Shown here: positions 1-64,000 of the stretch, in pieces | Numbering within the stretch: position 1 is the stretch's first letter | Layout: the number at the start of each line of letters is the position of its first letter | Source: Limnohabitans sp. | GTDB lineage: Bacteria; Pseudomonadota; Gammaproteobacteria; Burkholderiales; Burkholderiaceae_C | DNA length: 64,000 nt | Assembly (NCBI GenBank): GCA_030158125.1 | Contig: JAOATL010000012.1 | Location: 62,001-126,000 of the forward strand | Direction: 5' to 3' | Program-made: the position numbers and the translations under genes | The notes under the pieces: model-generated | Database searches by the model: none | Told to the model about the DNA's origin: nothing | Seen by the model: the letters and a program-made list of their open reading frames with translations, nothing else

Positions 1-45
1 AAGTGGTTGGCCTTGTCAGTGGCCAAGTTGACGCCGGTTGAGTGA
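1..45 (+). CDS. C-terminal end of an upstream CDS (partial)
   Basis: The first 45 bases read openly in frame 1 and end at a TGA, giving a 14-residue tail (KWLALSVAKLTPVE). It lies just upstream of the slyD-type gene on the same strand, so it may be the end of a preceding gene cut by the window edge. Too little is visible to name it, and it could be a chance open stretch. Confidence 0.25.
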   Translation, partial: KWLALSVAKLTPVE

Positions 46-94
46 GTTGAAATTTGAAAAAATATTCAGAAAGAAAGTTTGAGGAAGAAGCCTT

Positions 95-571
95 ATGAAA
101 ATTGAAAAAGACACCGTCGTCACCTTGAAATACAAAGTGTCCGATGCACAAGGTAAATTGCTGGAAGCCGCCGAAGAGCCCATGGCCTATTTGCATGGGG
201 GCTACGAAAACACCTTGCCTAAAATTGAAGAAGCTTTGGATGGCCAAGACAAAGGCTACGAAACCACCCTGGTCTTGTCTGCGGCCGATTCATTTGGCGA
301 ACGCGACGAGAGCTTGGTCCAAACCATGCCCAAGAAAGACTTTCCACCTGGCGTGAAAGTAGGCGGGCAGTTGCGGGGTCGCACACCCGATGGCCGTGAA
401 GCCATTTTCAATGTGGTCAAAATCAAGGGCGATACCGTGATGCTAGATGGCAATCATCCATGGGCAGGACAAACTTTGCGTTTCCAATTGAATGTGGTTG
501 ACGTGCGTGCGGCCATTCAAGAAGAGATTGAGCATCGCCATGTGCATGGTGCACATGGTCACCACCATTGA
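95..571 (+). CDS. slyD: SlyD-type FKBP peptidyl-prolyl cis-trans isomerase
   Basis: 158 aa. It catalyses proline cis-trans isomerisation and acts as a cytoplasmic folding chaperone; SlyD proteins also bind Ni/Zn. The N-terminus (KDTVVTLKYKVSDAQGKLLE) and the GYENTLPKIEEAL segment are typical of SlyD FKBP domains, with an inserted flap domain at about residues 70-125. The tail, residues 145-158, is histidine-rich (HRHVHGAHGHHH), which fits metal binding. It is shorter than E. coli SlyD because the metal tail is short. The start follows a purine-rich ribosome site (GAGGAAGAAG) and a strong hairpin terminator lies 16 bases past the stop, so it is probably transcribed alone or as the last gene of a unit. 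Identity is based on family recognition. Confidence 0.9.
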   Translation: MKIEKDTVVTLKYKVSDAQGKLLEAAEEPMAYLHGGYENTLPKIEEALDGQDKGYETTLVLSAADSFGERDESLVQTMPKKDFPPGVKVGGQLRGRTPDGREAIFNVVKIKGDTVMLDGNHPWAGQTLRFQLNVVDVRAAIQEEIEHRHVHGAHGHHH

Positions 572-586
572 GCGTGTCTCTTTAAC

Positions 587-614
587 AAAAAGCCTGCAGA
601 TGCAGGCTTTTTTT
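587..614. terminator. Bidirectional rho-independent terminator
   Basis: A perfect 12-bp stem (AAAAAGCCTGCA / TGCAGGCTTTTT) with a GA loop has an A-run on the left and a T-run on the right. It works on paper in both directions and separates the convergent slyD-type gene and the BPSS1780-family gene, whose stop codon overlaps the T-run. Confidence 0.9.
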
Positions 615-1401
615 ACGCTTGTGTTTCGCTGCCGGGTGAGGGCAAGTCAAAGCAATCTTTGACGCTGAAATAAACCGAGGTGAAAAACATGGCCGCCATG
701 AGCAAGGCGCCAGGCATGAGGACGGCGCCGGTGAGGTCATTGCCCCCCAAAGCGCTGCTGACCATCAAAATGACGGTTGCGCCCACCACAAACACGCCTG
801 TCCAAGCCAGCAAGTAAACCGCAAACGCCCCCAGATTGCGCCAGCAGGCGACCGCACTGAAGAACATGCTTTTGAGCGGTGGCACCCCGTGCCAATGCAC
901 CAAAGCAGGTGCATGCCAGAACATCATGGACAAGGGAATGTAAAGCCCGGTGGCCAGCCACATGGCAAATTGGAAATCAGAGTCGTTGACCACCTCCGGG
1001 GTGATGGGTGCATTGGCCAAATAAACTTTGGCAAATCCACCGCCATCGACCATGGCCGAAATCAGCATGACGGCCAAGAAACTACCCGCATACAACAAGC
1101 CCAAGGTGAGCATGGCTTTGAGACGCTGTTGATCGGCTCGAAAAGCGACCATCAACACCGTTGGCATGGGAAATTTGCCTGCCGCAGCTTGCTCTGTGGC
1201 CACCATCAGGCCCAAAGACGCGGCGGGCAGAACGAGCAACGCAACGGCAGCGCCAATGAGGGGAATCATGGACAGCACGGACACCCAAGCCATGAACAAA
1301 AAGAACAAGCCCGTGAAGGCCAAAGGCTGTCGCCAAAAAGTACGGATACCCTGTTGAACCCAAACCAAGCCTTGTTTGGCAGGAACGATGTGAAGCTTCA
1401 T
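613..1401 (-). CDS. BPSS1780-family integral membrane protein
   Basis: 262 aa, function unknown. The sequence has about six hydrophobic segments, starting near residue 28 after a short soluble N-terminus (QGLVWVQQGIRTFWRQP) that is characteristic of a betaproteobacterial family annotated as BPSS1780. Its ATG overlaps the thrB stop codon by four bases (ATGA), so the two genes are translationally coupled. This pairing with thrB looks like local operon structure and says nothing definite about function. No enzymatic motif was seen. The family name is from recognition of the N-terminal pattern; the function is open. Confidence 0.75.
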   Translation of the reverse strand: MKLHIVPAKQGLVWVQQGIRTFWRQPLAFTGLFFLFMAWVSVLSMIPLIGAAVALLVLPAASLGLMVATEQAAAGKFPMPTVLMVAFRADQQRLKAMLTLGLLYAGSFLAVMLISAMVDGGGFAKVYLANAPITPEVVNDSDFQFAMWLATGLYIPLSMMFWHAPALVHWHGVPPLKSMFFSAVACWRNLGAFAVYLLAWTGVFVVGATVILMVSSALGGNDLTGAVLMPGALLMAAMFFTSVYFSVKDCFDLPSPGSETQA

Positions 1402-2354
1402 GTTGAGAGCTTAAGCGGGGAAGCCAGGCGAGACCGCAATACCCGTTCAAAATGGGTGGGATCATGCGGCTTGAGCATGGCAGCATCGCGGGGGAGGTAA
1501 AAGTCCCAGAGTCTGGAAATCCAAAAGCGCAATGCACCCGCACGCAACATCGCTGGCAGCAATTGACGCTCGGCCGCGCGCAAGGGCCGCACCGCTTGGT
1601 AAGCCTCGAGCATGGCTTGGGCGCGTTCGGCGTGGTGCTCGCCTGTGGGCAAGTCGATGCACCAATCGTTCAAGCACACGGACAAGTCAAACAACCAGGT
1701 GTCGACGCCCGCAAAGTAGAAATCAAAAAATCCAGTGAGTTTGTTGCCGTCAAACATGACGTTGTCACGGAACAGGTCGGCGTGCACGGGGCCTTTGGGC
1801 AACGCTTGGTATGCGGCACCCTGTGCAATGTGGTTTTGATAGGCCAACTCGCCTTGCAACAAACCAGACTGGGCTTCGTCCAAATAGGGCAAGACCACAG
1901 GCACGGTGTCGTTCCACCATGGCAGCCCGCGCAGGTTGGGTTGGCTGCGGTTGTAGTCTTCACCAGCCAAATGCATGCGGGCCAACATGTCGCCTACAGC
2001 TGCACAATGGACGGCTTCTGGCGTTAGTTGGCTTTTGCCTTCCAGTCGATTGACCACGGCGGCCGGCTTGTCACAAACGGTGTGCAAAATATCGCCATCG
2101 CGGTTGGCCGCAGGATTGGGCACGGGGATGCCTTTTTCGGCCAAATGCTTCATGAGAAACAAATAGAAGGGCAACTGTTCGTGGTTGAGGCGTTCAAACA
2201 GCGTCAGAACGTAATCACCCAGGTCGGTAGAGGCAAAGTAATTGGTGTTTTCAATGCCACCCTCAATGCCTCTTAACTCGGTCAATGTGCCCAAGCCAAG
2301 TTGGGACATGAGCTCGGCGGCTTGTTCTTCAGTAACGGGCGTAAAAACAGCCAT
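1398..2354 (-). CDS. thrB: Homoserine kinase (ThrB, APH/choline-kinase fold)
   Basis: 318 aa. It phosphorylates homoserine with ATP to O-phosphohomoserine in threonine biosynthesis. This is the type found in many proteobacteria with an aminoglycoside-phosphotransferase fold, not the GHMP fold of E. coli ThrB. The N-terminal lobe contains GIEGGIENTNYF (nucleotide loop). The catalytic segment HADLFRDNVMFDG at about residue 190 is followed by GFFDFYFAG, the metal-binding Asp region. Length matches the family. It is divergent from polA across a 139-bp spacer and coupled to the downstream membrane-protein gene by an ATGA overlap. Confidence 0.92.
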   Translation of the reverse strand: MAVFTPVTEEQAAELMSQLGLGTLTELRGIEGGIENTNYFASTDLGDYVLTLFERLNHEQLPFYLFLMKHLAEKGIPVPNPAANRDGDILHTVCDKPAAVVNRLEGKSQLTPEAVHCAAVGDMLARMHLAGEDYNRSQPNLRGLPWWNDTVPVVLPYLDEAQSGLLQGELAYQNHIAQGAAYQALPKGPVHADLFRDNVMFDGNKLTGFFDFYFAGVDTWLFDLSVCLNDWCIDLPTGEHHAERAQAMLEAYQAVRPLRAAERQLLPAMLRAGALRFWISRLWDFYLPRDAAMLKPHDPTHFERVLRSRLASPLKLST

Positions 2355-2493
2355 GGCTTATGAGTGGGTCAAAAGTGTGTAAAAGGCGCCCGGAGGCAAT
2401 GCGAAATGCATGGCCAGATTGTAGGGGCTGTTGCCCCCAAATTTGCCCTGCTTCGGCTCGGTAAAACCCGCCTAGGACAGGCACAATTGGGGC

Positions 2494-5292
2494 ATGAGCG
2501 ACAAGAAAACCCTGCTGTTGGTCGATGGCTCCAGCTATCTGTACCGTGCCTTCCATGCCATGCCCGATTTGAGGGCTGTGCCTGGCGATCCTGCCAGCCC
2601 TGCCACGGGTGCGATTCGCGGCATGATCAACATGATGGAACGTTTGCGCAAAGACATTCCCGCCGAATATGCGGTCTGCGTGTTTGATGCAAAGGGTCCT
2701 ACTTTCCGTGATGAGATTTACCCTGCGTACAAGCAAAATCGCAGCCCAATGCCCGATGATTTGCGCTCGCAAATAGAGCCCATTCACACGTTGGTGCGTT
2801 TGATGGGCTGGAAAGTGCTCGATGTACCAGGCGTTGAAGCCGATGATGTGATTGGCACCTTGGCCGCGGTGGGCGCATCGCACGGCATTGAAGTGATCGT
2901 GTCCAGTGGCGACAAAGACTTGGCGCAGTTGGTCAACCAACACATCACCATCATTGACACCATGAACGGCAAACGCCGCGATTTGGCCGGTGTCCAAGAA
3001 GAGTTTGGTGTGCCCGCTAGCTTAATGCTTGATTATCAAATTTTGGTGGGTGATACCGTGGACAACGTCCCCGGTGTGCAGAAGGTGGGGCCTAAAACAG
3101 CCGCTAAGTTGTTGTTGGAATATGGCTCCTTAGACAACTTGATGGCCAATGCCGAGCAAATCAAAGGTGTCGTGGGTGAGAATCTGCGAGGGGCTGTCGA
3201 TTGGTTGCCCACGGGGCGACAGCTTTTGAAAATTCGCACTGACTGCGATTTGAACGCTTACGTGCCCGAGCTGCCTTCGCTTGAAACCATTCGTTTGGGT
3301 CAGCCCCATGAGTCTGACTTGTTGGACTTCTACGAAAAATACGGCTTCAAGGGCCTGGTCAGAAGCCGTGGTGCAGGTGCAGTGGAAGCCTCTGGTTCAA
3401 GCAAGTCTTCTGGCAAGTCAGCCAAGCCTGCATTTGTGCCGATGGACGATATGTTTGCTGAACCCGAACCTGTGGTGACAGTGACGGGCGATAAACAGTA
3501 CGAAACCATTTTGACCTGGGCGCAGTTCGATGCATGGCTGCCCAAGTTGGAAGCCGCTGAGTGCGTGGCCATCGACACCGAAACCACCTCTCTCGATGCC
3601 ATGCGCGCTGACTTGGTGGGCATCAGCTGGAGTGTCAAGCCTGGTGAAGCGGCCTACTTGCCCCTGCGCCATGATGGGCCCGATGCACCGGTTCAATTGC
3701 CCATGAATGAGGTATTGGCCAAGCTCAGGCCATGGCTGGAAAACCCGCTCAAACTCAAGGTGGGTCAGCACATCAAATACGACCGTCATGTGTTTGCCAA
3801 CGTGGGCATTGAAGTGCATGGCTATGCGCACGACACCATGCTGCAAAGCTACGTGCTAGAAGTGCACAAGCCCCACAGCCTCACCAGTTTGGCTTTGCGC
3901 CACGTGGGTCGCACGGGCATCACTTACGAAGATTTGTGCGGCAAGGGTGCACACCAAATTTCGTTTGCACAAGTCGATGTTGAAAAAGCCGCCGAGTATT
4001 CATGTGAAGACGCCGACCAATGTTTGGATGTGCATGGTGTGTTGTGGCCGCGTATTCAAGCCGATGCCAAGTTGCGCGCCATTTACGACATTGAAATTGC
4101 CACCAGCGAAGCCTTGTACCGCATTGAACGCAATGGGGTGTTGATTGATGGCCCCACACTGGCCGCGCAAAGCCAAGCCTTGGGACAACGCATTGTGCAA
4201 TTGGAAACGGAGGCCTATGAAATTGCAGGACAGCCGTTCAATTTGAGCAGTCCCAAGCAATTGGGCGAAATCTTTTTTGACAAGCTGGGCTTGCCCGTTA
4301 TCAAGAAAACGGCCACAGGTGCCCGCAGTACCGATGAAGAAGTTCTGGAGAAGCTGGCCGAAGACTATCCCTTGCCTGCGCGCATTCTGGAACACCGAAG
4401 CTTGTCCAAACTCAAGGGCACCTACACCGACAAGTTGGCGCAGATGGCTTTGCCCAGAACGGGCAGGGTGCACACACACTATGCGCAAGCTGTGGCAGTC
4501 ACAGGACGTTTGTCCAGTAACGATCCCAATTTACAAAACATTCCCATTCGCACCGCTGAAGGGCGAAAAGTACGCGAAGCCTTTGTGGCACCTGTCGGTA
4601 GTTTGATTGCCAGTGCCGATTACTCGCAAATTGAATTGCGCATCATGGCGCACCTCAGCGGCGATGAGGCTTTGCTGCGTGCGTTCCATCAAGGTTTGGA
4701 TGTGCACAAAGCCACAGCTGCCGAGGTGTTTGGTTCTACACCAGATCAAGTGTCGAGCGAGCAACGACGCTATGCCAAAACCATCAACTTCGGTTTGATC
4801 TACGGCATGAGCGCTTTTGGTTTGGCCAAAGCATTGGGCATTGACAACGGCGCGGCCAAAAATTACATCGAACGTTACTTCCAGCGCTTTGCAGGCGTGA
4901 AACGTTACATGGACGAAACGCGCGAGCAAGCCAAATCGCAAGGCTATGTCGAAACCGTGTTTGGGCGTCGCTTGTACCTGCCAGAAATCAATTCACCCAA
5001 TGGCCCCAGACGCGCGGGCGCAGAACGTGCCGCCATCAATGCGCCCATGCAAGGCACAGCGGCCGACTTGATCAAGCTGTCAATGATCGCCGTGCAAGCT
5101 GGGATTGACCGTGAGCAACGCAAAACCAAAGTGATCATGCAAGTGCACGATGAGTTGGTGTTTGAGGTGCCAGAAGATGAGGTGGATTGGCTGAAAGTAG
5201 CGGTACCCCAATGGATGGCCGACGTGGCTTCGCTCAAAGTGCCTTTGTTGGCAGAAGTGGGCGTGGGCTTGAATTGGGATCAAGCGCATTGA
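2494..5292 (+). CDS. polA: DNA polymerase I
   Basis: 932 aa, full length. It fills gaps and removes RNA primers in replication and repair. Domains in order: 5'-3' exonuclease (residues 1 to about 290, LLLVDGSSYLYRAFHA; VEADDVIGTLA), 3'-5' proofreading exonuclease (about 340-530) and polymerase (about 560-932). The proofreading site appears intact: DTETTS near residue 360 and the YSCEDADQ Tyr-x3-Asp motif near 505. Polymerase motif A is DYSQIELR (about 708), motif B RRYAKTINFGLIYG (about 758) and motif C QVHDELVFE (about 884). It overlaps the next gene by one base (TGATG), so the Nudix gene is probably co-translated. Confidence 0.98.
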   Translation: MSDKKTLLLVDGSSYLYRAFHAMPDLRAVPGDPASPATGAIRGMINMMERLRKDIPAEYAVCVFDAKGPTFRDEIYPAYKQNRSPMPDDLRSQIEPIHTLVRLMGWKVLDVPGVEADDVIGTLAAVGASHGIEVIVSSGDKDLAQLVNQHITIIDTMNGKRRDLAGVQEEFGVPASLMLDYQILVGDTVDNVPGVQKVGPKTAAKLLLEYGSLDNLMANAEQIKGVVGENLRGAVDWLPTGRQLLKIRTDCDLNAYVPELPSLETIRLGQPHESDLLDFYEKYGFKGLVRSRGAGAVEASGSSKSSGKSAKPAFVPMDDMFAEPEPVVTVTGDKQYETILTWAQFDAWLPKLEAAECVAIDTETTSLDAMRADLVGISWSVKPGEAAYLPLRHDGPDAPVQLPMNEVLAKLRPWLENPLKLKVGQHIKYDRHVFANVGIEVHGYAHDTMLQSYVLEVHKPHSLTSLALRHVGRTGITYEDLCGKGAHQISFAQVDVEKAAEYSCEDADQCLDVHGVLWPRIQADAKLRAIYDIEIATSEALYRIERNGVLIDGPTLAAQSQALGQRIVQLETEAYEIAGQPFNLSSPKQLGEIFFDKLGLPVIKKTATGARSTDEEVLEKLAEDYPLPARILEHRSLSKLKGTYTDKLAQMALPRTGRVHTHYAQAVAVTGRLSSNDPNLQNIPIRTAEGRKVREAFVAPVGSLIASADYSQIELRIMAHLSGDEALLRAFHQGLDVHKATAAEVFGSTPDQVSSEQRRYAKTINFGLIYGMSAFGLAKALGIDNGAAKNYIERYFQRFAGVKRYMDETREQAKSQGYVETVFGRRLYLPEINSPNGPRRAGAERAAINAPMQGTAADLIKLSMIAVQAGIDREQRKTKVIMQVHDELVFEVPEDEVDWLKVAVPQWMADVASLKVPLLAEVGVGLNWDQAH

Positions 5293-6176
5293 TGAAAACG
5301 TGCATCCAAAAATTTCACGATAGCCTGGGTGCCGCCGAGCTGCAAGTGCTACAGCAATGCTTGCAGCAAGCCACGCAGCCACTGCCTGAAGACGCCATGC
5401 CATGGTATCTGGGGGATGCGAATTCACCAACCGGCTATCTCACCCCCACACATGCCAAGATCATTCTCAGTCTGCGCAAAGATTGGCTGCGTGTGCCGCA
5501 TGCTTTGGTCTGGGATACACCCGAGCGCAGCCCTGCGTCGCGCAGTGTTGCCTTGGCCGATTTGGCAGCTCAATTGCGTGACTTGGGACATGTCACAGGC
5601 TGGCGCAATGAGAAGTTCAGTTACTGGCCAGACTCGGAAATACTGGTGAATGGCTTGTGCCGTGAGCCATCAAGTCAATTGACGGCTGCGTTTGACATGG
5701 AGCGTGCCGCCTATCGATTTTTTGGTTTGCGCAGCCACGCCGTCCATGTCAATGGCTTCACTGCCGATGGGTTTTTGTGGTGTGGCCGCCGCGCCCTGAC
5801 CAAGCCCACCGATCCAGGGATGCTGGACAACATCGCTGCAGGCGGCTTGCCCGTGGGCGAGTCTTTGCAAAGTTGTGGTGTGCGTGAAATGGCAGAGGAG
5901 GCTGGCTTGACCGAATCGCTCGCCCTGACAGCCGTGCCCAACGGCCAAGTGACCACCAGTCGCACCGTCAAGCGTGGCTGGCACCACGAAACCTTATGGG
6001 TCTACAACTTGTGGGTGCCCGCCGATGTTCAGCCTGTGAACCAGGATGGAGAGGTGGCTGAATTCAGTTTGTTGTCCCCGCAGCAGGTGGTGCAGGCCAT
6101 TGCTTCAAAAAGCATGACCATCGATGCCGCCTGTGTCATTGCGCATGCTGTTTTGCACAGCCGCCAATGTCCATAA
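5292..6176 (+). CDS. Nudix hydrolase with DUF4743-type N-terminal domain
   Basis: 294 aa. The C-terminal half carries a perfect Nudix box, G-x5-E-x7-RE-x2-EE-x-G, at about residues 177-199 (GGLPVGESLQSCGVREMAEE). The N-terminal half resembles the DUF4743 domain attached to Nudix domains in thiamine-pyrophosphokinase-related proteins such as yeast Tnr3. Members may hydrolyse damaged thiamine diphosphate, but that is inference for this protein. The ATG overlaps the polA stop by one base; a longer in-frame reading that begins inside polA is less likely. No other thiamine gene is adjacent. Confidence 0.85.
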   Translation: MKTCIQKFHDSLGAAELQVLQQCLQQATQPLPEDAMPWYLGDANSPTGYLTPTHAKIILSLRKDWLRVPHALVWDTPERSPASRSVALADLAAQLRDLGHVTGWRNEKFSYWPDSEILVNGLCREPSSQLTAAFDMERAAYRFFGLRSHAVHVNGFTADGFLWCGRRALTKPTDPGMLDNIAAGGLPVGESLQSCGVREMAEEAGLTESLALTAVPNGQVTTSRTVKRGWHHETLWVYNLWVPADVQPVNQDGEVAEFSLLSPQQVVQAIASKSMTIDAACVIAHAVLHSRQCP

Positions 6177-6202
6177 GCTGGCTTGACCGGATTTGAATCA
6201 CT

Positions 6203-6958
6203 GTGACAGACATCGGCTTTTATCCAATGGCGGTGGTTCTGGTGGGCTACTTCGTTTTGGGCACTGCAGGTTTTGGCTCTGCCTTGATCATTGTGCCGTT
6301 GCTGGCTTGGGACTGGCCTCTGGCGCTCGTGGTGCCCTTGGTCTTGCTGATTGACGTGCCAGCTGCCGTTTTACACACGGGTTTGAATTTCAGGCAGGTG
6401 ATGTGGCGCGAGTTGCCGCCCTTGCTGCCATCGGTCCTGTTGGGAGCGCTGTTGGGTATTGGATTGATTCATTGGACGCAAGCTGAATTCTTGTTGTTGC
6501 TCTTGGGCCTGTACGTGATTGACGTTGCTTGGCGCGGTTGGAAGGCATTGCCAACAGTCATCCGGCCGCAGGCGCATGCCATGCACGTATCTGGCTTTGC
6601 CATGGGCTTGGTAGAAACCATGTTTGGCACAGCAGGCCCCGTGGTCATGTCTTGGTTGTCGCAGCGGTTACAAGACCCTTTTTTAATTCGCGCCACCATG
6701 CCCATGAGTATCATCGGCTTGTCTTCCATTGCACTGTTGATGGTCGGCGCTTCGGGTGGCTTGGTACAACCAGCCCTCTGGACGAGTGTGGCTTGGTTGT
6801 TGCCCATGGCCTTGACGGGCGTTTGGCTGGGGCACAAGTTGGCGCAGCGCATGGCTGCAGCGGTTCTCAGGCCCTTCATTTATGGCTTCTTAGGCTTGAG
6901 TGGCTTGGTGTTGTGTGCCAGGTCTGCGCGCGGCTTGTATTCATTTTTTGCGAATTGA
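6203..6958 (+). CDS. TauE/SafE (TSUP) family anion permease
   Basis: 251 aa with a GTG start. About eight hydrophobic segments in two similar halves fit the TSUP fold; GTAGFGSALIIVPLL near residue 20 and GLVETMFGTAGPVVM near 136 are the paired re-entrant glycine motifs. TSUP proteins move sulfite, sulfoacetate, thiosulfate or other organosulfur anions across the inner membrane, often outward. The gene is 9 bases upstream of the FNR-like regulator and next to a sulfur-oxidation island, so sulfite or thiosulfate traffic is a reasonable inference. The substrate cannot be read from the sequence. Confidence 0.85.
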   Translation: MTDIGFYPMAVVLVGYFVLGTAGFGSALIIVPLLAWDWPLALVVPLVLLIDVPAAVLHTGLNFRQVMWRELPPLLPSVLLGALLGIGLIHWTQAEFLLLLLGLYVIDVAWRGWKALPTVIRPQAHAMHVSGFAMGLVETMFGTAGPVVMSWLSQRLQDPFLIRATMPMSIIGLSSIALLMVGASGGLVQPALWTSVAWLLPMALTGVWLGHKLAQRMAAAVLRPFIYGFLGLSGLVLCARSARGLYSFFAN

Positions 6959-6967
6959 GAAAATCAG

Positions 6968-7672
6968 ATGATCCCCATTCACATTGAATCTGCTTGGCAA
7001 GGTACGTCAGACTGCCGTGCTTGTGGCATTCGCGATTTGGTTTTGTTTGCCGATTTGAACGAGGACGATTTCGGACTCATTCATGCCCCCATCGATGACA
7101 TGACCTATCCGGTCGGGGGCTTGATGTACTCCGAGGGAGACAAAGCCTTAGGGGTGTTTACTTTGCGGCAAGGCATAGTCAAGCTGGTTCGGTCGACAGC
7201 CGATGGCAGAGAGCGGATCATTCGGGTGTTGCGGGCTGGCGATGTGGTGGGCATCGAAGCCTTGGCCACCGGCCACTACGATTCAGAGGCTGTGGCCTTG
7301 AACGAAGTCAAAGTGTGCCGAATTCCATTGGGCGTGATGCACAACCTCAGCACCCAATCACCCAGATTGCACAACCGATTGATGCAAAAATGGCAACAGG
7401 CCTTGAAGGGTGCGGACGATTGGCTGGCCGATTTGAATTTTGGTACGGCGCGACAACGAGTCGCCCGCTTCATTCTCAAAATGCGCCATGAAGTGCACCC
7501 AGATCAAAGCAGCATGTTTTCACGCGAAGACATGGGTGCCATGATGGACCTCAAGCTAGAGACGGTGAGCCGAGAAGTCAGTGGCTTGGTGCGCGAGCAA
7601 GTGATTGAGCCACTCGACAAAGCCGGACGGCTTTATCGCATTCAAGACGAAAAAGCATTAACGTCCGCTTGA
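6968..7672 (+). CDS. Crp/Fnr-family regulator with FNR-type recognition helix
   Basis: 234 aa. It has an N-terminal CxxC (C16, C19), a cyclic-nucleotide-like beta-barrel (about 45-125), a dimer helix and a C-terminal winged helix. The recognition helix reads LETVSRE with E198, S201 and R202, the residues FNR uses to bind TTGAT half-sites. Compared with E. coli FNR (C20-x2-C23-x5-C29 and C122), C16, C19 and C117 (in VCRIPL) match, but the C29 position is V25. A standard four-cysteine 4Fe-4S site is therefore incomplete. FNR-like boxes occur nearby at 7888 and 7979 and upstream of soxC. It is 9 bases after the TauE gene. Confidence 0.88.
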   Translation: MIPIHIESAWQGTSDCRACGIRDLVLFADLNEDDFGLIHAPIDDMTYPVGGLMYSEGDKALGVFTLRQGIVKLVRSTADGRERIIRVLRAGDVVGIEALATGHYDSEAVALNEVKVCRIPLGVMHNLSTQSPRLHNRLMQKWQQALKGADDWLADLNFGTARQRVARFILKMRHEVHPDQSSMFSREDMGAMMDLKLETVSREVSGLVREQVIEPLDKAGRLYRIQDEKALTSA

Positions 7673-7684
7673 GTTGCCTTGAGT

Positions 7685-7813
7685 TCAGGGCTTTGTGGAT
7701 GACCCCGATAAAAACAATCGGAGAAAAAACACGCCCATGCCAATCATGAACATGATGCCAATGAAGCTCATCAAGCCGTAGTCTGTGAAAAACAAGTCGT
7801 GGAACAATTTCAT
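7685..7813 (-). CDS. DUF3149 single-span membrane microprotein
   Basis: 42 aa, beginning MKLFHDLFFTDYGLMSFIG. It has a ribosome site (GAAGGAAAAAAG) just before the ATG. A single hydrophobic helix (about 14-36) ends in a short polar tail SGSSTKP. The N-terminal pattern HDLFFT-x-x-G is that of DUF3149, a short uncharacterised membrane family in beta/gammaproteobacteria. A paralogue with the same N-terminus lies at 8816-8950 on the other strand. The gene is convergent with the FNR-like regulator. Function unknown. Confidence 0.75.
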   Translation of the reverse strand: MKLFHDLFFTDYGLMSFIGIMFMIGMGVFFLRLFLSGSSTKP

Positions 7814-7887
7814 CTTTTTTCCTTCAGTGAGTTGCAGGTGTTGTCACACCGTGATCAACATCTTGCGCTTCTCGATGACGGATTGCT

Positions 7888-7901
7888 TTGACATAAGTTA
7901 A
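7888..7901. promoter_or_regulatory. FNR-like box (TTGACATAAGTTAA)
   Basis: The site matches the TTGAT-N4-ATCAA layout with three deviations (TTGAC and GTTAA half-sites). It lies 75 bp upstream of the DUF3149 start and 156 bp upstream of the rhodanese gene, and could serve the minus-strand gene. The FNR-type regulator is encoded next door. Confidence 0.4.
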
Positions 7902-7978
7902 GAAATTGAACGGCGGAATGAGCGGCAATGCCTGAGCTTAAGGTGACGATTCTGGCCCTGATGTTTTCGCCAAACGAT

Positions 7979-7992
7979 TTGACTTAAGTCTA
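7979..7992 (+). promoter_or_regulatory. FNR-like box (TTGACTTAAGTCTA)
   Basis: The box contains the perfect 10-bp palindrome GACTTAAGTC within an FNR-type frame. Its centre (7985.5) is 41.5 bases upstream of the start point expected from the -10-like hexamer TATAGT at 8015-8020. That is the classic class II activator position. It probably serves the rhodanese/AhpD-like/DUF3149 unit. Confidence 0.5.
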
Positions 7993-8001
7993 GACGGCCA
8001 C

Positions 8002-8020
8002 ATACCCCTTGGGGTATAGT
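8002..8020 (+). promoter_or_regulatory. CsoR/CstR-type operator overlapping a -10 element
   Basis: ATACCCCTTGGGGTAT (8002-8017) is an inverted repeat with 7-bp arms, of the form ATACCC-N4-GGGTAT known for CsoR/CstR-family repressors. It overlaps the -10-like hexamer TATAGT at 8015-8020, so a bound repressor would block the promoter of the rhodanese gene that starts at 8057. A second copy of the motif lies at 21579. No CsoR-family gene is in the window. Confidence 0.65.
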
Positions 8021-8056
8021 TCGCCCAGGGATTAACCTGATTGGAGACCTTTCAAG

Positions 8057-8437
8057 ATGAAAACACCACACGAATTGGTATCTGCCGCCAAACAAATGAC
8101 CCAAGAGGTTGCCATTGAACATGCGCCGGCTTTGATTGCTCAAAGTGACGTGCTGATTGATGTCCGTGAGGCCGATGAGTTTCAAGCCGGACATCTTCCG
8201 GGCGCCATTCACATGTCACGTGGCATGTTGGAGTTCAAACTTGCCGCCAACCCCCAATATCAATCGCGTGACCTGAAGTTGACTTTGTATTGCAAAACCA
8301 GTGGCAGGGCTGCACTGTGCGCGCAGTCCCTCAAGGAAATGGGGTATGTCAATGTGCACTCAATTGCTGGCGGCTTTGATGCCTGGCAAGCAGCAGGTTT
8401 CCATGTGGATAAGCCCGCCGCACCTTCGTTTGAATAA
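8057..8437 (+). CDS. Single-domain rhodanese (sulfurtransferase)
   Basis: 126 aa, cytoplasmic. It would transfer sulfane sulfur through a persulfide on the catalytic cysteine C79 in the active loop CKTSGRA. The first rhodanese signature is VLIDVREADEFQAGHLPGA (about 32-50). It is first in a likely three-gene unit with an AhpD-like protein (34-base gap) and a DUF3149 microprotein. A CstR-type operator overlaps the promoter. The CstR-type operator with a rhodanese fits persulfide control. The physiological donor and acceptor are not visible. Confidence 0.88.
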   Translation: MKTPHELVSAAKQMTQEVAIEHAPALIAQSDVLIDVREADEFQAGHLPGAIHMSRGMLEFKLAANPQYQSRDLKLTLYCKTSGRAALCAQSLKEMGYVNVHSIAGGFDAWQAAGFHVDKPAAPSFE

Positions 8438-8471
8438 TGTGTGATTCACTTAAGTTAGAAAGATTGATCAA

Positions 8472-8813
8472 ATGAGTACTTTTGAACATGCAGAGTTGAT
8501 TCAAAACATCAACGAATGCCTCACACCCTTTCGCAAATCACAGCCTGATGCCATGCAAGGGTTTGGGCAGTTGGCACGCAGCGCAATGGCCGAAGGTGCC
8601 GTTAGCACCAAGCACAAAGAATTGATTGCGCTGGCCATTGGCATCACGCAGCATTGCTCTGGCTGCATCGGCTTTCATGTCAAGGCATTGCTGAAACTGG
8701 GTTGTACGCGAGCTGAGTTGGAAGAAATGCTGGCCGTGTGCGTTTACATGGGGGGGGGGCCGGCCCTGATGTACGCTGCAGAGGCTCTCAAAGCTTGGGA
8801 TGCTTTGGCCTGA
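8472..8813 (+). CDS. AhpD-like carboxymuconolactone decarboxylase family protein
   Basis: 113 aa. It has the AhpD/CMD core with the redox motif C62-x2-C65-x3-H69 (HCSGCIGFH) and E50 upstream, which forms the peroxidase/disulfide relay in this family. It could reduce peroxides or handle persulfides as partner of the neighbouring rhodanese; that role is inferred from context. The GGGPALMYA segment near the C-terminus is encoded partly by a run of ten G residues (about 8750-8759), which keeps frame in this copy but is prone to slippage. It ends two bases before the next gene's ATG. Confidence 0.85.
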   Translation: MSTFEHAELIQNINECLTPFRKSQPDAMQGFGQLARSAMAEGAVSTKHKELIALAIGITQHCSGCIGFHVKALLKLGCTRAELEEMLAVCVYMGGGPALMYAAEALKAWDALA

Positions 8814-8815
8814 TC

Positions 8816-8950
8816 ATGAAAATGATTCACGACTTATTCTTTACCGCGGATGGCTGGGTGGTCCTGGCTGTCTCCCTGGTCAGCCTGGCTGTTGCCTGGG
8901 GGATGCATGCTTTTGTACAAAAGCAAATCAAAGCAGCGCCCAAAGTTTAA
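8816..8950 (+). CDS. DUF3149 single-span membrane microprotein (second copy)
   Basis: 44 aa, beginning MKMIHDLFFTADGWVVLAV. The ATG sits two bases after the AhpD-like stop codon. One hydrophobic helix (about 13-33) is followed by a basic tail (KQIKAAPKV). It shares the N-terminal HDLFFT-x-x-G pattern with the gene at 7685-7813, so the rhodanese/AhpD pair is flanked by two paralogues. It is probably co-transcribed with the rhodanese gene. Function unknown; an inner-membrane accessory role is a guess. Confidence 0.72.
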   Translation: MKMIHDLFFTADGWVVLAVSLVSLAVAWGMHAFVQKQIKAAPKV

Positions 8951-8972
8951 AGTCCTCACAGAGTCATGCGGT

Positions 8973-8998
8973 ACCATGAGGAACCATGAGGAACCATG
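8973..8998. repeat. Short tandem repeat (ACCATGAGGA)
   Basis: The 10-base unit ACCATGAGGA occurs twice in direct succession and is followed by a partial third copy (ACCATG). It lies between the DUF3149 gene and the convergent 65-codon frame. No function is evident. Confidence 0.6.
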
Positions 8999-9004
8999 CG
9001 GCAC

Positions 9005-9202
9005 TTAAGGTGACTTGCAGCCAGTGGATTGGTATTTTTTCAAATAAGCATTGAGAATTTTCCGAATAACTTTCAGAGGAAATTTGCGAATCCACATGGG
9101 CAAAAAGCCCTGCGTTTGAAAGGCAAACCCGGCTGACCATTTCGTCAGAGGCCGAAGCCAAGCGCTTGCTTGAAGAAATTCTTTTTGTTGCTCACTGTTC
9201 AT
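9005..9202 (-). CDS. Small hypothetical protein
   Basis: 65 aa, beginning MNSEQQKEFLQASAWLRPL; not recognised. Its start lies 11 bases inside the end of the upstream methyltransferase gene, so it could be translationally coupled. The C-terminal half is basic and aromatic (FLPMWIRKFPLKVIRKILNA), compatible with a small membrane-associated or nucleic-acid-binding protein. It might equally be a chance frame, although the composition looks protein-like. Confidence 0.4.
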   Translation of the reverse strand: MNSEQQKEFLQASAWLRPLTKWSAGFAFQTQGFLPMWIRKFPLKVIRKILNAYLKKYQSTGCKSP

Positions 9203-9815
9203 GTTTTTTGCCAATGAAGCCAAGCAGTGATGACATGCCGCTGTGGCCAGGACCTTCGTTGACTTCTTGTGTGTAAGTTTTCAGATCAAGCTGGGTGTAA
9301 TTTGGAAACGCCTGGATCAGCATCGGTTCGTCGTACAAATTTTCTAAAACGCCGGGGCCCCCCGAGTTGTATTGCATTTGCGCTTTGCTGTAGCCCTGAA
9401 TGATCAAGGTACCACCGGGTTTCAGTGCCATGTTTAATTTGGCAAAAATTTCGGTGCGTGCAGAAGGATCGGCGAATTGAAAAAAGATGCCCGCAATGGT
9501 GTCGTAGTGCTGGGGCTGCCAATCAAAGTTTTGCCAGTCGCTGCATTGGAAGTTCACTTCCAATTGGTGCTTGTGAGCCAATTTTTGGGCCTTGGCAATC
9601 GCAACGGGTGAGAAGTCAAAGGCATCCACCTCAAAACCTTGCGATGCCAGCCACACGCTGTTCCGGCCTTCACCATCGGCGATGCACAGGACTTTGCCTT
9701 TTTGTAGCAGCGGTGTATTGTCTGCCAAATACTGGTTGGGCTTTTCACCGAACAAATAGTTGTCGCTCGAGAAGCGTTCATTCCAGCGTGCCAATGGGTT
9801 GTTGAATTGCGTCAT
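9192..9815 (-). CDS. Class I SAM-dependent methyltransferase
   Basis: 207 aa from the ATG whose bases overlap the upstream rhodanese stop (ATGA). The SAM site reads VLCIADGEGRNSVWLASQGF at about residues 48-67, followed by an acidic motif (DAFDFSPVAI). The domain resembles TehB/thiopurine-methyltransferase-like enzymes that methylate small nucleophiles. Coupling to a rhodanese suggests a thiol or sulfur substrate, which is inference only. A longer reading from 9914 would run through the rhodanese gene and is unlikely. Confidence 0.82.
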   Translation of the reverse strand: MTQFNNPLARWNERFSSDNYLFGEKPNQYLADNTPLLQKGKVLCIADGEGRNSVWLASQGFEVDAFDFSPVAIAKAQKLAHKHQLEVNFQCSDWQNFDWQPQHYDTIAGIFFQFADPSARTEIFAKLNMALKPGGTLIIQGYSKAQMQYNSGGPGVLENLYDEPMLIQAFPNYTQLDLKTYTQEVNEGPGHSGMSSLLGFIGKKHEQ

Positions 9816-10159
9816 GCCAAATTGCCCCAGTTGCCAATGTTGTGAACGTTGCGATAGCCATTTTTGAGCAGCAAGAGTTTGGCCATGCCACTGCGCGAAC
9901 CGCTGGCGCAGCACACCACCACCGGTTTGTCTTTGGGGATTTGGTGCAAGCGACTGCTGAGTTCAGACAGTGGAATGTTCAATGTACCTGGCGCACTGGC
10001 GTTGGCAAATTCACCGACTGAGCGCACGTCAATCAGGGTTGCACCTTCAGACTTGAGTGCTGGCAGCATGGCCACGACTTGTTTGGCTCGCCACCATTTG
10101 TAAGCGAACCACACGGCCAAGGCCATCAAGGGCCAATACTCTTTGAAAAACTGTTGCAT
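9812..10159 (-). CDS. Membrane-anchored rhodanese-like protein
   Basis: 115 aa. One N-terminal hydrophobic segment (about 8-22, EYWPLMALAVWFAYKWW) is followed by a rhodanese domain with TLIDVRSVGEF and the active loop CASGSRSG, catalytic C84. It resembles the small PspE/GlpE-type sulfurtransferases with a membrane anchor. It is translationally coupled to the methyltransferase. It follows the DUF3422 gene by 20 bases, so it may belong to the tail of the sox transcript. Its partner is unknown. Confidence 0.82.
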   Translation of the reverse strand: MQQFFKEYWPLMALAVWFAYKWWRAKQVVAMLPALKSEGATLIDVRSVGEFANASAPGTLNIPLSELSSRLHQIPKDKPVVVCCASGSRSGMAKLLLLKNGYRNVHNIGNWGNLA

Positions 10160-10179
10160 TGTTTGCTTTCGTTGAAATA

Positions 10180-11505
10180 CTAATTGTGGATTTGTTGGTG
10201 AATTTTCTGAATGGTTTTTCGAGCAAAAAACAGAACAAATGGAATCATCAGGCCCGCAAACACTTCCGGATTGAGGTTCACACCCAAAGCCTTGATGGCT
10301 TTGCCAACATACAGCGCCAGGCTGACCACGTAGTAGGTAATGGCCGCTATCGACAAACCTTCCACGGTAGATTGCAATCGCAGTTGGAGTGCTTGTCCGC
10401 GGGTTAATTTTTCAAGCAATTGTTGGTTGTGTTGTTCCGCAGCAATTTCGACGCGCGTTCTAAGCAGGGCGCTGGCCCGTGCCACACGCTCTGCCAGGTT
10501 GGCCAATCGCTCGGACGTGGCATTGACTGTGGCCATGGCGGGCGCCAGTCGACGCTGCATGAACTCACCGACCGTTTGGATGCCAGACAGTGGACTCTCG
10601 CGCATTTCAGAGATGCGTTCTAAAACAATGGCGTTGTAGGCACGTGCCGCAGAAAATCGGTAACTGTGCTCAGCCGTGGCACTTTCAACCTGCACAGCCA
10701 AGCTGGCCAAATCGTTCAACAAGACTTCATCGGTGTCAATTTTTTTCTCTAAGCGGTTGGTGATGTTGACCAATTGAACTTCAGTTTGCGTCAGTTTGTT
10801 GCCCAAGCTTTTTGCAACCGGTAGGCTGAGCAAGGCCATCATTCTGTAGGTTTCGAGTTCCAAGATGCGCTGGGCGATACGGCCCGCACGACTGGGCGAG
10901 GTGTCAGGGGATGCGAGTACCAAAATTCGCTCGAAGCCAGAGGCATCAATGCGCAGGGTCGACAGCAGGTGCGAGTGCGAGTGGCCATGGGTGGTTCTGC
11001 CCATCTTGGCCCCAATCAATGTATTTTCGCCAAGCCACTGTCTGGCATGGCTCAGTGCATCTGGATCGTCCATGCCGTGGTTCAACATGACCAATTGAAT
11101 GGCTGTGATGGTTCTGCCTGGAATGAACTCAATCCAGGGGGTTCCCGTTGCCACGGTTTGGGTCAAATCAGGACATACCTGATCCCAGGCAAGGCTGCGA
11201 GGCAAGGTTTGGATCAGCGTATATCGCGTGAACTCGGTGTGCCGCTCCCAAATCAAAGTGAATGGGTCACTTTGAATTTGTAGAAAATTGGCTTTGAGCT
11301 GGGCCAGTGCTAAGTCTGATTGGCCGGGCAGTTTTCGCAGATGATCGAGCTCGTCTTGGACGGTGACATTTACGTTGAGTACCGCGACATAAAAAATCAC
11401 AGCAGGCAGCTCAATACTGGCCGATGGGCGCGTGTGAATTTCGTTGTGCAATGCGGTCCGCAACGAATCCTCAGCAGGCAACTTCAAGTTGAACAAAGGG
11501 GTCAT
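10180..11505 (-). CDS. DUF3422 family protein
   Basis: 441 aa from MTPLFNLKLPAEDSLRTAL. The family is common in proteobacteria and uncharacterised. The N-terminal two thirds are soluble; a coiled-coil-like stretch covers about 230-360. One or two hydrophobic segments near the C-terminus (about 375-425) suggest a membrane-anchored protein. It is 89 bases downstream of the SoxH-like gene on the same strand. An upstream in-frame start at 11553 has no better support. Its role in sulfur metabolism, if any, is not shown. Confidence 0.82.
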   Translation of the reverse strand: MTPLFNLKLPAEDSLRTALHNEIHTRPSASIELPAVIFYVAVLNVNVTVQDELDHLRKLPGQSDLALAQLKANFLQIQSDPFTLIWERHTEFTRYTLIQTLPRSLAWDQVCPDLTQTVATGTPWIEFIPGRTITAIQLVMLNHGMDDPDALSHARQWLGENTLIGAKMGRTTHGHSHSHLLSTLRIDASGFERILVLASPDTSPSRAGRIAQRILELETYRMMALLSLPVAKSLGNKLTQTEVQLVNITNRLEKKIDTDEVLLNDLASLAVQVESATAEHSYRFSAARAYNAIVLERISEMRESPLSGIQTVGEFMQRRLAPAMATVNATSERLANLAERVARASALLRTRVEIAAEQHNQQLLEKLTRGQALQLRLQSTVEGLSIAAITYYVVSLALYVGKAIKALGVNLNPEVFAGLMIPFVLFFARKTIQKIHQQIHN

Positions 11506-11594
11506 GCAAATCCTTGTAATTGCGCGCGGTGCAAAGCCACACGGGCGCCACACACTTCATCAAGTGCTTGGACGGGGTAGATTTGGTCGAGCGC

Positions 11595-12635
11595 TTAAAA
11601 AGCTTCTTTTTCAGCTTCTAAGTATGCCAAGCTGGTGTATTTGCCAATGTTGCTGTCAAAGCCTTGCATGTCTTTGGCACGTTTTTGAACGCGTGGGTCT
11701 TTCAGGACCAAGGCTTTTGCTTCGGCCTCAGACTTGCCATCTTTGACGGCTTGCAAGCAGGGCTCCCAGATGCCCGCCATGAATTGACCGTAACTGTCCA
11801 GTAAATCCTTGGCAGGTTGACCGTGGCCTGGTAGCCACAGTTGTGCGCCTGCTGCCGCTTTGATCGCTTGGTAGTATTTGAACGTGCCCATGTAAGAGCC
11901 ATCATCGATGTTGGCAATTCGATTGGTCATGGCAATGTCGCCAATGCTGGTGACTTTGTCTTGCACAACCTCAACGCACAAGTCGGCATCTGTGTGTGCA
12001 CGTCCGTAGTGGTGCAGTACAAGGTCGACATCGCCAAACTTGAATTTTTGACCGTGTGTGACAACGTGCGTGGGGGCTACACTTTTGGTGCCAGCGCTGG
12101 ATTGGTTGGTCCACCGTTCCATCAAGAGGCGCCAAGTGTTGCCTTCAATGCCTTTGATGGTCTCAATGGTTTTGGCCAAGGCGTAGATAGGCAGTTGTGT
12201 GCCGTATTCCTCGACAAACGCATGGTTGCCCAACCAATGATCGCCATGGAAGTGACTGTTGAAAACAGCGATCACCGGCAATGGCGTGACTTTTTTGATC
12301 ATGCGAATGGCCATTTGACCAATTTGCAGAGAGCTGCCGGAATCCAGAATGACCACCCCCGCGGAGGTGACCACAAAGCTCACGTTGGACATCATGCCCC
12401 TGTTTTCTGGGGTTGGAAATCCATCGGGTGCGTAGATCATCCAAACATGTTTGGAGACTTGCTGTGGGGGAATGTCTTTGACGGGGGGGCCGACCAAAAA
12501 GTCTTGAACATCTGCTGCAAAAGTTTGCAATTCTGGCCACATGCCAACCGCTCCCATGCCCAGGGCTGCTGCGCCTAAAAATGAGCGGCGTTTGAGTGCA
12601 GCAGGGGACCGTGTTGTTGTGAAAGCATGGGCCAT
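11595..12635 (-). CDS. SoxH-like MBL-fold metallo-hydrolase, Tat-exported
   Basis: 346 aa. The N-terminus has a twin-arginine-type signal (KRRSFLGAAALGMG), so the protein should be periplasmic. The metallo-beta-lactamase metal motif is intact: HFHGDH at about residue 135, and further metal-region motifs H-x-GRAHTD and LPGHGQP. Homologues at the end of sox operons are called SoxH; they resemble quinoprotein-associated hydrolases and are not required for thiosulfate oxidation in the strains studied. It starts 14 bases after soxB, preceded by AACAGGAG, so it is in the soxB unit. Confidence 0.85.
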   Translation of the reverse strand: MAHAFTTTRSPAALKRRSFLGAAALGMGAVGMWPELQTFAADVQDFLVGPPVKDIPPQQVSKHVWMIYAPDGFPTPENRGMMSNVSFVVTSAGVVILDSGSSLQIGQMAIRMIKKVTPLPVIAVFNSHFHGDHWLGNHAFVEEYGTQLPIYALAKTIETIKGIEGNTWRLLMERWTNQSSAGTKSVAPTHVVTHGQKFKFGDVDLVLHHYGRAHTDADLCVEVVQDKVTSIGDIAMTNRIANIDDGSYMGTFKYYQAIKAAAGAQLWLPGHGQPAKDLLDSYGQFMAGIWEPCLQAVKDGKSEAEAKALVLKDPRVQKRAKDMQGFDSNIGKYTSLAYLEAEKEAF

Positions 12636-12649
12636 TGTGTTGACTCCTG

Positions 12650-14386
12650 TTAGGCGACGTAGCCAGGGTTGGGCAAGCCACCCGTGATTTTGGGGGCATT
12701 CAACTGACGTGGTTTGATACGGCCATTGGGTTGGGTCTTGAGCCATTGCTCCACCACTTCCCACACTTGCTTGTTGCCTTGTGTTCTGGCTTCTTCAGCG
12801 ACGGGCGCCCAGCCAGCCACTTTGTATTTTTTGCCTGATTCAATCAGCTTGCCATTCAAACGCATTTCTTCGATGCGCTTGCCCATGCCTGCTGTTGGAT
12901 TGCATTGGTACTGCAAGCCGCCCACACGCACCATGTCGCCACCTTGTTGGTAATAGGGGTCTGGGTTGAACAAGTTGTCGCAAACGTCTTCCAGAACCGT
13001 TTTGATGGTCTCGCCGGTCATCTCTGTGACCGTGGCGTAAGAGTAAGTGGTGGCCGTCATGTCCAACAACCATTCCCGCGTGATGGCTTGACCTGGCAAA
13101 AGGGTGGTGCCCCAACGGAAGCCAGGCGAGAAGGCAATTTCGGCACCCTGCACATCCATCAACGCATCGACCAAGAGTTGGTCGCCCGTGCCATTGAAGT
13201 TGCCGCGTCGATACAACAGACCTTCTGAGATGCCCAGTTTTTCGTTCAACTTGCTTTCGTAAGGCGCACGAATTTTGGTGATGAGTGCATCCATTTCTTT
13301 GTCGGCTGGCAACATGTTGGAGAACACAGGCAGCAACTTGTAACGGAAATCGGTGACGCGTTTTTCTTTGACTTCAAAATCCAGCACGCCTAAAAATTTA
13401 CCGTTGGAGCCGGCGTTGGTGACGATGGTTTTGCCGCCCTTGTTGCTGACCAATGTGGCCACGGGCATGCCGTCATGCGTGTGGCCACCCATGATGGCGT
13501 CAATGCCGGACACGCGACTGGCCATTTTGAGGTCAACGTCCATGCCGTTGTGGCTGATGACCACCACCACCTGCGCACCTTTGCCGCGGGCTTCATTGAC
13601 CATGGCTTGCATGTTCTCGTCTTGAATGCCAAAGGCCCAATCGGCCACCATGTAGCGCGGGTTGGCGATGGGGGTGTAGGGAAACGCTTGGCCAATGATG
13701 GCGCAAGGCACGCCATTGATTTCTTTGATGACGTAAGGCTTGAAGACTTGGTCGCCAAAGTCTTGGGTCTTGACGTTTTGCGCCACAAAGTCAACTTTGC
13801 CGGCAAAGTCCTTTTCGACAATTTCCTTCACACGCTCCATGCCCAATGTGAATTCCCAGTGGCCGGTCATGACATCCACACCCAGCAATTTGCAGGCGTC
13901 AACCATGTCTTGACCGTTGGTCCACAAACAGGTGCCAGAGCCCTGCCACGTATCGCCACCGTCGAGTAGCAACGCACCGGGACGGCTGGCCTTCATGCGT
14001 TTGACCAAGGTTGCCAAATGCGCAAAACCGCCCACCTTGCCATACCGAGCTGCGGCTTTCTCGTAATTCAAATAAGTGAGCGCGTGCGCCTCGGACGTGC
14101 CGGGCCGGATCTTTGCAAATTTGAGCAAATGCTCGCCCACCAAGTGTGGCAAGTTGCCCTTCATGCTGCCCAAGCCCAAATTGATGTTGGGTTCGCGGAA
14201 GTAAATGGGTTTCAGTTGGGCGTGACAGTCGGTCATGTGCAAAAAGGACACATTGCCAAATTTGGGAATGTCATACAGTCGATTGGCAGCAGTGGCTGCA
14301 TCTGCATTGGCGTAGGTGCCCATGCCCAAACCAGCCATGGTGCCTGCACCCATGACTTGCATAAATTCACGTTTCGAGAGGTTCAT
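12650..14386 (-). CDS. soxB: SoxB thiosulfohydrolase
   Basis: 578 aa. Periplasmic di-manganese enzyme that hydrolyses sulfate from SoxY-bound S-thiosulfonate in the Sox cycle. It has an N-terminal signal with hydrophobic core (FMQVMGAGTMAGLGMG). Metal motifs of the 5'-nucleotidase-like superfamily are visible: D53-x-H55 (TDCHAQL), GGDTWQGSG, GHWEF, SHNGMDVDLKMA and GGHTHDG. Length is typical. It is the last sox core gene in the order C-D-Y-Z-A-X-B. A terminator-like hairpin separates it from soxX, 30 bases upstream of its ATG. Confidence 0.96.
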   Translation of the reverse strand: MNLSKREFMQVMGAGTMAGLGMGTYANADAATAANRLYDIPKFGNVSFLHMTDCHAQLKPIYFREPNINLGLGSMKGNLPHLVGEHLLKFAKIRPGTSEAHALTYLNYEKAAARYGKVGGFAHLATLVKRMKASRPGALLLDGGDTWQGSGTCLWTNGQDMVDACKLLGVDVMTGHWEFTLGMERVKEIVEKDFAGKVDFVAQNVKTQDFGDQVFKPYVIKEINGVPCAIIGQAFPYTPIANPRYMVADWAFGIQDENMQAMVNEARGKGAQVVVVISHNGMDVDLKMASRVSGIDAIMGGHTHDGMPVATLVSNKGGKTIVTNAGSNGKFLGVLDFEVKEKRVTDFRYKLLPVFSNMLPADKEMDALITKIRAPYESKLNEKLGISEGLLYRRGNFNGTGDQLLVDALMDVQGAEIAFSPGFRWGTTLLPGQAITREWLLDMTATTYSYATVTEMTGETIKTVLEDVCDNLFNPDPYYQQGGDMVRVGGLQYQCNPTAGMGKRIEEMRLNGKLIESGKKYKVAGWAPVAEEARTQGNKQVWEVVEQWLKTQPNGRIKPRQLNAPKITGGLPNPGYVA

Positions 14387-14415
14387 ACTTTTGTCTTCGC
14401 TAATATATGGTGAGC

Positions 14416-14439
14416 AAAAAAACCCGGACGAACCGGGTT
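14416..14439 (-). terminator. Terminator-like hairpin between soxX and soxB
   Basis: The minus strand reads AACCCGG-TTCGT-CCGGGTT followed by seven T. This is a typical intrinsic terminator 13 bases after the soxX stop. As soxB starts only 29 bases further on, it would act as an attenuator inside the cluster unless soxB has its own promoter. Confidence 0.75.
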
Positions 14440-14451
14440 GCGCTTGCTGCG

Positions 14452-15114
14452 TTATTTGTTAACGGGGGATTGAGGATCCAATAACAAGCCGACCACATGT
14501 CGAACTTGGGCTTCAGTCAAGATGCCGCTGTGACCTGCACGCGGCATGTTGGAGCAAGCGTTGTAGGCTTTGGCATTCCAAATCTTGCCCCAGGTGTATT
14601 CCACAATGGGTTTGGCTGCTGCGCTGTTGGGATCTGTAATGCCACGAATTTTGCCGTAGTTGTAAAGGCTAGGGCCAATGGTGCCGTAAGAGATTTCTTT
14701 TTGATCGATTTGGTGGCAGTTGTAGCAATTGCCGCCATTGACGGTAGAGGCTGTGTCTGTGAACGTGAGGCCGCGTCCGTTCTGCGCAATTTTTTCGCCC
14801 TCTTTCCAGTCACCCAAAAACTTGCCATCGGCAGGCCACTTGATGGCTTTCAAGTTGATCTCTTCAATGTGTTTGGCGGTTTTCTCATCAAGCGGTTTGC
14901 CAGATGCGTCGGCTTCACTGCAAGCTTGATTGGTCTCGTCAGTGTTCAAGATGCTGGCCTTCACGATGCCTTGATCGCGGAAAGAGGCCTTCACAATTTG
15001 TTGCGTGAGGGCATTCAGGTCGGCCACGGAAGGTGCAGAAGCACACCCCACAGCCAGCAAAGCAACAGAGGCTAGCGCCAAGCCAGTGCGAACTTTTGAA
15101 TTGATTTTGGACAT
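14452..15114 (-). CDS. soxX: SoxX, c-type cytochrome subunit of SoxAX
   Basis: 220 aa. With SoxA it forms the periplasmic c-type cytochrome that oxidatively joins thiosulfate to the SoxY cysteine. One heme site C130-x2-C133-H134 (CYNCH) and a Met ligand candidate in NMPRAGH near residue 195. The signal region ends LLAVGC at C24, a lipobox-like sequence, so the protein may be lipid-anchored. It is a long SoxX type with about 100 extra N-terminal residues. It starts 15 bases after soxA; a terminator-like hairpin follows its stop. Confidence 0.92.
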   Translation of the reverse strand: MSKINSKVRTGLALASVALLAVGCASAPSVADLNALTQQIVKASFRDQGIVKASILNTDETNQACSEADASGKPLDEKTAKHIEEINLKAIKWPADGKFLGDWKEGEKIAQNGRGLTFTDTASTVNGGNCYNCHQIDQKEISYGTIGPSLYNYGKIRGITDPNSAAAKPIVEYTWGKIWNAKAYNACSNMPRAGHSGILTEAQVRHVVGLLLDPQSPVNK

Positions 15115-15129
15115 AGCTTTGACTCCGAT

Positions 15130-15939
15130 TTATCGTTTGATGGCGGGTGCGATGGACGCAGAGCCTTGCGAGTTCACGCCCAGATACACGCCCAATGCGA
15201 TGGTGGCATCACTGGCAAAGCCAGGGTAGGGAAAGCGTTGCTGGCGATAGCAGTCGTTGAGGCGTTGTTGCATGCCCCACATTTGTCCGTTGGAGACGCG
15301 GTAGGCGGGCCAAGCCGCAAAACCCACGCCATCGCCTGGGTTCTTGGTGAGATTGGGCAAGTCTTGCAAGCGAATGCGTTTGCCATCTTCTGCATGGCAA
15401 GAGGCGCAAGCAAAGTCGTGCGGGCCACCCCGTTGGAAGAACAAACGTTTGCCCACTTCGTAGAAAGTTTTTTCTGCCTGATGGGCTTGAGATAATTTGA
15501 ACTTCATGCCCTTGGACTCGGCGGCCAGCCAAGTGGCCAAAGCAGTCATGTTGACTTGCTCACCTTTGCCAAAAGCTGTTTTGGCAATCTCGGCGGCATT
15601 GAAGCCTTGCAAGGTTTCCATGCAAGTGAGTAAACGAGACTCCATGTCTTGCACACGTCCTGTGTCGGCAAAATACTTGGGCAGTTCTACAAAGACGCCT
15701 TTGTAAACGCCGGGCCCTTTGCCTAAATCGCATTGCTCAAGCGATGCATTTTTGGGACCACGTTTTTGTTTCCAAAGACTTTCACCCTTGGCCTCGAACA
15801 AATCGGCAGGATTGCCGTCTTGCAACATGGCGCGGTATTCATCAATGCCTTGGCTGGCTGTTTTTTGAGCCAAGCTACTAAGGCTGATGCTCATCAAACC
15901 TGCAGCCAACAAGATGGAAATCGAATGTTTCATGGTCAC
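15130..15939 (-). CDS. soxA: SoxA, c-type cytochrome subunit of SoxAX
   Basis: 269 aa with an N-terminal signal peptide (cleavage after SLAQ or nearby). Heme site C178-x2-C181-H182 (CASCH). The N-terminal domain lacks a CxxCH and has C70 and C106 instead, which fits the monoheme SoxA type with a structural disulfide. C230 in LNDCYRQQR is the position of the cysteine persulfide heme ligand in SoxA. It pairs with SoxX and transfers electrons to a cytochrome. A terminator-like hairpin lies 25 bases upstream of its start. ATG codons at 15939 and 15933 are both possible. Confidence 0.94.
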   Translation of the reverse strand: MTMKHSISILLAAGLMSISLSSLAQKTASQGIDEYRAMLQDGNPADLFEAKGESLWKQKRGPKNASLEQCDLGKGPGVYKGVFVELPKYFADTGRVQDMESRLLTCMETLQGFNAAEIAKTAFGKGEQVNMTALATWLAAESKGMKFKLSQAHQAEKTFYEVGKRLFFQRGGPHDFACASCHAEDGKRIRLQDLPNLTKNPGDGVGFAAWPAYRVSNGQMWGMQQRLNDCYRQQRFPYPGFASDATIALGVYLGVNSQGSASIAPAIKR

Positions 15940-15964
15940 CTCAATGTGTCTACTTCTTAAACTG

Positions 15965-15993
15965 AAAAAGGGTGAAGATTGCGCTTCACCCTT
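15965..15993 (-). terminator. Terminator-like hairpin between soxZ and soxA
   Basis: A perfect 10-bp stem, AAGGGTGAAG / CTTCACCCTT, has a 6-base loop, and on the minus strand it is followed by a T-run. It begins 18 bases after the soxZ stop and only 25 bases before the soxA start, so it probably reduces read-through and does not end the operon. Confidence 0.75.
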
Positions 15994-16011
15994 GTTGTGC
16001 CAATGTGTGGT

Positions 16012-16323
16012 TTAGGACACCGTGGCTTCGTCAGTGCGTGTATCGCCTTTGCTGTCTTTCCATGTCACTGCAATTTTGTCGCCGGCTTTAGCGCCCTTGA
16101 CTGCAAATTGCAAAAATGGATTTTTGGAGACAGCGGGGCCCCATTCAGCGGACAACACAGGCTTGCCGTTGTGTGTGGCTGTGACTTCTTGGATGTACCA
16201 CGCTGGTACGGTTTTGCCAGCCGCGTCTTTGCGCTGACCCGATTCCATTTCGTGGCTCATCAGAACACGAACAGTTGCTTTGTCACCAGAGGCTTGGGCG
16301 CGAATGCGCATTGGATCTGCCAT
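16012..16323 (-). CDS. soxZ: SoxZ, sulfur carrier complex subunit
   Basis: 103 aa, no signal peptide, as usual for SoxZ, which is co-exported with Tat-targeted SoxY. The immunoglobulin-like fold is suggested by MRIRAQASGDKATVRVLMSH and GDKIAVTWKDSKGD near the C-terminus. It pairs with SoxY to hold sulfur intermediates for SoxAX, SoxB and SoxCD. It starts 45 bases after soxY. A terminator-like hairpin follows its stop and may keep soxYZ transcript levels above those of soxAXB. Confidence 0.95.
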   Translation of the reverse strand: MADPMRIRAQASGDKATVRVLMSHEMESGQRKDAAGKTVPAWYIQEVTATHNGKPVLSAEWGPAVSKNPFLQFAVKGAKAGDKIAVTWKDSKGDTRTDEATVS

Positions 16324-16368
16324 TTTTTTCTCCTGAATTTGTGTAAATGAAACAATAGGGCAGGGGGA

Positions 16369-16824
16369 TTAACCGCCGCAACCGCCCAAAGTGACTTTGA
16401 CTTCTTTTTTGGCAAACAAGGCCTTGCCGTCTGCCATGATGGCCACCGCATAAACATCAGACGATTGGCCCATTTTGGCGCGAGTAGAGAAGTTGGCTTC
16501 TACGGCATCGCTGACATGGAACATGGCGACCAGTGCGGCTGGGTTCTTTTCTACCAAAACCAAAATTTGTTTGACGCCAGGCAATGTCGTGCTGGCACCC
16601 AAAGGCACCACGGCACCGTTTTCGGCGATGTCTGGACCTGTGATGGTGACGTCTTTGCTTTCCGCAATGGCACCGCCGCCGTAGGCCTTGACCGCGTCTT
16701 GAACAGACTTGGCATCAAAACCAACTTTGTTAAAAGCAGCATGTGCGAACTGGGGGAAACCAGCCGTTGCCAGCAGGCCTGCAACCACCATGCTCTGTTT
16801 GATTGTCTCGCGACGAGTTTGCAT
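16369..16824 (-). CDS. soxY: SoxY, sulfur-binding carrier protein
   Basis: 151 aa. The C-terminus is VTLGGCGG, with the carrier cysteine C149 on a flexible Gly arm; it holds all covalent intermediates of the Sox pathway. The N-terminus has a twin-arginine signal (TRRETIKQSMVVAGLLA), so the SoxYZ complex goes out through Tat. The gene is in the order soxD-soxY-soxZ, with 77 bases to soxD. Length and motif are typical, and no substitutions at the key residue are seen. Confidence 0.96.
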   Translation of the reverse strand: MQTRRETIKQSMVVAGLLATAGFPQFAHAAFNKVGFDAKSVQDAVKAYGGGAIAESKDVTITGPDIAENGAVVPLGASTTLPGVKQILVLVEKNPAALVAMFHVSDAVEANFSTRAKMGQSSDVYAVAIMADGKALFAKKEVKVTLGGCGG

Positions 16825-16901
16825 CTGAATTCTCCTTGTGAATAAGTTGATGCTAATGAAATCTGAGTCAAAGTCAATTCAGTTGAGCTTTGACTTTTCT
16901 T

Positions 16902-17996
16902 TTATTTGGTGGCGCCAGCAGCAATCCAGTTGGCAATGATTTTTGCATCCGCCTCGCCAATGGTTTGCGCTGGCATGGGAATTGGTCCCCAAACACCCGC
17001 GCCGCCTGATTTGATTTTGCCTGCCAAATAGTCCACTTTGCCAGGGTATTTTTTGGCAATTTCATTGAAACCAGGGCCCACAATTTTCTTGTCGATGCCG
17101 TGGCAGGCTGTGCATGTATTTTTGCTGAGCAGTGCCATGACAGCCTTGGTGTCAGCTTTGCCGTCGGTGGCTTTGGCGGGTGCTGCAGCACTGGTGCTGG
17201 GGGTGGCTGGTGTTGCACTTGTTTTGCCACTGCTGCCTTCAGGCTTGGTGGTGTCGGCCCCTTTTTGCTGTCCGACCATGCGGTTTTGTTCGCTCAAGTT
17301 GCCGTGCGCGTTGCGTGCAAAGTCTGGCAGGAATGACGCCACTTTGGGCTCTGCCACGCAGTCTTTCATGCAAATGACGTTGCGGGTGTCTGGCTTGTAG
17401 GTGCCGCCAAACTCTTTACCTGGCCACATGGCATGCGCCGTGGTCATGCCGTTGCGGTTCGGCATGCGTTTTTGCACGTCTGCGATGTTTTTGTCTGACA
17501 AGACAAAGTTGTCAGGCACCACGCCAGCCAAGTTCAACAAGAAACCAGTGACTGCGTAAACTTCTTCTGTGGTCAAAGTCTTGGGGTTGGTCCAAGGCAT
17601 GGCACGGTTGATGTAATCCCACAAAGTAGACACGGTGGCCACCTTCATGATGGTGGTGCGACCCGGAAAGTCTGTGCGTGTGAGATTGGCAACGCGGCCT
17701 GTTTTGATGTCCTCGGCGGTGGTGCCGCCAATCAGGGGGCTGAACACTTCATTGGACTCACCAAAAATGCCGTGGCAATGAGCGCACTTGGCTTCCCACA
17801 CATCTTGGCCTTTGGCCACAGATCCCGAACCAGCAGGCAAACCTTTAAAGTCAGGGCGAACATCGATGTCCCATGCGGCCACTTCTTTGGCAGTTGCATC
17901 GCGTCCAACACCAGGATATTTGGTGCTTTGTGCAAACGCTGTTGCCCCTGTCAAACAGATGGCGATGGCCAACGCAATTTTAGGAAACTTGAACAT
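16902..17996 (-). CDS. soxD: SoxD, diheme c-type cytochrome subunit of SoxCD
   Basis: 364 aa with an N-terminal signal peptide (ends near TAFAQ). Heme sites at C71-x2-C74-H75 (CAHCH) and C295-x2-C298-H299 (CTACH); an Ala/Thr/Ser-rich linker (about 255-282) joins the two domains. It takes electrons from the SoxC molybdenum centre during sulfur dehydrogenation. The C-terminal domain closely resembles the small cytochrome at 21950-22258 (shared GPxPMPAQ). Its start overlaps the soxC stop by 17 bases. Confidence 0.92.
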   Translation of the reverse strand: MFKFPKIALAIAICLTGATAFAQSTKYPGVGRDATAKEVAAWDIDVRPDFKGLPAGSGSVAKGQDVWEAKCAHCHGIFGESNEVFSPLIGGTTAEDIKTGRVANLTRTDFPGRTTIMKVATVSTLWDYINRAMPWTNPKTLTTEEVYAVTGFLLNLAGVVPDNFVLSDKNIADVQKRMPNRNGMTTAHAMWPGKEFGGTYKPDTRNVICMKDCVAEPKVASFLPDFARNAHGNLSEQNRMVGQQKGADTTKPEGSSGKTSATPATPSTSAAAPAKATDGKADTKAVMALLSKNTCTACHGIDKKIVGPGFNEIAKKYPGKVDYLAGKIKSGGAGVWGPIPMPAQTIGEADAKIIANWIAAGATK

Positions 17997-19368
17997 TTTT
18001 CACCTCGCCATTTTCTTGAACCAACCATGACTGAATGGCGTTGTTGTGATAGATAGAGCGTGTGCCGCGCACATCGCGCAATTGCTTGTACATGGGCTGA
18101 ACGTAGCCTGTTTCATCTTGTGCACGGCTTTGAATGATGGCCGGTTTGCCATCCCACACCCAATCCAAATTGAAGCGTGTCAGTGCTTTGGAGAGCACGG
18201 GAGTTTCAAGACGTGCTTGACGCCAGTTGCGGCCGCCATCGGTCGACACGTCGACACGCTTGATCTTGCCTTTGCCCGACCACGCCAATCCGGTGATGTT
18301 GTAGAAACCTTTGTCCAACAGCACTTGACCACCTGAAGGCGTCGTGACAACGCTCTTGCACTCTTGAATGTTGGTGTACTGTCGGTGCAAACCGCCCGGT
18401 TGCAAATCGATGTAGTGAATGGCTTCGTCTTTGGCTGCGTAGGGCTGATCGCCCACTTCGACGCGGCGCAAATACTTGACCCAGCTCACGCCTTGAACAC
18501 CCGGAACGACCAAGCGCAAAGGGTAGCCATTTTCGGGGCGCAGCATTTCACCGTTTTGACCGTAGGCCACCAATACTTCGCCCGACGTGATGAGACTCAT
18601 GGGGATGGTGCGCGTCATGGAGGAGCCGTCACCGCCTTCTGCCAACACAAACTTGCCATTTTTCAGATCTGCACCAGCCAACTCAAGCAAGGTGATCAAA
18701 GGGACACCCGTGAACTCACTGCAAGACAGCATGCCGTGTGTGTATTGCACGGTGGGCACTGCAACGTTGCCCCAATCGACGGCCGTGTTGGCGCCGCATT
18801 CAATGAAGTGAAAGCGCGAGACCGATGGCAAACGCATGATCTCGTCCATGGTGAAAACTTTGGGATTTTTCACCATGCCGTTGATCATGAAACGGTGTTT
18901 GGAGGGGTCGATGTCCCACCAGCCTTGGTGATGACGCTCAAAGTGCAGGCCACTTGGCGTGACGATGCCAAACAAAGATTGCAGAGGTGCAAAGGACACA
19001 GACGCTTGCGTGGTTTGAGTTAAACCTGGGCTTTGACGACGTTGTAAATTGGCCTCGTATTTGGAGGGCTTGCCATAACCTTCTGTGGCAACGCCTTGAC
19101 CCAAGCCTGTTGCGTGCTCGGGAAGTTTGAGGATGTTGGGGTCACCGCCTTCGGTGGGGAGGGGGTTGCCTTGGGCCCAAGCGGTGGGCGCTGAAACGGC
19201 AGCAACACCCGCTGCTGTGGCCGTGGATGCGGCTGCAAACGCGCGTCGAATGAAGTCGCGGCGACCTTGCTTTCCTTCGGCAAAAACCGTTTTGACATCG
19301 GTGGGTGTCAGAAAGTTTTCAGGGGCTTTGATGACCCGTCCTGACGAATTAAATTGCTCTTTCACCAT
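17980..19368 (-). CDS. soxC: SoxC, molybdenum sulfur dehydrogenase subunit
   Basis: 462 aa. Sulfite-oxidase-family molybdoprotein; as SoxCD it oxidises the sulfane sulfur on SoxY. The Tat signal has R36-R37 in GRRDFIRRAF after an unusually long N-region, also seen in other SoxC. The Moco cysteine is in FHFIECGANTAVDW. It is the first gene of the sox cluster. Upstream are an ArsR-type dyad candidate (19414-19429) and a perfect FNR-type box (19516-19529). Presence of SoxCD predicts full oxidation to sulfate without sulfur globules. Confidence 0.95.
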   Translation of the reverse strand: MVKEQFNSSGRVIKAPENFLTPTDVKTVFAEGKQGRRDFIRRAFAAASTATAAGVAAVSAPTAWAQGNPLPTEGGDPNILKLPEHATGLGQGVATEGYGKPSKYEANLQRRQSPGLTQTTQASVSFAPLQSLFGIVTPSGLHFERHHQGWWDIDPSKHRFMINGMVKNPKVFTMDEIMRLPSVSRFHFIECGANTAVDWGNVAVPTVQYTHGMLSCSEFTGVPLITLLELAGADLKNGKFVLAEGGDGSSMTRTIPMSLITSGEVLVAYGQNGEMLRPENGYPLRLVVPGVQGVSWVKYLRRVEVGDQPYAAKDEAIHYIDLQPGGLHRQYTNIQECKSVVTTPSGGQVLLDKGFYNITGLAWSGKGKIKRVDVSTDGGRNWRQARLETPVLSKALTRFNLDWVWDGKPAIIQSRAQDETGYVQPMYKQLRDVRGTRSIYHNNAIQSWLVQENGEVKNVQVS

Positions 19369-19413
19369 ATCTCCTTGTTGCGCGTGTGCAAGCGCGCGTT
19401 AGCCGCCAATTAT

Positions 19414-19429
19414 ATAAGTCAATGCTTAT
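19414..19429. promoter_or_regulatory. Candidate sulfur-regulator dyad upstream of soxC
   Basis: ATAAG-TCAATG-CTTAT is an inverted repeat 45 bases upstream of the soxC start. The same 16-base layout (ATNAG-N6-CTNAT) occurs at 24161-24176, 27971-27986 and, with one change, at 22281-22296. It could be the binding site of the ArsR-family regulator encoded at 28041-28385. This is inference. Confidence 0.5.
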
Positions 19430-19515
19430 TTATAAGCCGAGATTGTCGGCTGTGCGGCTGAACTCAAAATTACAAAATCAAGCCTGCGATTGTGAAAGAC
19501 CCGATGCCATCAGAA

Positions 19516-19529
19516 TTGATTTAAATCAA
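19516..19529. promoter_or_regulatory. Consensus FNR box upstream of soxC
   Basis: TTGATTTAAATCAA matches the FNR consensus TTGAT-N4-ATCAA without mismatch and is fully palindromic. It lies 147 bases upstream of soxC and 25 bases past the end of the FadL gene, so only soxC is positioned to use it. A matching regulator is encoded at 6968-7672. Confidence 0.65.
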
Positions 19530-19553
19530 TCCCGATGACATCGGTATCTTTGA

Positions 19554-20876
19554 TCAATAGCGATAGCTGGCCAGTACCTGCCAGTTGTTTTGGCTGTGTG
19601 AAATGCTGGCTCCTGGCGTGGCGACTGTGACTTTGCCGGCATGCGACATGGCCATGTCCAATTGCAACTGCTTGTTGATTTGGTAGCCGGCACCCAATGT
19701 GATGTGCTCTTCAACAATGGCTGGGAACAAAGGATTGGTCAATTCTTTGGGAATGGGATTGCTGGCCTTGTTGATGCCGCCGCGCAGTGTGAGCAGGTCG
19801 TTCACACGGTAAGCTGCGCCCAATGACACCACCGTTTGGTCGGCCCAGTTTTGTGGCATGGCAAAACTGACGCTACCGCCCATGCCAGCACTGGTGTAGC
19901 TCATGGAAAATTGCTTCATTACTTTAGACCACTCGACGCGTTTGACATCGGCTGCCAAGGTGAGGGCGGGGCTGGATTTGAAGGCCATGCCTAAAGCCAG
20001 TGTGGCGGGCATTTGGAAGTCCAACACCTTGAGCTGGCCGACATCGGCAAAACCACCAGGGGCACTCATGCTGGCACCCGTGGCGGTGGTTTTCATGTCG
20101 CCTTGCGCTGTTTTGAGGTGGTAGCTTGCACCCAAGGTCATGTCGGGCGTCGCTTGGTAAGTCATGCCCAGCTTGCCAGTCCAACCTGTTGCTTTTGCAG
20201 CGCCGCTGTAGTCGCTGCTGTTGGAGAAATCGATGCGAGCCCAAGGTGCTTGTGCCAATTGGGGCAAAGCCATGCCAAGGTTGCCAGAAGGCATGCCATT
20301 GACCATGCCGCCCAATTGGGCGCCAGTCGCGGCCATTTTCATGTCCAAGTTTGACCAAGCAAAGTCCAATGTGGCGCCCACATTCAATTTGTCGTTGACT
20401 TTCATTGCGACGGGGAACAACACACGGCCTACGCTGAGTTCAGAGCGGACATCGGCGCCGGAGCCCATGGCCAGCGCGGAGTTGGCTGCGTAATCTGTGC
20501 CCATGCCGCCTTGACCAAACATGCCCACGCCGTAAGTCAAGGTGCCCGCTTTGCGGACCCAACCAAAGGCGGGCATGACATACGAGGTGCCGCTTGAGTT
20601 TGCGCTGGGAAAGCCAGGGACCGACGTGCTGACCTTGGGGCCCAAGACGCCCAAGGCCAAGTCAAAACGCGTGCCGTCAGGTCCCATTTGCAAAGTGGCC
20701 GGGTTGTTCATCATGGCGGCTGTGCCGTTTTCGATGGCGGTTGCTGCGCCGCCCATGGCCAAGGCCACTGGGCCGTAGCCTTCCAAGATCATGCCGTTGG
20801 TGGCCCAGGCAGATGTGCCCGATGTCAAAATGGCTGCCGCAATGGCAATGGCTTGTTTGTTGAATTGAATGTGCAT
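19554..20876 (-). CDS. OmpP1/FadL/TodX-family outer-membrane channel
   Basis: 440 aa. It has a signal peptide (to about residue 25, SAWATNG) directly followed by the N-terminal hatch motif NGMILEGYGPVALAMGG, the family hallmark; the remainder alternates like a beta-barrel and ends in an aromatic residue (ASYRY). FadL proteins admit hydrophobic substrates. In sulfur oxidisers a FadL homologue sits in sox or sulfur gene clusters and uptake of elemental sulfur has been proposed, but that is not shown here. It follows the DUF302 gene by 18 bases. Confidence 0.88.
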   Translation of the reverse strand: MHIQFNKQAIAIAAAILTSGTSAWATNGMILEGYGPVALAMGGAATAIENGTAAMMNNPATLQMGPDGTRFDLALGVLGPKVSTSVPGFPSANSSGTSYVMPAFGWVRKAGTLTYGVGMFGQGGMGTDYAANSALAMGSGADVRSELSVGRVLFPVAMKVNDKLNVGATLDFAWSNLDMKMAATGAQLGGMVNGMPSGNLGMALPQLAQAPWARIDFSNSSDYSGAAKATGWTGKLGMTYQATPDMTLGASYHLKTAQGDMKTTATGASMSAPGGFADVGQLKVLDFQMPATLALGMAFKSSPALTLAADVKRVEWSKVMKQFSMSYTSAGMGGSVSFAMPQNWADQTVVSLGAAYRVNDLLTLRGGINKASNPIPKELTNPLFPAIVEEHITLGAGYQINKQLQLDMAMSHAGKVTVATPGASISHSQNNWQVLASYRY

Positions 20877-20894
20877 GGTGTCTCCTCTTGAGTT

Positions 20895-21470
20895 TTAAAT
20901 TTCGCCTTTAGAGGCACGTTCCATCATTTCCCAAATGGTGTCTCTGACCGCATTGGCCTCTTCTTTCAATGGCGAAGGCAACTTGCGGCCCATCTTGACC
21001 ATCATGTCCATGTTGAGTGTGTACAGCCACAGGCCGTCTTCCTTTTCAACCACCGTGACACGACAGGGCAGGTAAGCGGCCATGTGTGGGCTGAAGTCGA
21101 CCATGCGACGTGCTGTGGTGGGGGTGCAGAAGGAATAAACCGTCAACAGTTTTTGTTTCTGGCCTGTGCGTGCTTCGAGTTCTTTGGACAATGGCAAAGT
21201 GCCCACATCCTTCATGTTGCGCTCCGTGGCAACTTGTTTCAGGACTTGCTCAATGTCGTTGGCCGTGACGCCCTTGGCCACTTTGCGCTCCCAAGTGGTG
21301 GCCACAGCAATGTCGCCCTCTGCCTCAACCCAACGATCCCACATGCGACTGGCTTCAGCGCCGGCACCGCTTTCAAGTTTCGTCATGGTGCTGATGGTGC
21401 CGCAACCGGTCAGCATCAGTGTTGCTGTGACGGCGGCAGCCAAGGTCGCTTGTTTCAATCCAAATCGCAT
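20895..21470 (-). CDS. DUF302 lipoprotein
   Basis: 191 aa from MRFGLKQATLAAA. The signal ends in a lipobox (MLTGC), so it is a predicted lipoprotein. The DUF302 domain covers about 60-170; the segment CTPTTARRMVDFSPHMAAYLPCR carries the conserved region of this family, whose function is unknown. DUF302 genes are frequent next to sulfur-oxidation genes. Two overlapping CsoR/CstR-type dyads lie about 97 bases upstream, implying persulfide- or metal-sensitive control together with the FadL gene. Confidence 0.85.
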   Translation of the reverse strand: MRFGLKQATLAAAVTATLMLTGCGTISTMTKLESGAGAEASRMWDRWVEAEGDIAVATTWERKVAKGVTANDIEQVLKQVATERNMKDVGTLPLSKELEARTGQKQKLLTVYSFCTPTTARRMVDFSPHMAAYLPCRVTVVEKEDGLWLYTLNMDMMVKMGRKLPSPLKEEANAVRDTIWEMMERASKGEI

Positions 21471-21566
21471 GGGGTTTCTCCTGTTTGATCTCGTCTTACT
21501 GTCAAGACTTGCGTGCATTCGCAGGTCTCCAGTGAATCTTGAATCATGCCGGAAGAAAACCCGTGG

Positions 21567-21594
21567 GGGTATCAGAAGATACCCTAGAGGGTAA
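21567..21594. promoter_or_regulatory. Double CsoR/CstR-type operator
   Basis: Two overlapping dyads: GGGTATC-AGAA-GATACCC (21567-21584) and ATACCC-TAGA-GGGTAA (21579-21594). The second matches ATACCC-N4-GGGTAT, as does the site at 8002. They lie between the cytochrome gene ending at 21615 and the DUF302 gene starting at 21470, so they probably control DUF302 and FadL. Confidence 0.6.
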
Positions 21595-21614
21595 GGTAGG
21601 CTGTGCGTCAGCCT

Positions 21615-21950
21615 TTACTTGAACTTGTAGTGGTCGCGATTTAAAACGGCGGCAACAGCCGTGACTTCTTCGGGGAAAAATCCCAAATTGAGTTCGGTGT
21701 TGCACTGCTCAACCATGCCCCTGAGAAAGCCTGGGGTGTTGATGCGACCCTGCGGCTTGTACATGGCACTGCCATCGCCGCCCACGCGTTTTTGATGGCA
21801 TGTTGCACAGTTGTTTTGCGCAATGAGTTGGGCACCCAGTTTCAAGTCAGCATCTTTGAACAAGGCCGGCTGGGCAAGCACAGGGCTGCTCAACAGAAGT
21901 CCAATTAGAAGACTGCTTGCCCCCCAAAGCGCCGAAAAATGACGTGACAT
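21615..21950 (-). CDS. Small periplasmic c-type cytochrome
   Basis: 111 aa (or 112 from the adjacent ATG at 21953). Signal peptide ends near SSPVLAQ. One heme motif C48-x2-C51-H52 (CATCH). A further cysteine lies in VEQCNTEL. The mature domain is about 85 residues. The start overlaps the stop of the preceding cytochrome gene (ATGATG/TGA), so the pair is coupled. It likely accepts electrons from sulfur oxidation; its exact partner is unknown. Confidence 0.82.
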   Translation of the reverse strand: MSRHFSALWGASSLLIGLLLSSPVLAQPALFKDADLKLGAQLIAQNNCATCHQKRVGGDGSAMYKPQGRINTPGFLRGMVEQCNTELNLGFFPEEVTAVAAVLNRDHYKFK

Positions 21951-22258
21951 CATTTGGCGCCAGCCAAAATCCAGGAGGCCAAAGTGTTGGCATCGGCATC
22001 GCTCAAGGCAGCCTGTGCGGGCATTGGAACAGGGCCCCATTTGCCAGAGCCACCAGCCTTGATGCTTTTGGCCAGGTTGGCTGCGGCATCTTTTTGGCCT
22101 GCATATTTTTTGGCCACATCTTGATAGGCGGGACCCACGAGCTTCTTGTCGACGGTATGACACGCCATGCATGCATTTTTCTTGGCTAAATCGAGGTTGG
22201 CCCAAGCTGGCATTGCGGCAGCGCATGCGACTGCCAAGGTGATTGTCTTGATGTTCAT
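21950..22258 (-). CDS. c551/c552-like monoheme cytochrome c
   Basis: 102 aa. Signal peptide to about residue 20 (MPAWA); heme motif C30-x2-C33-H34 (CMACH). Axial Met candidate in GPVPMPAQ. The mature protein closely parallels the C-terminal heme domain of SoxD, including the KKxVGPxxxxxAKKYxG stretch. It is therefore a good candidate electron acceptor for the Sox enzymes. The start at MNIKTITL is preceded by AGAGGTTTT; a longer reading from 22288 is unlikely. A dyad candidate and an FNR-like box lie just upstream. Confidence 0.87.
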   Translation of the reverse strand: MNIKTITLAVACAAAMPAWANLDLAKKNACMACHTVDKKLVGPAYQDVAKKYAGQKDAAANLAKSIKAGGSGKWGPVPMPAQAALSDADANTLASWILAGAK

Positions 22259-22280
22259 AAAACCTCTGTCAATTAAATAT

Positions 22281-22296
22281 ATAACCAAAGGCTAAT
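22281..22296. promoter_or_regulatory. Candidate sulfur-regulator dyad (imperfect)
   Basis: ATAAC-CAAAGG-CTAAT has the same 16-base layout as the soxC and YeeE sites, with one changed position. On the minus strand it reads ATTAGCCTTTGGTTAT, sharing ATTAGCC with the site at 27971. It is 23 bases upstream of the cytochrome c gene start. Confidence 0.35.
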
Positions 22297-22310
22297 TTAA
22301 CTGAAGTCAA
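22297..22310. promoter_or_regulatory. FNR-like box (TTAACTGAAGTCAA)
   Basis: This imperfect FNR-type dyad is near-identical in half-sites to the box at 7888. It abuts the dyad at 22281 upstream of the cytochrome pair. Its distance to the start codon is too short for a class II arrangement. Confidence 0.3.
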
Positions 22311-22390
22311 GTTTGTTTTTCAGGCCAAGACAGAGAAGTTGTGATCGGTAGTTTCCCGAGGGCCTTGGGCTGTGACGGCGCTTGCACAAT

Positions 22391-22900
22391 TCAAGCGCGC
22401 AAAGCTTTGCGGGCCAGAGCGATGCGCTCTTCCAAGTAAGCGCCATAAAAATCGGGTAAATAACCACCTTCCATGCGCTCAGCCACCTCTTGGCCTTTGG
22501 GGCCAAAAAAGATCAGTGTGGGGGCAATGCTGACGCGCCATTGCTTGACCAGCTGGTCATGCGTTTGAGGCTGGCCCTGCAGTCCGATCACTTGGCGATC
22601 ACTGCGCATGTCGACTTGCACAATGGGAAATCCTTGTTTTTGCATGGGGCTGAGGTAACTTTCTCTGGCCATTTTGCAAAAGGGGCAACCCGCTAAGCTG
22701 ACCATGACGATCAAAGGATCTTGGCTTCGCATGGCCATCTTCAGTTCGTTGGGCAATGACACCGCAGCAGGGAGTTGTGCGGGCGCGGCTGACGCTGATT
22801 GCGGCAGCCATGTGAAGCCACTGGCGACCGTTCCGGCCAGGCCTGTGAGCCATGTTCGGCGGTTGATGACCGTCTGCGGTGTGAGGGACTTGGGATGCAT
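22391..22900 (-). CDS. Thioredoxin-fold protein with exported N-terminus (SoxW-like)
   Basis: 169 aa. The N-terminus contains a twin-arginine-type signal (INRRTWLTGLAGTVASG) ending near SASA. The thioredoxin-like domain has C72-x2-C75 (GCPFCKMARESYL) and a cis-Pro region (APTLIFFGPKG). SoxW-type thioredoxins keep SoxY or other periplasmic thiols reduced, and this one may do the same; that is inferred from location. It is divergent from the first YeeE gene. No CcdA/SoxV partner is seen in the window. Confidence 0.8.
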   Translation of the reverse strand: MHPKSLTPQTVINRRTWLTGLAGTVASGFTWLPQSASAAPAQLPAAVSLPNELKMAMRSQDPLIVMVSLAGCPFCKMARESYLSPMQKQGFPIVQVDMRSDRQVIGLQGQPQTHDQLVKQWRVSIAPTLIFFGPKGQEVAERMEGGYLPDFYGAYLEERIALARKALRA

Positions 22901-23024
22901 GGCAAAGTTTAGGAAAAAAAAGGGACAATCAAAGGATTCGCACCGTCAAAACCCAGAGGACGCAAATTGTCCGCCTAGGCTTGGGGGAGATATATCAGTA
23001 TTGAATGAATTATTGGGGAACTTT

Positions 23025-24089
23025 GTGAATCTCGCAAGTCTGCTTGAAACTTATGGTGACCATTGGGTCCTTGCCTTTGGGGGCGGCCTCATTGGCCTGC
23101 TGTTTGGCTTCAGTGGGCAGCGTTCTAAATTTTGTGCACGCGCAGCGGTCATCGAGAGTTGCGAGGGTGAATGGCGTCAACGATTTGCCGGCTGGATGCT
23201 GGCTTTCGCAACAGCCATGCTGATGGTCCAAGCGGCCATAGCGCTGGGCTTTCTCAATCCTGCCAATTCGCGTCATTTGGGTTCACAAGGCAGCATCTCT
23301 GGCGCGATTTTGGGTGGCTTTATGTTTGGGGTTGGCATGATCATGTCGCGTGGATGCGCCAGCCGATTGATCATTCTGTCTGCCAACGGCAATTTGCGGG
23401 CCTGGATCTCCGGCTTGGTTTTTGCCGTCACAGTCCAGGCAACGCTTTCTGGTGCGTTGGCACCCGTGCGTCAAACCATGGCGTCTTGGTGGCTGGTGGA
23501 CGGCGGACCACAACGCAACCTCTTGACCCTCACAGGCACAGCTTCATGGATGGGCTTGGCGCTGGGCCTGGTGTTCTTGGGCATTGCCATTTGGCGCTTT
23601 AGAGTCACAGCGGGCGGCTCCAAACCGCTTATATGGGGCAATGTTTTTGTGGGTGCGGCCCTTGCTTTAGGTTGGTATTTCACGCAATGGATTGCCAGCG
23701 CTTCTTTTGAGCCTGTGCCCGTACAAGGTCTGTCGTTTAGCAGCCCATCTGCAGAATGGCTGAACCGTGTCCTTTATACCGACACTGCACCCAAGTTTGG
23801 GTTTGATGCGGGCTTATTGCCAGGCGTCTTTGTCGGCTCATTCTTAGCAGCCATTTTATTTGGTGATTTCAAATTTGAAGGTTTTCAAACCGAGAACAAA
23901 TTGGGGCATTACCTCAGCGGCGCTATTTTGATGGGCTTTGGTGCTGTGTTGGCGGGCGGCTGCACGGTGGGTGCCGGTATGTCGGGCGGCATTGTGTTTT
24001 CAAACACGGCTTGGCTCACCCTTTTGTCGATCATTGCCGGCGCTGCGATGACCTATAAATTCTTGAAGTCCATCGGCGCCCCCACCTGA
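23025..24089 (+). CDS. YeeE/YedE (TsuA/PmpA-like) sulfur-species transporter 1
   Basis: 354 aa from GTG (VNLASLLETYGDHWVLAFGG), preceded by GGGGA; this start aligns with that of the paralogue at 24195. About nine or ten hydrophobic segments. Conserved Cys motifs are SKFCARAAV, SRGCASRL and AGGCTVGAG. In TsuA these cysteines line the path for thiosulfate, and PmpAB homologues handle sulfur species under persulfide control. Both halves are in one chain, like TsuA. It is transcribed away from the thioredoxin-like gene. Substrate is inferred to be thiosulfate or (per)sulfide. Confidence 0.85.
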   Translation: MNLASLLETYGDHWVLAFGGGLIGLLFGFSGQRSKFCARAAVIESCEGEWRQRFAGWMLAFATAMLMVQAAIALGFLNPANSRHLGSQGSISGAILGGFMFGVGMIMSRGCASRLIILSANGNLRAWISGLVFAVTVQATLSGALAPVRQTMASWWLVDGGPQRNLLTLTGTASWMGLALGLVFLGIAIWRFRVTAGGSKPLIWGNVFVGAALALGWYFTQWIASASFEPVPVQGLSFSSPSAEWLNRVLYTDTAPKFGFDAGLLPGVFVGSFLAAILFGDFKFEGFQTENKLGHYLSGAILMGFGAVLAGGCTVGAGMSGGIVFSNTAWLTLLSIIAGAAMTYKFLKSIGAPT

Positions 24090-24157
24090 AATGGGGGCAG
24101 GGGTCAGCGCCCTGGTGTTGACGCAGGTCAAGTTGTTGGCGTTGACTGCTGGTAGCA

Positions 24158-24183
24158 TTCATATCAGTCCATGCTGATATGAA
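24158..24183. promoter_or_regulatory. Perfect 26-bp operator-like inverted repeat
   Basis: TTCATATCAG (24158-24167) and CTGATATGAA (24174-24183) are perfect 10-bp arms separated by TCCATG. The site is 11 bases upstream of the GTG of the second YeeE gene. Its core ATCAG-N6-CTGAT matches the dyads upstream of soxC and dsrE. An ArsR-family repressor is encoded at 28041-28385. Confidence 0.7.
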
Positions 24184-24194
24184 GAGGCCTGCCC

Positions 24195-25268
24195 GTGAGT
24201 GTTGAACTGAATGAACTTGTTGAAATTTATGGGGAAGGCGCCCTCCTGGCCTTCGGTGGCGCCATCATCGGTGTGTGTTTTGGTTTCTTCGCCCAGCGTT
24301 CTAAGTTTTGTTTGCGTGCGGCTGTCATCGATTTTTGGCACGGGCATTTCAAAGACAAACTTTCTATTTGGTTGCTGGCTTTTTCTGCGGCAGTCATTGG
24401 CACACAGGCCTTGGTTTTATGGGGCGGATTGGACAGCAGTGGGGCTCGGCAAATCGCTGCACGTGGCAGTTTGTCGGGTGCCATTGTCGGTGGCTTGCTG
24501 TTTGGCGTTGGCATGATTCTGACGCGCGGCTGTGCCAGTCGCTTGCTCATTCTTTCTGCCAACGGCAACTTGCGCGCCTTGCTCTCTGGGCTGATTTTTG
24601 CTGTGGTGGCGCAGTCGAGTTTGTCAGGCGCATTGATGCCTGCCCGTATTGCCATCAGTGAATGGTCAACGCTGGACGGCGGGCCAGGCCGCGATCTTTT
24701 GGCCATGGCTGGCACAGGCCATGTGACAGGATTGTCAATCGGTGTGTTGAGTTTGGCCGTGGCCATTTATTTTGTCAGTCGCAGCGCCAGCAAGCCCGCA
24801 ATGGTGTGGGTGGGCGGCCTTGGCACCGGTCTGTCTGTGGCTGCGGCATGGGGATTCACGCAATGGGTGGCCAGCAACTCGTTTGAACCCATTCAAATTC
24901 AGGGTTTGACCTTCAGTGGGCCTTCCGCTGAGTGGTTAATGCGCGTGTTGCAATCGCCTGCACCCAAAATTGGCTTTGAATTTGGCTTGTTGCCAGGTGT
25001 TTTCTTGGGGTCTTTTTTGGGCGCCATGGCAGGCAAAGAATTCAAGCTGGAAGGTTTCAAGGATGGTTACAGCATGCGCCGCTACATCGTGGGAGCGGTG
25101 CTCATGGGCTTTGGCTCGATGCTTGCCGGCGGTTGCGCCATTGGCGCTGGGGTGACGGGCGGCGCCATCTTTGCATTGACCGCGTGGGTCACTTTGCTGG
25201 GCATGTGGGTGGGCGCTGGTCTGACCGATCGTTGGCTGGACTCACCAGCCAACGTGCGCTTGCCTTAA
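24195..25268 (+). CDS. YeeE/YedE (TsuA/PmpA-like) sulfur-species transporter 2
   Basis: 357 aa from GTG (VSVELNELVEIYGEGALLAFGG). It is a full-length paralogue of the preceding gene and shares the motifs QRSKFCLRAAVI, TRGCASRLLILSANGNLRA and AGGCAIGAG. About nine or ten hydrophobic segments. It has its own operator-like inverted repeat in the 105-base spacer, so it can be controlled separately from the first copy. The gene ends four bases before the convergent cytochrome gene. Likely imports thiosulfate or a related reduced sulfur anion. Confidence 0.85.
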   Translation: MSVELNELVEIYGEGALLAFGGAIIGVCFGFFAQRSKFCLRAAVIDFWHGHFKDKLSIWLLAFSAAVIGTQALVLWGGLDSSGARQIAARGSLSGAIVGGLLFGVGMILTRGCASRLLILSANGNLRALLSGLIFAVVAQSSLSGALMPARIAISEWSTLDGGPGRDLLAMAGTGHVTGLSIGVLSLAVAIYFVSRSASKPAMVWVGGLGTGLSVAAAWGFTQWVASNSFEPIQIQGLTFSGPSAEWLMRVLQSPAPKIGFEFGLLPGVFLGSFLGAMAGKEFKLEGFKDGYSMRRYIVGAVLMGFGSMLAGGCAIGAGVTGGAIFALTAWVTLLGMWVGAGLTDRWLDSPANVRLP

Positions 25269-25272
25269 ACGA

Positions 25273-25884
25273 TCATTTACCGCTGAGATACTCGGCAACC
25301 GCCGCCATTTCAAGGGGGGTCATTTTGACCACAATGGAATGCATCACGGCATTGTCATTGGTGCGTTCGCGGGTGTTGAATTGCTTCAACTGCGTTTCTG
25401 TGTAGATGGCGTATTGACCGGCCAGGCGGGGCAGAGAGACGGTGCCCTTGGCTTCAGCGCCATGGCAACTTGCGCAAGCGGGCACGCCGCTGAATTTGTT
25501 GCCATTGTGAAATACATACTTGCCAACAGCTGCCAAGCCTTCATCCTTGGGGGCTTCTGTGGGCAAACTTTGCTTCTCAAAGAATTTGCCGACGGCCAGC
25601 ATCTCGTCTGGGGTTAGCTTGGCCACCATGTCGCGCATGGCCGTGCTTTTACGAGCACCTGTTTTGAAGTTTTCCAGTTGCTTGGCAATGTACTCATGGT
25701 GCTGACCCGCCAAGCGAGGAAACACCTCGCTGGAAGAATCGCCTGCAGCGCCATGGCAGAGAAAGCAAGAACCAGAAATGATTTTCTTGGCACGGGCTTC
25801 GTCAGCCTGGGCCAGTGCCGATGAACAAAAGCTGAGCGTTGTGAGCGCGGCAGCCAGGACTTTGATAAACGAAGCAATCTTCAT
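25273..25884 (-). CDS. Diheme cytochrome c4-like protein
   Basis: 203 aa. Signal peptide ends near SSALAQ. Two homologous heme domains with C40-x2-C43-H44 (CFLCH) and C137-x2-C140-H141 (CASCH), each followed by an LxGQ motif (FPRLAGQHHEY, LPRLAGQYAIY) as in cytochrome c4. It starts 9 bases after the fccB stop, so it probably carries electrons from flavocytochrome c to the terminal oxidase. Membership in the sulfur operon is clear from spacing. Confidence 0.9.
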   Translation of the reverse strand: MKIASFIKVLAAALTTLSFCSSALAQADEARAKKIISGSCFLCHGAAGDSSSEVFPRLAGQHHEYIAKQLENFKTGARKSTAMRDMVAKLTPDEMLAVGKFFEKQSLPTEAPKDEGLAAVGKYVFHNGNKFSGVPACASCHGAEAKGTVSLPRLAGQYAIYTETQLKQFNTRERTNDNAVMHSIVVKMTPLEMAAVAEYLSGK

Positions 25885-25893
25885 GTTGGTGTC

Positions 25894-27177
25894 TTAAGCC
25901 AGTGTGTCTGCCCAAATGTTGCGGGCCCAAGCCAAGGCGTAGCGGCCTTCCAATTCGTTGGCAGCGCTGGACACCCCGCCGGAACCCGGCACGGTCAACA
26001 TGGTCTTCTTGTCGGCGTTGTAAGCGTGCACACTTGCCACATGGACCACATCTTCCGAGCTGACAAAGCTGTAACAAGTGTTGTTGTAGATGGGCAATTT
26101 GTTGGGTTCTTTGCCTGTTAACAATGCAACCACCGCCGCAGCGCAGGTTTTGCCATGTTGATTGGCCATGTGACCTGATTTGGGCATGGCGGGTGCAATT
26201 TGAATGGAGTCGCCCAACACGTGAATGTTCTTAGCCGCTTTGGATTCAAACGTGAGGAAGTCAACTTCGCACCAGCGTTTGTTGGCAGTGGCCAAGCCTG
26301 ACTTGACGGCAATGTCGCCAGCGCGCATAGGGGGGATGACGTTCAAGACATTGGCTTTGACGTCGTCGTTGAACTCAAATTTCAAAGTGTTGGTGGTGGC
26401 ATCAACATCTGTGGCGTTGTGTTTACCACGGTATTCCACGATGCCTTTGTATCGCTCAGCCCAAGCTTTTTTGAACAAGGGGCCTTTGGAGGTGACATCG
26501 TCGTTGGCATCCAAAATAAGCACCTTGCTTTTTGGCTTGGCCTTGCTGAAGTACTCGGCCACTTGGCAAGCACGTTCGTAGGGGCCGGGTGGGCAGCGGT
26601 AGGGTGCCAAAGGAATGGACAAAGCATAAACGCCGCCGTCGGGCATGGCTTCTAATTGTTTGCGCAGTGCCACAGTTTGTGCACCCGCCTTCCATGCGTG
26701 CAATACCTTGTCTTGCGCGCCAGATTTTTGAAGGCCGGGCAAAGCGTCAAACATGAAATCGACGCCTGGTGAAAGAATGAGGCGATCGTAAGGAACTTCA
26801 GAGCCGCCTGCCAACTTGACAACGCGCTTGTCTGGGTCAATTTGTGTGACGTAGTCTTTGATCAAGTTGACGCCATGACGCTTAACCAAGTTGTCGTAGG
26901 ACGTGGTGATGTCGGCCATGGTTTTGCTGCCACCAATGACCAGATTGGAAATAGGGCAGGAAATGAAACTGGCGTTGGGCTCAATCAAGGTAACTTGAAT
27001 ACCGTAGTCTGACCACATGCGGACGTACTTGGCGGCGGTTGCACCACCATAGCCACCGCCCACCACCACCACTTTGGGGCCATTGGCACCACCGATGGAT
27101 GCACAGCCGGACATGAGTCCCACGGCACCCAGGGCAGAAGTTGCTGAAGCGGTTTGAATAAATTGACGACGTTTCAT
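25894..27177 (-). CDS. fccB: Flavocytochrome c sulfide dehydrogenase, flavoprotein subunit (FccB/SoxF)
   Basis: 427 aa. It oxidises sulfide to sulfane sulfur in the periplasm and passes electrons to the cytochrome subunit. N-terminus has a Tat-like signal (MKRRQFIQTASA) and a GC in LMSGCAS. FAD dinucleotide motif VVVGGGYGG at about 38-46. The redox cysteine region is SFISCPISNLVIGG, and the second is PYRCPPGPYERACQ. The C-terminal domain FVSSEDVVHVASVH is that of FCSD flavin-binding proteins. It is 9 bases downstream of fccA and before a cytochrome c4. Confidence 0.92.
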   Translation of the reverse strand: MKRRQFIQTASATSALGAVGLMSGCASIGGANGPKVVVVGGGYGGATAAKYVRMWSDYGIQVTLIEPNASFISCPISNLVIGGSKTMADITTSYDNLVKRHGVNLIKDYVTQIDPDKRVVKLAGGSEVPYDRLILSPGVDFMFDALPGLQKSGAQDKVLHAWKAGAQTVALRKQLEAMPDGGVYALSIPLAPYRCPPGPYERACQVAEYFSKAKPKSKVLILDANDDVTSKGPLFKKAWAERYKGIVEYRGKHNATDVDATTNTLKFEFNDDVKANVLNVIPPMRAGDIAVKSGLATANKRWCEVDFLTFESKAAKNIHVLGDSIQIAPAMPKSGHMANQHGKTCAAAVVALLTGKEPNKLPIYNNTCYSFVSSEDVVHVASVHAYNADKKTMLTVPGSGGVSSAANELEGRYALAWARNIWADTLA

Positions 27178-27186
27178 GACAACTCC

Positions 27187-27495
27187 TTATTTTTTCTGTG
27201 CAGCGAAATAACCAGCAATGGCAACAATTTGATCGTCGCTATAGCCTTTGGCCAATTGGTGCATGATGGTGGCGGGCTTGCGGCCAGCTTTGAAGTCCAG
27301 CATTTTCTTGACCATGTCGTCTTTGTTGGCGCCAGCCAAGGCCTCGTTGCCTGCTTCGGCGCGGCCGTTGGTGCCATGGCAGTTTGAGCAACTGGCAGCC
27401 CAGCTGCGAACTTGCATCGGGTCTGGTGCTGTTTGTGCCATTGCACCTGTACTGGCAAACACCAAGCTTGCGAGGATTAAATTCAGTTTTTTCAT
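27187..27495 (-). CDS. fccA: Cytochrome subunit of flavocytochrome c (FccA/SoxE-like)
   Basis: 102 aa from MKKLNLILASLVF. Signal peptide ends near GAMAQ. Single heme motif CSNCH in SCSNCHGTNGRA at about residue 40. The monoheme size fits the small FccA/SoxE partners of FccB in Sox organisms and is smaller than the diheme Allochromatium subunit. It lies 9 bases upstream of fccB. A codon four residues earlier (27507) is also possible. Confidence 0.85.
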   Translation of the reverse strand: MKKLNLILASLVFASTGAMAQTAPDPMQVRSWAASCSNCHGTNGRAEAGNEALAGANKDDMVKKMLDFKAGRKPATIMHQLAKGYSDDQIVAIAGYFAAQKK

Positions 27496-27546
27496 AAGAT
27501 GTCTCAAAGGTGAATTTGGAGAAAAAGGGGGGCGATCACAAAGCGA

Positions 27547-27972
27547 TCAAGGTCTGATGTAAACGAAGCCCGAGTTGGCTTGGAGTAGCGCCACCTCTGC
27601 CACGCCAGAGGGCACCACCGAGGCTTCCATGACCACACGGTCTTTGGGAATCTTGCGGGTGGTCAGGGTGTTGTTGCAAACTTTGAATTGAACACCCTTG
27701 GATGCCAAGTCGCCAATGCTGCCAGCAAAACTTTCACCAATGGCGTTGGTAGCGCCATCGAGCAGAAAGTCAATGCCAGGGCCATGGGTCACCACAGTGA
27801 TTTTGGCCGTTGGATCGGCCGCCAAATGATTTCGAATGTTGCCCATGGCGCGATACGCCTGGGCGACGCCCTCATTGAGGTGATAGACAACTTTGACTTG
27901 TGCAAAGGCTGTGGCGCAAGCACTCAATGTCAATGACACCACGCATGCGCGGATGAAAAATAGTGTATTCAT
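27547..27972 (-). CDS. Exported DsrE-family protein
   Basis: 141 aa from MNTLFFIRACVVSLTLSA, with a signal peptide ending near ATAFAQ. The DsrE/DsrF-like domain (VKVVYHLNEGVAQAYRAMGN; GIDFLLDGA) keeps one cysteine, C99 in FKVCNNTL, at the position used for persulfide transfer in DsrE proteins. It may carry sulfane sulfur in the periplasm near FccAB. Located between arsR and fccA. A dyad matching the soxC site overlaps its ribosome site and start. Confidence 0.85.
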   Translation of the reverse strand: MNTLFFIRACVVSLTLSACATAFAQVKVVYHLNEGVAQAYRAMGNIRNHLAADPTAKITVVTHGPGIDFLLDGATNAIGESFAGSIGDLASKGVQFKVCNNTLTTRKIPKDRVVMEASVVPSGVAEVALLQANSGFVYIRP

Positions 27973-27986
27973 TAGCCGCTCCTTAT
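27971..27986. promoter_or_regulatory. Candidate sulfur-regulator dyad at the dsrE start
   Basis: ATTAG-CCGCTC-CTTAT fits the ATNAG-N6-CTNAT layout shared with 19414 and 24161. It overlaps the AAGGAG ribosome site of the DsrE-family gene, so part of the match could come from the ribosome-site sequence itself. Confidence 0.35.
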
Positions 27987-28040
27987 TTATCTTGATGTTA
28001 TCCGTCTCTACTGTCTGGCGATCACAGTAATAACCCGACT

Positions 28041-28385
28041 TCAAACTGACGTGAGACTTTCAGTTGCAATTTGTGAGCAAACAGCGCGGCAAAGCTCAAC
28101 AAAACTGGGGTTGGCGATGCTGTAGTAAATTTGAACACCATCGCGCCGTTTTTGGAGTATGCCCGCCTGAAACAAGGTGCTCAGGTGTTGCGACATGTTG
28201 GATTGGGTCGTGTCAACGTCATCCAACAGCTCGGTCACATTTTTTTCGCCCGTGCACAGGCTGCTCATGATGCGCAAGCGCATGGGGGCGGACATGACTC
28301 GGAAAATTTCTGCGGCACGGTTGAACGTGGCGTCATCTTTCTCGAGTGACTCGAAGGGAATGGGTTTGGTTTTGCTGGCTCGCAT
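28041..28385 (-). CDS. ArsR-family repressor (sulfur-responsive candidate)
   Basis: 114 aa winged-helix protein with the ArsR pattern: MSAPMRLRIMSSLCTGEKNV, then the recognition helix TTQSNMSQHLSTLFQAGIL and a beta wing KRRDGVQIYYSI. Cysteines C44, C99 and C103 are available for thiol sensing. Sox clusters often hold ArsR-type SoxR/SqrR/BigR repressors that sense persulfides by two cysteines; the spacing here is not identical to SqrR, so the mechanism is inferred. It lies inside the trx2-arsR-dsrE-fccAB unit, and dyad candidates occur at several sulfur promoters. Confidence 0.85.
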   Translation of the reverse strand: MRASKTKPIPFESLEKDDATFNRAAEIFRVMSAPMRLRIMSSLCTGEKNVTELLDDVDTTQSNMSQHLSTLFQAGILQKRRDGVQIYYSIANPSFVELCRAVCSQIATESLTSV

Positions 28386-28459
28386 AGGCTTGAATATAGC
28401 TTGAAATGCGCCTTGGGAAAATCACGGGCTGACGTGCCCAATGCCAGCGTTGAAACCCA

Positions 28460-28903
28460 TTAAACCGTTGATGCGCCCATGTGTGCTTGCACCCATTTGA
28501 CCAAGTCCGACGCAGGCCGTGCACCAGAAATTCGGGCAAGCTCTTGACCTCCTTTGAAAATAGCAAGGGTTGGGATGCTTCGGATGTTGTGTTTGGCGCC
28601 TGCATCTTGGTGGGCTTCTGTGTCTACTTTGACCAAGCGTGCGAAGGGCTCCAGCAAAGCGCATGCCTTTTCATATTCTGGTGCCATCATGCGGCAAGGG
28701 CCACACCAAGGAGCCCAGAAGTCGACCACGACAGGGACTTCGCTTTTTGCAATTTGGGCGTCTAAACCCATCAAGGACAAATTTGAAGGGTGTTTGTCAA
28801 ACAGCGGCTTGTGACAGCTGCCGCAAGACAAGGCTGCCGCCAAGTGTTCTGTGGCAACGCGGTTGGTGCTATTGCAGTGGGGGCAAACCAAATGTGTTTT
28901 CAT
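28460..28903 (-). CDS. trxC: Thioredoxin 2 (TrxC) with N-terminal zinc ribbon
   Basis: 147 aa. The N-terminal zinc motif is C7-x2-C10 and C27-x2-C30 (CPHC, CGSC). The thioredoxin active site is W66-C-G-P-C70, followed by SIPTLAIFKGGQE with the cis-Pro. Cytoplasmic disulfide reductase of the Trx2 type, linked to oxidative stress and zinc. It is the first gene of the minus-strand run ending at the cytochrome c4 gene, 74 bases before arsR. Divergent from OsmC across a control region with an FNR-like dyad. Confidence 0.92.
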   Translation of the reverse strand: MKTHLVCPHCNSTNRVATEHLAAALSCGSCHKPLFDKHPSNLSLMGLDAQIAKSEVPVVVDFWAPWCGPCRMMAPEYEKACALLEPFARLVKVDTEAHQDAGAKHNIRSIPTLAIFKGGQELARISGARPASDLVKWVQAHMGASTV

Positions 28904-28988
28904 GCGTACTCCTTTAAAACCTGTCAGTTCGCAGTTGGTGGCTTTTGATATTTTTTCAAGTCCATCATGCCGCAGTTAGCTTGGTTTG

Positions 28989-29009
28989 AATTGATTTAAG
29001 TTAATTCCA
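28989..29009. promoter_or_regulatory. FNR-like dyad between trxC and osmC
   Basis: TTGATTTAAGTTAA (28991-29004) has one perfect and one degenerate FNR half-site and sits inside a larger dyad GAATT...AATTC. It lies in the 183-base divergent spacer and could act on either gene. Confidence 0.35.
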
Positions 29010-29086
29010 AATTCGATGAAACCACTAGCATTTGAGAATACGCTCGATTGAACACACAGCGCCATGCCTTTTTGGGGAGACCATGC

Positions 29087-29539
29087 ATGTCAGAAAAAAC
29101 CATCACCGTTGAACTTCGCCAAAAGTCAAAATACCAATTTGACATCGATTTCAGTGAAGGCATGCCCAAATTGATGACAGATGAGCCTGCGCCATTGGGT
29201 GAAGGCAAGGGGCCATCGCCTGTTCAATTGCTGGCGGCGGCCGTTGGCAATTGCCTGAGTGATTCTTTGTATTTTGCGTTGGCCAAGTTCAAACAATCGC
29301 CTGAACCCATTCACACAGTGGTTCATGCCGAGGTGGGTCGCAATGCTGACGGCCGAATGCGTGTGCTCAAAATTGAAGCCAAGTTGCATTTGGGTGTTGA
29401 GGCCCATCGGCTCGAACACTTAGACCGCGTGCTGGAACAGTTTGAGGCCTTTTGCACAGTGACACAAAGTGTGGGGCAAGGCATCCCAGTGCACACAAGG
29501 GTGTTAGATTCCACAGGATTGATTCTCAAAGGCGCTTGA
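29087..29539 (+). CDS. OsmC/Ohr-family protein
   Basis: 150 aa from MSEKTITVELRQK (ribosome site GGGGAG). The OsmC fold is indicated by GPSPVQLLAAAVGNCLSDS with C56 and a second cysteine C123 in AFCTVTQSV, the pair of redox cysteines in OsmC/Ohr-type peroxidases. Substrate could be organic hydroperoxides or reactive sulfur species; neither is shown. It is followed 26 bases later by a lipoprotein rhodanese, and both lie at the edge of the sulfur island. Confidence 0.85.
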   Translation: MSEKTITVELRQKSKYQFDIDFSEGMPKLMTDEPAPLGEGKGPSPVQLLAAAVGNCLSDSLYFALAKFKQSPEPIHTVVHAEVGRNADGRMRVLKIEAKLHLGVEAHRLEHLDRVLEQFEAFCTVTQSVGQGIPVHTRVLDSTGLILKGA

Positions 29540-29565
29540 GCCATTTAACGTTGCAAAACCCACCT

Positions 29566-29967
29566 ATGAAATATGTTCTAGCGGTCTTCCAAAATTTATT
29601 TTTTTCAGTCTTACTGATCTCGCTCGCCGCTTGTTCTTCATCAGACGAAGGCAGCAAAGTGAGCTTAGAGCAAGCCAAAACACTGCATGAGTCCGGCCAA
29701 GTGGTGCTGATCGACATTCGAGAAACGCGAGAGCATCAAACAGGTGTTGCAAACGGTGCTGTTTTGCTGCCGATGAGTCAAATTTCTCAAAATACAAGCC
29801 TGATACCGCGAAACTCAGCGCAGCCCGTTCTGTTGATTTGCAACACGCAAAACAGGTCCAAAGCCACGCTTGAAAAACTCAAAGCACAGGGCTATCAAAA
29901 CATTCAATATGTAGAGGGTGGCATGAGCCAATGGGCAGCCAAAGGCTGGCCCATGGTCAAGCCCTAG
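29566..29967 (+). CDS. Rhodanese-domain lipoprotein
   Basis: 133 aa. The signal ends in lipobox LAAC with C23, so it is lipid-anchored in the periplasm. The rhodanese domain shows VVLIDIRETREHQTGVANGA and active loop CNTQNRS with C92. It probably moves sulfane sulfur in the periplasm or handles thiosulfate. It follows OsmC by 26 bases and converges with the HAD gene of the phosphonate operon; no terminator is visible in the 20-base gap. Confidence 0.85.
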   Translation: MKYVLAVFQNLFFSVLLISLAACSSSDEGSKVSLEQAKTLHESGQVVLIDIRETREHQTGVANGAVLLPMSQISQNTSLIPRNSAQPVLLICNTQNRSKATLEKLKAQGYQNIQYVEGGMSQWAAKGWPMVKP

Positions 29968-29987
29968 CCCTAGCCGCTTGAATGACT

Positions 29988-30647
29988 TTAAAACCAGTCG
30001 ATTTGCGGCCAACCTCTTTGGGCTGCTTCTGCCCGCAGTAGCGCATCGCCTTGGGTCACGGTGGCATGCGTGACGGCTTTCAGCAGCGGCAAGTCGTTGA
30101 TGGAGTCGCTGTAGCCCCATGTTTCAAGCTGCGCCCAATCGATTTGGCGCTCAGCACACCAAGCCATCAGACGACTCACTTTGCCCTCGCGCATGTTCAG
30201 CACGCCTTGCGTGCGCCCAGTGAACAGACCGTTTTGAACCTCGGCCTCGGTTGCAATCAATTCTGTCATGCCAAGATGTGCCGCCGTCAGTTCGGTGATG
30301 AAGCGATTGGTGGCGGTGGTCATTACCACACGGTCACCATTGGCCTGATGGGTTTTGATTTGGGCTTTACCGCCCGCACACAAGCGCGGCAGAATCCAGT
30401 CATTCAAAAACGCTTGCCGCAGGGGTTCCCATTCGCGCGGCGATTTCAGCGTGAGTGTGCCAATGTAGAACTCACAAAACGCCTGAACGTCCACGGCTCC
30501 AGATTTGTAGTCACGGGCCATGGCCTCGTTCTTGGCCGCGAAGATGGACTTGTCGAGCATGCCTTGCGCGATGAGAAAGTCACACCACAGCTGATCGCTG
30601 TCGCCATCCAGCAGGGTGTGATCGAGGTCAAACAGGGCCAGGCGCAT
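29988..30647 (-). CDS. HAD-IB family phosphatase
   Basis: 219 aa. HAD motif I is FDLDHTLLDGDSD with nucleophile D7 and D9; motif II TTATN and motif III/IV GYSDSINDLPLL. It resembles the SerB-like HAD-IB hydrolases, which dephosphorylate small phosphomonoesters. The start lies one base from the aldehyde dehydrogenase stop, so it is the last gene of the long phn operon. Physiological substrate is unknown; a phosphorylated amine or amino alcohol would fit the neighbours but this is a guess. Confidence 0.85.
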   Translation of the reverse strand: MRLALFDLDHTLLDGDSDQLWCDFLIAQGMLDKSIFAAKNEAMARDYKSGAVDVQAFCEFYIGTLTLKSPREWEPLRQAFLNDWILPRLCAGGKAQIKTHQANGDRVVMTTATNRFITELTAAHLGMTELIATEAEVQNGLFTGRTQGVLNMREGKVSRLMAWCAERQIDWAQLETWGYSDSINDLPLLKAVTHATVTQGDALLRAEAAQRGWPQIDWF

Positions 30648-30648
30648 G

Positions 30649-32034
30649 TCAGTTGCTGCGCAGGTGCCAAGCTTTGGGGCGTGTGAAGGTGGCCAAGCCT
30701 TCACGCGACAAGGTGAGGCCTACACCCGAGTGACCGTAGCCGCTCCATGGCAAACGTGGGCTGACGCGGTCGCAGCAGTTCCAATACACGGTGCCTGCAC
30801 GAACTTGTGACAGGACCTCGCGAGCGTGTTGTTCGTTGGGGGTGTAGACGCCAGCGGTTAAGCCATACTGTGTGTCGTTCATGAGGCGAACAGCTTCTGC
30901 ATCGTCGTTCACTTTTTGAATGCCAATGATGGGTCCAAAGCTTTCATCACGCATCAGGGCCATGCTGTGACTGACGTTGTCAAAGACGGTGGCTTCAAAC
31001 CAATTGCCTTTGCCACCCATGGGACCTTGGCTTCGTTGGCCTCCCAGCAGGCAACGCGCGCCTTTGGCTTTGGCATCTGCAATTTGTGCCTCTAGCACTT
31101 TAATTTGTGGGGCACGGGTGAGTGGGCCAAGGTAGGTGTCGGCGGCCAAAGGATCGCCCATTTTAAAAGTGCGAACCGTATCGACCAGGGCTTGTACGAA
31201 TTGATCGTGAATGCTGGCGTGCACATAGATTCGCTCGACAGAGCAGCAACTTTGCCCGGCGTTGTACATGGCACCATCGGCCAATGATTGCGCTGCAGCC
31301 ACAGGGTCGGCATCGGCGCACACATAAGTGGGATCTTTGCCGCCCAATTCCAATTGAAGCTTGGTCATGCGCGGGCCCATCACGTTGGCAATGTGCTGGC
31401 CGGTGGCCAAAGAACCTGTGAAGAACATGCCATCGAGTGGTTGTGCCAGCAAGGCATTGCCCGTGTCAGCCGCGCCGATCAAGGTGGCAAATACGTCTTC
31501 GGGGATGCCTGCTTCATGCAGCAAACGGCCCATGGCCAGGCCACTCATGGCAGCAAATTCGGAAGGCTTGTACAAAATGGCATTGCCCATGAGCAAGCCA
31601 GGTACAAACACGTTACCACCGACAAACCAGGGATAGTTCCATGCTGAAATGTTGCCAATCAAGCCCAGGGGGACGTGCTGAATTTGCTCGCACATGCCGT
31701 CTTGATTGAAAACCGTTTCTGTTTTGAGAATGCCTTCAGCTTCGGCCAAAAAGAAATCGACACGGCCTAAAAAACCATTCAGTTCATTGCGTGAGTGGCC
31801 CAGCGGTTTGCCAGTTTCTAGCGTCATGATCTTGGCCAAATCGTCCAGTTGCGCTTGAACCAAATCGCGAAAGCGTTGAAGACATGCCACGCGCTCGGAC
31901 AATGGCGTCGCGGCCCAAGCTGTCTGTGCATTGCGCGCTTTTTGCGCTTTAATGGCCACCGATGCGCCATCGTCGATGCGCAATTGGGTGATCAGTTCTT
32001 CGGTGGCGGGGTTGATGACGTCAAGCAGTTTCAT
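30649..32034 (-). CDS. NAD(P)-dependent aldehyde dehydrogenase
   Basis: 461 aa. ALDH superfamily with E229 (LELGGKDP) and catalytic C263 (NAGQSCCSVERIYV); Rossmann motif region FTGSLATGQHI. It lacks the N-terminal extension of many ALDHs. Placed after the amidotransferase-like hydrolase (45 bases) and before the HAD gene (1 base). In a glutamylation route it would oxidise a gamma-glutamyl amino aldehyde to the acid. It is distinct from the PhnY phosphonoacetaldehyde dehydrogenase at 42632. Substrate is inferred. Confidence 0.9.
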   Translation of the reverse strand: MKLLDVINPATEELITQLRIDDGASVAIKAQKARNAQTAWAATPLSERVACLQRFRDLVQAQLDDLAKIMTLETGKPLGHSRNELNGFLGRVDFFLAEAEGILKTETVFNQDGMCEQIQHVPLGLIGNISAWNYPWFVGGNVFVPGLLMGNAILYKPSEFAAMSGLAMGRLLHEAGIPEDVFATLIGAADTGNALLAQPLDGMFFTGSLATGQHIANVMGPRMTKLQLELGGKDPTYVCADADPVAAAQSLADGAMYNAGQSCCSVERIYVHASIHDQFVQALVDTVRTFKMGDPLAADTYLGPLTRAPQIKVLEAQIADAKAKGARCLLGGQRSQGPMGGKGNWFEATVFDNVSHSMALMRDESFGPIIGIQKVNDDAEAVRLMNDTQYGLTAGVYTPNEQHAREVLSQVRAGTVYWNCCDRVSPRLPWSGYGHSGVGLTLSREGLATFTRPKAWHLRSN

Positions 32035-32079
32035 AGGGGTCCAATGGGTTCAATGTCTGTGTTGGCCAATGCAGCTTGC

Positions 32080-32865
32080 TCACGCTGTCGGCTTGTGGCG
32101 GGCTGAATTCAAAAAATCGGTCAAGATAGGGCTGTCGTCTAAGGTGCCCAGTGCCGGCTTGTGAAATTCTGGATGCCACTGCACCGCAGCCACATAAGCT
32201 TTGCCTTGATGCCGAATGGCTTCCGGAATGCGGTCATGAGGGCAGTAGGCCTCCACCACAAAGTTAGGCGCCAGATCTTTCACACCTTGGTGGTGAATGC
32301 TGTTGACCTTGGCGGTTTTTGTGCCGCCTAGCAGTTGCGATAATTTGCTGTTGGGATCGAACGCAACGTCGTGCATGTTGAGGTCGTATTGCACGCCGTC
32401 ACGGTGCATCAAGGCTTCAGGCCTTTGAGTGGCAATGTCTTGGTACAAAGTGCCGCCAAACGCCACGTTGATCATTTGCATGCCACGGCACACGCCCAAC
32501 ACGGGTTTGCCCGCGGCCACAAAGGCTTCAATTAATTTCTTTTCATAGGCGTCGCGGACGCGGTCGCCTGTCCAGCGCGGGTCCATGACTTCTTCGCCGT
32601 AACTGCCTGGCCACACATCGCTGCCGCCCATCAGCACCACGCCATCTAGCCAGTCGGCGTAATCGGTAATCTGCGCATCGCCCACTTGCGTATCGCCTTC
32701 AGGCGACGGAATCATCACCGCCAAGTCGCCTTGCGACATGACCCAATGAGCCACTGATTGTTCAATGTACTGAAGCGTCTTTCCCTTGAAAATTGGCCGC
32801 TCATTGTCTGGGTGAAAAAAACAGGCTGAAATGCCAATTTTGAGACGTTTGGAATTAGACGACAT
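32080..32865 (-). CDS. Gamma-glutamyl amide hydrolase (PuuD/IpuF-like, class I amidotransferase fold)
   Basis: 261 aa from MSSNSKRLKIG. The peptidase C26 triad is visible: nucleophile C126 in GVCRGMQMIN, and H231 and E233 in VQWHPEF. PuuD-type enzymes split gamma-glutamyl amides such as gamma-Glu-GABA; IpuF does so in isopropylamine degradation. Here it would release the oxidised amine from glutamate. It is 18 bases downstream of the Fe-alcohol dehydrogenase and upstream of the aldehyde dehydrogenase. Confidence 0.88.
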   Translation of the reverse strand: MSSNSKRLKIGISACFFHPDNERPIFKGKTLQYIEQSVAHWVMSQGDLAVMIPSPEGDTQVGDAQITDYADWLDGVVLMGGSDVWPGSYGEEVMDPRWTGDRVRDAYEKKLIEAFVAAGKPVLGVCRGMQMINVAFGGTLYQDIATQRPEALMHRDGVQYDLNMHDVAFDPNSKLSQLLGGTKTAKVNSIHHQGVKDLAPNFVVEAYCPHDRIPEAIRHQGKAYVAAVQWHPEFHKPALGTLDDSPILTDFLNSARHKPTA

Positions 32866-32883
32866 GACTGCGCAAGCCTTCAA

Positions 32884-34017
32884 TTACATGGCAGCCGTGA
32901 ACAGCTTTTCAAAGTCTGCTGCAGTGCAAGGACGTGGGTTGGTTTGGTGGCAAATGTCGGCCGTGGCAATTTCGACCAAACGTGCCATGTGTTCGGGCTT
33001 CACGCCATGTGAAGTTAAGGTGCCCGTGATGCCGATGGAGGATTTCAATTCTTTCAGCCATGGCACGAAGGCACTGCCGCCACCTTTGACATTGCAGACA
33101 TGGGCCAATTCGGCGAACTTTTCTGGCACGGCTTCGTAGTTCCAAGCCATCACCACATCGATCATCAGTGCATTGGCCAAGCCGTGGTGCATGTCGACCA
33201 CCGCACCCAATGCATGTGCGCAAGAGTGCACGGCACCCAAATCTTTTTGGAACGCAATGGCGCCCATCATGGACGACATCATCATGTCGCTGCGGGCTTT
33301 GAGGTTGCCAGGCTGGTGGACTGCAGTGTGCAGCGCTGCTGCGCCAATGCGGGTGCCTTCCAAAGCGATGCCATCGCACAAGGGATGGTAGGCAGGTGAC
33401 AAGTAGCTTTCGATGTTGTGCGTCAGGGCGTCCATGCCAGTGGCTGCCGTGATCTTGCCGGGCAAACCTACAGTCAGCTCTGGATCGGCAAAGACGGTCT
33501 GTGCCAACAGTTTGGGATGGAAGATGACGCGTTTTTGGTGGGTGTCATCTTCACTGACCACGCTTGAACGGCCCACTTCGGAGCCAGTACCAGAGGTGGT
33601 GGGCAGTGCCACAAAGTAGGGCAGTGCACCAGATATGCTGCGAACCTTGGGGTGGTCCCATGCGTATTCCAAAATGGGACCGTCATGGGTGGCCGACAAG
33701 CCCACCACTTTGGCCACATCCAGTGAAGCACCACCGCCCAAACCAATGACGCAATCTGCCTTGTGGGCATTGAAAGCCTCGCCGCCAGCCGTCACTTGTG
33801 ACGCAGTGGGATTGCCATGCACACCTGCATACACGGCCACATCCAAGCCAGCCAAATGGCCAATGAATTCGGCCATCAACGGCAAATCAGCCATGGCTTT
33901 GTCGGTCACGATCAAAGGGCGCTTGTAACCTAAATCTTTTAAGTGTTGGCCGACCAACTTGCGGGCGCCCACGCCAAAGTGAATGGGGGTGGGGAATGAA
34001 AATTTATCAATGCTCAT
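32884..34017 (-). CDS. Iron-containing alcohol dehydrogenase
   Basis: 377 aa from MSIDKFSFPTPIHFGVGA. NAD site GLGGGASLDVAK at about 96-107. Metal and family motif HSCAHALGAVVDMHHGLANA at about 255-275 with the usual histidines. It belongs to the group III Fe-ADH family. Two readings of context: oxidation of a gamma-glutamyl amino alcohol, as IpuI may do, or reduction of phosphonoacetaldehyde as in phosphonate-associated Fe-ADHs. The flanking genes favour the first. It follows the GS-like gene by 30 bases. Confidence 0.88.
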   Translation of the reverse strand: MSIDKFSFPTPIHFGVGARKLVGQHLKDLGYKRPLIVTDKAMADLPLMAEFIGHLAGLDVAVYAGVHGNPTASQVTAGGEAFNAHKADCVIGLGGGASLDVAKVVGLSATHDGPILEYAWDHPKVRSISGALPYFVALPTTSGTGSEVGRSSVVSEDDTHQKRVIFHPKLLAQTVFADPELTVGLPGKITAATGMDALTHNIESYLSPAYHPLCDGIALEGTRIGAAALHTAVHQPGNLKARSDMMMSSMMGAIAFQKDLGAVHSCAHALGAVVDMHHGLANALMIDVVMAWNYEAVPEKFAELAHVCNVKGGGSAFVPWLKELKSSIGITGTLTSHGVKPEHMARLVEIATADICHQTNPRPCTAADFEKLFTAAM

Positions 34018-34047
34018 AAGGTGTCCAGTTCGATCTGAAAAATGCAA

Positions 34048-35421
34048 TTAGATGATTTCAAAATAGCGTTTGAGTTCCCAGTCTGTTACGCCATCCAACC
34101 ATTGACGCCATTCCCATTCACGGGTGGCGGCAAAGTGATCCACAAATGTATCGCCTAACCAATCGCGTGCCACTTTGGATTGTTGGAAATTGCGGGTGGT
34201 TTCGATCAGGGTGCGCGGTGCGCGGGGAATGTTCTCGGCGCCACCGTTGGTGCCATGAATGGCAGGGGCGGTGAGTTTCATGCCTTTTTCCACGCCATCC
34301 AAACCTGCGGCAATGACCGCGGCCATCGCCAAGTAGGGGTTGACGTCAGCGCCAGGGCAGCGTGTCTCAAGGCGGGTTGATTTGGGTGAGCCAGAAATCA
34401 CGCGGAAGCTGGCTGTGCGGTTGTCCACACCCCAGGTCGGCTTGACCGGTGCCCAGAAGCCATCCACCAAGCGTTTGTAACTGTTGATGGTGGGCCAGAA
34501 CATGGGGGCAAATTCCATCAAGTGCGCAACTTGGCCCGCCAAGTAACTTTCAAACACTTTGCTCATGCCATGACGGCCCTTGGCGTCGGCAAACAAATTC
34601 TTTTTGCCATCGCTCAGGCTTTGGTGAATGTGGCCACTGCAGCCAGGCAACGCGGCATTCCACTTGGCCATGAAGCTGGGCATGATGCCAAAGCGTGCGC
34701 CAATTTCTTTGGTGCCGGTTTTGAACAAGATGGCGCGGTCGGCTTGGGTCAGGGCATCGCTGAAAGCAATGGCCGCTTCGTAAACGCCGGGCCCAGTTTC
34801 GGTGTGCAGGCCTTCGATGGGCACGCCAAACTGCAGCATCTCGTCTTGAATGGCATTGAAGAACTCCCGGTTTTGGTTCATGCGCAGCAAAGAGTAACCA
34901 AACATGCCGGGCGTTAAGGGCGTAGGGTCCACGCCTTTTTTGTGCTGCCATGAATGCGAGTCTTCTAAGAAGTTAAACCATTCAAACTCCATGCCGCACA
35001 TGGGATTGACGCCCAATTTTTCGGCGCGTTTCAAGACTTTCTTCAGAGTTTGGCGTGGGCAAAGGGGATGGGGCGTGCCATCGCTGTTGACAAACTCGCC
35101 AATGAAGAAGGGCACATTGTTGTCCCATGGCACATTGCGCGCTGTGTTCAAGTCCAAGCGCGCCAAGGCATCAGGAAAGCCGTGTTGCCAACCTGTGAAG
35201 GTGGTGTTGTCATAACACTGGTCTGAAGAGTCCCAGCCAAAAACGACATCGCAAAAGCCAAAACCGCCTGCAGGGTAGGGTTCGGTTGCGCCTTTGAATT
35301 TGTCGATGTGCAAATACTTGCCGCGCAAAATACCGTCGATGTCGCTCACCGCCACTTTGACTTTTTGAGCGCCACTTTTTTCAACCGCTTTGAGTGCGGG
35401 GTGTAATTTCGAAGTGGCCAT
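34048..35421 (-). CDS. Glutamine-synthetase-like gamma-glutamylamide synthetase
   Basis: 457 aa. GS fold with N-terminal domain VSDIDGILRGKYLHI and catalytic motifs GMEFEWFNF, ETGPGVYE, GCSGHIHQSLSD, and SFRVISGSP. It lacks the NLYDLPP adenylylation loop of housekeeping GlnA. Such proteins (PuuA, IpuC, GlnA4) join glutamate to an amine in place of ammonia. Its place 44 bases after phnW and before an alcohol dehydrogenase, gamma-glutamyl hydrolase and aldehyde dehydrogenase suggests an amino alcohol or short amine as substrate. Specificity is not readable. Confidence 0.88.
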   Translation of the reverse strand: MATSKLHPALKAVEKSGAQKVKVAVSDIDGILRGKYLHIDKFKGATEPYPAGGFGFCDVVFGWDSSDQCYDNTTFTGWQHGFPDALARLDLNTARNVPWDNNVPFFIGEFVNSDGTPHPLCPRQTLKKVLKRAEKLGVNPMCGMEFEWFNFLEDSHSWQHKKGVDPTPLTPGMFGYSLLRMNQNREFFNAIQDEMLQFGVPIEGLHTETGPGVYEAAIAFSDALTQADRAILFKTGTKEIGARFGIMPSFMAKWNAALPGCSGHIHQSLSDGKKNLFADAKGRHGMSKVFESYLAGQVAHLMEFAPMFWPTINSYKRLVDGFWAPVKPTWGVDNRTASFRVISGSPKSTRLETRCPGADVNPYLAMAAVIAAGLDGVEKGMKLTAPAIHGTNGGAENIPRAPRTLIETTRNFQQSKVARDWLGDTFVDHFAATREWEWRQWLDGVTDWELKRYFEII

Positions 35422-35465
35422 GATCAGTCCTTTGTCAATTCACAAACTCAATGTGTTTCAGTCAT

Positions 35466-36581
35466 TCAGGCGGGCGCACCGCTGGCAATGCCCAACTCTT
35501 GCAGAGTGAGCGCGACGGCATGAACGGCTTGTTGCATCTCAATGGGGCCAATGGCGCCAATACAGCCCACACGGAATGTTTCAATTTCTGTGAGCTTGCC
35601 AGGGTACAAAATGAACCCATGTGTTTTGGCCGCTTCGTAGAATTTTCTAAATTCGTAGTTGGCGTCGGCGGGTGCATGGAAGGTCACGATGATGGGTGCT
35701 TGCACAGATGGATCGAGGTAGGGTTTGAAGCCCAGTGCAGCCATGCCATCGACCAAGGTTTTGCAATTGCTTTGGTAGCGTTTGAGGCGGGCCGGTTGAC
35801 CGCCTTCGTCTTCAAATTGCTGAATGGCCTCTGCCAAAGCCACCATGACGTGGGTGGGCGGGGTGAAGCGCCATTGACCTGTTTTTTCCATGTACACATA
35901 TTGGTCGTGCAGATCCATGGCCAGGGAAGTATTGTTGCCAGCGCAGCTGTCCAAAATGGCTTTTCGAATGAACACAAAGCCCATGCCGGGTACGCCTTCC
36001 AAACATTTGCCACTGGCGGCAATGAGGGCGTCAAAGCGGGTGGTGCGTGCATCGATTTCAAGCGCGGCAAATGAGCTCATGGCATCCACAATCAAGCCCT
36101 TGTGGTGCTTCTCGCAAACCTTGGCCACATCGTGCAGTGGGTTCAAAACCCCCGCGCCAGTTTCGCAGTGAATCAACACCACATGCGTGATGCTGGGATC
36201 CTTTGCCAGCAAGGCCTCAAGCTCAGAGGGGGAGACCGCTTTGTCTTCCGCGGTGGGCACCACCGTGGTTTTGCGGCCCATCATGGTGGAGAGTTTTGCG
36301 GCACGTTTGCAATATGCGCCATTGTCCAACACCAAGATGTGACCGCTGGGGGGCACCACCGTGGCGACAGCAGCTTCAACACTGAAAGTGCCGCTGCCCT
36401 GCAAAGGGACCACCACATGGGAGTCGTGGCCATGAACAATGTTCAGCAAGCTTTTGCGCACGCGCGCTGTGACGGCAATGAAATCGTTGTCCCAAGAACC
36501 CCAATCGCGCAGCATGGCCAGCTTGGTGCGCAAAGTGGTGGTGAGAGGGCCGGGTGTCAGAAGAATGGCTTCGCGTTGCAT
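35466..36581 (-). CDS. phnW: 2-Aminoethylphosphonate:pyruvate transaminase
   Basis: 371 aa. PLP enzyme that transfers the amino group of 2-aminoethylphosphonate (AEP) to pyruvate, giving phosphonoacetaldehyde and alanine. The N-terminus [11 protein letters not shown] is the aminotransferase V pattern; the PLP lysine is K192 in [12 protein letters not shown]; the Asp that pairs with the pyridine is D167 in LIVDAMSSF. Length is typical. It follows the fused permease gene by 52 bases, so uptake and the first catabolic step are co-transcribed. Product feeds PhnY at 42632 in the divergent operon. Confidence 0.95.
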
Positions 36582-36633
36582 GGTGAAGGTGTCTCTATTT
36601 TTAAAAGGAGTTCAAAAAAGTATCAAATGAAAA

Positions 36634-38328
36634 TTAACGACCGCGCCAAGCTTGTGTGCGTTTGTCCACAAACCAACTCAGCCAAGCAAACAGCACGGTG
36701 GCTGCTGCCGAAATCAAACCAATCAGCACGGCCATGGCTGCGGCTGCGCCAATGTCGCCGGCCTCGTCCAAATTCAATATGGCAATGGACGCCACTTTGG
36801 TTTCAGGTGAGTACAAAAACACCACCGCAGAAATGGTGGTCATGGCATTGATGAAAAAGTAGCGTGCAATGTCCACCATGGCAGGGGTGCAAATGGGCAA
36901 GGTGACGCGCCAAAAGGTTTTGTAAAAAGGCACCTTGAGAGAGGCGCTGACGGACTCAAACTCTGCATCCAAAGATTTCAAAGCGGTGGTGGCAGTGAGG
37001 TGTCCAGTGGTGTAGAAGTGCACGATGGTGCAGAGCGTGAGCAAGGCCATGCTTTGGTACATGCCATGCAAAGGGTTGTTGGGCATGTTGAAGAAAAATA
37101 TGTAACCCAAGCCCAAGACCAAACCTGGCACGGCCATGGGAATCACCGCCAGCAATTGCAGGGGGGCGCGTACCACGTTCATGCCTTTGGTTTTTTCAAG
37201 CAAGTAGGCGGTGACGAATACCAACAAAGTGCCAAAGAAGGCCGTGCCGCTGGCCATTTCCAAACTGTTGATGAACCCTTCACCCACTTCGCCGTCGACC
37301 AATCCCAAGGTGTAATGACGCAAGCTGGGCGTGAGGTCGTAAGGCCAGAAACTGGCAAACGACGCAAACACGGCCATGCCCAACATGGCCAGCATGAGGC
37401 AGGCAATCAAAGTGCAATAAGCCATCATGAGGGTGTCATGCCGCGCATCAGGTTTGGGTTGGTAAGCCACGGCACGTGCACTCAGCATGGCCGTTTGTCG
37501 CGCACTCACATAGCGGTCAACTGCAAAGCTCAAAACAGCCGGCGACAGCAGCAACAGCGCCACCACCGAGCCTTTGGCGAAGTCTTGCTGGCCAATCACC
37601 AATTTGAAAATGTCGGTGGCCATCATGTTGAAATTGCCACCAATCACTTTGGGGATGCCAAAGTCGGTCATGACCAAGGTAAAGCTGACCAAAGAGGCGG
37701 ATATGAGACCGTACTTGGCCCCTGGCAAGGTGATGGTGAAGAACTTGCGTTGTGTGCTGGTGCCCAATGCATCTGCGGCTTCATACAAGCGCGCGTCAGC
37801 CAAGGTCAGTGCGGTGACCAAAATCATGAGCACGTGCGGGAAAGCCGCAAAACATTCCGCAACGACCACACCGGCGGGTCCATAAATCTGATCGATGCCG
37901 ACGGCTTGCATGGCATCTTTCAAAACCCCTTGGTTGCCAAACCAATAAATCAGTGAAATGGCCGATAACAGTGAGGGCGCCAAAAGCGGAATCAGACTGA
38001 TGGCTCTGAACAGTGATTTACCGGGCATGCAGCTGCGTGTGAGCGCATACGCAAAGACAAATGCCAGGGGCACCACAATGAAGGTGACCAACAAAGACAC
38101 CCACACGCTGTTCCACAAGCTGTGCAGCAAAGAGGGCGTTTGCATGTAGTTGAGGAAATTGCGAAGGCCCACAAAGTGGCCTTGATCGTCTTGCGCGGCT
38201 TGTTGCAAGATGGCCAACAGCGGTGCTGCCAAAAATGCCAGCAAGAGCATCAGAACAAGGGCCAGACCCACAAAGCCGACCCATTCGCTCCAATGGGTTT
38301 TTTGTTTCACTTGAAATGCAATCGTCAT
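36634..38328 (-). CDS. Fused 2-AEP ABC transporter permease (PhnU-PhnV type)
   Basis: 564 aa with about twelve hydrophobic segments in two repeated halves; each half ends with a cytoplasmic EAA-type loop (YEAADALGTSTQRKFFTITL in the first, FESVSASLKVPFYKTFWRVT in the second). This is the fused form found in Burkholderia/Ralstonia/Polaromonas 2-AEP clusters (PhnU2 type), in place of separate PhnU and PhnV. It starts 7 bases after the ATPase gene. Imports AEP across the inner membrane with PhnS and PhnT. Confidence 0.92.
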   Translation of the reverse strand: MTIAFQVKQKTHWSEWVGFVGLALVLMLLLAFLAAPLLAILQQAAQDDQGHFVGLRNFLNYMQTPSLLHSLWNSVWVSLLVTFIVVPLAFVFAYALTRSCMPGKSLFRAISLIPLLAPSLLSAISLIYWFGNQGVLKDAMQAVGIDQIYGPAGVVVAECFAAFPHVLMILVTALTLADARLYEAADALGTSTQRKFFTITLPGAKYGLISASLVSFTLVMTDFGIPKVIGGNFNMMATDIFKLVIGQQDFAKGSVVALLLLSPAVLSFAVDRYVSARQTAMLSARAVAYQPKPDARHDTLMMAYCTLIACLMLAMLGMAVFASFASFWPYDLTPSLRHYTLGLVDGEVGEGFINSLEMASGTAFFGTLLVFVTAYLLEKTKGMNVVRAPLQLLAVIPMAVPGLVLGLGYIFFFNMPNNPLHGMYQSMALLTLCTIVHFYTTGHLTATTALKSLDAEFESVSASLKVPFYKTFWRVTLPICTPAMVDIARYFFINAMTTISAVVFLYSPETKVASIAILNLDEAGDIGAAAAMAVLIGLISAAATVLFAWLSWFVDKRTQAWRGR

Positions 38329-38335
38329 GCCGGGT

Positions 38336-39406
38336 TCAGAACAGTTTGATGCGTTCTGGCATCAGTTTCAGGGGAAGCGTGGAGCCTGCTTGCAGGTTTT
38401 GCTCCGCTAAAAAGTTCAGAGACAAATACACAGTGAGAGGTTTCGCTGAGATGGCGGGGGCCATGACATGCACATGACAAAACGCGCCTAAAAAATCAAT
38501 CTCAAGAATGCTGGCCTGAAAGACGCAGGCATCACCGGCCAAGATGGGACGCGCCAACACATCTTCAGGACGCAAATACACTTTGATGTCACCTGTTTGA
38601 TGGTTCTTGGCGGGTATGTCAGCCAACGGAATGCGCATGTCGCCCAGTCTTAATTCTTGCGCAACAACAGTGCCTGGTAAGACGTTGACCTGGCCCACAA
38701 AGTCGGCAACAAAAGCGCTGGCTGGCTCTCTGTAGATTTCGGTGGGTGTGCCCACTTGTTCGATGCAGCCATGGTTCATGACCACGATGCGATCGGCCAT
38801 GCTCAGGGCCTCTTCTTGGTCGTGTGTCACCATGATCGTGGTGACGCCCAAGCTTTGTTGAAGTGATCGAATTTCGTCGCGCAGCCGAACACGCTCAAGG
38901 GCATCGAGGGCAGACAAAGGTTCGTCAAGCAGTAACAAGCCAGGTGAGGTTGCCAAGGCCCGCGCCAAGGCAATGCGCTGTTGTTGACCGCCCGAGAGTT
39001 GGCTTGGATATTTGGCGCCACTGCCTGGCAGGCCCACCAATTTCAATAATTCTTGGACGCGTTGTTGCACCACATCGCGCGCCACTTTGCGGTTGACCAA
39101 GCCATAGGCGACGTTGTCCGCAATGCTGAGGTTGGGAAACAGCGCGTAGCTTTGGAACACAATGCCGTAATCGCGTTCTGCTGGATGGGCCGAGGAGATG
39201 TCTTTGCCGGCTTGGTGAATCACGCCGCGTGTTTGCACTTCAAGACCCGCAATGATGCGCAGCAGGGTGGTTTTGCCGCAGCCAGAGGGACCTAAAAAAC
39301 AGACCAATTCACCGGGCACAATGTCCAAGTTGATGTCTTGAAGAGCCACAAAATTGCCAAAGGCTTTGTGCAGATGGGTAAGGGAGAGGTAGGGACTAGC
39401 AGACAT
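38336..39406 (-). CDS. phnT: 2-AEP ABC transporter ATP-binding protein
   Basis: 356 aa from MSASPYLSLTHLHKAFG. Walker A GPSGCGKTT, Q-loop, signature LSGGQQQRIALARA, Walker B LLLLDEPLSALDA and H-loop MVTHDQEEA. A C-terminal TOBE-type regulatory domain follows (about 240-356). Such ATPases belong to the Fe3+/putrescine/spermidine-type group of type I importers. Located between phnS and the fused permease; the downstream phnW makes 2-aminoethylphosphonate the likely substrate. An upstream ATG at 39436 is less likely because it lies close to phnS. Confidence 0.92.
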   Translation of the reverse strand: MSASPYLSLTHLHKAFGNFVALQDINLDIVPGELVCFLGPSGCGKTTLLRIIAGLEVQTRGVIHQAGKDISSAHPAERDYGIVFQSYALFPNLSIADNVAYGLVNRKVARDVVQQRVQELLKLVGLPGSGAKYPSQLSGGQQQRIALARALATSPGLLLLDEPLSALDALERVRLRDEIRSLQQSLGVTTIMVTHDQEEALSMADRIVVMNHGCIEQVGTPTEIYREPASAFVADFVGQVNVLPGTVVAQELRLGDMRIPLADIPAKNHQTGDIKVYLRPEDVLARPILAGDACVFQASILEIDFLGAFCHVHVMAPAISAKPLTVYLSLNFLAEQNLQAGSTLPLKLMPERIKLF

Positions 39407-39459
39407 GAGTGACCAACAAAAAGGCCGCCTTGGCAAGGCCAGGCGGCCGTTTGGTGAAA

Positions 39460-40491
39460 TTAACGCTTTTCAGATTTGCCGTTGTAGCGGGCGTTCCATT
39501 CAGTCAGGATGCGCTCACGTTGCTCTGCGGCATATTTGAAGTCCAACTTGACCAAGCGTGACTCGTAGTCTTTAGGCACGTTGGGCAGCGGTGCAGCCAC
39601 GCCAGGGTGTGCGGTGATGGCAAAGTTTTTGCCATACAGTTTCATCGCGTCTTTGCTAGAAGCCCAATCGGCCAATTTTTTGGCAGCATCCAATTTCTTG
39701 GTGCCTTTGTGGATGGCAAAGGATTCCAAATCCCAGCCCAAGCCTTCTTTGGGGAAGACCAAGTCAATGGGGGCGCCTTTGGCTTTGTTGGCGTTTGCAC
39801 GGTATTCGAAGGCAATGCCCACCACATACTCGCCGCTAGACGCCATGTTGCAAGGCTTGGAGCCAGAGTGGGTGTACTGGGCGATGTTTTCATGCAGGCC
39901 GTCCATGTATTTCCAGCCGCCGCCTTTGCCGTTTTGGTCACCAAACAAGGTGAGCCAAGCGATGACGTCAAAGTAGCCGGTGCCACTGGAGGCGGGGTTT
40001 GGCATCACGATTTGGCCTTTGTACACGGGCTTGGTGAGGTCTTTCCAAGTTTCAGGCTTGGGAATGTTGCGTTTTTTGGCTTCGATGGTGTTGAAGCAAA
40101 TGGTGGCACCCCAGACGTCCATGCCCCACCATGCCGGCACTTTGGCGGGGTCGCGGTATTGCGGCATGATGGCGTCTAAATTCAAAGGCGCATAGGGCTC
40201 GAGCATGCCGTTTTTGTTCATCAACTCAAGGCTGGTGGCGGCGACACCCATCACGGCGTCTGCTTGTGGGTTGGCTTTTTCGGCCAGCAACTTGGCGGTG
40301 ATCACGCCTGTAGAGTCGCGAACCCATTTGAGATCAATCTCGGGGTGAACCTTGTTGAAGCCTTCTTGGTAAGCCTTCAATTGGTCGACTTCCAACGCTG
40401 TGTAGACCAGCAGTTGGGTTTTTTGAGCCATGGCCATAGAGCCTAGCAACAGACCGCCCACCAGGAGGGCAGATTTGTAAAGTGCGCGCAT
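39460..40491 (-). CDS. phnS: 2-AEP-binding periplasmic protein
   Basis: 343 aa. Signal peptide MRALYKSALLVGGLLLGSMAMA, cleaved before QKTQLLVYTALEVD. The mature part is a type 2 periplasmic-binding protein of the Fe3+-binding (AfuA-like) fold seen for PhnS2. It delivers AEP to the fused permease. It is the first gene of the minus operon; a Pho-box-like repeat lies 46 bases upstream of its ATG and the PhnR operator further upstream. The sequence gives no direct proof of the ligand; the neighbours do. Confidence 0.92.
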   Translation of the reverse strand: MRALYKSALLVGGLLLGSMAMAQKTQLLVYTALEVDQLKAYQEGFNKVHPEIDLKWVRDSTGVITAKLLAEKANPQADAVMGVAATSLELMNKNGMLEPYAPLNLDAIMPQYRDPAKVPAWWGMDVWGATICFNTIEAKKRNIPKPETWKDLTKPVYKGQIVMPNPASSGTGYFDVIAWLTLFGDQNGKGGGWKYMDGLHENIAQYTHSGSKPCNMASSGEYVVGIAFEYRANANKAKGAPIDLVFPKEGLGWDLESFAIHKGTKKLDAAKKLADWASSKDAMKLYGKNFAITAHPGVAAPLPNVPKDYESRLVKLDFKYAAEQRERILTEWNARYNGKSEKR

Positions 40492-40536
40492 ACGTCATCC
40501 TTATCAAGTTAAAACCAACTACTTTCCACTGGCGCT

Positions 40537-40554
40537 GTGACAGCGCTGTGACAA
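40537..40554 (-). promoter_or_regulatory. Pho-box-like direct repeat upstream of phnS
   Basis: The minus strand reads TTGTCAC-AGCG-CTGTCAC, the 7-N4-7 layout of the PhoB box (consensus CTGTCAT-N4-CTGTCAT). It has two and one mismatches per half. It lies 45 bases upstream of the phnS start, suitable for PhoB activation of the transport operon. Confidence 0.5.
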
Positions 40555-40605
40555 GCCCGTGAAAATCATTGGAATCGAAGAATTCTGGAATGTCAATTGT
40601 TTTTT

Positions 40606-40625
40606 GTAAATTGTTGACAATTTAC
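40606..40625. promoter_or_regulatory. Operator of the GntR-family regulator PhnR (predicted)
   Basis: GTAAATTGTTGACAATTTAC is a perfect 9-bp inverted repeat with a 2-base centre, 23 bases before the phnR start. The TTGT..ACAA core fits FCD-type GntR sites. It lies between phnR and phnS, so it may serve both directions. A half-site TGTCAATTGT occurs just upstream at 40591. Confidence 0.65.
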
Positions 40626-40648
40626 CAAGATGTGATCAAATTCGGTGC

Positions 40649-41383
40649 ATGTCGATCGAAACAGTACTACCCGTCGCACCGCTTTCAAGCGTCAGTGAGG
40701 CCAATGCCACCATCACCATGCTGCAAAACCACTCGCTCACGGGTGCTGTGCAGCAGGAGATAGAGCGGCTCATCAACGAGGGTGAGTTGGGCCCCGGCGA
40801 CAAGCTGACAGAAGCATCTTTGGCCGAGAGGCTAGGCGTTTCCAGGGGGCCTGTGCGCGAAGCGTTTCGCGTTTTAGAAGAAGTGGGCTTGGTGCAGCTG
40901 GAAAAAAACAGAGGCGTCTATGTGCGGCAAATTCCACTGGAAGAGGCGCTCGAAATATTTGACCTGCGCGCCATGATTGAGGCGCATGTGGGCAGCACCT
41001 TGGCCGCGAATGCGTCGGAGGCACAATTGACATACCTGCGCCAGTTGGTCACGCAAATGGAACATGCAGTCAAGGTTGAAGATGAAGCCACGTACTACCG
41101 TTTGAATGTTGAATTCCATGAGTCCATGGTGTCGTATGCAGGCAATAAAAAACTCATCGGAATGTATCGAAAGCTGACGCGGGAGTTGAGTTTGTTCCGT
41201 CGTCGGAATTTTTCCGACCACGCCTTGTTGGTCACCTCGGTCAACGAGCACCGTGACATCTTGGATGCCATTGGTTCTCGAAATGCGGCCAAAGCCGCAG
41301 AGGCGCTGCGTCAGCACGTGCTCATGAGTCGTGAGCGAACCATTCGAAATTACGTTAAATATTCAGCGCGCACAGCGCCTTAA
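40649..41383 (+). CDS. phnR: GntR/FCD-family regulator of phosphonate utilisation
   Basis: 244 aa. N-terminal winged helix (about 30-95: EIERLINEGELGPGDKLTEASLAERLGVSRGPVREAF, given here only by its ends) and C-terminal FCD ligand domain (about 105-230) with metal-type histidines. This is the regulator conserved in phosphonate clusters that carry PhnA and PhnW. It is first in the plus operon, 12 bases before phnA, and has a perfect palindromic site just upstream, so autoregulation and control of phnS are likely. The inducer is presumably an AEP-derived metabolite. Confidence 0.9.
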   Translation: MSIETVLPVAPLSSVSEANATITMLQNHSLTGAVQQEIERLINEGELGPGDKLTEASLAERLGVSRGPVREAFRVLEEVGLVQLEKNRGVYVRQIPLEEALEIFDLRAMIEAHVGSTLAANASEAQLTYLRQLVTQMEHAVKVEDEATYYRLNVEFHESMVSYAGNKKLIGMYRKLTRELSLFRRRNFSDHALLVTSVNEHRDILDAIGSRNAAKAAEALRQHVLMSRERTIRNYVKYSARTAP

Positions 41384-42613
<1,230 letters not shown>

Positions 42614-42631
42614 ATTTTGAAGGTGACCGTC

Positions 42632-44089
42632 ATGAGTCAAGTTGCACAATTCATCAAAGACCATCAACTCGATGCCATGCGCATCGGTGGCAAAAAATTG
42701 GGCGCAGGTCGCGACCGTTTCATTGAAGTGTTCAATCCGTTCACAGAACAGCGTCTAGGCACCGTGCCCAAAGCGACATTGGAAGAGGTACGCGAAGCCT
42801 ATGCAATGGCACATGCCTACAAACCGAAATTGTCTCGCTTTGAACGCGCCGCCATTTTGAACAAAGCAGCTGCTTTGGTGCGAGACCATCTAGACGACAT
42901 TGCGCAGTTGATTTCTGCAGAAGCTGGTTTGTGTTTGAAAGATGCGGTGTATGAAGCTGGCCGTGTCAGTGATGTGCTTTTGTTTGGTGCGCAAGAAGTT
43001 CTGAAAGACGATGGTCAAATTTTCAGTTGTGACTTAACGCACCATGGCAAGCAACGCCGGGTTTACACGCAGCGCGCGCCATTGTTGGGCGTGATCACGG
43101 CCATCACGCCATTTAACCATCCGATGAACCAAGTGGCCCACAAGGTGATACCCAGTGTGGCCACCAACAACCGCATGGTGCTCAAACCTTCAGAGAAGGT
43201 GCCGTACTCGGCCATTTATTTTGCAGACCTGCTGTACGAAGCTGGCTTGCCGCCTGAAATGCTGAGTGTCATCACGGGTGACCCGCGAGAAATTGCCGAT
43301 GAAATGTTGACGCATCCGGCGGTTGATTTGATCACTTTCACGGGCGGTGTGGCCATTGGCAAGTACATCGCTGACAAAGCCGGCTATCGCCGCATAGTGT
43401 TGGAATTGGGCGGTAATGATCCGCTCATCGTCATGGAAGATGCCGACCTAGAGGAAGCGTCCAATTTGGCAGTTCAAGGCTCTTACAAAAATTCGGGGCA
43501 GCGTTGCACGGCTGTCAAACGCATGCTGGTGCACCAAGCGGTGGCCAAAGACTTTACCGACTTGGTGGTGCAAAAGACCAAGGCCTGGTCGTATGGCAAT
43601 CCTGCTGACAAAGACAATTTGATGGGCACCGTGATTGACGAAGCTGCCGCCAAGTTCTTTGAATCCCGCGTCAACGATGCCATTGCCAACGGCGCTCGCT
43701 TGCTGGTGGGCAATCAGCGACACGGTGCTTTGTATGCACCAACGGTGGTTGACCAAGTGCGGCCGGAGATGCTGTTGGTCAAAGAAGAAACCTTCGGTCC
43801 CGTATCGCCCATCATTCAGTTCAGCAACATTGATGAAGCCATTCAAATCGCCAATGGCACGGTGTACGGTTTGTCCAGTGGTGTGTGTACCAATCGCATG
43901 GATTACATCGTGCGATTTGTGAATGAGTTGCAAATGGGCAGCGTCAATGTGCGTGAAGTACCTGGCTACCGTTTAGAGCTCACACCTTTTGGTGGCATCA
44001 AAGACTCGGGCCTGGGCTACAAAGAAGGCGTGCAAGAGGCCATGAAGAGCTTTACCAACATCAAAACTTATTCAATGCCTTGGGCTTAA
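42632..44089 (+). CDS. phnY: Phosphonoacetaldehyde dehydrogenase
   Basis: 485 aa from MSQVAQFIKDHQLDAM. NAD-dependent ALDH that oxidises phosphonoacetaldehyde to phosphonoacetate. Catalytic E258 (VLELGGND) and C292 (NSGQRCTAVKR) are present, as is the FTGGVAIGK cofactor turn. The start chosen is the ATG at 42632; a TTG five codons upstream is less likely. It lies between phnA and the Na/Pi-cotransporter-like gene and links PhnW to PhnA. Confidence 0.94.
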   Translation: MSQVAQFIKDHQLDAMRIGGKKLGAGRDRFIEVFNPFTEQRLGTVPKATLEEVREAYAMAHAYKPKLSRFERAAILNKAAALVRDHLDDIAQLISAEAGLCLKDAVYEAGRVSDVLLFGAQEVLKDDGQIFSCDLTHHGKQRRVYTQRAPLLGVITAITPFNHPMNQVAHKVIPSVATNNRMVLKPSEKVPYSAIYFADLLYEAGLPPEMLSVITGDPREIADEMLTHPAVDLITFTGGVAIGKYIADKAGYRRIVLELGGNDPLIVMEDADLEEASNLAVQGSYKNSGQRCTAVKRMLVHQAVAKDFTDLVVQKTKAWSYGNPADKDNLMGTVIDEAAAKFFESRVNDAIANGARLLVGNQRHGALYAPTVVDQVRPEMLLVKEETFGPVSPIIQFSNIDEAIQIANGTVYGLSSGVCTNRMDYIVRFVNELQMGSVNVREVPGYRLELTPFGGIKDSGLGYKEGVQEAMKSFTNIKTYSMPWA

Positions 44090-44092
44090 CAA

Positions 44093-45748
44093 ATGCATAA
44101 CCTTCTGAACTTGCTGGCCGCCATTGCACTGTTGGTGTGGGGCACGCACACCGTGCGAACAGGCATTTTGCGAGTATTGGGCGCTTCGTTGCGTGAGTTG
44201 CTGGCCAGTGGTGTCAAGAAGCCTGTTTGGGCATTTGTCTCTGGCGTGGGGGTCAGCAGTTTGCTGCAATCGAGCACCGCCACTTGTTTGATTGTGAGTT
44301 CGTTTGTGGGTCAGGGCATTTTCCTGACGTCAACCGCCTTGATCATGATGTTGGGTGCCGATGTGGGCACCAGCCTCATGGCGCTGATGTTTTCTTTCGA
44401 CTTGAGTTGGTTGTCACCTTTGCTGATTGTGGTTGGTGTGGTGGTGTTTGTGGCCAATCAAAACAACACATGGGGCCGCTGGGGCCGCGTGGCCATCGGT
44501 TTGGGTTTGATGACTTTGGCATTGCACCTGATTGTGGAAGCCACCCGGCCCATCACGCAGTCACATGGCATGCATGTATTGCTCAGTGTCTTGCCCAACG
44601 ACCCTGTGATCTTGATTTTGATCGGCGCAGTCTTGACAGTCATTTCTTATTCCAGCTTGGCCATGGTGTTGTTGACGGCCACCTTGTGTCAAACGCAAGT
44701 GGTTTCTTTGCCCATGGCGCTGGGATTGGTGTTGGGTGCCAATTTGGGCAGCGGTTTGCTGGCCTTCTTAACCATGTCTAAGTCGCCAGCTGAAGTGCGC
44801 AGGGTGCCCATGGGCAATTTGATGTTCAAGGCCATTGGTTGTGCTTTGGCTGTGCCTTTCTTGGGTTTTTACATGCCAGTGGCCGATGACATTCAAGCCT
44901 GGGGCTTTGATGCGGTAGTCAGTTTTCATTTCTTGTTCAATGTGTTGCTGTCTGTGTCAATGGTGATGTTTACGGGCAAGTTGGGTGTGTGGTTGACGCA
45001 GCATTTGCCTTCTTCCAAAGTGGACAGCAACAAAGTTCAGCCGAAGTATTTAGATCCGACGGCACTCAGCACGCCGTCTTTGGCCATTGCCTGCGCCGCG
45101 CGAGAAGCGCTGCATCAGGCCGATGTGGTGGAGACCATGCTGCGCGGCATTGTGCCGGTGATTCAAAACGACGATGCCGAACTGGCGGCAAAACTTCGAG
45201 ACATGGACGATGGTGTGGATGATTTGTATTCGGCCATCAAGTTTTATTTGACGCAAATCTCGCGCGAAGCCTTGTCTCAACGTGAGGGGCAGCGTTGGGC
45301 TGACATCATGTCTTTTGCCATCAACATGGAGCAAGTAGGGGACATCATTGAACGTGTGTTGCAAGACATCGAAGATAAAAAAATTGCGAAGGGGCGTAAG
45401 TTTTCTGAAGCGGGTTTTTCTGAAATCGAAGATTTGCACCAACGTTTGGTGGCCAATTTGCAATTGGGCATGAGTGTGTTTTTGGATGGTGGTGTGCGCA
45501 ATGCGCAAACCCTCCTAGAGCAAAAAGTCCAGTTCAGAAACTTGGAGCATGAATACGCTAGCCGTCATTTGGCACGCCTGCAAGAAAACACACCGCAAAG
45601 CATCGGCACCAGCTCTTTGCACATCGATTTGATCAGCGATTTGAAGCGCATCAATTCGCACATATGCTCCATTGCATACCCTATATTAGAGCAGGCGGGA
45701 GCCCTCACCAGCACCCGACTGAAACAGCCAGACTTGTTGGCCGACTGA
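44093..45748 (+). CDS. Na/Pi cotransporter-like protein with PhoU-like domain
   Basis: 551 aa. Membrane part (about 1-310) has two inverted Na/Pi repeats with the QSSTATCL (QSSS-like) motif near residue 60 and SYSSLAMVLL near 190. The C-terminal 230 residues resemble a PhoU-type helical domain. Homologues include YjbB, which exports phosphate. In this operon it would clear the phosphate made by PhnA when AEP is used for carbon and nitrogen; direction of transport is inferred. It starts 3 bases after phnY. Confidence 0.85.
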   Translation: MHNLLNLLAAIALLVWGTHTVRTGILRVLGASLRELLASGVKKPVWAFVSGVGVSSLLQSSTATCLIVSSFVGQGIFLTSTALIMMLGADVGTSLMALMFSFDLSWLSPLLIVVGVVVFVANQNNTWGRWGRVAIGLGLMTLALHLIVEATRPITQSHGMHVLLSVLPNDPVILILIGAVLTVISYSSLAMVLLTATLCQTQVVSLPMALGLVLGANLGSGLLAFLTMSKSPAEVRRVPMGNLMFKAIGCALAVPFLGFYMPVADDIQAWGFDAVVSFHFLFNVLLSVSMVMFTGKLGVWLTQHLPSSKVDSNKVQPKYLDPTALSTPSLAIACAAREALHQADVVETMLRGIVPVIQNDDAELAAKLRDMDDGVDDLYSAIKFYLTQISREALSQREGQRWADIMSFAINMEQVGDIIERVLQDIEDKKIAKGRKFSEAGFSEIEDLHQRLVANLQLGMSVFLDGGVRNAQTLLEQKVQFRNLEHEYASRHLARLQENTPQSIGTSSLHIDLISDLKRINSHICSIAYPILEQAGALTSTRLKQPDLLAD

Positions 45749-45778
45749 ACTTCTCTTTCACATTTTTGCAGGAATGAC

Positions 45779-46330
45779 ATGGCTTTAACCATAGATGACA
45801 TCGAAAAACTGTTTGAGAAAAAAGGCCATGAACAGTACACCGGAGAGCCCGTCACGCAGCTTCAGCACGCGCTGCAGTCGGGATTTTTGGGGGAACAAGA
45901 GGGCGCCAATGATGCGTTGGTCACAGCTGCTTTTTTGCATGACCTAGGCCATTTGCTGCACGACTTGGGCGACACACCCAGCTTGCACGGTGTGGACGAT
46001 GTGCATCAATACCGTGTGGTGCCATTTTTACGTGGCTTGTTTCCCAATGTTGTGATTGACGCCATTCAGCGTCACGTCGACGCCAAGCGTTATTTGTGTG
46101 CAACGCGGCCCGAATATTACGAAGGCCTGTCGGAAGACTCCAAGCGCAGCTTGAAGCTGCAAGGTGGAATTTTTTCTAAAGCCGAAGCCGATCAGTTCAT
46201 CGCTGAACCTGGTGCACCCGATGCCGTGCGCTTGCGTTTGTGGGACGATTTGGCCAAGCAGCCCACGCTTCAAACCCCTGGCCTTTCGCACTACATGCAA
46301 ATTGCAAGACGCTGCGCTTTAAGCGCTTGA
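45779..46330 (+). CDS. PhnZ/TmpB-like HD-domain phosphonate oxygenase
   Basis: 183 aa. HD-domain protein of the phosphonate-operon family. In PhnZ a mixed-valent di-iron site splits (R)-2-amino-1-hydroxyethylphosphonate to glycine and phosphate. Corresponding residues seen here: Y20 and E23 (QYTGEPVTQLQH), Q27, H30, H54-D55 (FLHDLGH), H76, H99 and K103. Spacings agree with PhnZ. The usual partner, a 2-oxoglutarate oxygenase (PhnY*/TmpA), is absent from the window. Close homologues (TmpB) act on N-trimethyl substrates. Confidence 0.87.
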   Translation: MALTIDDIEKLFEKKGHEQYTGEPVTQLQHALQSGFLGEQEGANDALVTAAFLHDLGHLLHDLGDTPSLHGVDDVHQYRVVPFLRGLFPNVVIDAIQRHVDAKRYLCATRPEYYEGLSEDSKRSLKLQGGIFSKAEADQFIAEPGAPDAVRLRLWDDLAKQPTLQTPGLSHYMQIARRCALSA

Positions 46331-46337
46331 GCTGCGT

Positions 46338-47174
46338 ATGACGTGGACAGTGCTTTTCATTGTGCTCTTTGGCGCACTGCTGCATGCCAGCTGGAATGCG
46401 CTGGTCAAATCCAGCACCGACAAAACCTTGGACACGGCGCTCATTCATGTGCTGTGTTCTGTGCTGGCCATGCCTGTGTGTTGGTATGTCGGTCCGCCAC
46501 CGCCTGAATCTTGGCCTTACATTTTTGGCTCGTTGGTGGTGCATGTCGGGTATTACTTTGCCTTGGCCGGCGCATACAAGCACGGTGATTTGGGTCTCAC
46601 GTACCCCTTGATGCGGGGTACGGCGCCCATGTTGGTGGCCATGGCTTCATTCGGTTTAATGGGGGAGACTTTGTCACATCTGGCGTGGTTGGGTGTGGCT
46701 AGCATTTGTGGCGGCGTGTTGCTTTTGGGCTTTACCAAGGCATGGTGGTCTCATCGAAAAGCCATTGTGTTTGCCTTAAGCAATGCGATCATGATTGCCA
46801 TCTACACTGTGATTGATGCCAAGGGTGCTCGCAACTCAGGCCACGTGGTGCAGTACATCAGCATGTTGTTTGTGCTGGATGGTTGGCCTTTTGCTGCCCT
46901 GGTGTTCATGCAGCGTCAAGGTCAAGTGTGGCCCTATGTGCGCACACGTTGGCCTGTGGCAACAGGGGGTGCACTTGCCTCCATCGGCTCTTATTCCATT
47001 GCGCTGTGGGCCATGACTGTGGCGCCTGTGGCCATGGTGGCCGCGCTGCGTGAAACATCGGTATTCTTTGCGGCCCTTATTGGCGCATGGTTCTTGAAAG
47101 AGGTCTGGACACGGCAAAGAATTGCAGGCACGGTGGCTATTTTGTCGGGTGTGGCAGCGCTTCGTTTAGGTTAA
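46338..47174 (+). CDS. Phosphonate-cluster EamA/DMT permease
   Basis: 278 aa with about ten hydrophobic segments in two EamA repeats. The N-terminus (FGALLHASWNALVKSSTDK) is typical of the DUF6/EamA permease that accompanies phn genes. It starts 7 bases after the HD-domain gene and precedes the FAD dehydrogenase by 18 bases. It might carry a substrate, amino acid or product such as glycine or an N-methyl derivative, but nothing in the sequence identifies it. Confidence 0.85.
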   Translation: MTWTVLFIVLFGALLHASWNALVKSSTDKTLDTALIHVLCSVLAMPVCWYVGPPPPESWPYIFGSLVVHVGYYFALAGAYKHGDLGLTYPLMRGTAPMLVAMASFGLMGETLSHLAWLGVASICGGVLLLGFTKAWWSHRKAIVFALSNAIMIAIYTVIDAKGARNSGHVVQYISMLFVLDGWPFAALVFMQRQGQVWPYVRTRWPVATGGALASIGSYSIALWAMTVAPVAMVAALRETSVFFAALIGAWFLKEVWTRQRIAGTVAILSGVAALRLG

Positions 47175-47192
47175 CGCAAACAGGATTCAATC

Positions 47193-49610
47193 ATGGCAAC
47201 ACAACAGTTTCCAACGCAGGCCAAAATTGTGATTGTGGGTGGCGGCATTGCCGGTTGCTCGGTGGCTTATCACTTGGCCAAGCTGGGGCAAACCGATGTG
47301 GTTTTGCTGGAGCAGGGCAAGTTAACCAGCGGTACCACGTGGCATGCGGCTGGCTTGGTGGGGCAGATGCGACCCAATCGCAACATGACGCGCATGAGCA
47401 AATACGGCATTGAACTTTATTCAACGCTGGAAGCAGAAACTGGATTGGCCACTGGCTGGAAACAATGTGGCAGCGTGAATGTGGCGCGCACGCCTGAGCG
47501 CATGAAAGTGCTGCGCAAACAAATTGCTTTGGCGCGCAGCTTCGGCGTGGAAGTGCATGAAATCACGCCCAAGGAAGTGGGTGAACGTGCCCCCTTGCTG
47601 CGCACCGATGATTTGGAAGGCGGCATTTGGATCCCAGGAGATGGCAAAGCCAATCCTGCCGATTTGTGCATGTCTTTGGCCAAGGGCGCACGCCAAAATG
47701 GCGTGAAGATTTTTGAGGACATTGAAGTCACGGGTGTTGAGTTGCATGAAGGCCGCGTGAAAGGCGTCAAAACCAAACAAGGTGACATTCAGTGCGACAT
47801 TTTGGTGAATTGTGCTGGGCAATGGGCGCGTCAATTTGGTCAGTTGGCAGGTGTCAACGTGCCTTTGTATTCGGCTGAACACTTCTACATTGTGACGGAC
47901 AAAATTGAAGGCATTCACCCCATGTGGCCCGTGGTGCGCGACCCCGACGGGTACATTTATTACAAAGAAGAAGTCGGCGGTTTGGTGATGGGCGGATTTG
48001 AGCCTGTGGCCAAGCCCTGGAACGTGCACCCCATTCCTTCTACCTTCCAATTTGAACTCTTAGGCGAAGATTGGGATCAGTTTGAAATCCTGATGGAAAA
48101 CGCCATTCAACGCACGCCTTGCTTAGAAACAGCCAAGGTCAAAATGTTGCTAAATGGCCCCGAAAGTTTCACGCCTGATGGCAATTTCATTTTGGGTGAG
48201 GCGCCTGAAGTGCGAAATTATTTTGTGTGCGCGGGCTTCAATTCAGCGGGCATTGCCAATTCAGGTGGTGCCGGTCGCTTGATGGCCGAATGGATTGTGG
48301 GCGGAGAGCCCAGTGTCGATTTGTGGGACGTGGATGTACGGCGATTCGGCCCCTTCACAGGCAACCGGAAAGCATTGTCTGAAAGAACTGCCGAAACTTT
48401 GGGCTTGCACTATGCCATGCGCTGGCCGCGCCAAGAGTTGCAAACTGTTCGGCCTTTGAGGTGCTCGCCGCTGTATGACATCTTGGCTGCCAAGGGTGCC
48501 GAGTTTGGCAGCAAGAACGGCTGGGAGCGTGTGAACTATTTCAAACCAGCGGGAGCCGCGCCTGCGCGCGATACGCTGGACACCCCCGACTGGTTGCCCT
48601 GGATGCAAGCCGAGCAACAGGCCACGCGAGAAGCCGTGGCGCTTTACGATCAAAGCTCGTTTTCTAAGTTGTGGGTGCAAGGCCCCGACGCACTCAGTTT
48701 CCTGCAACACATGTGCGCCAATGATGTGGATGTGGCCATCGGCAAAATGGTTTACACGCCTTTGCTCAACGATCGAGGCGGTTTTGAGAGTGACCTCACG
48801 GTGATTCGTTTGGCCACCGATCGCTTCATGATTGTGACGGGATCGGGACAAACCACGCGTGACCTTGACTGGTTGCAACGTCATGTGACATCTGAAATGC
48901 GAGTCTACATCAACGATGTGTCCGCTCAGTTTTGCGTGCTGTCCCTGATGGGGCCGCGCTCTGCAGAATTGATGGCGCGTGTCTGTCCAGATGATTTGTC
49001 ACCAGCCAGCTTGGCGTTTGCCCACACCCGTGAAATTGATGTGGGTCATGCCAAAGTGCGCGCTGCACGCATGAGTTATGTGGGGGGTCCGGGCTATGAG
49101 CTGTATGTGCCAGTCGAAATGACGCGCCATGTCTATCTCGCTTTGCAATCTGCAGGCCAGGACTTGGGTTTGCGAGATGCGGGCTATTACGCATTGGATG
49201 CGTTGCGCATTGAGCGCCAAAGACGCGCGTGGGGCGCAGAAATGGGTCCTGATGAAACTCCGTTTGAAGCCGGCTTGTGGGCCGGTGTCAAACTGGACAA
49301 AGCCTCAGATTTCAAAGGCAAGAAAGCATTGCTTGCGCGCAAAGCGCAAGCTCAGGTGTCGCTTGACAAAAAGTTGGTCAAGATTGTGGCCAAAGACCCG
49401 CAGTTCTTTTTGTGGGGTGGTGAGCCTCTGAATGTGAATGGCCAATTTGTGGGGGAAATTACATCTGCAGGTTGGGGCTTCGAGGCGGGTGCAATGGTGG
49501 CACTTGGCTACATTCGAGGCGATTGGGCGCGCAAACCGATTTCGCAATTGCAGGCCCAAGCCGAACTGTGGGGCGTGCCCATCGATGTGGTGATTGACGA
49601 GGCCAGCTAA
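47193..49610 (+). CDS. Dimethylglycine/sarcosine-dehydrogenase-like FAD protein with GcvT domain
   Basis: 805 aa. N-terminal DAO-type FAD domain with VIVGGGIAGCSVAYHL (residues 12-28) and TTWHAAGL, where H51 is the position of the covalent flavin histidine in dimethylglycine and sarcosine dehydrogenases. C-terminal half (about 400-805) is a FAO-M/GcvT-type tetrahydrofolate domain (YELYVPVE; ALRIERQRRAWG). It oxidises N-methyl groups or similar amines and passes the one-carbon unit to folate. Its partner near a phn cluster suggests N-methylated glycine or amine products. Exact substrate unknown. Confidence 0.88.
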   Translation: MATQQFPTQAKIVIVGGGIAGCSVAYHLAKLGQTDVVLLEQGKLTSGTTWHAAGLVGQMRPNRNMTRMSKYGIELYSTLEAETGLATGWKQCGSVNVARTPERMKVLRKQIALARSFGVEVHEITPKEVGERAPLLRTDDLEGGIWIPGDGKANPADLCMSLAKGARQNGVKIFEDIEVTGVELHEGRVKGVKTKQGDIQCDILVNCAGQWARQFGQLAGVNVPLYSAEHFYIVTDKIEGIHPMWPVVRDPDGYIYYKEEVGGLVMGGFEPVAKPWNVHPIPSTFQFELLGEDWDQFEILMENAIQRTPCLETAKVKMLLNGPESFTPDGNFILGEAPEVRNYFVCAGFNSAGIANSGGAGRLMAEWIVGGEPSVDLWDVDVRRFGPFTGNRKALSERTAETLGLHYAMRWPRQELQTVRPLRCSPLYDILAAKGAEFGSKNGWERVNYFKPAGAAPARDTLDTPDWLPWMQAEQQATREAVALYDQSSFSKLWVQGPDALSFLQHMCANDVDVAIGKMVYTPLLNDRGGFESDLTVIRLATDRFMIVTGSGQTTRDLDWLQRHVTSEMRVYINDVSAQFCVLSLMGPRSAELMARVCPDDLSPASLAFAHTREIDVGHAKVRAARMSYVGGPGYELYVPVEMTRHVYLALQSAGQDLGLRDAGYYALDALRIERQRRAWGAEMGPDETPFEAGLWAGVKLDKASDFKGKKALLARKAQAQVSLDKKLVKIVAKDPQFFLWGGEPLNVNGQFVGEITSAGWGFEAGAMVALGYIRGDWARKPISQLQAQAELWGVPIDVVIDEAS

Positions 49611-49685
49611 GGGCTTGCCTTGGGGCTGCAGTACACAGGCATAATTTAGGCTGTGCTCAGTGTATTTCTGGGCGTAGGAATTGGC

Positions 49686-50489
49686 ATGACTCTTTTGGCT
49701 ATTTTGTTGGGCACCTTGGCGGCCGGCATTGGCAGTGTGTGGTTGGCAGCTTGGCTAAGCTTTGGCATTGTGAGCCGTTATACGCAGCACATGCTCAGCT
49801 TGGCGGCAGGTGCGTTGCTGGCCACTGCTTTTTTGCATTTGTTGCCTGAAGCTTTTGAAGCGGGCGTCGAACCCCACAACCTTTTTGTGACCTTGTTGTT
49901 TGGCCTGCTGTTTTTCTTCTTGCTAGACAAGGCAGAGCTTTGGCATCACGGTCATGAGCACCACCATGGTCATGACCATAATCATGACCATGCACATGTC
50001 CATGATCATGGCGCACCATCCAAACCCTTGGCGGGTGGCTGGGCCATTTTGGCGGGTGACAGCGTGCACTGTTTTGGCGACGGTGTGCTAATTGCCTCGG
50101 CCTTCATGGTGGATTTGCGTTTGGGCATTGTGGCTGCGTTGGCGGTGCTGGCCCACGAAGTGCCGCATCACATGGGCGACTTGGTGGTGCTGCGCGAAGG
50201 TTCACGCAGTCGTCAAACTGCTGTTTTGAAAGTTTCTTTGGCGGGTGCCATCACAGCCTTGGGCGGTGTGACGGGTTATGCCTTGCTTGACCAATTGCAT
50301 GGCATTTTGCCGTACATGCTGGCCATTGCCAGCAGCAGTTTTATTTATGTGGCGCTGGCCGATTTGATTCCGCAGCTTCAAAAGCGCTTGAGCTCTCGCG
50401 AAACGGCCGCCCAAATTGTGTGGTTGCTTGCGGGCATGGGCTTGGTCAGCGGCGTCAGCTTGTTGGCCCATTCGTCCAGCCTGCACTGA
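49686..50489 (+). CDS. ZIP-family metal transporter
   Basis: 267 aa from the ATG with an AGGA ribosome site; a GTG 11 codons upstream is possible. Eight hydrophobic segments. The cytoplasmic loop (about 85-115) is very rich in His and Asp (HGHEHHHGHDHNHDH and onward). The TM4/TM5 metal motifs are HCFGDGVLIASAF and LAHEVPHHMGD, as in ZIP proteins, which import Zn2+ or Fe2+. It follows the FAD dehydrogenase by 75 bases but is unrelated in function. Confidence 0.88.
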   Translation: MTLLAILLGTLAAGIGSVWLAAWLSFGIVSRYTQHMLSLAAGALLATAFLHLLPEAFEAGVEPHNLFVTLLFGLLFFFLLDKAELWHHGHEHHHGHDHNHDHAHVHDHGAPSKPLAGGWAILAGDSVHCFGDGVLIASAFMVDLRLGIVAALAVLAHEVPHHMGDLVVLREGSRSRQTAVLKVSLAGAITALGGVTGYALLDQLHGILPYMLAIASSSFIYVALADLIPQLQKRLSSRETAAQIVWLLAGMGLVSGVSLLAHSSSLH

Positions 50490-50513
50490 TTGCATGGCCT
50501 GCACTCACGCCGC

Positions 50514-51374
50514 TTATGATTTGGCGCAGGGCAGACCCGGTGTGTTGCACCACTCACTCCAGCTGCCAGGATACAAACGCGTCACACCCAGGCCCGCCAA
50601 TTCCATGGCCAAGAGGTTGGGCACGGCGCTAACACCACTGCCGCAGTGGTGAACCACGCTGGCAGGCTCACGACCCGCCAAAATTGTGTCAAATTCAGCA
50701 CGCAACAGTTCGGGTGATTTGAAAAAACCCTCGGCTGTTAAGTTTTCATTGAAGGGGCGATTTAACGCACCTGGAATGTGACCGGCCACAGGATCGATGG
50801 GCTCCATTTCGCCGCGGTAGCGCGCAGCACCTCGGGCATCGATGAGGGTGAGGTTGGGGTGTCCGATTTGGGGCGCCAGTTGCGCTGTGCTGACCCACTC
50901 GCGCAGTGCCGGTTTCAATTCAAACGCGGGGGCGCCCGTTGTAGCGGGTGAAGCGGGTCCGACATCCAGTGCACCGCCAGCAGCTTGCCAGGCTTGCAGG
51001 CCCCCATCGAGTACGGCCACCGCATCATGACCCAGCCATTTGAGCATCCACCACAAGCGGCCACAGTAGTTGGCGCCATTGCGGTCGTAAACCACGGCCT
51101 GCATGTGATTTTGAAAACCCAAGCTGGCAAGCCATGCAGCGACTGTTTCGCGCGCTGGCAAGGGGTGACGCCCACCATTCATGGCTGTGGCTTTGTGTGT
51201 GCTGAGGTGGCGGTCTAAATGCGCTTGATGCGCCCCCTGAATTCGTGCCGTCTCAAACATCACATCGGCCATTTCAGGTTTCATCAAATCGCAGCTGCAA
51301 TCGAACACCTTGTAGGCTTGTCCAGATGCTTGTAACTCTTTGAGTTGTTGCACAGAAATGAGGGTGGTGTACAT
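50514..51374 (-). CDS. Tandem rhodanese sulfurtransferase (SseA/TST-like)
   Basis: 286 aa from MYTTLISVQQLKEL (AAGGA ribosome site). Two rhodanese domains: an inactive N-terminal one (residues 1-135) and an active C-terminal one with C244 in HHCGSGVSAVPN. The CGSGV loop is typical of 3-mercaptopyruvate sulfurtransferases; thiosulfate cannot be excluded. Its start lies about 20 bases inside the end of the upstream EamA gene, so it is co-transcribed with EamA and the Rieske oxygenase. Its distance from the sox cluster makes a housekeeping role likely. Confidence 0.88.
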   Translation of the reverse strand: MYTTLISVQQLKELQASGQAYKVFDCSCDLMKPEMADVMFETARIQGAHQAHLDRHLSTHKATAMNGGRHPLPARETVAAWLASLGFQNHMQAVVYDRNGANYCGRLWWMLKWLGHDAVAVLDGGLQAWQAAGGALDVGPASPATTGAPAFELKPALREWVSTAQLAPQIGHPNLTLIDARGAARYRGEMEPIDPVAGHIPGALNRPFNENLTAEGFFKSPELLRAEFDTILAGREPASVVHHCGSGVSAVPNLLAMELAGLGVTRLYPGSWSEWCNTPGLPCAKS

Positions 51375-51393
51375 CAGATGCATCCTTGCAGTG

Positions 51394-52281
51394 TCAATGA
51401 TCTTCCGTGGGCAGCGGTACGACGCTGCGCGCTCGCAGCGCTGTGGCAGCAATGGCACTGAGCACAATGACGCAGATGCCAGCCCAGCCGATAAAGGGAA
51501 TTTGATCGCCAAATAAAACCAAACCAAACAATGCAGAAAACACAATGCCTGAATATTGCAAATTGGCCACCACCATGGTGGCGCCATCGTTGTAGGCGCG
51601 GGTCATGCACCATTGGCCCAATGCCGCCAAAATACCCATGGGCAACAGCAGCCAAGCTTGCGGCCACACCCATTCGCTGGTGCCTGTAAAGAACATGCTG
51701 ACAGCCCCAGTGACGGTGGCGCCCAAAGAGAAGTAAAACACGGTGCGCTCGACCGGTTCACCCTCTCGTCCCAGGGCTGCAACTTGCAAATAAGCCATGG
51801 CAGCAATCATGCCGGATGAGACCCCGACCAGGCCCGCCACAATTTGGTTTTGCTCAAAGGTGGGGCGCAAAATCATGATCACCCCCACAAAACCCACCAA
51901 CACAGTCATGGCGACGGGCAATTGCTGTTTGGCATTTTGCAAAGACCCGGCCCAAATGGTGCTGCCGACTAAAAATGCGGCCACCCACACGCCGCTCATG
52001 TAGTTCAAGGTCATGGCCGTGGCCAAGGGCAAATAGGCGATGGCATAAAACCATGCGGCCAAGGATGTGACGCCCACCACAGAGCGCCAAATGTGCATTT
52101 TAGGCACTGAGGTTTTGAGTGAAATACCTTGGCGCTGGCAAGCGATTGCCATGATCAAGGTGCCAATGGCGCCTCGGTAGCAAACCAACTCAAAGGTGTT
52201 GAAGTGGGTTGACGCAAACTTCACACACACACTCATGGTTGAGAAAAACAGCGAGGCCAGAACCATCCAGAGTGCTTGCAT
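51394..52281 (-). CDS. EamA/DMT-family permease
   Basis: 295 aa from MQALWMVLASLFFSTMSVC. About ten hydrophobic segments in two EamA repeats. It is coupled tightly to the Rieske oxygenase gene upstream (5-base gap) and to the sulfurtransferase downstream, which may indicate transport of the oxygenase substrate or product. The substrate is unknown. It is a different subfamily from the permease at 46338. Confidence 0.87.
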   Translation of the reverse strand: MQALWMVLASLFFSTMSVCVKFASTHFNTFELVCYRGAIGTLIMAIACQRQGISLKTSVPKMHIWRSVVGVTSLAAWFYAIAYLPLATAMTLNYMSGVWVAAFLVGSTIWAGSLQNAKQQLPVAMTVLVGFVGVIMILRPTFEQNQIVAGLVGVSSGMIAAMAYLQVAALGREGEPVERTVFYFSLGATVTGAVSMFFTGTSEWVWPQAWLLLPMGILAALGQWCMTRAYNDGATMVVANLQYSGIVFSALFGLVLFGDQIPFIGWAGICVIVLSAIAATALRARSVVPLPTEDH

Positions 52282-52286
52282 GCGCT

Positions 52287-53420
52287 TCAGTCGGTAAGGG
52301 ACGGGCCCATTTTTTGGCGGTACCACTCGTGGAAATGTTGCATGCCATCTTCCATGGGGCTTTGGTAGGGGCCCACTTCGTTGTCGCCGCGCTTGAGCAA
52401 GGCTTTGCGACCGGCGTCCATGCGCTCGCCAATTTCATCGTCCTCGATGCATGTTTCCATGTAGGCCGCTTGCTGCGCTTCCACGAACTCGCGCTCGAAA
52501 GCGACAATTTCTTCGGGATAGTAAAACTCCACCATGTTCATGGTTTTGTCGGGACTGATGGGGTGCAAGGTAGAGACCGTCAGCACATGGGGGTACCACT
52601 CCACCATGATGTGGGGGTAATAGGTGAGCCAAATGGCGCCGAAGTCGGGCACGGCACCCTGCCGATATTGCATCAGTTGCTCTTGCCAGCGCTGGTAAAC
52701 CGGACTGCCCGATTTGCCCAATCGATTGGCGATGCCGACGGTTTGTACCGAAAACTCTTTGCTGAACTGCCAACTCAAATCGTCGCAGGTGACGAAATTT
52801 CCCAGTCCGGGGTGAAAGGGCTCGACATGGTAATCCTCGAGATAGACCTCGATGAAGGTTTTCCAGTTGTAGTTGCACTCGTGCATCTCAACGTGGTCGA
52901 GTTTGAACCCTGTGAAGTCCAAAGCTGCGCGGGGGCCCATGCCTGCAAGGTCGGCAGCCACATCGCGGCCGTTGTCTTCAAACAGCAAGCCATTCCACTC
53001 TTGGAGTGGGTAATTTTGAAGGTTCAGGCACGGATCTTGGGCAAAATGAGGGGCCCCTAGCAAATCGCCTGAAGGTGAATAGGTCCAGCGGTGAAGGGGG
53101 CAGACAATGTTGCCACCAGCGCTGCCCTTTTGTTGGGTATGAAGTGAGCCTCGGCCTTGAAGCATCACCGCTTGGCGGTGCCTGCAAATGTTGGAGACCA
53201 ATTCAACGCCGCCATCGGAACGCACCAAAGCGCGGCCTCCGGCTTCTTGGGGCAGGGCGTGATAGTCCCCGATCTCGGGGACGGACAGTTGATGACCCAC
53301 ATACTTGGGGCCTTGCTGAAAAATGCTTTTCAGCTCGCGCTGAAACAGCGCATCATCAAAATAGCTTGAAACTGGTAGTTGGCTTGCGGCCTGCTGCAGT
53401 TGAAGACTTAAATCAGACAT
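52287..53420 (-). CDS. Rieske non-heme iron oxygenase, alpha subunit
   Basis: 377 aa. Rieske cluster ligands C79, H81, C107 and H110 (CRH and CPLH) with an unusually long 25-residue spacer. The mononuclear iron site is VYLEDYHVEPFHP at about residues 195-207 (H-x4-H). It resembles ring-hydroxylating and N-demethylase-type oxygenases. No reductase or ferredoxin gene is adjacent, so the partner is elsewhere. Co-transcribed with a permease and a sulfurtransferase. Substrate unknown; choline-, betaine- or aromatic-type molecules are possible. Confidence 0.85.
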   Translation of the reverse strand: MSDLSLQLQQAASQLPVSSYFDDALFQRELKSIFQQGPKYVGHQLSVPEIGDYHALPQEAGGRALVRSDGGVELVSNICRHRQAVMLQGRGSLHTQQKGSAGGNIVCPLHRWTYSPSGDLLGAPHFAQDPCLNLQNYPLQEWNGLLFEDNGRDVAADLAGMGPRAALDFTGFKLDHVEMHECNYNWKTFIEVYLEDYHVEPFHPGLGNFVTCDDLSWQFSKEFSVQTVGIANRLGKSGSPVYQRWQEQLMQYRQGAVPDFGAIWLTYYPHIMVEWYPHVLTVSTLHPISPDKTMNMVEFYYPEEIVAFEREFVEAQQAAYMETCIEDDEIGERMDAGRKALLKRGDNEVGPYQSPMEDGMQHFHEWYRQKMGPSLTD

Positions 53421-53490
53421 GGGTGACCTGACCTAGAGACTCCCCCTATGAAGGGGCAGGAACAATGCGGGAGCCTAAGGGCATGCCCGC

Positions 53491-53512
53491 AAAAAAAACG
53501 GACCGAAGTCCG
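53491..53512 (-). terminator. Terminator-like hairpin in the leader of the Rieske gene
   Basis: The minus strand reads CGGAC-TTCG-GTCCG followed by eight T. The UUCG tetraloop makes the hairpin very stable. It points towards the Rieske gene, 70 bases before its ATG, so it may attenuate transcription or block antisense read-through from the xseB side. Confidence 0.7.
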
Positions 53513-53595
53513 CGATGAAGGGGAATTGTACCCCCTGGTCAGCAATTTCGGAGTCAAGTCGCCCTAAAATGCCCCTCTTTAGATAGATTCAAGCC

Positions 53596-53850
53596 ATGCC
53601 AAAAGCCACTTCCACTCCAGCCAAAGCGCTTGCCTCGCAGGCCGTTCCTGAAAGCTACGAAGAGGCTGTTCAAGAGTTGGAGCAGCTGTTGGCCAAACTT
53701 GAGTCTGGCCAATTGCCTTTGGATCAATTGCTCACCCACTACCAACGCGGCGCCACCTTGCTGGCTTATTGCCGTGAACGCTTGGCGGCCATCGAAAACC
53801 AAATCAGTGTGTTAGATGAGGGCAGCCTCAAGCCTTGGGATGGCGTATGA
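53596..53850 (+). CDS. xseB: Exodeoxyribonuclease VII small subunit
   Basis: 84 aa. Small subunit of the nuclease that degrades single-stranded DNA. The conserved core is [20 protein letters not shown] with [17 protein letters not shown], typical of XseB. A short N-terminal tail ([14 protein letters not shown]) precedes it. Its stop overlaps the ispA ATG (ATGA), so it is the first gene of the xseB-ispA-dxs unit, an arrangement common in proteobacteria. Confidence 0.95.
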
Positions 53851-54794
53851 GTGAAGCTTTCTCCGGCGCATTCAATTTCAAAGCTTGGTCTGAAGCCAGA
53901 CTGGCGCAGGTTGAACAAGTTTTAAAACAAGGCATCGATGGCCAGGCACCCGCAGGTTTGGGCGAGGCCATGCGCTATGCCGTCCTCGATGGCGGCAAAC
54001 GCTTGCGTCCCTTGTTGGTGCTTGCCGCAGCAGAAGCAGTGGGAGTTGATCTGGAGGCAGCCAGTGTGTCCGATCAGCCTGCAACCGTAGCGGCATTTCG
54101 TGCGGCTTGTGCGGTCGAATTGATCCACGCTTATTCTTTGGTGCATGACGACATGCCCTGCATGGACAACGATGTGTTGCGCCGAGGCAAGCCCACCGTG
54201 CATGTGAAATACGGCGAGGCACAAGCCCTGTTGGTGGGGGATGGCTTGCAGGCCTTGGCCTTCGAATACCTCACACCATTGGATGGCAGCACGGATTTGC
54301 AAGTGCAAGCTTTGCAAGTGGGTTTGCTGGCCAGAGCGGCCGGCTACCAGGGCATGGCCGGTGGTCAAGCCATTGACTTGGCCAGTGTTGGCTTGCCTTT
54401 AACCGAAGCTCAGTTGCGTCAAATGCACCGACTTAAAACTGGTGCACTTTTGCTGTGCAGTGTGCAACTGGGCGCCGTCAGTGCGGGTAAGCCCAGTACG
54501 GTGGTGGCTGAGTCGTTGTCACACTATGCGCAAAGCTTGGGGCTGGCGTTTCAAGTGGTAGACGATATTCTGGATGTCACCTCAGACTCGGTCACGCTGG
54601 GCAAAACGGCGGGCAAAGATGCCGCGGCTGACAAGCCCACCTATGTGTCTTTGCTCGGCCTGACGCAAGCACAAGAATTGGCCCAACAACTCCATGCAGA
54701 ATCGCTGGCCGCATTGAACGCCAGTGGTTTGAGCACCACCGCCACAGCTGCATTGCGTGCCTTGGCAAGTCAAGTGGTGGAACGGAAAAACTAA
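53847..54794 (+). CDS. ispA: Farnesyl diphosphate synthase / polyprenyl synthetase
   Basis: 315 aa from [15 protein letters not shown]. It condenses isopentenyl diphosphate with DMAPP and GPP to FPP. First aspartate-rich motif DDMPCMDND at about 99-107, second DDILD at about 234-238; GGKRLRP at 46-52 binds IPP. It overlaps xseB by four bases, and dxs begins two bases after its stop. Confidence 0.95.
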
Positions 54795-54795
54795 C

Positions 54796-56643
54796 ATGCT
54801 TGAATCGATTCATTCACCCACTGACTTGCGAAAACTGCAGCGTAGCGATTTGCCACGAGTGGCCGCTGACGTCCGGCAATGTGTGCTCGACAATGTGTCG
54901 AAGACGGGTGGCCATCTCAGCTCCAACCTGGGCACCGTAGAGCTCACGGTGGCTTTGCATTACGTCTTCAACACGCCTGAGGATCGCATCGTGTGGGACG
55001 TGGGTCATCAAACTTACCCGCATAAAATTTTGACAGGACGCCGTGAGCGCATGCCCACGCTTCGCCAACTGGGCGGTCTGTCGGGCTTTCCACGACGCGA
55101 CGAAAGTGAATACGACACCTTTGGCACAGCGCATTCTTCCACCAGTATTTCTGCGGCTTTGGGAATGGCCATCGCCGCGCGTCAAAAGGGGGAGTCACGT
55201 CATGCGATCGCTGTGATCGGTGATGGCGCCATGACGGCCGGCATGGCCTTTGAAGCCTTGAACAACGCGGGCGTTGAAGACTGCAAGTTGTTGGTCATTT
55301 TGAATGACAACGACATGTCCATCAGCCCACCTGTGGGGGCCTTGAATCGCTATTTGGCGCAGCTCATGAGTGGCCGCTTTTATTCGGCAGCCAAAGAGAT
55401 GGGCAAGACAGTGCTCAAGGGTGCACCGCCTTTGTTCGAATTGGCCAAACGTTTTGAAGAACATGCCAAAGGCATGGTGGTGCCCGCCACCTTGTTTGAA
55501 AAATTTGGTTTTAACTACATTGGCCCAATCGATGGCCATGATCTGGATTCGCTCATTCCGACGCTTGAAAACATCAAGCACTTGGACGGCCCCCAGTTTT
55601 TGCATGTGGTGACCAAAAAAGGGCAGGGCTACAAGTTGGCCGAAGACGACCCAGTCAATTACCACGGCCCCGGCAAGTTCGATCCCAAAGTGGGATTGGT
55701 TCCTGCCGTCACGCCGCCCAAGCCTGCTTTCATGCACATTTTCGGACAATGGCTCTGTGACATGGCGGCCCAAGATGACCGCTTGGTTGGCATCACGCCA
55801 GCCATGCGCGAGGGCTCGGGCATGGTGGAATTTCACAAACGCTTTCCAGCACGCTATTTTGATGTGGGCATTGCCGAGCAACATGCTGTGACGTTTGCGG
55901 CTGGCTTGGCCTGTGAGGGGCTCAAGCCCGTGGTGGCCATTTACTCGACCTTTTTACAGCGTGGCTATGACCAATTGATCCACGATGTGGCGCTGCAAAA
56001 TTTACCGGTCGTGTTTGCGCTAGACCGTGCTGGTTTGGTGGGCGCAGATGGTGCAACCCACGCGGGTGCCTATGACATCGCGTTTTTGCGATGCATTCCC
56101 AACATGTCGGTGGCTTGCCCAAGTGATGAACGCGAGTGCCGGTTGTTACTCAGCACGGCGTATGCGCAAAACCATCCTGTGGCCGTGCGTTACCCCCGGG
56201 GTGCCGGTGTGGGACTTGAGGCTGGCACCGATCTGGCCGTTTTGCCATTCGGCAAAGCTGAGATTCGTCGGGAGGGCCAAAACCTTTGCCTTTTGGTTTT
56301 TGGCACCTTGCTGTACCCCGCGCTGGCGGTGGCTGAAAAACTCAATGCCACGGTGGTCAACATGCGTTGGGCCAAACCGCTGGACACCGAGATGCTGATG
56401 CGAATGGCGGCCAGTCACGATCGTTTGGTCACGCTGGAGGATGCGTGTGTGATGGGCGGCGCAGGCAGCGCTGTGGGCGAGTTTTTGCAGCAGGCCAATG
56501 TGTCCAAGCCCTTGTTATCATTGGGGCTTCCTGACCAGTTCATCGAGCATGGTGACCCCGTCAAACTGATGGCCCTTCTAGGTCTAGATGCCCCGGGCAT
56601 TGAACGCGCCATTGCCAGCCAATGGCCTTCTTTCATTTCATAA
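54796..56643 (+). CDS. dxs: 1-Deoxy-D-xylulose-5-phosphate synthase
   Basis: 615 aa from [15 protein letters not shown]. First enzyme of the MEP isoprenoid pathway; it condenses pyruvate and glyceraldehyde 3-phosphate with thiamine diphosphate. Motifs: [13 protein letters not shown] (catalytic His region), TPP motif [18 protein letters not shown] with NDN (about 155-180), and C-terminal transketolase pyrimidine and C domains. Its ATG lies two bases past the ispA stop. A hairpin with a T-rich tail follows. Confidence 0.97.
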
Positions 56644-56657
56644 GAAAGGTTCGGTCT

Positions 56658-56698
56658 GAAGGGTAAACCCTTCCAGCTGAGTTTTTCTTTTTTTCTAC
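56658..56698 (+). terminator. Probable terminator after dxs
   Basis: GAAGGG-TAAA-CCCTTC forms a 6-bp stem, followed after nine bases by a T-rich tract. It would end the xseB-ispA-dxs transcript before the TRAP genes. The gap to the T-run makes it weaker than a classic terminator. Confidence 0.4.
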
Positions 56699-56730
56699 AA
56701 TCGGTAGTTGTTATTTTCCTCGGAGTCAAT

Positions 56731-57348
56731 ATGGATTTCTTATTAGCCCTGTCCAAAAGGATAGACCAGCTCAGTGAATGGATTGGTAAATGGGTGGCTT
56801 GGCTGGTGCTGGCATCGGTGCTGGTCAGTGCTGCCAATGCCATTTCACGCAAGGCATTCAATCTCAGCTCCAACGCTTTTCTTGAAATTCAGTGGTACAT
56901 GTTTGCTGCTGTTTTCATGTTGGCAGCAGGCTATACATTGATGCGCCAAGAGCACGTGAAAATTGACGTGGTGTCGGGCCGCTTTTCCAAAAGAACCCAA
57001 ATCTGGATTGACATTGCAGGCATTTGCTTTTTCTTGTTTCCCTTTGTCATTTACATCATCAAACTGGCCATGCCTTTGGTCATCAATGCGTACGTGACGC
57101 AAGAGATGTCTTCCAATGCAGGTGGCCTCATTCGCTGGCCTGTGTTCGCCATGCTGCCTTTGGGCATGTTGTTTTTGGGCATTCAAGGCATTTCTGAATT
57201 GATCAAACGCTTCGCGTTTTTGCAGGGCATGATCCCCGATCCAAGTAAAAAACAAGGCGCCAAAACGCCTGAGGAAGAATTTGCTGAATTCTTGTTGCAA
57301 AAAGAAGTGGCTGCACGTGAAGCGGCTCAAATCGGAGCCCAAAAATGA
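56731..57348 (+). CDS. TRAP transporter small membrane subunit (DctQ)
   Basis: 205 aa with four hydrophobic segments (about 18-40, 48-75, 90-110, 140-160), as in DctQ. The tail is charged (EEEFAEFLLQKEVAAREAAQ). It is coupled to the large subunit by an ATGA overlap. With the DctM and DctP genes it makes a complete tripartite ATP-independent importer driven by ion gradients. Confidence 0.92.
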   Translation: MDFLLALSKRIDQLSEWIGKWVAWLVLASVLVSAANAISRKAFNLSSNAFLEIQWYMFAAVFMLAAGYTLMRQEHVKIDVVSGRFSKRTQIWIDIAGICFFLFPFVIYIIKLAMPLVINAYVTQEMSSNAGGLIRWPVFAMLPLGMLFLGIQGISELIKRFAFLQGMIPDPSKKQGAKTPEEEFAEFLLQKEVAAREAAQIGAQK

Positions 57349-59066
57349 CTGAATTTCTGATCGCCAACATGGCGCCGATCATGTTCGTGTCACTGATCAT
57401 CTTTTTGATGTTTGGTTATGCGGTCACCTTCTCATTGGCTGCTTGCGGCTTGTTCTTTGGTTTTGTGGGCGTTGAGCTGGGTGTCATCCAAGCCAGCTTC
57501 CTGCAAAGCTTGCCTTTGCGCATGTTTGGCATCATGCAAAACGACACCTTGCTGGCCATTCCATTTTTTACCTTCATGGGTTTGATTTTGGAACGATCTG
57601 GCATGGCGGAAGATTTGCTGGACACCATTGGCCAGCTGTTTGGTCCCATTCGTGGTGGCCTGGCCTACGCCGTGATTTTTGTGGGTGCCATGTTGGCCGC
57701 CACAACCGGTGTGGTGGCCGCTTCTGTCATTTCCATGGGCCTGATTTCTTTGCCAATCATGTTGCGTTACGGTTATGACCGCCGTATCGCGGGCGGTGTG
57801 ATTGCCGCTTCTGGCACTTTGGCGCAAATCATTCCGCCTTCATTGGTCTTGATCGTGTTGGCGGACCAATTGGGCAAGAGTGTGGGTGATCTGTACAAGG
57901 GCGCTTTCATTCCAGGCTTCGTGCTGACAGGCTTGTATGTGGGCTACATTGTCCTCATCAGCTTTATCCGTCCTCAGTGGGTGCCTGCATTGCCATTGGA
58001 GGCACGCACCATCAAAGAATCAGACGGTAGCTCGGGCTTGCGCTCCTTGTCCATCTTGACGGTCATCTCTGTGGCCATGTCTGTGGCTTTTGCCAAGTGG
58101 TTGCCCGACACAACACCAACAGACGAAACCATTGTGGTGTCCATGTGTGTTGGCGTTGGTTTTGCGTTCTTTGCTGCCATTGTCAACAAAGCGACCAAAA
58201 TGGGTCTGCTGTCCAACATGGCTGAACGTGTCACGTTTGTGTTGATTCCGCCGCTTGCCTTGATTTTCTTGGTGCTGGGTACCATTTTCTTGGGCATTGC
58301 AACGCCCACAGAAGGCGGTGCCATGGGCGCTGTTGGCGCCTTGGTGATGGCGCTGGCACGCAATCGCATCGACATGAAACTGATCCGACAGGCCATGGAC
58401 TCCACCATGAAACTGTCTTGCTTCGTGTTGTTCATTCTGATTGGTGCCACGGTGTTCAGCTTGGCTTTCCAAGGAGTTGACGGTCCTATCTGGGTAGAGC
58501 ATTTGTTGTCTGGTTTGCCAGGCGGCCAAATGGGCTTCCTCATTGTGGTGAACATTTTGGTGTTCGTCTTGGCCTTCTTCTTGGATTTCTTTGAGTTGGC
58601 CTTCATCATCATCCCGCTGATTGGGCCTGTGGCCGAGAAGCTGGGCATTGATTTGGTCTGGTTCGGCGTATTGATTGCCGTCAACATGCAGACCTCATTC
58701 ATGCACCCACCTTTTGGCTTTGCCTTGTTTTATTTGCGCAGTGTTGCGCCTGCAGATGACTACATCGACAAAGTCACCAAGCAACCTGTCAAGAAAATCA
58801 CCATTGAGCAAATTTACTGGGGCGCTGTGCCATTTGTGATCATCCAAATCATCATGGTTGCACTGATCATTGCCTTCCCCGGTTTGGTTTCCAGTGGTCA
58901 GTCCAAGGAACCTACGGTAGATGCAGAAGCGGTTTTGATGCAGATGCGTGCAGACACGGCCACCGATGCCGCTGCCGAAGCCGCTCAGACCAGCGATGCA
59001 GATCAGGTCGATCCTGTGAAGGCGCTGATGGAGTCTATGAAAGAAGATCAAGGTAAAAAACCTTGA
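57345..59066 (+). CDS. TRAP transporter large membrane subunit (DctM)
   Basis: 573 aa with many hydrophobic segments. The family pattern is visible in MLAATTGVVAASVISMG and SGTLAQIIPPSLVLIVLADQ. It is about 140 residues longer than standard DctM, with an added cytoplasmic loop near 205-260 and an acidic/Ala-rich tail (about 525-573). This long type occurs with keto-acid or aromatic-acid TRAP systems. The terminator at 59133 lies between it and the convergent DctP gene. Confidence 0.92.
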   Translation: MTEFLIANMAPIMFVSLIIFLMFGYAVTFSLAACGLFFGFVGVELGVIQASFLQSLPLRMFGIMQNDTLLAIPFFTFMGLILERSGMAEDLLDTIGQLFGPIRGGLAYAVIFVGAMLAATTGVVAASVISMGLISLPIMLRYGYDRRIAGGVIAASGTLAQIIPPSLVLIVLADQLGKSVGDLYKGAFIPGFVLTGLYVGYIVLISFIRPQWVPALPLEARTIKESDGSSGLRSLSILTVISVAMSVAFAKWLPDTTPTDETIVVSMCVGVGFAFFAAIVNKATKMGLLSNMAERVTFVLIPPLALIFLVLGTIFLGIATPTEGGAMGAVGALVMALARNRIDMKLIRQAMDSTMKLSCFVLFILIGATVFSLAFQGVDGPIWVEHLLSGLPGGQMGFLIVVNILVFVLAFFLDFFELAFIIIPLIGPVAEKLGIDLVWFGVLIAVNMQTSFMHPPFGFALFYLRSVAPADDYIDKVTKQPVKKITIEQIYWGAVPFVIIQIIMVALIIAFPGLVSSGQSKEPTVDAEAVLMQMRADTATDAAAEAAQTSDADQVDPVKALMESMKEDQGKKP

Positions 59067-59132
59067 ATTGAATCAAGACCTGCCTCTGTAAAAGGGGCAA
59101 GTCTTTGTGGCCTTGCTCTGATGCTAGACAAC

Positions 59133-59158
59133 AAAAAACCCGCCTAGGCGGGTTTTTT
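59133..59158. terminator. Bidirectional rho-independent terminator
   Basis: AAAAAACCCGCC and GGCGGGTTTTTT are perfect arms around TA, forming a symmetrical hairpin with A and T tracts. It lies between the convergent dctM (+) and dctP (-) genes and can stop both transcripts. Confidence 0.95.
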
Positions 59159-59200
59159 GTTTTGCATGACAATTGCTGCCAATGAAGGCAGCGATTGAGA

Positions 59201-60289
59201 TTACAGCTTCTGTGTTTCCATGAAGTTGTTCATGCGTGACTCAGCCAAGCTGAACCACTGATTGGCTTCGCGACGGAAGTTGGAGTAATCGGCAAAGATT
59301 TTTTTCCAGGCTGGGTTGGAGTTGTTCAAGTCGGAGTACACCTGTTGTGAAGACTTGAATGCAGCTTCCATGACGTCTTTGGGGAATGCGCGCAACTTGG
59401 CGCCTTGACCAATGAGGGTCTTGAGAGCGGCTGGGTTTTTGTAGTCGTACTTGGCTTGCATGTCTGTGTGGGCATAAGCAGCGGCACACTCCACAATTGC
59501 TTTGTAGTCGCTAGACAAACCTTCGAAGGCCTTTTGGTTGACGTACAAGGCCAACTGTGGACCCACTTCCCAGAAACCAGGGAAATAGTAGTTTGGTGCC
59601 ACTTTGTTCAGACCCAATTTGAGGTCGTCATAAGGGCCAACCCACTCGGCTGCATCAATGGTGCCTTTTTCCAGGGCTTGATAAATCTCGCCGCCAGGAA
59701 TGTTTTGGGGCACGACACCCAAGGGTTCCAACACTTTGCCACCGAAACCACCCACGCGGAATTTCAGACCTTTCATATCGGCCAAAGATTTGATCTCTTT
59801 GCGATACCAGCCGCCCATTTGAACGCCTGTGTTGCCCATTGGGAAGTTGACGATGCCCACTTTGGCGTAGAACTCACGGAACAGCTTCAAGCCATTGCCT
59901 TCGTACATCCAAGCAGTCATTTGACGGCTGTTGAGGCCGAAAGGAATGGCGCAGTCCAAAGCGTAAGTTGGATCTTTGCCAAAGAAGTAATAAGGCGCCG
60001 TGTTGGCCATTTCGACGGTGCCGTTTGACACGCCATCGAGCACGCCAAAGGGAGGCATCAATTCGCCAGCTGCGTGAGTGGTGATGGTGAACTTGCCGCC
60101 AGACAATTCGCCAACTTTCTTGGCAAACACGTCACAAACACCGAACAATGTGTCGAGTGATTTGGGGAAGCTGGAAGCAATGCGCCAGCGCAAAGTGGCT
60201 TGAGCGTGAACCGCTGGGGCTACGCCTGCGGCCAAGACGCCAGCAATACCGGCATTTTTAATAAGGGAACGACGATCCATGGGGTTCAC
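59201..60289 (-). CDS. TRAP transporter substrate-binding protein (TakP-like DctP)
   Basis: 362 aa (or 359 from MDRRSLIKN). Twin-arginine-type signal DRRSLIKNAGIAGVLAAG ending near VHAQA. The DctP fold shows LKFRVGGFGGKVLEPLG and EKGTIDAAEWVGPYDD, which match the TakP subgroup that binds 2-oxo acids with a metal ion. Ligand assignment is inference. It is on the opposite strand to DctQM, so the binding protein is made from its own promoter. Confidence 0.9.
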   Translation of the reverse strand: MNPMDRRSLIKNAGIAGVLAAGVAPAVHAQATLRWRIASSFPKSLDTLFGVCDVFAKKVGELSGGKFTITTHAAGELMPPFGVLDGVSNGTVEMANTAPYYFFGKDPTYALDCAIPFGLNSRQMTAWMYEGNGLKLFREFYAKVGIVNFPMGNTGVQMGGWYRKEIKSLADMKGLKFRVGGFGGKVLEPLGVVPQNIPGGEIYQALEKGTIDAAEWVGPYDDLKLGLNKVAPNYYFPGFWEVGPQLALYVNQKAFEGLSSDYKAIVECAAAYAHTDMQAKYDYKNPAALKTLIGQGAKLRAFPKDVMEAAFKSSQQVYSDLNNSNPAWKKIFADYSNFRREANQWFSLAESRMNNFMETQKL

Positions 60290-60408
60290 TCCGGAAGTCT
60301 AGGTTGAAGAATTCAGGTCGCCAAGACGACACTGATGACTGGTGACAGTCATGACCCTATTGTAGGAAATTTGAGACCCCCATTTGCGGGGGTTTTCCCT
60401 GCGCTGGA

Positions 60409-61548
60409 TCAGGCTTCAAGCGGCTGTTTTCGGGGCTTTAAATTCCACCAAGGAAGCTCTTTGCGCAGCGAGTGGACGTTTCCAGACTGATTGGTTTGAT
60501 AACCTGGCATGCCTTGCAAGGTGTTTTGCCAATCGGCATGTGCCAAATGTTGCCTGAGGGCAGACACAGGCGGGGCATCCAGCGCACTTTTCAGGCAGGC
60601 CAACCAATAATTTTCAGTGACCAAGGGAATGAAGTCGAGTCCGCTTGCCAAGGCTGCGCTTTCAATGGCCAAGCCTGTGTCTGCTTGACCAGATGCTATG
60701 CAGGTGGCCACGGCACTGTGCGAGGGTTCTAGCCGTTCATACCCCCTCAATTGTTCTGGTTTGATGTGCTGGTTCATGAGCAGTTCGTCCAGCAGCAGTC
60801 GGGTGCCAGTGCCCAGCCCTCGGTTGACGTACCGAAAGCGACCTGTGACGACATCTTCAAGCGTGCGGATGTTCAAGGGGTTGCCGGCTTTGACCAGCAA
60901 ACCCTGGGTGCGTCTGGCAAAGCCAATCAGTTTGTGGTGGCCAGGCTTGAAAAGCGGTTTGTAAGTGACAGCCGATAGGCTTTTGTCATTGGGCTGTGAC
61001 AGCGTGTGAAAACCGGCCATTTCACAACGACCTTCGTTCAATGCGCGAATGGCATCGACACTGCCGCAAAATCGAATGTCGAGGTGCAGGGATTGGCGCG
61101 CGGTGGACTCACGCAGTCGCACCAACGCATCGTCATGGCTTGCGTACAGCGTGAGCAAATGTGCTTCGGGGTCAAATGCCACCGCAAAGGTTCTTTCCAA
61201 TTCGGCCATCAGTGATTCGATGGGCGCGGCCAAACGAGCCTGAGCTTGCCGCTCCGCCCACAACAGCTTGCCTGCAAATTCTGACAACTCGGCAGGCATG
61301 CCCTTTTCCCAGATGATCAGATTTTGATTCAGTCTTTGTTCCCATTTTTTCAACTCCCCCCACACATGCCGATAGGACATGCCCAATGATTTGGCCGCGG
61401 CTGCGATAGAGCCCTGCTCTCTGACGGCTTGAAGCAGGTCCATCAAGGGGTTGCGCAACAAGGCTTGCTGTCGCTGCGTGGGCGCATCGGCAGTTTGTGG
61501 CGGCATGAACTCAGGCCCCCAACTGTAGGAAAGATCAATTTTTGGCAC
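60409..61548 (-). CDS. ModE-like HTH regulator with periplasmic-binding-type domain
   Basis: 379 aa if the GTG at 61548 is the start, or 365 aa from the ATG at 61506. N-terminal ModE/LysR-like winged helix (GSIAAAAKSLGMSYRHVWGE, about 52-71) followed by a PBP-like ligand domain (about 135-350) with RGLGTGTRLLLDELL. Such proteins (TupR-like) control tungstate or molybdate transport. It is divergent from tupB across 133 bases. Neither start has a strong ribosome site. Sensing of tungstate or molybdate is inferred. Confidence 0.82.
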   Translation of the reverse strand: MPKIDLSYSWGPEFMPPQTADAPTQRQQALLRNPLMDLLQAVREQGSIAAAAKSLGMSYRHVWGELKKWEQRLNQNLIIWEKGMPAELSEFAGKLLWAERQAQARLAAPIESLMAELERTFAVAFDPEAHLLTLYASHDDALVRLRESTARQSLHLDIRFCGSVDAIRALNEGRCEMAGFHTLSQPNDKSLSAVTYKPLFKPGHHKLIGFARRTQGLLVKAGNPLNIRTLEDVVTGRFRYVNRGLGTGTRLLLDELLMNQHIKPEQLRGYERLEPSHSAVATCIASGQADTGLAIESAALASGLDFIPLVTENYWLACLKSALDAPPVSALRQHLAHADWQNTLQGMPGYQTNQSGNVHSLRKELPWWNLKPRKQPLEA

Positions 61549-61681
61549 GGCTCAAGTGTGCCTTATTTAAGACCTTGTCACAGCCTCGGGCGTGATGACT
61601 TATGCACGGCAGTTCATAGCGGATCACCCGTCTGGTTCAGGGTATTTAAAACAGCTAGCATCGGGCCACATTTGATGCTTT

Positions 61682-62419
61682 ATGAACACTTTTTCTGACA
61701 GCGCTGTGACTGCGTTTTACCTCATCACCACTTTGGATCCAGGCCTTTGGTCCATAGCGGGCCGGTCTTTGGGCGTCAGTGCCACGGCATGTTTGCTGGG
61801 ATGTGTCTTGGGCATCGGATTGGGGGCTTATCTGGCGGTGTCGCGTTTTCCTGCCAGGCCCATGGTGCTCACACTTTTAAACACCTTTCTGGCGCTGCCT
61901 TCCGTGGTGGTGGGGCTCGTGATTTACCTGTTGCTGTCACGCACCGGCCCCCTGGGCTTCTTGGGCTGGCTTTTTAGTTTCAAAGCCATGGTCTTGGCGC
62001 AACTGGTGTTGGTGATCCCGGTGGCCGCAGCCCTCACACGCCAAGTTGTCGAAGACGTGGATGTGGCGCACGGTGAGCAGTGGCGATCGTTGGGGGCGGG
62101 CAATTTGGTTCGGGGCGCTTTGCTGGCGTGGAACGAGCGGTTCGCTTTGCTGACCGTGGTGGTGGCTTGTTTTGGCCGCGCCATATCGGAGGTTGGCGCC
62201 GTCATGATTGTGGGCGGCAACATCGAAGGTTTTACGCGTGTGATGACCACGGCCATTGCGCTCGAAACAAGCAAAGGTGATTTGCCTTTGGCATTGGGCT
62301 TGGGTTTGGTCTTGCTGATCATTGTGGGTTGCTTGAATGTGCTGCTCACGCTTTTTCGAAACTGGCAAGTCAGATACCAGTCTTCAAAACCCAGCAGCTT
62401 GCGAGGATGGGTGGCATGA
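61682..62419 (+). CDS. tupB: Tungstate ABC transporter permease
   Basis: 245 aa with about five or six hydrophobic segments. The ABC-permease EAA-like loop is EQWRSLGAGNLVRGALLA near residue 135, and GRAISEVGAVMIVGGN follows. It is a TupB-type inner-membrane permease, paired with TupC and TupA. The first gene after the divergent regulator; overlaps tupC by four bases (ATGA). Confidence 0.9.
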   Translation: MNTFSDSAVTAFYLITTLDPGLWSIAGRSLGVSATACLLGCVLGIGLGAYLAVSRFPARPMVLTLLNTFLALPSVVVGLVIYLLLSRTGPLGFLGWLFSFKAMVLAQLVLVIPVAAALTRQVVEDVDVAHGEQWRSLGAGNLVRGALLAWNERFALLTVVVACFGRAISEVGAVMIVGGNIEGFTRVMTTAIALETSKGDLPLALGLGLVLLIIVGCLNVLLTLFRNWQVRYQSSKPSSLRGWVA

Positions 62420-63138
62420 AACCACTGATTGCATTGAAGCATGTCAGTTTGAAACTGGGTCACGTGCAAGCACTCCACGATGTGAGCATGACGATACATG
62501 CAGGCGAACAAGTGGCCTTGATTGGTGCCAATGGCTCTGGCAAGAGCACCTTGCTGCGCGTCTTGAACGGTTTGCACCCCATCACCGAAGGTGAGCTGCA
62601 ATTGGCCCAATGCCGACAGGCCATGCTGTTTCAGCGCCCCCACATGTTGCGCACCAGCAGTTTGAGCAATGTGGCCCTGGGTTTGTGGTTGGACCGAAGT
62701 TTGGGCTTGCGCTGGCACCAAGCCAAAGCACGAGCGTTGGCTGCTTTGTCGGTGGTGGGCTTGTCGGGTGTGACGATGCAAAACGCAGCCACGCTGTCGG
62801 GCGGACAACAGCAACGCTTGGCGTTGGCGCGGGCCTGGGCCAAGCAACCCGAGCTGCTGTTCTTGGATGAGCCCACAGCCAGTTTGGACCCGCCCGCCAA
62901 ACGAGAGATTGAAGCTTTGGTGCAAGAAATGATTGCCCCCAACGACAAACCGTCGCCCATGACCTTGGTGTTTGCCAGTCACAACTTAGGCCAGGTCAAG
63001 CGCTGGGCCAGTCGTGTGATTTACATCGAGCAAGGCCGCATATTGGCCGACTTGCCCACTGAAGATTTTTTCAACCCTGTGTGTTTGGCACAGCACAGTC
63101 ACCAGGCATTTTTATTCCTTCAAGGAGAAACAGCATGA
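62416..63138 (+). CDS. tupC: Tungstate ABC transporter ATP-binding protein
   Basis: 240 aa from MKPLIALKHVSLKLG. Walker A GANGSGKST at about 36-44, signature LSGGQQQRLALARA, Walker B LLFLDEPTASLDP and H-loop FASHNLGQ. It overlaps both neighbours by four bases (ATGA), showing a tightly coupled operon. Confidence 0.92.
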   Translation: MKPLIALKHVSLKLGHVQALHDVSMTIHAGEQVALIGANGSGKSTLLRVLNGLHPITEGELQLAQCRQAMLFQRPHMLRTSSLSNVALGLWLDRSLGLRWHQAKARALAALSVVGLSGVTMQNAATLSGGQQQRLALARAWAKQPELLFLDEPTASLDPPAKREIEALVQEMIAPNDKPSPMTLVFASHNLGQVKRWASRVIYIEQGRILADLPTEDFFNPVCLAQHSHQAFLFLQGETA

Positions 63139-63968
63139 GAGTCCACTCCAAACTCACTGTGAACGTCCAATGGCTCCGCGCCCTCGCGGTAGGGCTGGCG
63201 ATTTTGACTGTCGGCTCTCAAAGCATGGCCCAATCGATCGTGATGTCGTCAACCACCTCCACTGAACAATCTGGCTTGTTTGCGCATTTGTTGCCAGCAT
63301 TTAAAAAGGCCGCAGGCGTTGACATCAAAGTGGTGGCGCTGGGCACAGGGCAGGCCTTGGACATGGCGCGCCGCGGTGATGCCGATGTGGTCTTTGTGCA
63401 TGACCAAGTGGCCGAAGAAAAATTTGTAGCAGACGGTTTTGGTCTAAAAAGATTTCCTGTGATGTACAACGACTTTGTGGTTGTAGGCCCTCAAGCAGAC
63501 CCCGCCAATGCCAAAGGCAATGACATCAGTGCCGCTTTGAAAAAAATTGCCAGCAGCAATGCATCTTTCATTTCCAGGGGTGACAAAAGCGGCACCCATG
63601 CCGCTGAATTGCGATTCTGGAACCAAGCGGCATTGGCAGACAAGAAAGGTTCAGGTTACAAAGAATGTGGCTGCGGCATGGGGCCAGCACTCAACATGGG
63701 CGCCTCCACGGGCGCATACGTTCTGACCGATCGCGGTACATGGCTGAACTTTAAAAACCGTGCCGACCTGAAGGTGTTGGTGGAGGGCGATGCCAAGATG
63801 TTCAACCAATATGGCGTGATGGTGGTCAACCCTGCCAAGCACGCGCACGTGAAGCAAGCAGATGCTCAGAAGTTTGTGGACTGGGTTGTTTCTGCCAATG
63901 GTCAGGCAGCCATTGCTGCTTACAAAATTGGCGGCGAGTCGGTCTTCTTCCCCAATGCCAACAAGTAA
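63135..63968 (+). CDS. tupA: Tungstate-binding periplasmic protein
   Basis: 277 aa from MRVHSKLTVNVQWLR. Signal peptide ends near SQSMAQ. The mature start has SSTTSTEQSGLF, the oxyanion-binding TTST-type motif of TupA, and SRGDKSGTH later in the fold. It binds tungstate with high affinity for import by TupBC. Tungstate is inferred over molybdate by family likeness. It is the last gene before a hairpin at the window edge. Confidence 0.92.
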   Translation: MRVHSKLTVNVQWLRALAVGLAILTVGSQSMAQSIVMSSTTSTEQSGLFAHLLPAFKKAAGVDIKVVALGTGQALDMARRGDADVVFVHDQVAEEKFVADGFGLKRFPVMYNDFVVVGPQADPANAKGNDISAALKKIASSNASFISRGDKSGTHAAELRFWNQAALADKKGSGYKECGCGMGPALNMGASTGAYVLTDRGTWLNFKNRADLKVLVEGDAKMFNQYGVMVVNPAKHAHVKQADAQKFVDWVVSANGQAAIAAYKIGGESVFFPNANK

Positions 63969-63977
63969 TGGGCCAAC

Positions 63978-64000
63978 GCTAATTCAGTGATTGAGTTAGC
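63978..64000 (+). terminator. Possible terminator stem after tupA (cut by the window)
   Basis: GCTAATTCA and TGAGTTAGC pair with one mismatch around a GTGAT loop. The position 10 bases after the tupA stop fits a terminator, but any T-run would lie outside the window. Confidence 0.35.

Follow-up and report, generated by a model that had tools for sequence, protein, structure and literature searches.

Organization of the locus

The window analysed is a stretch of 64,000 nt from the freshwater bacterium Limnohabitans sp. (assembly GCA_030158125.1, contig JAOATL010000012.1, positions 62,001 to 126,000, forward strand). On its minus strand, the genes of a predicted 2-aminoethylphosphonate (AEP) transporter are followed by phnW, by a cassette for a glutamine synthetase (GS)-like ligase, an Fe-alcohol dehydrogenase (Fe-ADH), a C26 hydrolase and an aldehyde dehydrogenase (ALDH), and by a HAD-IB phosphatase gene (table 1). 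A preliminary description had placed these genes on one strand with gaps of 1–52 bases. All of them were found on the minus strand, and the intergenic gaps from the permease to the HAD gene were 52, 44, 30, 18, 45 and 1 bases when ATG starts were taken for the Fe-ADH, C26 and HAD genes (the ORF list begins at TTG 34047, TTG 32883 and GTG 30704, respectively). A scan of the coding strand detected no terminator-like site in these gaps. It did pick out one weak 5-pair stem (39439–39427) across the ATPase start given in the ORF list, and a single promoter-like match between the permease gene and phnW, but sites of either kind were no more frequent in the region than expected by chance.

Table 1. 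Genes of the AEP/glutamylation locus, with positions in the window and supporting matches.
Feature	Position	Strand	Match
Substrate-binding protein PhnS2	39460-40491	-	TIGR03261 480.6, cut-off 392.8
ABC ATPase PhnT2	38336-39436	-	TIGR03265 492.1, cut-off 457.7
Fused ABC permease PhnU2	36634-38328	-	TIGR03262 790.6, cut-off 593.3
PhnW, AEP-pyruvate transaminase	35466-36581	-	NF010006 564.8 bits, cut-off 296
GS-like ligase, proposed gamma-glutamylethanolamide synthetase	34048-35421	-	Pfam Gln-synt_C 309 bits
Fe-alcohol dehydrogenase, proposed gamma-glutamylethanolamide dehydrogenase	32884-34017	-	Fe-ADH N- and C-terminal Pfam domains
C26 hydrolase, proposed gamma-glutamylglycine amidohydrolase	32080-32865	-	Peptidase_C26 184 bits
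Aldehyde dehydrogenase, proposed gamma-glutamyl-aminoacetaldehyde dehydrogenase	30649-32034	-	Aldedh 437 bits
HAD-IB phosphatase, candidate phosphoethanolamine phosphatase (weak)	29988-30647	-	HolPasePseu 225.9, cut-off 280
GntR-family regulator PhnR, divergent	40649-41383	+	TIGR03338 272.1, cut-off 271.5
PhnA phosphonoacetate hydrolase	41396-42613	+	TIGR02335 580.1, cut-off 407.6
PhnY phosphonoacetaldehyde dehydrogenase	42617-44089	+	TIGR03250 841.9, cut-off 635.7

The AEP branch

PhnW, PhnY and PhnA all scored above their curated cut-offs, so the enzymes predicted for this branch are identified by curated models. Since PhnR, PhnA and PhnY are encoded divergently from the PhnW operon, the set of enzymes for AEP degradation is complete even with the cassette left aside. 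The transporter genes had been described as phnS-phnT-phnUV; the assignment to an AEP-type transporter stands, but the scores for PhnS2, PhnT2 and PhnU2 indicate a PhnS2/T2/U2-type system, in which the permease is fused, and not the PhnS-T-U-V kind of Salmonella. AEP would be taken up by PhnS2T2U2 and converted by PhnW, PhnY and PhnA to phosphonoacetaldehyde, phosphonoacetate, and finally acetate and phosphate.

The proposed glutamylation cassette

The GS-like ligase belongs to the GS family, as predicted earlier, and lacks the NLYDL motif, which we take to be the adenylylation site. By sequence, the nearest solved chains are 11zs and 5dm3. In a wider GS-family tree the long branches meet, and the tree therefore carries no conclusion on deep order. 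As expected for ethanolamine gamma-glutamylation, an alcohol dehydrogenase, an aldehyde dehydrogenase and an amidohydrolase share the operon of the ligase. The Fe-ADH carries a DALTH motif and its best NCBIfam match was 4-hydroxybutyrate dehydrogenase (339.3, below the cut-off of 500), the C26 hydrolase shows GVCRG and QWHPE, and the ALDH carries ELGG and GQSC. Among the models listed (for the ALDH, the best 25 of 43), none was matched above its cut-off by either dehydrogenase. The ALDH was also considered as a PhnY, and this was rejected: it scored 213.6 against a cut-off of 635.7 with the phosphonoacetaldehyde dehydrogenase model, and the true PhnY is encoded on the plus strand.

Conservation in other genomes

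Among 128 distinct ligase loci, 102 were usable upstream (3 kb) and 97 downstream (6 kb). In 73 of the 102, a PhnW gene lay no more than 9.5 kb upstream of the ligase gene, and ADH, C26 and ALDH genes followed downstream in 86 of the 97, in agreement with the phnW-GS-ADH-C26-ALDH order proposed earlier. As this order is conserved across genera and families, a chance arrangement is excluded. The link between cassette and AEP appears to be optional, because PhnW was missing from the 9.5 kb upstream at 29 of the 102 loci, and a search at E 1e-100 did not find it in 18 of the 63 ligase genomes.

Ethanolamine as the probable cassette substrate

Some of the PhnW-free loci have an ethanolamine permease (EutP) upstream of the ligase, or EutBC downstream. 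An EutP-like protein encoded beside a ligase scored 371.8 bits, just below the cut-off of 381.75, and an EutR-like AraC regulator scored 132.7 (cut-off 319). EutB (742, cut-off 554) and EutC (334, cut-off 230) were found downstream of the cassette in some loci. All six permease matches of at least 81% in the 63 ligase genomes were directly upstream of the ligase.

EutBC ethanolamine ammonia-lyase is a B12-dependent enzyme that yields acetaldehyde and ammonia. In three genomes (L236–L238), EutB and EutC occupy the slot between phnW and the HAD gene. One genus (g12) has both states of this slot, with EutBC in L237 and L238 and the cassette in L168 and L169, and PhnW was 79–81% identical between the two kinds of genome (three of the four possible pairs were compared). 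EutB was found in none of 38 genomes with PhnW and the ligase, versus 18 of 23 with PhnW and no ligase (Fisher tests on such gene co-occurrence ignore kinship). The position of EutBC in some related bacteria suggests that the operon, as judged from gene context, uses both AEP and the lipid head group ethanolamine.

Comparison of EutP/EutBC-linked with phn-linked proteins revealed no fixed residue differences in the ligase (7 versus 79), the ADH (7 versus 66) or the ALDH (5 versus 59). The C26 hydrolase had two fixed differences (5 versus 57), which were gone when all 24 PhnW-free proteins were used. Ethanolamine is thus the most likely predicted substrate of the cassette. The ligase would use ATP to join ethanolamine to the gamma-carboxyl group of glutamate, the Fe-ADH would oxidize the glutamylated alcohol to the aldehyde, the ALDH would form gamma-glutamylglycine, and the C26 hydrolase would free glycine and glutamate. 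Masking of the amine in this way would prevent the amino-aldehyde from reacting with amine.

No ethanolamine transporter was recognised in the operon of the window, and a search of the whole genome at E 1e-60 found neither EutB nor EutP. An ethanolamine transporter is a usual companion of the glutamylation pathway rather than one of its enzymes, and is present in some relatives.

It is likely, with the substrate of the second branch taken from gene context, that the locus is a two-branch operon in which AEP is degraded by the Phn enzymes and ethanolamine by glutamylation. This division between PhnW and a route to glycine and glutamate, already put forward in the preliminary description, appears well supported by comparative genomics.

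The HAD-IB phosphatase

The aminoethyl head groups commonly found in phosphono- and phospholipids are AEP and phosphoethanolamine. The operon HAD protein carries DLDHT and DSIND motifs and falls below the curated cut-off for histidinol-phosphatase (HAD-IB). A second histidinol-phosphatase-like gene on another contig (C10) of the same genome scored 279 bits, itself one bit below the cut-off, and its product is 39% identical to the operon HAD; the operon HAD is considered unlikely to be the histidinol phosphatase of this genome.

The HAD gene at first seemed to trail the cassette as one of its members. It also occurs in phn operons lacking the cassette, and was therefore attributed either to the phn functions or to the supply of ethanolamine. 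It was present in 26 of 38 phn operons with an ethanolamine module versus 2 of 29 without (67 phn operons, no correction for phylogeny), and usually lies behind whichever module, cassette or EutBC, fills the slot. The two operons with a HAD gene and no module are L239 and L246. The L246 protein may not be of the operon type, because it is only 39% identical to that of the window, no nearer than the histidinol-phosphatase-like paralogue. Phylogeny-corrected independent-pairs tests of HAD against the transporter or PhnW were not significant (median p 0.125–0.375). The earlier idea that the HAD enzyme acts first, by removing phosphate, is plausible and indirectly supported by its enrichment with the modules, but not by the corrected tests.

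This enrichment suggests, short of proof, that phosphoethanolamine is the entry substrate. The HAD enzyme would then probably free ethanolamine from phosphoethanolamine, a near-isostere of AEP that the same transporter may admit. We tentatively propose, as a possibility somewhat short of an even chance, a general aminoethyl head-group operon in which the AEP-type transporter imports both AEP and phosphoethanolamine, the HAD-IB enzyme frees ethanolamine, and an exchangeable module (cassette or EutBC) mineralises it, phosphorus being drawn from both C-P and C-O-P compounds. If so, phosphonate and phosphoester use would be linked, through one entry system and two branches, in Burkholderiales of freshwater and soil; metagenomic counts of AEP transporters would not reflect AEP use alone; and an orphan HAD enzyme would gain a directly testable substrate.

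Alternative explanations

The two branches may instead be mere neighbours, with one promoter serving two head-group modules, ethanolamine entering by diffusion or its own transporter, and the HAD enzyme having another role. This reading, which is compatible with two branches and denies only the HAD and import steps, is a quite possible one. It agrees with the HAD genes that lack a module (L239, L246), with the 12 of 38 module-bearing phn operons that lack HAD, with three loci (L011, L013, L016) that have PhnW and the cassette but, within the stretch read, no transporter or HAD gene, and with some Polaromonas-type loci that keep EutP beside the cassette inside the phn cluster. In Polaromonas sp. 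JS666 (L056), a single cluster contains the transporter, PhnW, EutP, the cassette and HAD. The enrichment of HAD with ethanolamine modules, its usual place behind them, and the absence of an EutP match at E 1e-60 from the genome of the window argue against it.

Other substrates were also weighed. Action on one or more other small amino alcohols (alaninol, 1-amino-2-propanol, N-methylethanolamine) is unlikely: related GS-like ligases do use other amines (IpuC is annotated as gamma-glutamylisopropylamide synthetase) and the two dehydrogenases have no curated identity among the models listed, but the recurring partners, EutP, the EutR-like AraC protein and EutBC, are those of ethanolamine. The preliminary description had raised glutamylation of AEP itself, and this, or glutamylation of N-methyl-AEP, as a new way of degrading AEP alongside PhnW, is very unlikely. 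Its one point of support is the co-location with AEP transport and PhnW. Against it, AEP offers no alcohol group to the Fe-ADH, the PhnW-PhnY-PhnA route is already complete, orthologues of the ligase, ADH and ALDH without fixed differences adjoin EutP or EutBC where PhnW is absent, and EutBC takes the place of the cassette in the same slot. Action on 1-hydroxy-2-aminoethylphosphonate, in which glutamylation would be followed by oxidation to an acylphosphonate and release of phosphite, is likewise very unlikely. This compound is an amino alcohol, and genes for PbfA or phosphonate-HD proteins lie near some loci, but the scheme leaves no aldehyde for the ALDH, and the linkage to EutP and EutBC points to ethanolamine. 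Moreover, the PbfA loci L119 (= L025), L124 and L131 also bear the full cassette, which would therefore be redundant for this compound.

Relation to known pathways

The Ipu pathway of isopropylamine degradation and the Puu pathway had been named as references for the cassette, and neither proved to be the closest parallel. By annotation, the Ipu pathway has a GS-like ligase, dehydrogenases and a glutamine-amidotransferase-type hydrolase in common with it. IpuC of Paenarthrobacter aurescens TC1 is 39.7% identical to the window ligase, and the two IpuC proteins among the matches listed are 38–40% identical, versus 44–46% for the ten best plasmid ligases, which does not indicate orthology. The Ipu cluster also has an annotated P450, ferredoxin and ferredoxin reductase, which the window operon lacks; no monooxygenase that would hydroxylate the glutamylated amine was found among its ORFs. 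The PuuA model on the ligase (171.6, cut-off 650) and the PuuD model on the C26 hydrolase (93.4, cut-off 266) both fell below their curated cut-offs, and the FAD oxidase PuuB is absent from the operon.

The reaction series proposed for the cassette is that of the published ethanolamine gamma-glutamylation pathways of Phaeobacter and Streptomyces. According to the available text (PMC10132767), an operon of Phaeobacter sp. MED193 with a link to phospholipid head groups encodes an ethanolamine gamma-glutamylase, gamma-glutamylethanolamide dehydrogenase, aldehyde dehydrogenase and gamma-glutamylglycine amidohydrolase, a likeness to the cassette judged here by description. There, ethanolamine is taken up by the TRAP transporter EtoX and phosphate is removed outside the cell by PhoX, whereas the cassette of the window lies inside an AEP operon with PhnS2T2U2, PhnW and a HAD phosphatase. 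GlnA4 of Streptomyces coelicolor is a GS-like gamma-glutamylethanolamide synthetase for which the same series of reactions is proposed. Its cluster has a short-chain dehydrogenase in place of the Fe-ADH, and the paper (PMC6529630) does not use the word phosphonate.

Hydrolytic PhnW-PhnY-PhnA clusters are described as widened by ancillary enzymes such as PbfA (available text of PMC8154272). PbfA supplies phosphonoacetaldehyde, whereas the cassette would handle a phosphorus-free compound and end in glycine. The glutamylation pathway is already known, while its association with the breakdown of AEP appears to be new. A literature search that included few subscription papers found no report joining AEP with glutamylation, AEP with ethanolamine ammonia-lyase, or ethanolamine with phnW and glutamine synthetase. 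In the same search, the terms aminoethylphosphonate, gamma-glutamyl and glutamine synthetase occurred together only in a Streptomyces genome paper, as far as its available text goes, and no glutamylation module is named in the available parts of two papers (PMC8154272, PMC10590968).

EutBC is unrelated to the cassette enzymes, and in the genomes tested EutBC and the cassette show a complementary distribution. Their exchange in the phnW-HAD slot amounts to a natural experiment and points to a likely function for GS-like genes that currently carry a glutamine synthetase annotation.

Operon layout in the window

The minus strand of the window carries, in this order, genes for a substrate-binding protein, an ATPase and a fused permease (together the 2-aminoethylphosphonate, AEP, transporter), PhnW, a GS-like ligase, an Fe-alcohol dehydrogenase (ADH), a C26 hydrolase, an aldehyde dehydrogenase (ALDH) and a HAD-IB phosphatase (HAD). 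With ATG starts, the gaps from the permease to HAD are 52, 44, 30, 18, 45 and 1 bases, and the genes found thus bear out the preliminary description, which had placed the phn genes, cassette and HAD on one strand with gaps of 1-52 bases. PhnR, PhnA and PhnY are encoded divergently, on the plus strand. The AEP branch is complete in the window, and the four cassette enzymes (ligase to ALDH) are therefore extra.

No terminator-like sites were detected in the permease-to-HAD gaps on the coding strand. A weak 5-pair stem spans the listed ATPase start, and a single promoter-like match lies before phnW (36626-36597). In the region, neither promoter-like sites (6 vs 5.4 expected) nor terminator-like sites (14 vs 17.9 expected) were above chance. 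The genome carrying the window comprises 24 contigs (3.06 Mb), and three Limnohabitans MAGs are among the named records closest to its ligase (96–99% identity).

Conservation of the cassette and its link to PhnW

At E 1e-120, 67 of the 399 family genomes gave a match to the ligase: 63 had an identity of at least 76% and the remaining four one of 48–49%. At the genus level the ligase was present in 11 of 60 genomes. Loci from a ligase-likeness search (the best 80 by likeness, so no random sample) were merged with the family loci to give 128 loci after removal of duplicates; six loci without a ligase of the window-ligase clade (L178-L183) were left out of the merged set. PhnW was found within 9.5 kb upstream of the ligase in 73 of the 102 loci with at least 3 kb upstream, and immediately adjoined it in 57. 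Among the 97 loci with at least 6 kb downstream, ADH was present in 94, C26 in 88, ALDH in 90, all three together in 86, and HAD in 55. The proposed adjacency phnW-ligase-ADH-C26-ALDH is thus kept in other genomes. In the family sample by itself (61 loci, four partial ones excluded), PhnW was upstream of the ligase in 41 of 55 loci. PhnW occurred in 45 of 63 ligase genomes vs 29 of 336 others (Fisher p ~2e-25, kinship ignored), and its state switches nine times along the ligase tree, in which 24 of 72 inner branches are starred and gain is not distinguishable from loss.

Other arrangements also occur. In locus L278 the cassette is convergent to the phn operon. A Rhizobium leguminosarum plasmid (L233:12312-23044, NZ_CP016289.1) carries, amid transposases, PhnW, a Cys/Met-type PLP enzyme, a fatty-acid-desaturase-like protein, C26, LysE, a GMC oxidoreductase in the place where Fe-ADH would stand, the GS-like ligase and ALDH, in this order; the desaturase-like gene is odd in such surroundings.

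Ethanolamine as the probable substrate of the cassette

PhnW is missing from 23 of the 75 loci complete on both sides. The PhnW-free loci L037 and L045 have an ethanolamine permease (EutP) directly upstream of the ligase together with a divergent EutR-like AraC gene, and three others (L028, L031, L054) have EutB and EutC, the ethanolamine ammonia-lyase, behind ALDH; in most of the 23, neither the permease nor EutB/EutC was seen. The permease score was slightly below its cut-off (371.8 vs 381.75), and those of EutB and EutC were far above theirs. In four Polaromonas-type loci (L039, L055, L056, L140) transporter, PhnW, permease, cassette and HAD form one cluster. The 63 ligase genomes gave six permease matches of at least 81%, every one directly upstream of the ligase, and a further four of 35–38%. 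For distant ligases of the class, the permease was directly upstream in 3 of 20 class loci read (L216, L227, L228).

For the 29 family genomes with PhnW and without the ligase, 28 loci were read, some ended early by contig ends. In three (L236, L237, L238), EutB and EutC lie exactly between phnW and HAD, the position of the cassette in the window, with scores above the cut-offs; in L240-L242 they lie past the regulator gene. One genus (g12) has both states, EutB-EutC in L237 and L238 and the cassette in L168 and L169, on a backbone that is orthologous (PhnS 92–93%, PhnW 79–81%, HAD 54–57%) in the pairs compared, three out of a possible four. Genome-wide searches for EutB covered 44 of the 63 ligase genomes and 23 of the 29 others. 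Among PhnW-bearing genomes, EutB was present in 0 of the 38 that also have the ligase, against 18 of the 23 that lack it (Fisher p ~3e-11, kinship ignored); for ligase genomes lacking PhnW the count was 3 of 6. Two unrelated ethanolamine-degrading modules are mutually exclusive among the PhnW genomes tested, and swap at one position.

If the phn-linked enzymes acted on AEP and the permease-linked ones on ethanolamine, residue differences would be expected between them. Proteins with stops or fewer than 200 residues were excluded, and loci with PhnW plus EutP or EutBC were placed in neither set. No alignment column with a fixed difference between EutP/EutBC-linked and phn-linked proteins was found for the ligase (7 vs 79), ADH (7 vs 66) or ALDH (5 vs 59). 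C26 had two (5 vs 57 proteins), which were gone against all 24 PhnW-free proteins.

Role of the HAD gene

Near the ligase, HAD was present in 38 of 46 loci with the transporter vs 3 of 29 without it (75 merged complete loci); for the family sample the corresponding counts were 22 of 29 vs 3 of 14. We tallied 67 phn operons (52 family, 15 order) that had PhnW, two or more transporter genes and 7 kb of downstream sequence; the end of L236 was too short for inclusion. HAD was present in 26 of 38 with an ethanolamine module (cassette or EutB-EutC) within 10.5 kb vs 2 of 29 without one. It stands mostly behind the module, and in L274, from another family, between phnW and the ligase. Against this link stand 12 module-bearing phn operons without HAD, and L239 and L246 with HAD and no module. 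When HAD was set against the transporter or against PhnW in independent-pairs tests along the ligase tree, the median p values were 0.125 to 0.375. The protein is akin to histidinol phosphatases but does not reach their cut-off, and another gene of the genome fits that enzyme better. We therefore regard HAD as a plausible candidate for a phosphoethanolamine phosphatase; that the AEP transporter imports phosphoethanolamine would be a bold extension.

Three phn operons with the cassette and without HAD (L119, which is the same locus as L025; L124; and L131) have PbfA beside the regulator gene, and no PhnA or PhnY within the stretch read.

Relation to known pathways

The second-best solved chain for the ligase was 5dm3, a Chromohalobacter enzyme. 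The glutamylation pathway is known: PMC10132767 describes the same reactions in Phaeobacter, where they start with phospholipid head groups, and PMC6529630 describes the first of them in Streptomyces; both papers point to Chromohalobacter. AEP clusters are described as taking on ancillary enzymes such as PbfA and FAD enzymes (PMC8154272, PMC10590968). No publication joining ethanolamine catabolism to phnW was found in the literature searched, outside which most subscription papers lie, and the coupling of the pathway with phnW/AEP catabolism is apparently new.

Accessory genes

Genes for a Na/Pi cotransporter and an EamA-type protein lie downstream of phnY in the window (see the table). In seven PhnW-free loci (L059, L075, L077, L155, L156, L167, L172), one or both stand upstream of the ligase at a distance of no more than 3.6 kb, so they may have a role in ethanolamine or phosphate handling. 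Also near the phn genes is an ORF which, by reading, resembles dimethylglycine dehydrogenase or sarcosine dehydrogenase; this C1 metabolism could connect with the glycine that the cassette would release.

Accessory features of the window
Feature	Position	Strand	Remarks
Two tandem ORFs, similar membrane proteins, YeeE/YedE-like look	22674-25268	+	named by reading only
Na/Pi cotransporter with PhoU domain	44093-45748	+	
EamA-type membrane protein	46338-47174	+	TIGR03340, phosphonate-associated, 238.4 bits, under cut-off 288.15
FAD oxidoreductase fused to GcvT-like folate domain, 805 aa	47193-49610	+	name from reading

Within the cassette, a GNAT acetyltransferase lies between ligase and ADH in L025 (11355-11876) and other loci, and 19 of the 75 complete loci have one close to the ligase. 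An M20 peptidase, glutamate carboxypeptidase-like, has the same position in L071 (11305-12732), L044 and L079, and might be a second gamma-glutamylglycine hydrolase. Four loci (L034, L060, L072, L081) have a tandem pair of differing C26 hydrolases. Elsewhere in the window, the pair of YeeE/YedE-like ORFs is followed on the opposite strand by cytochrome-like and flavocytochrome-like ORFs, likewise named by reading only.
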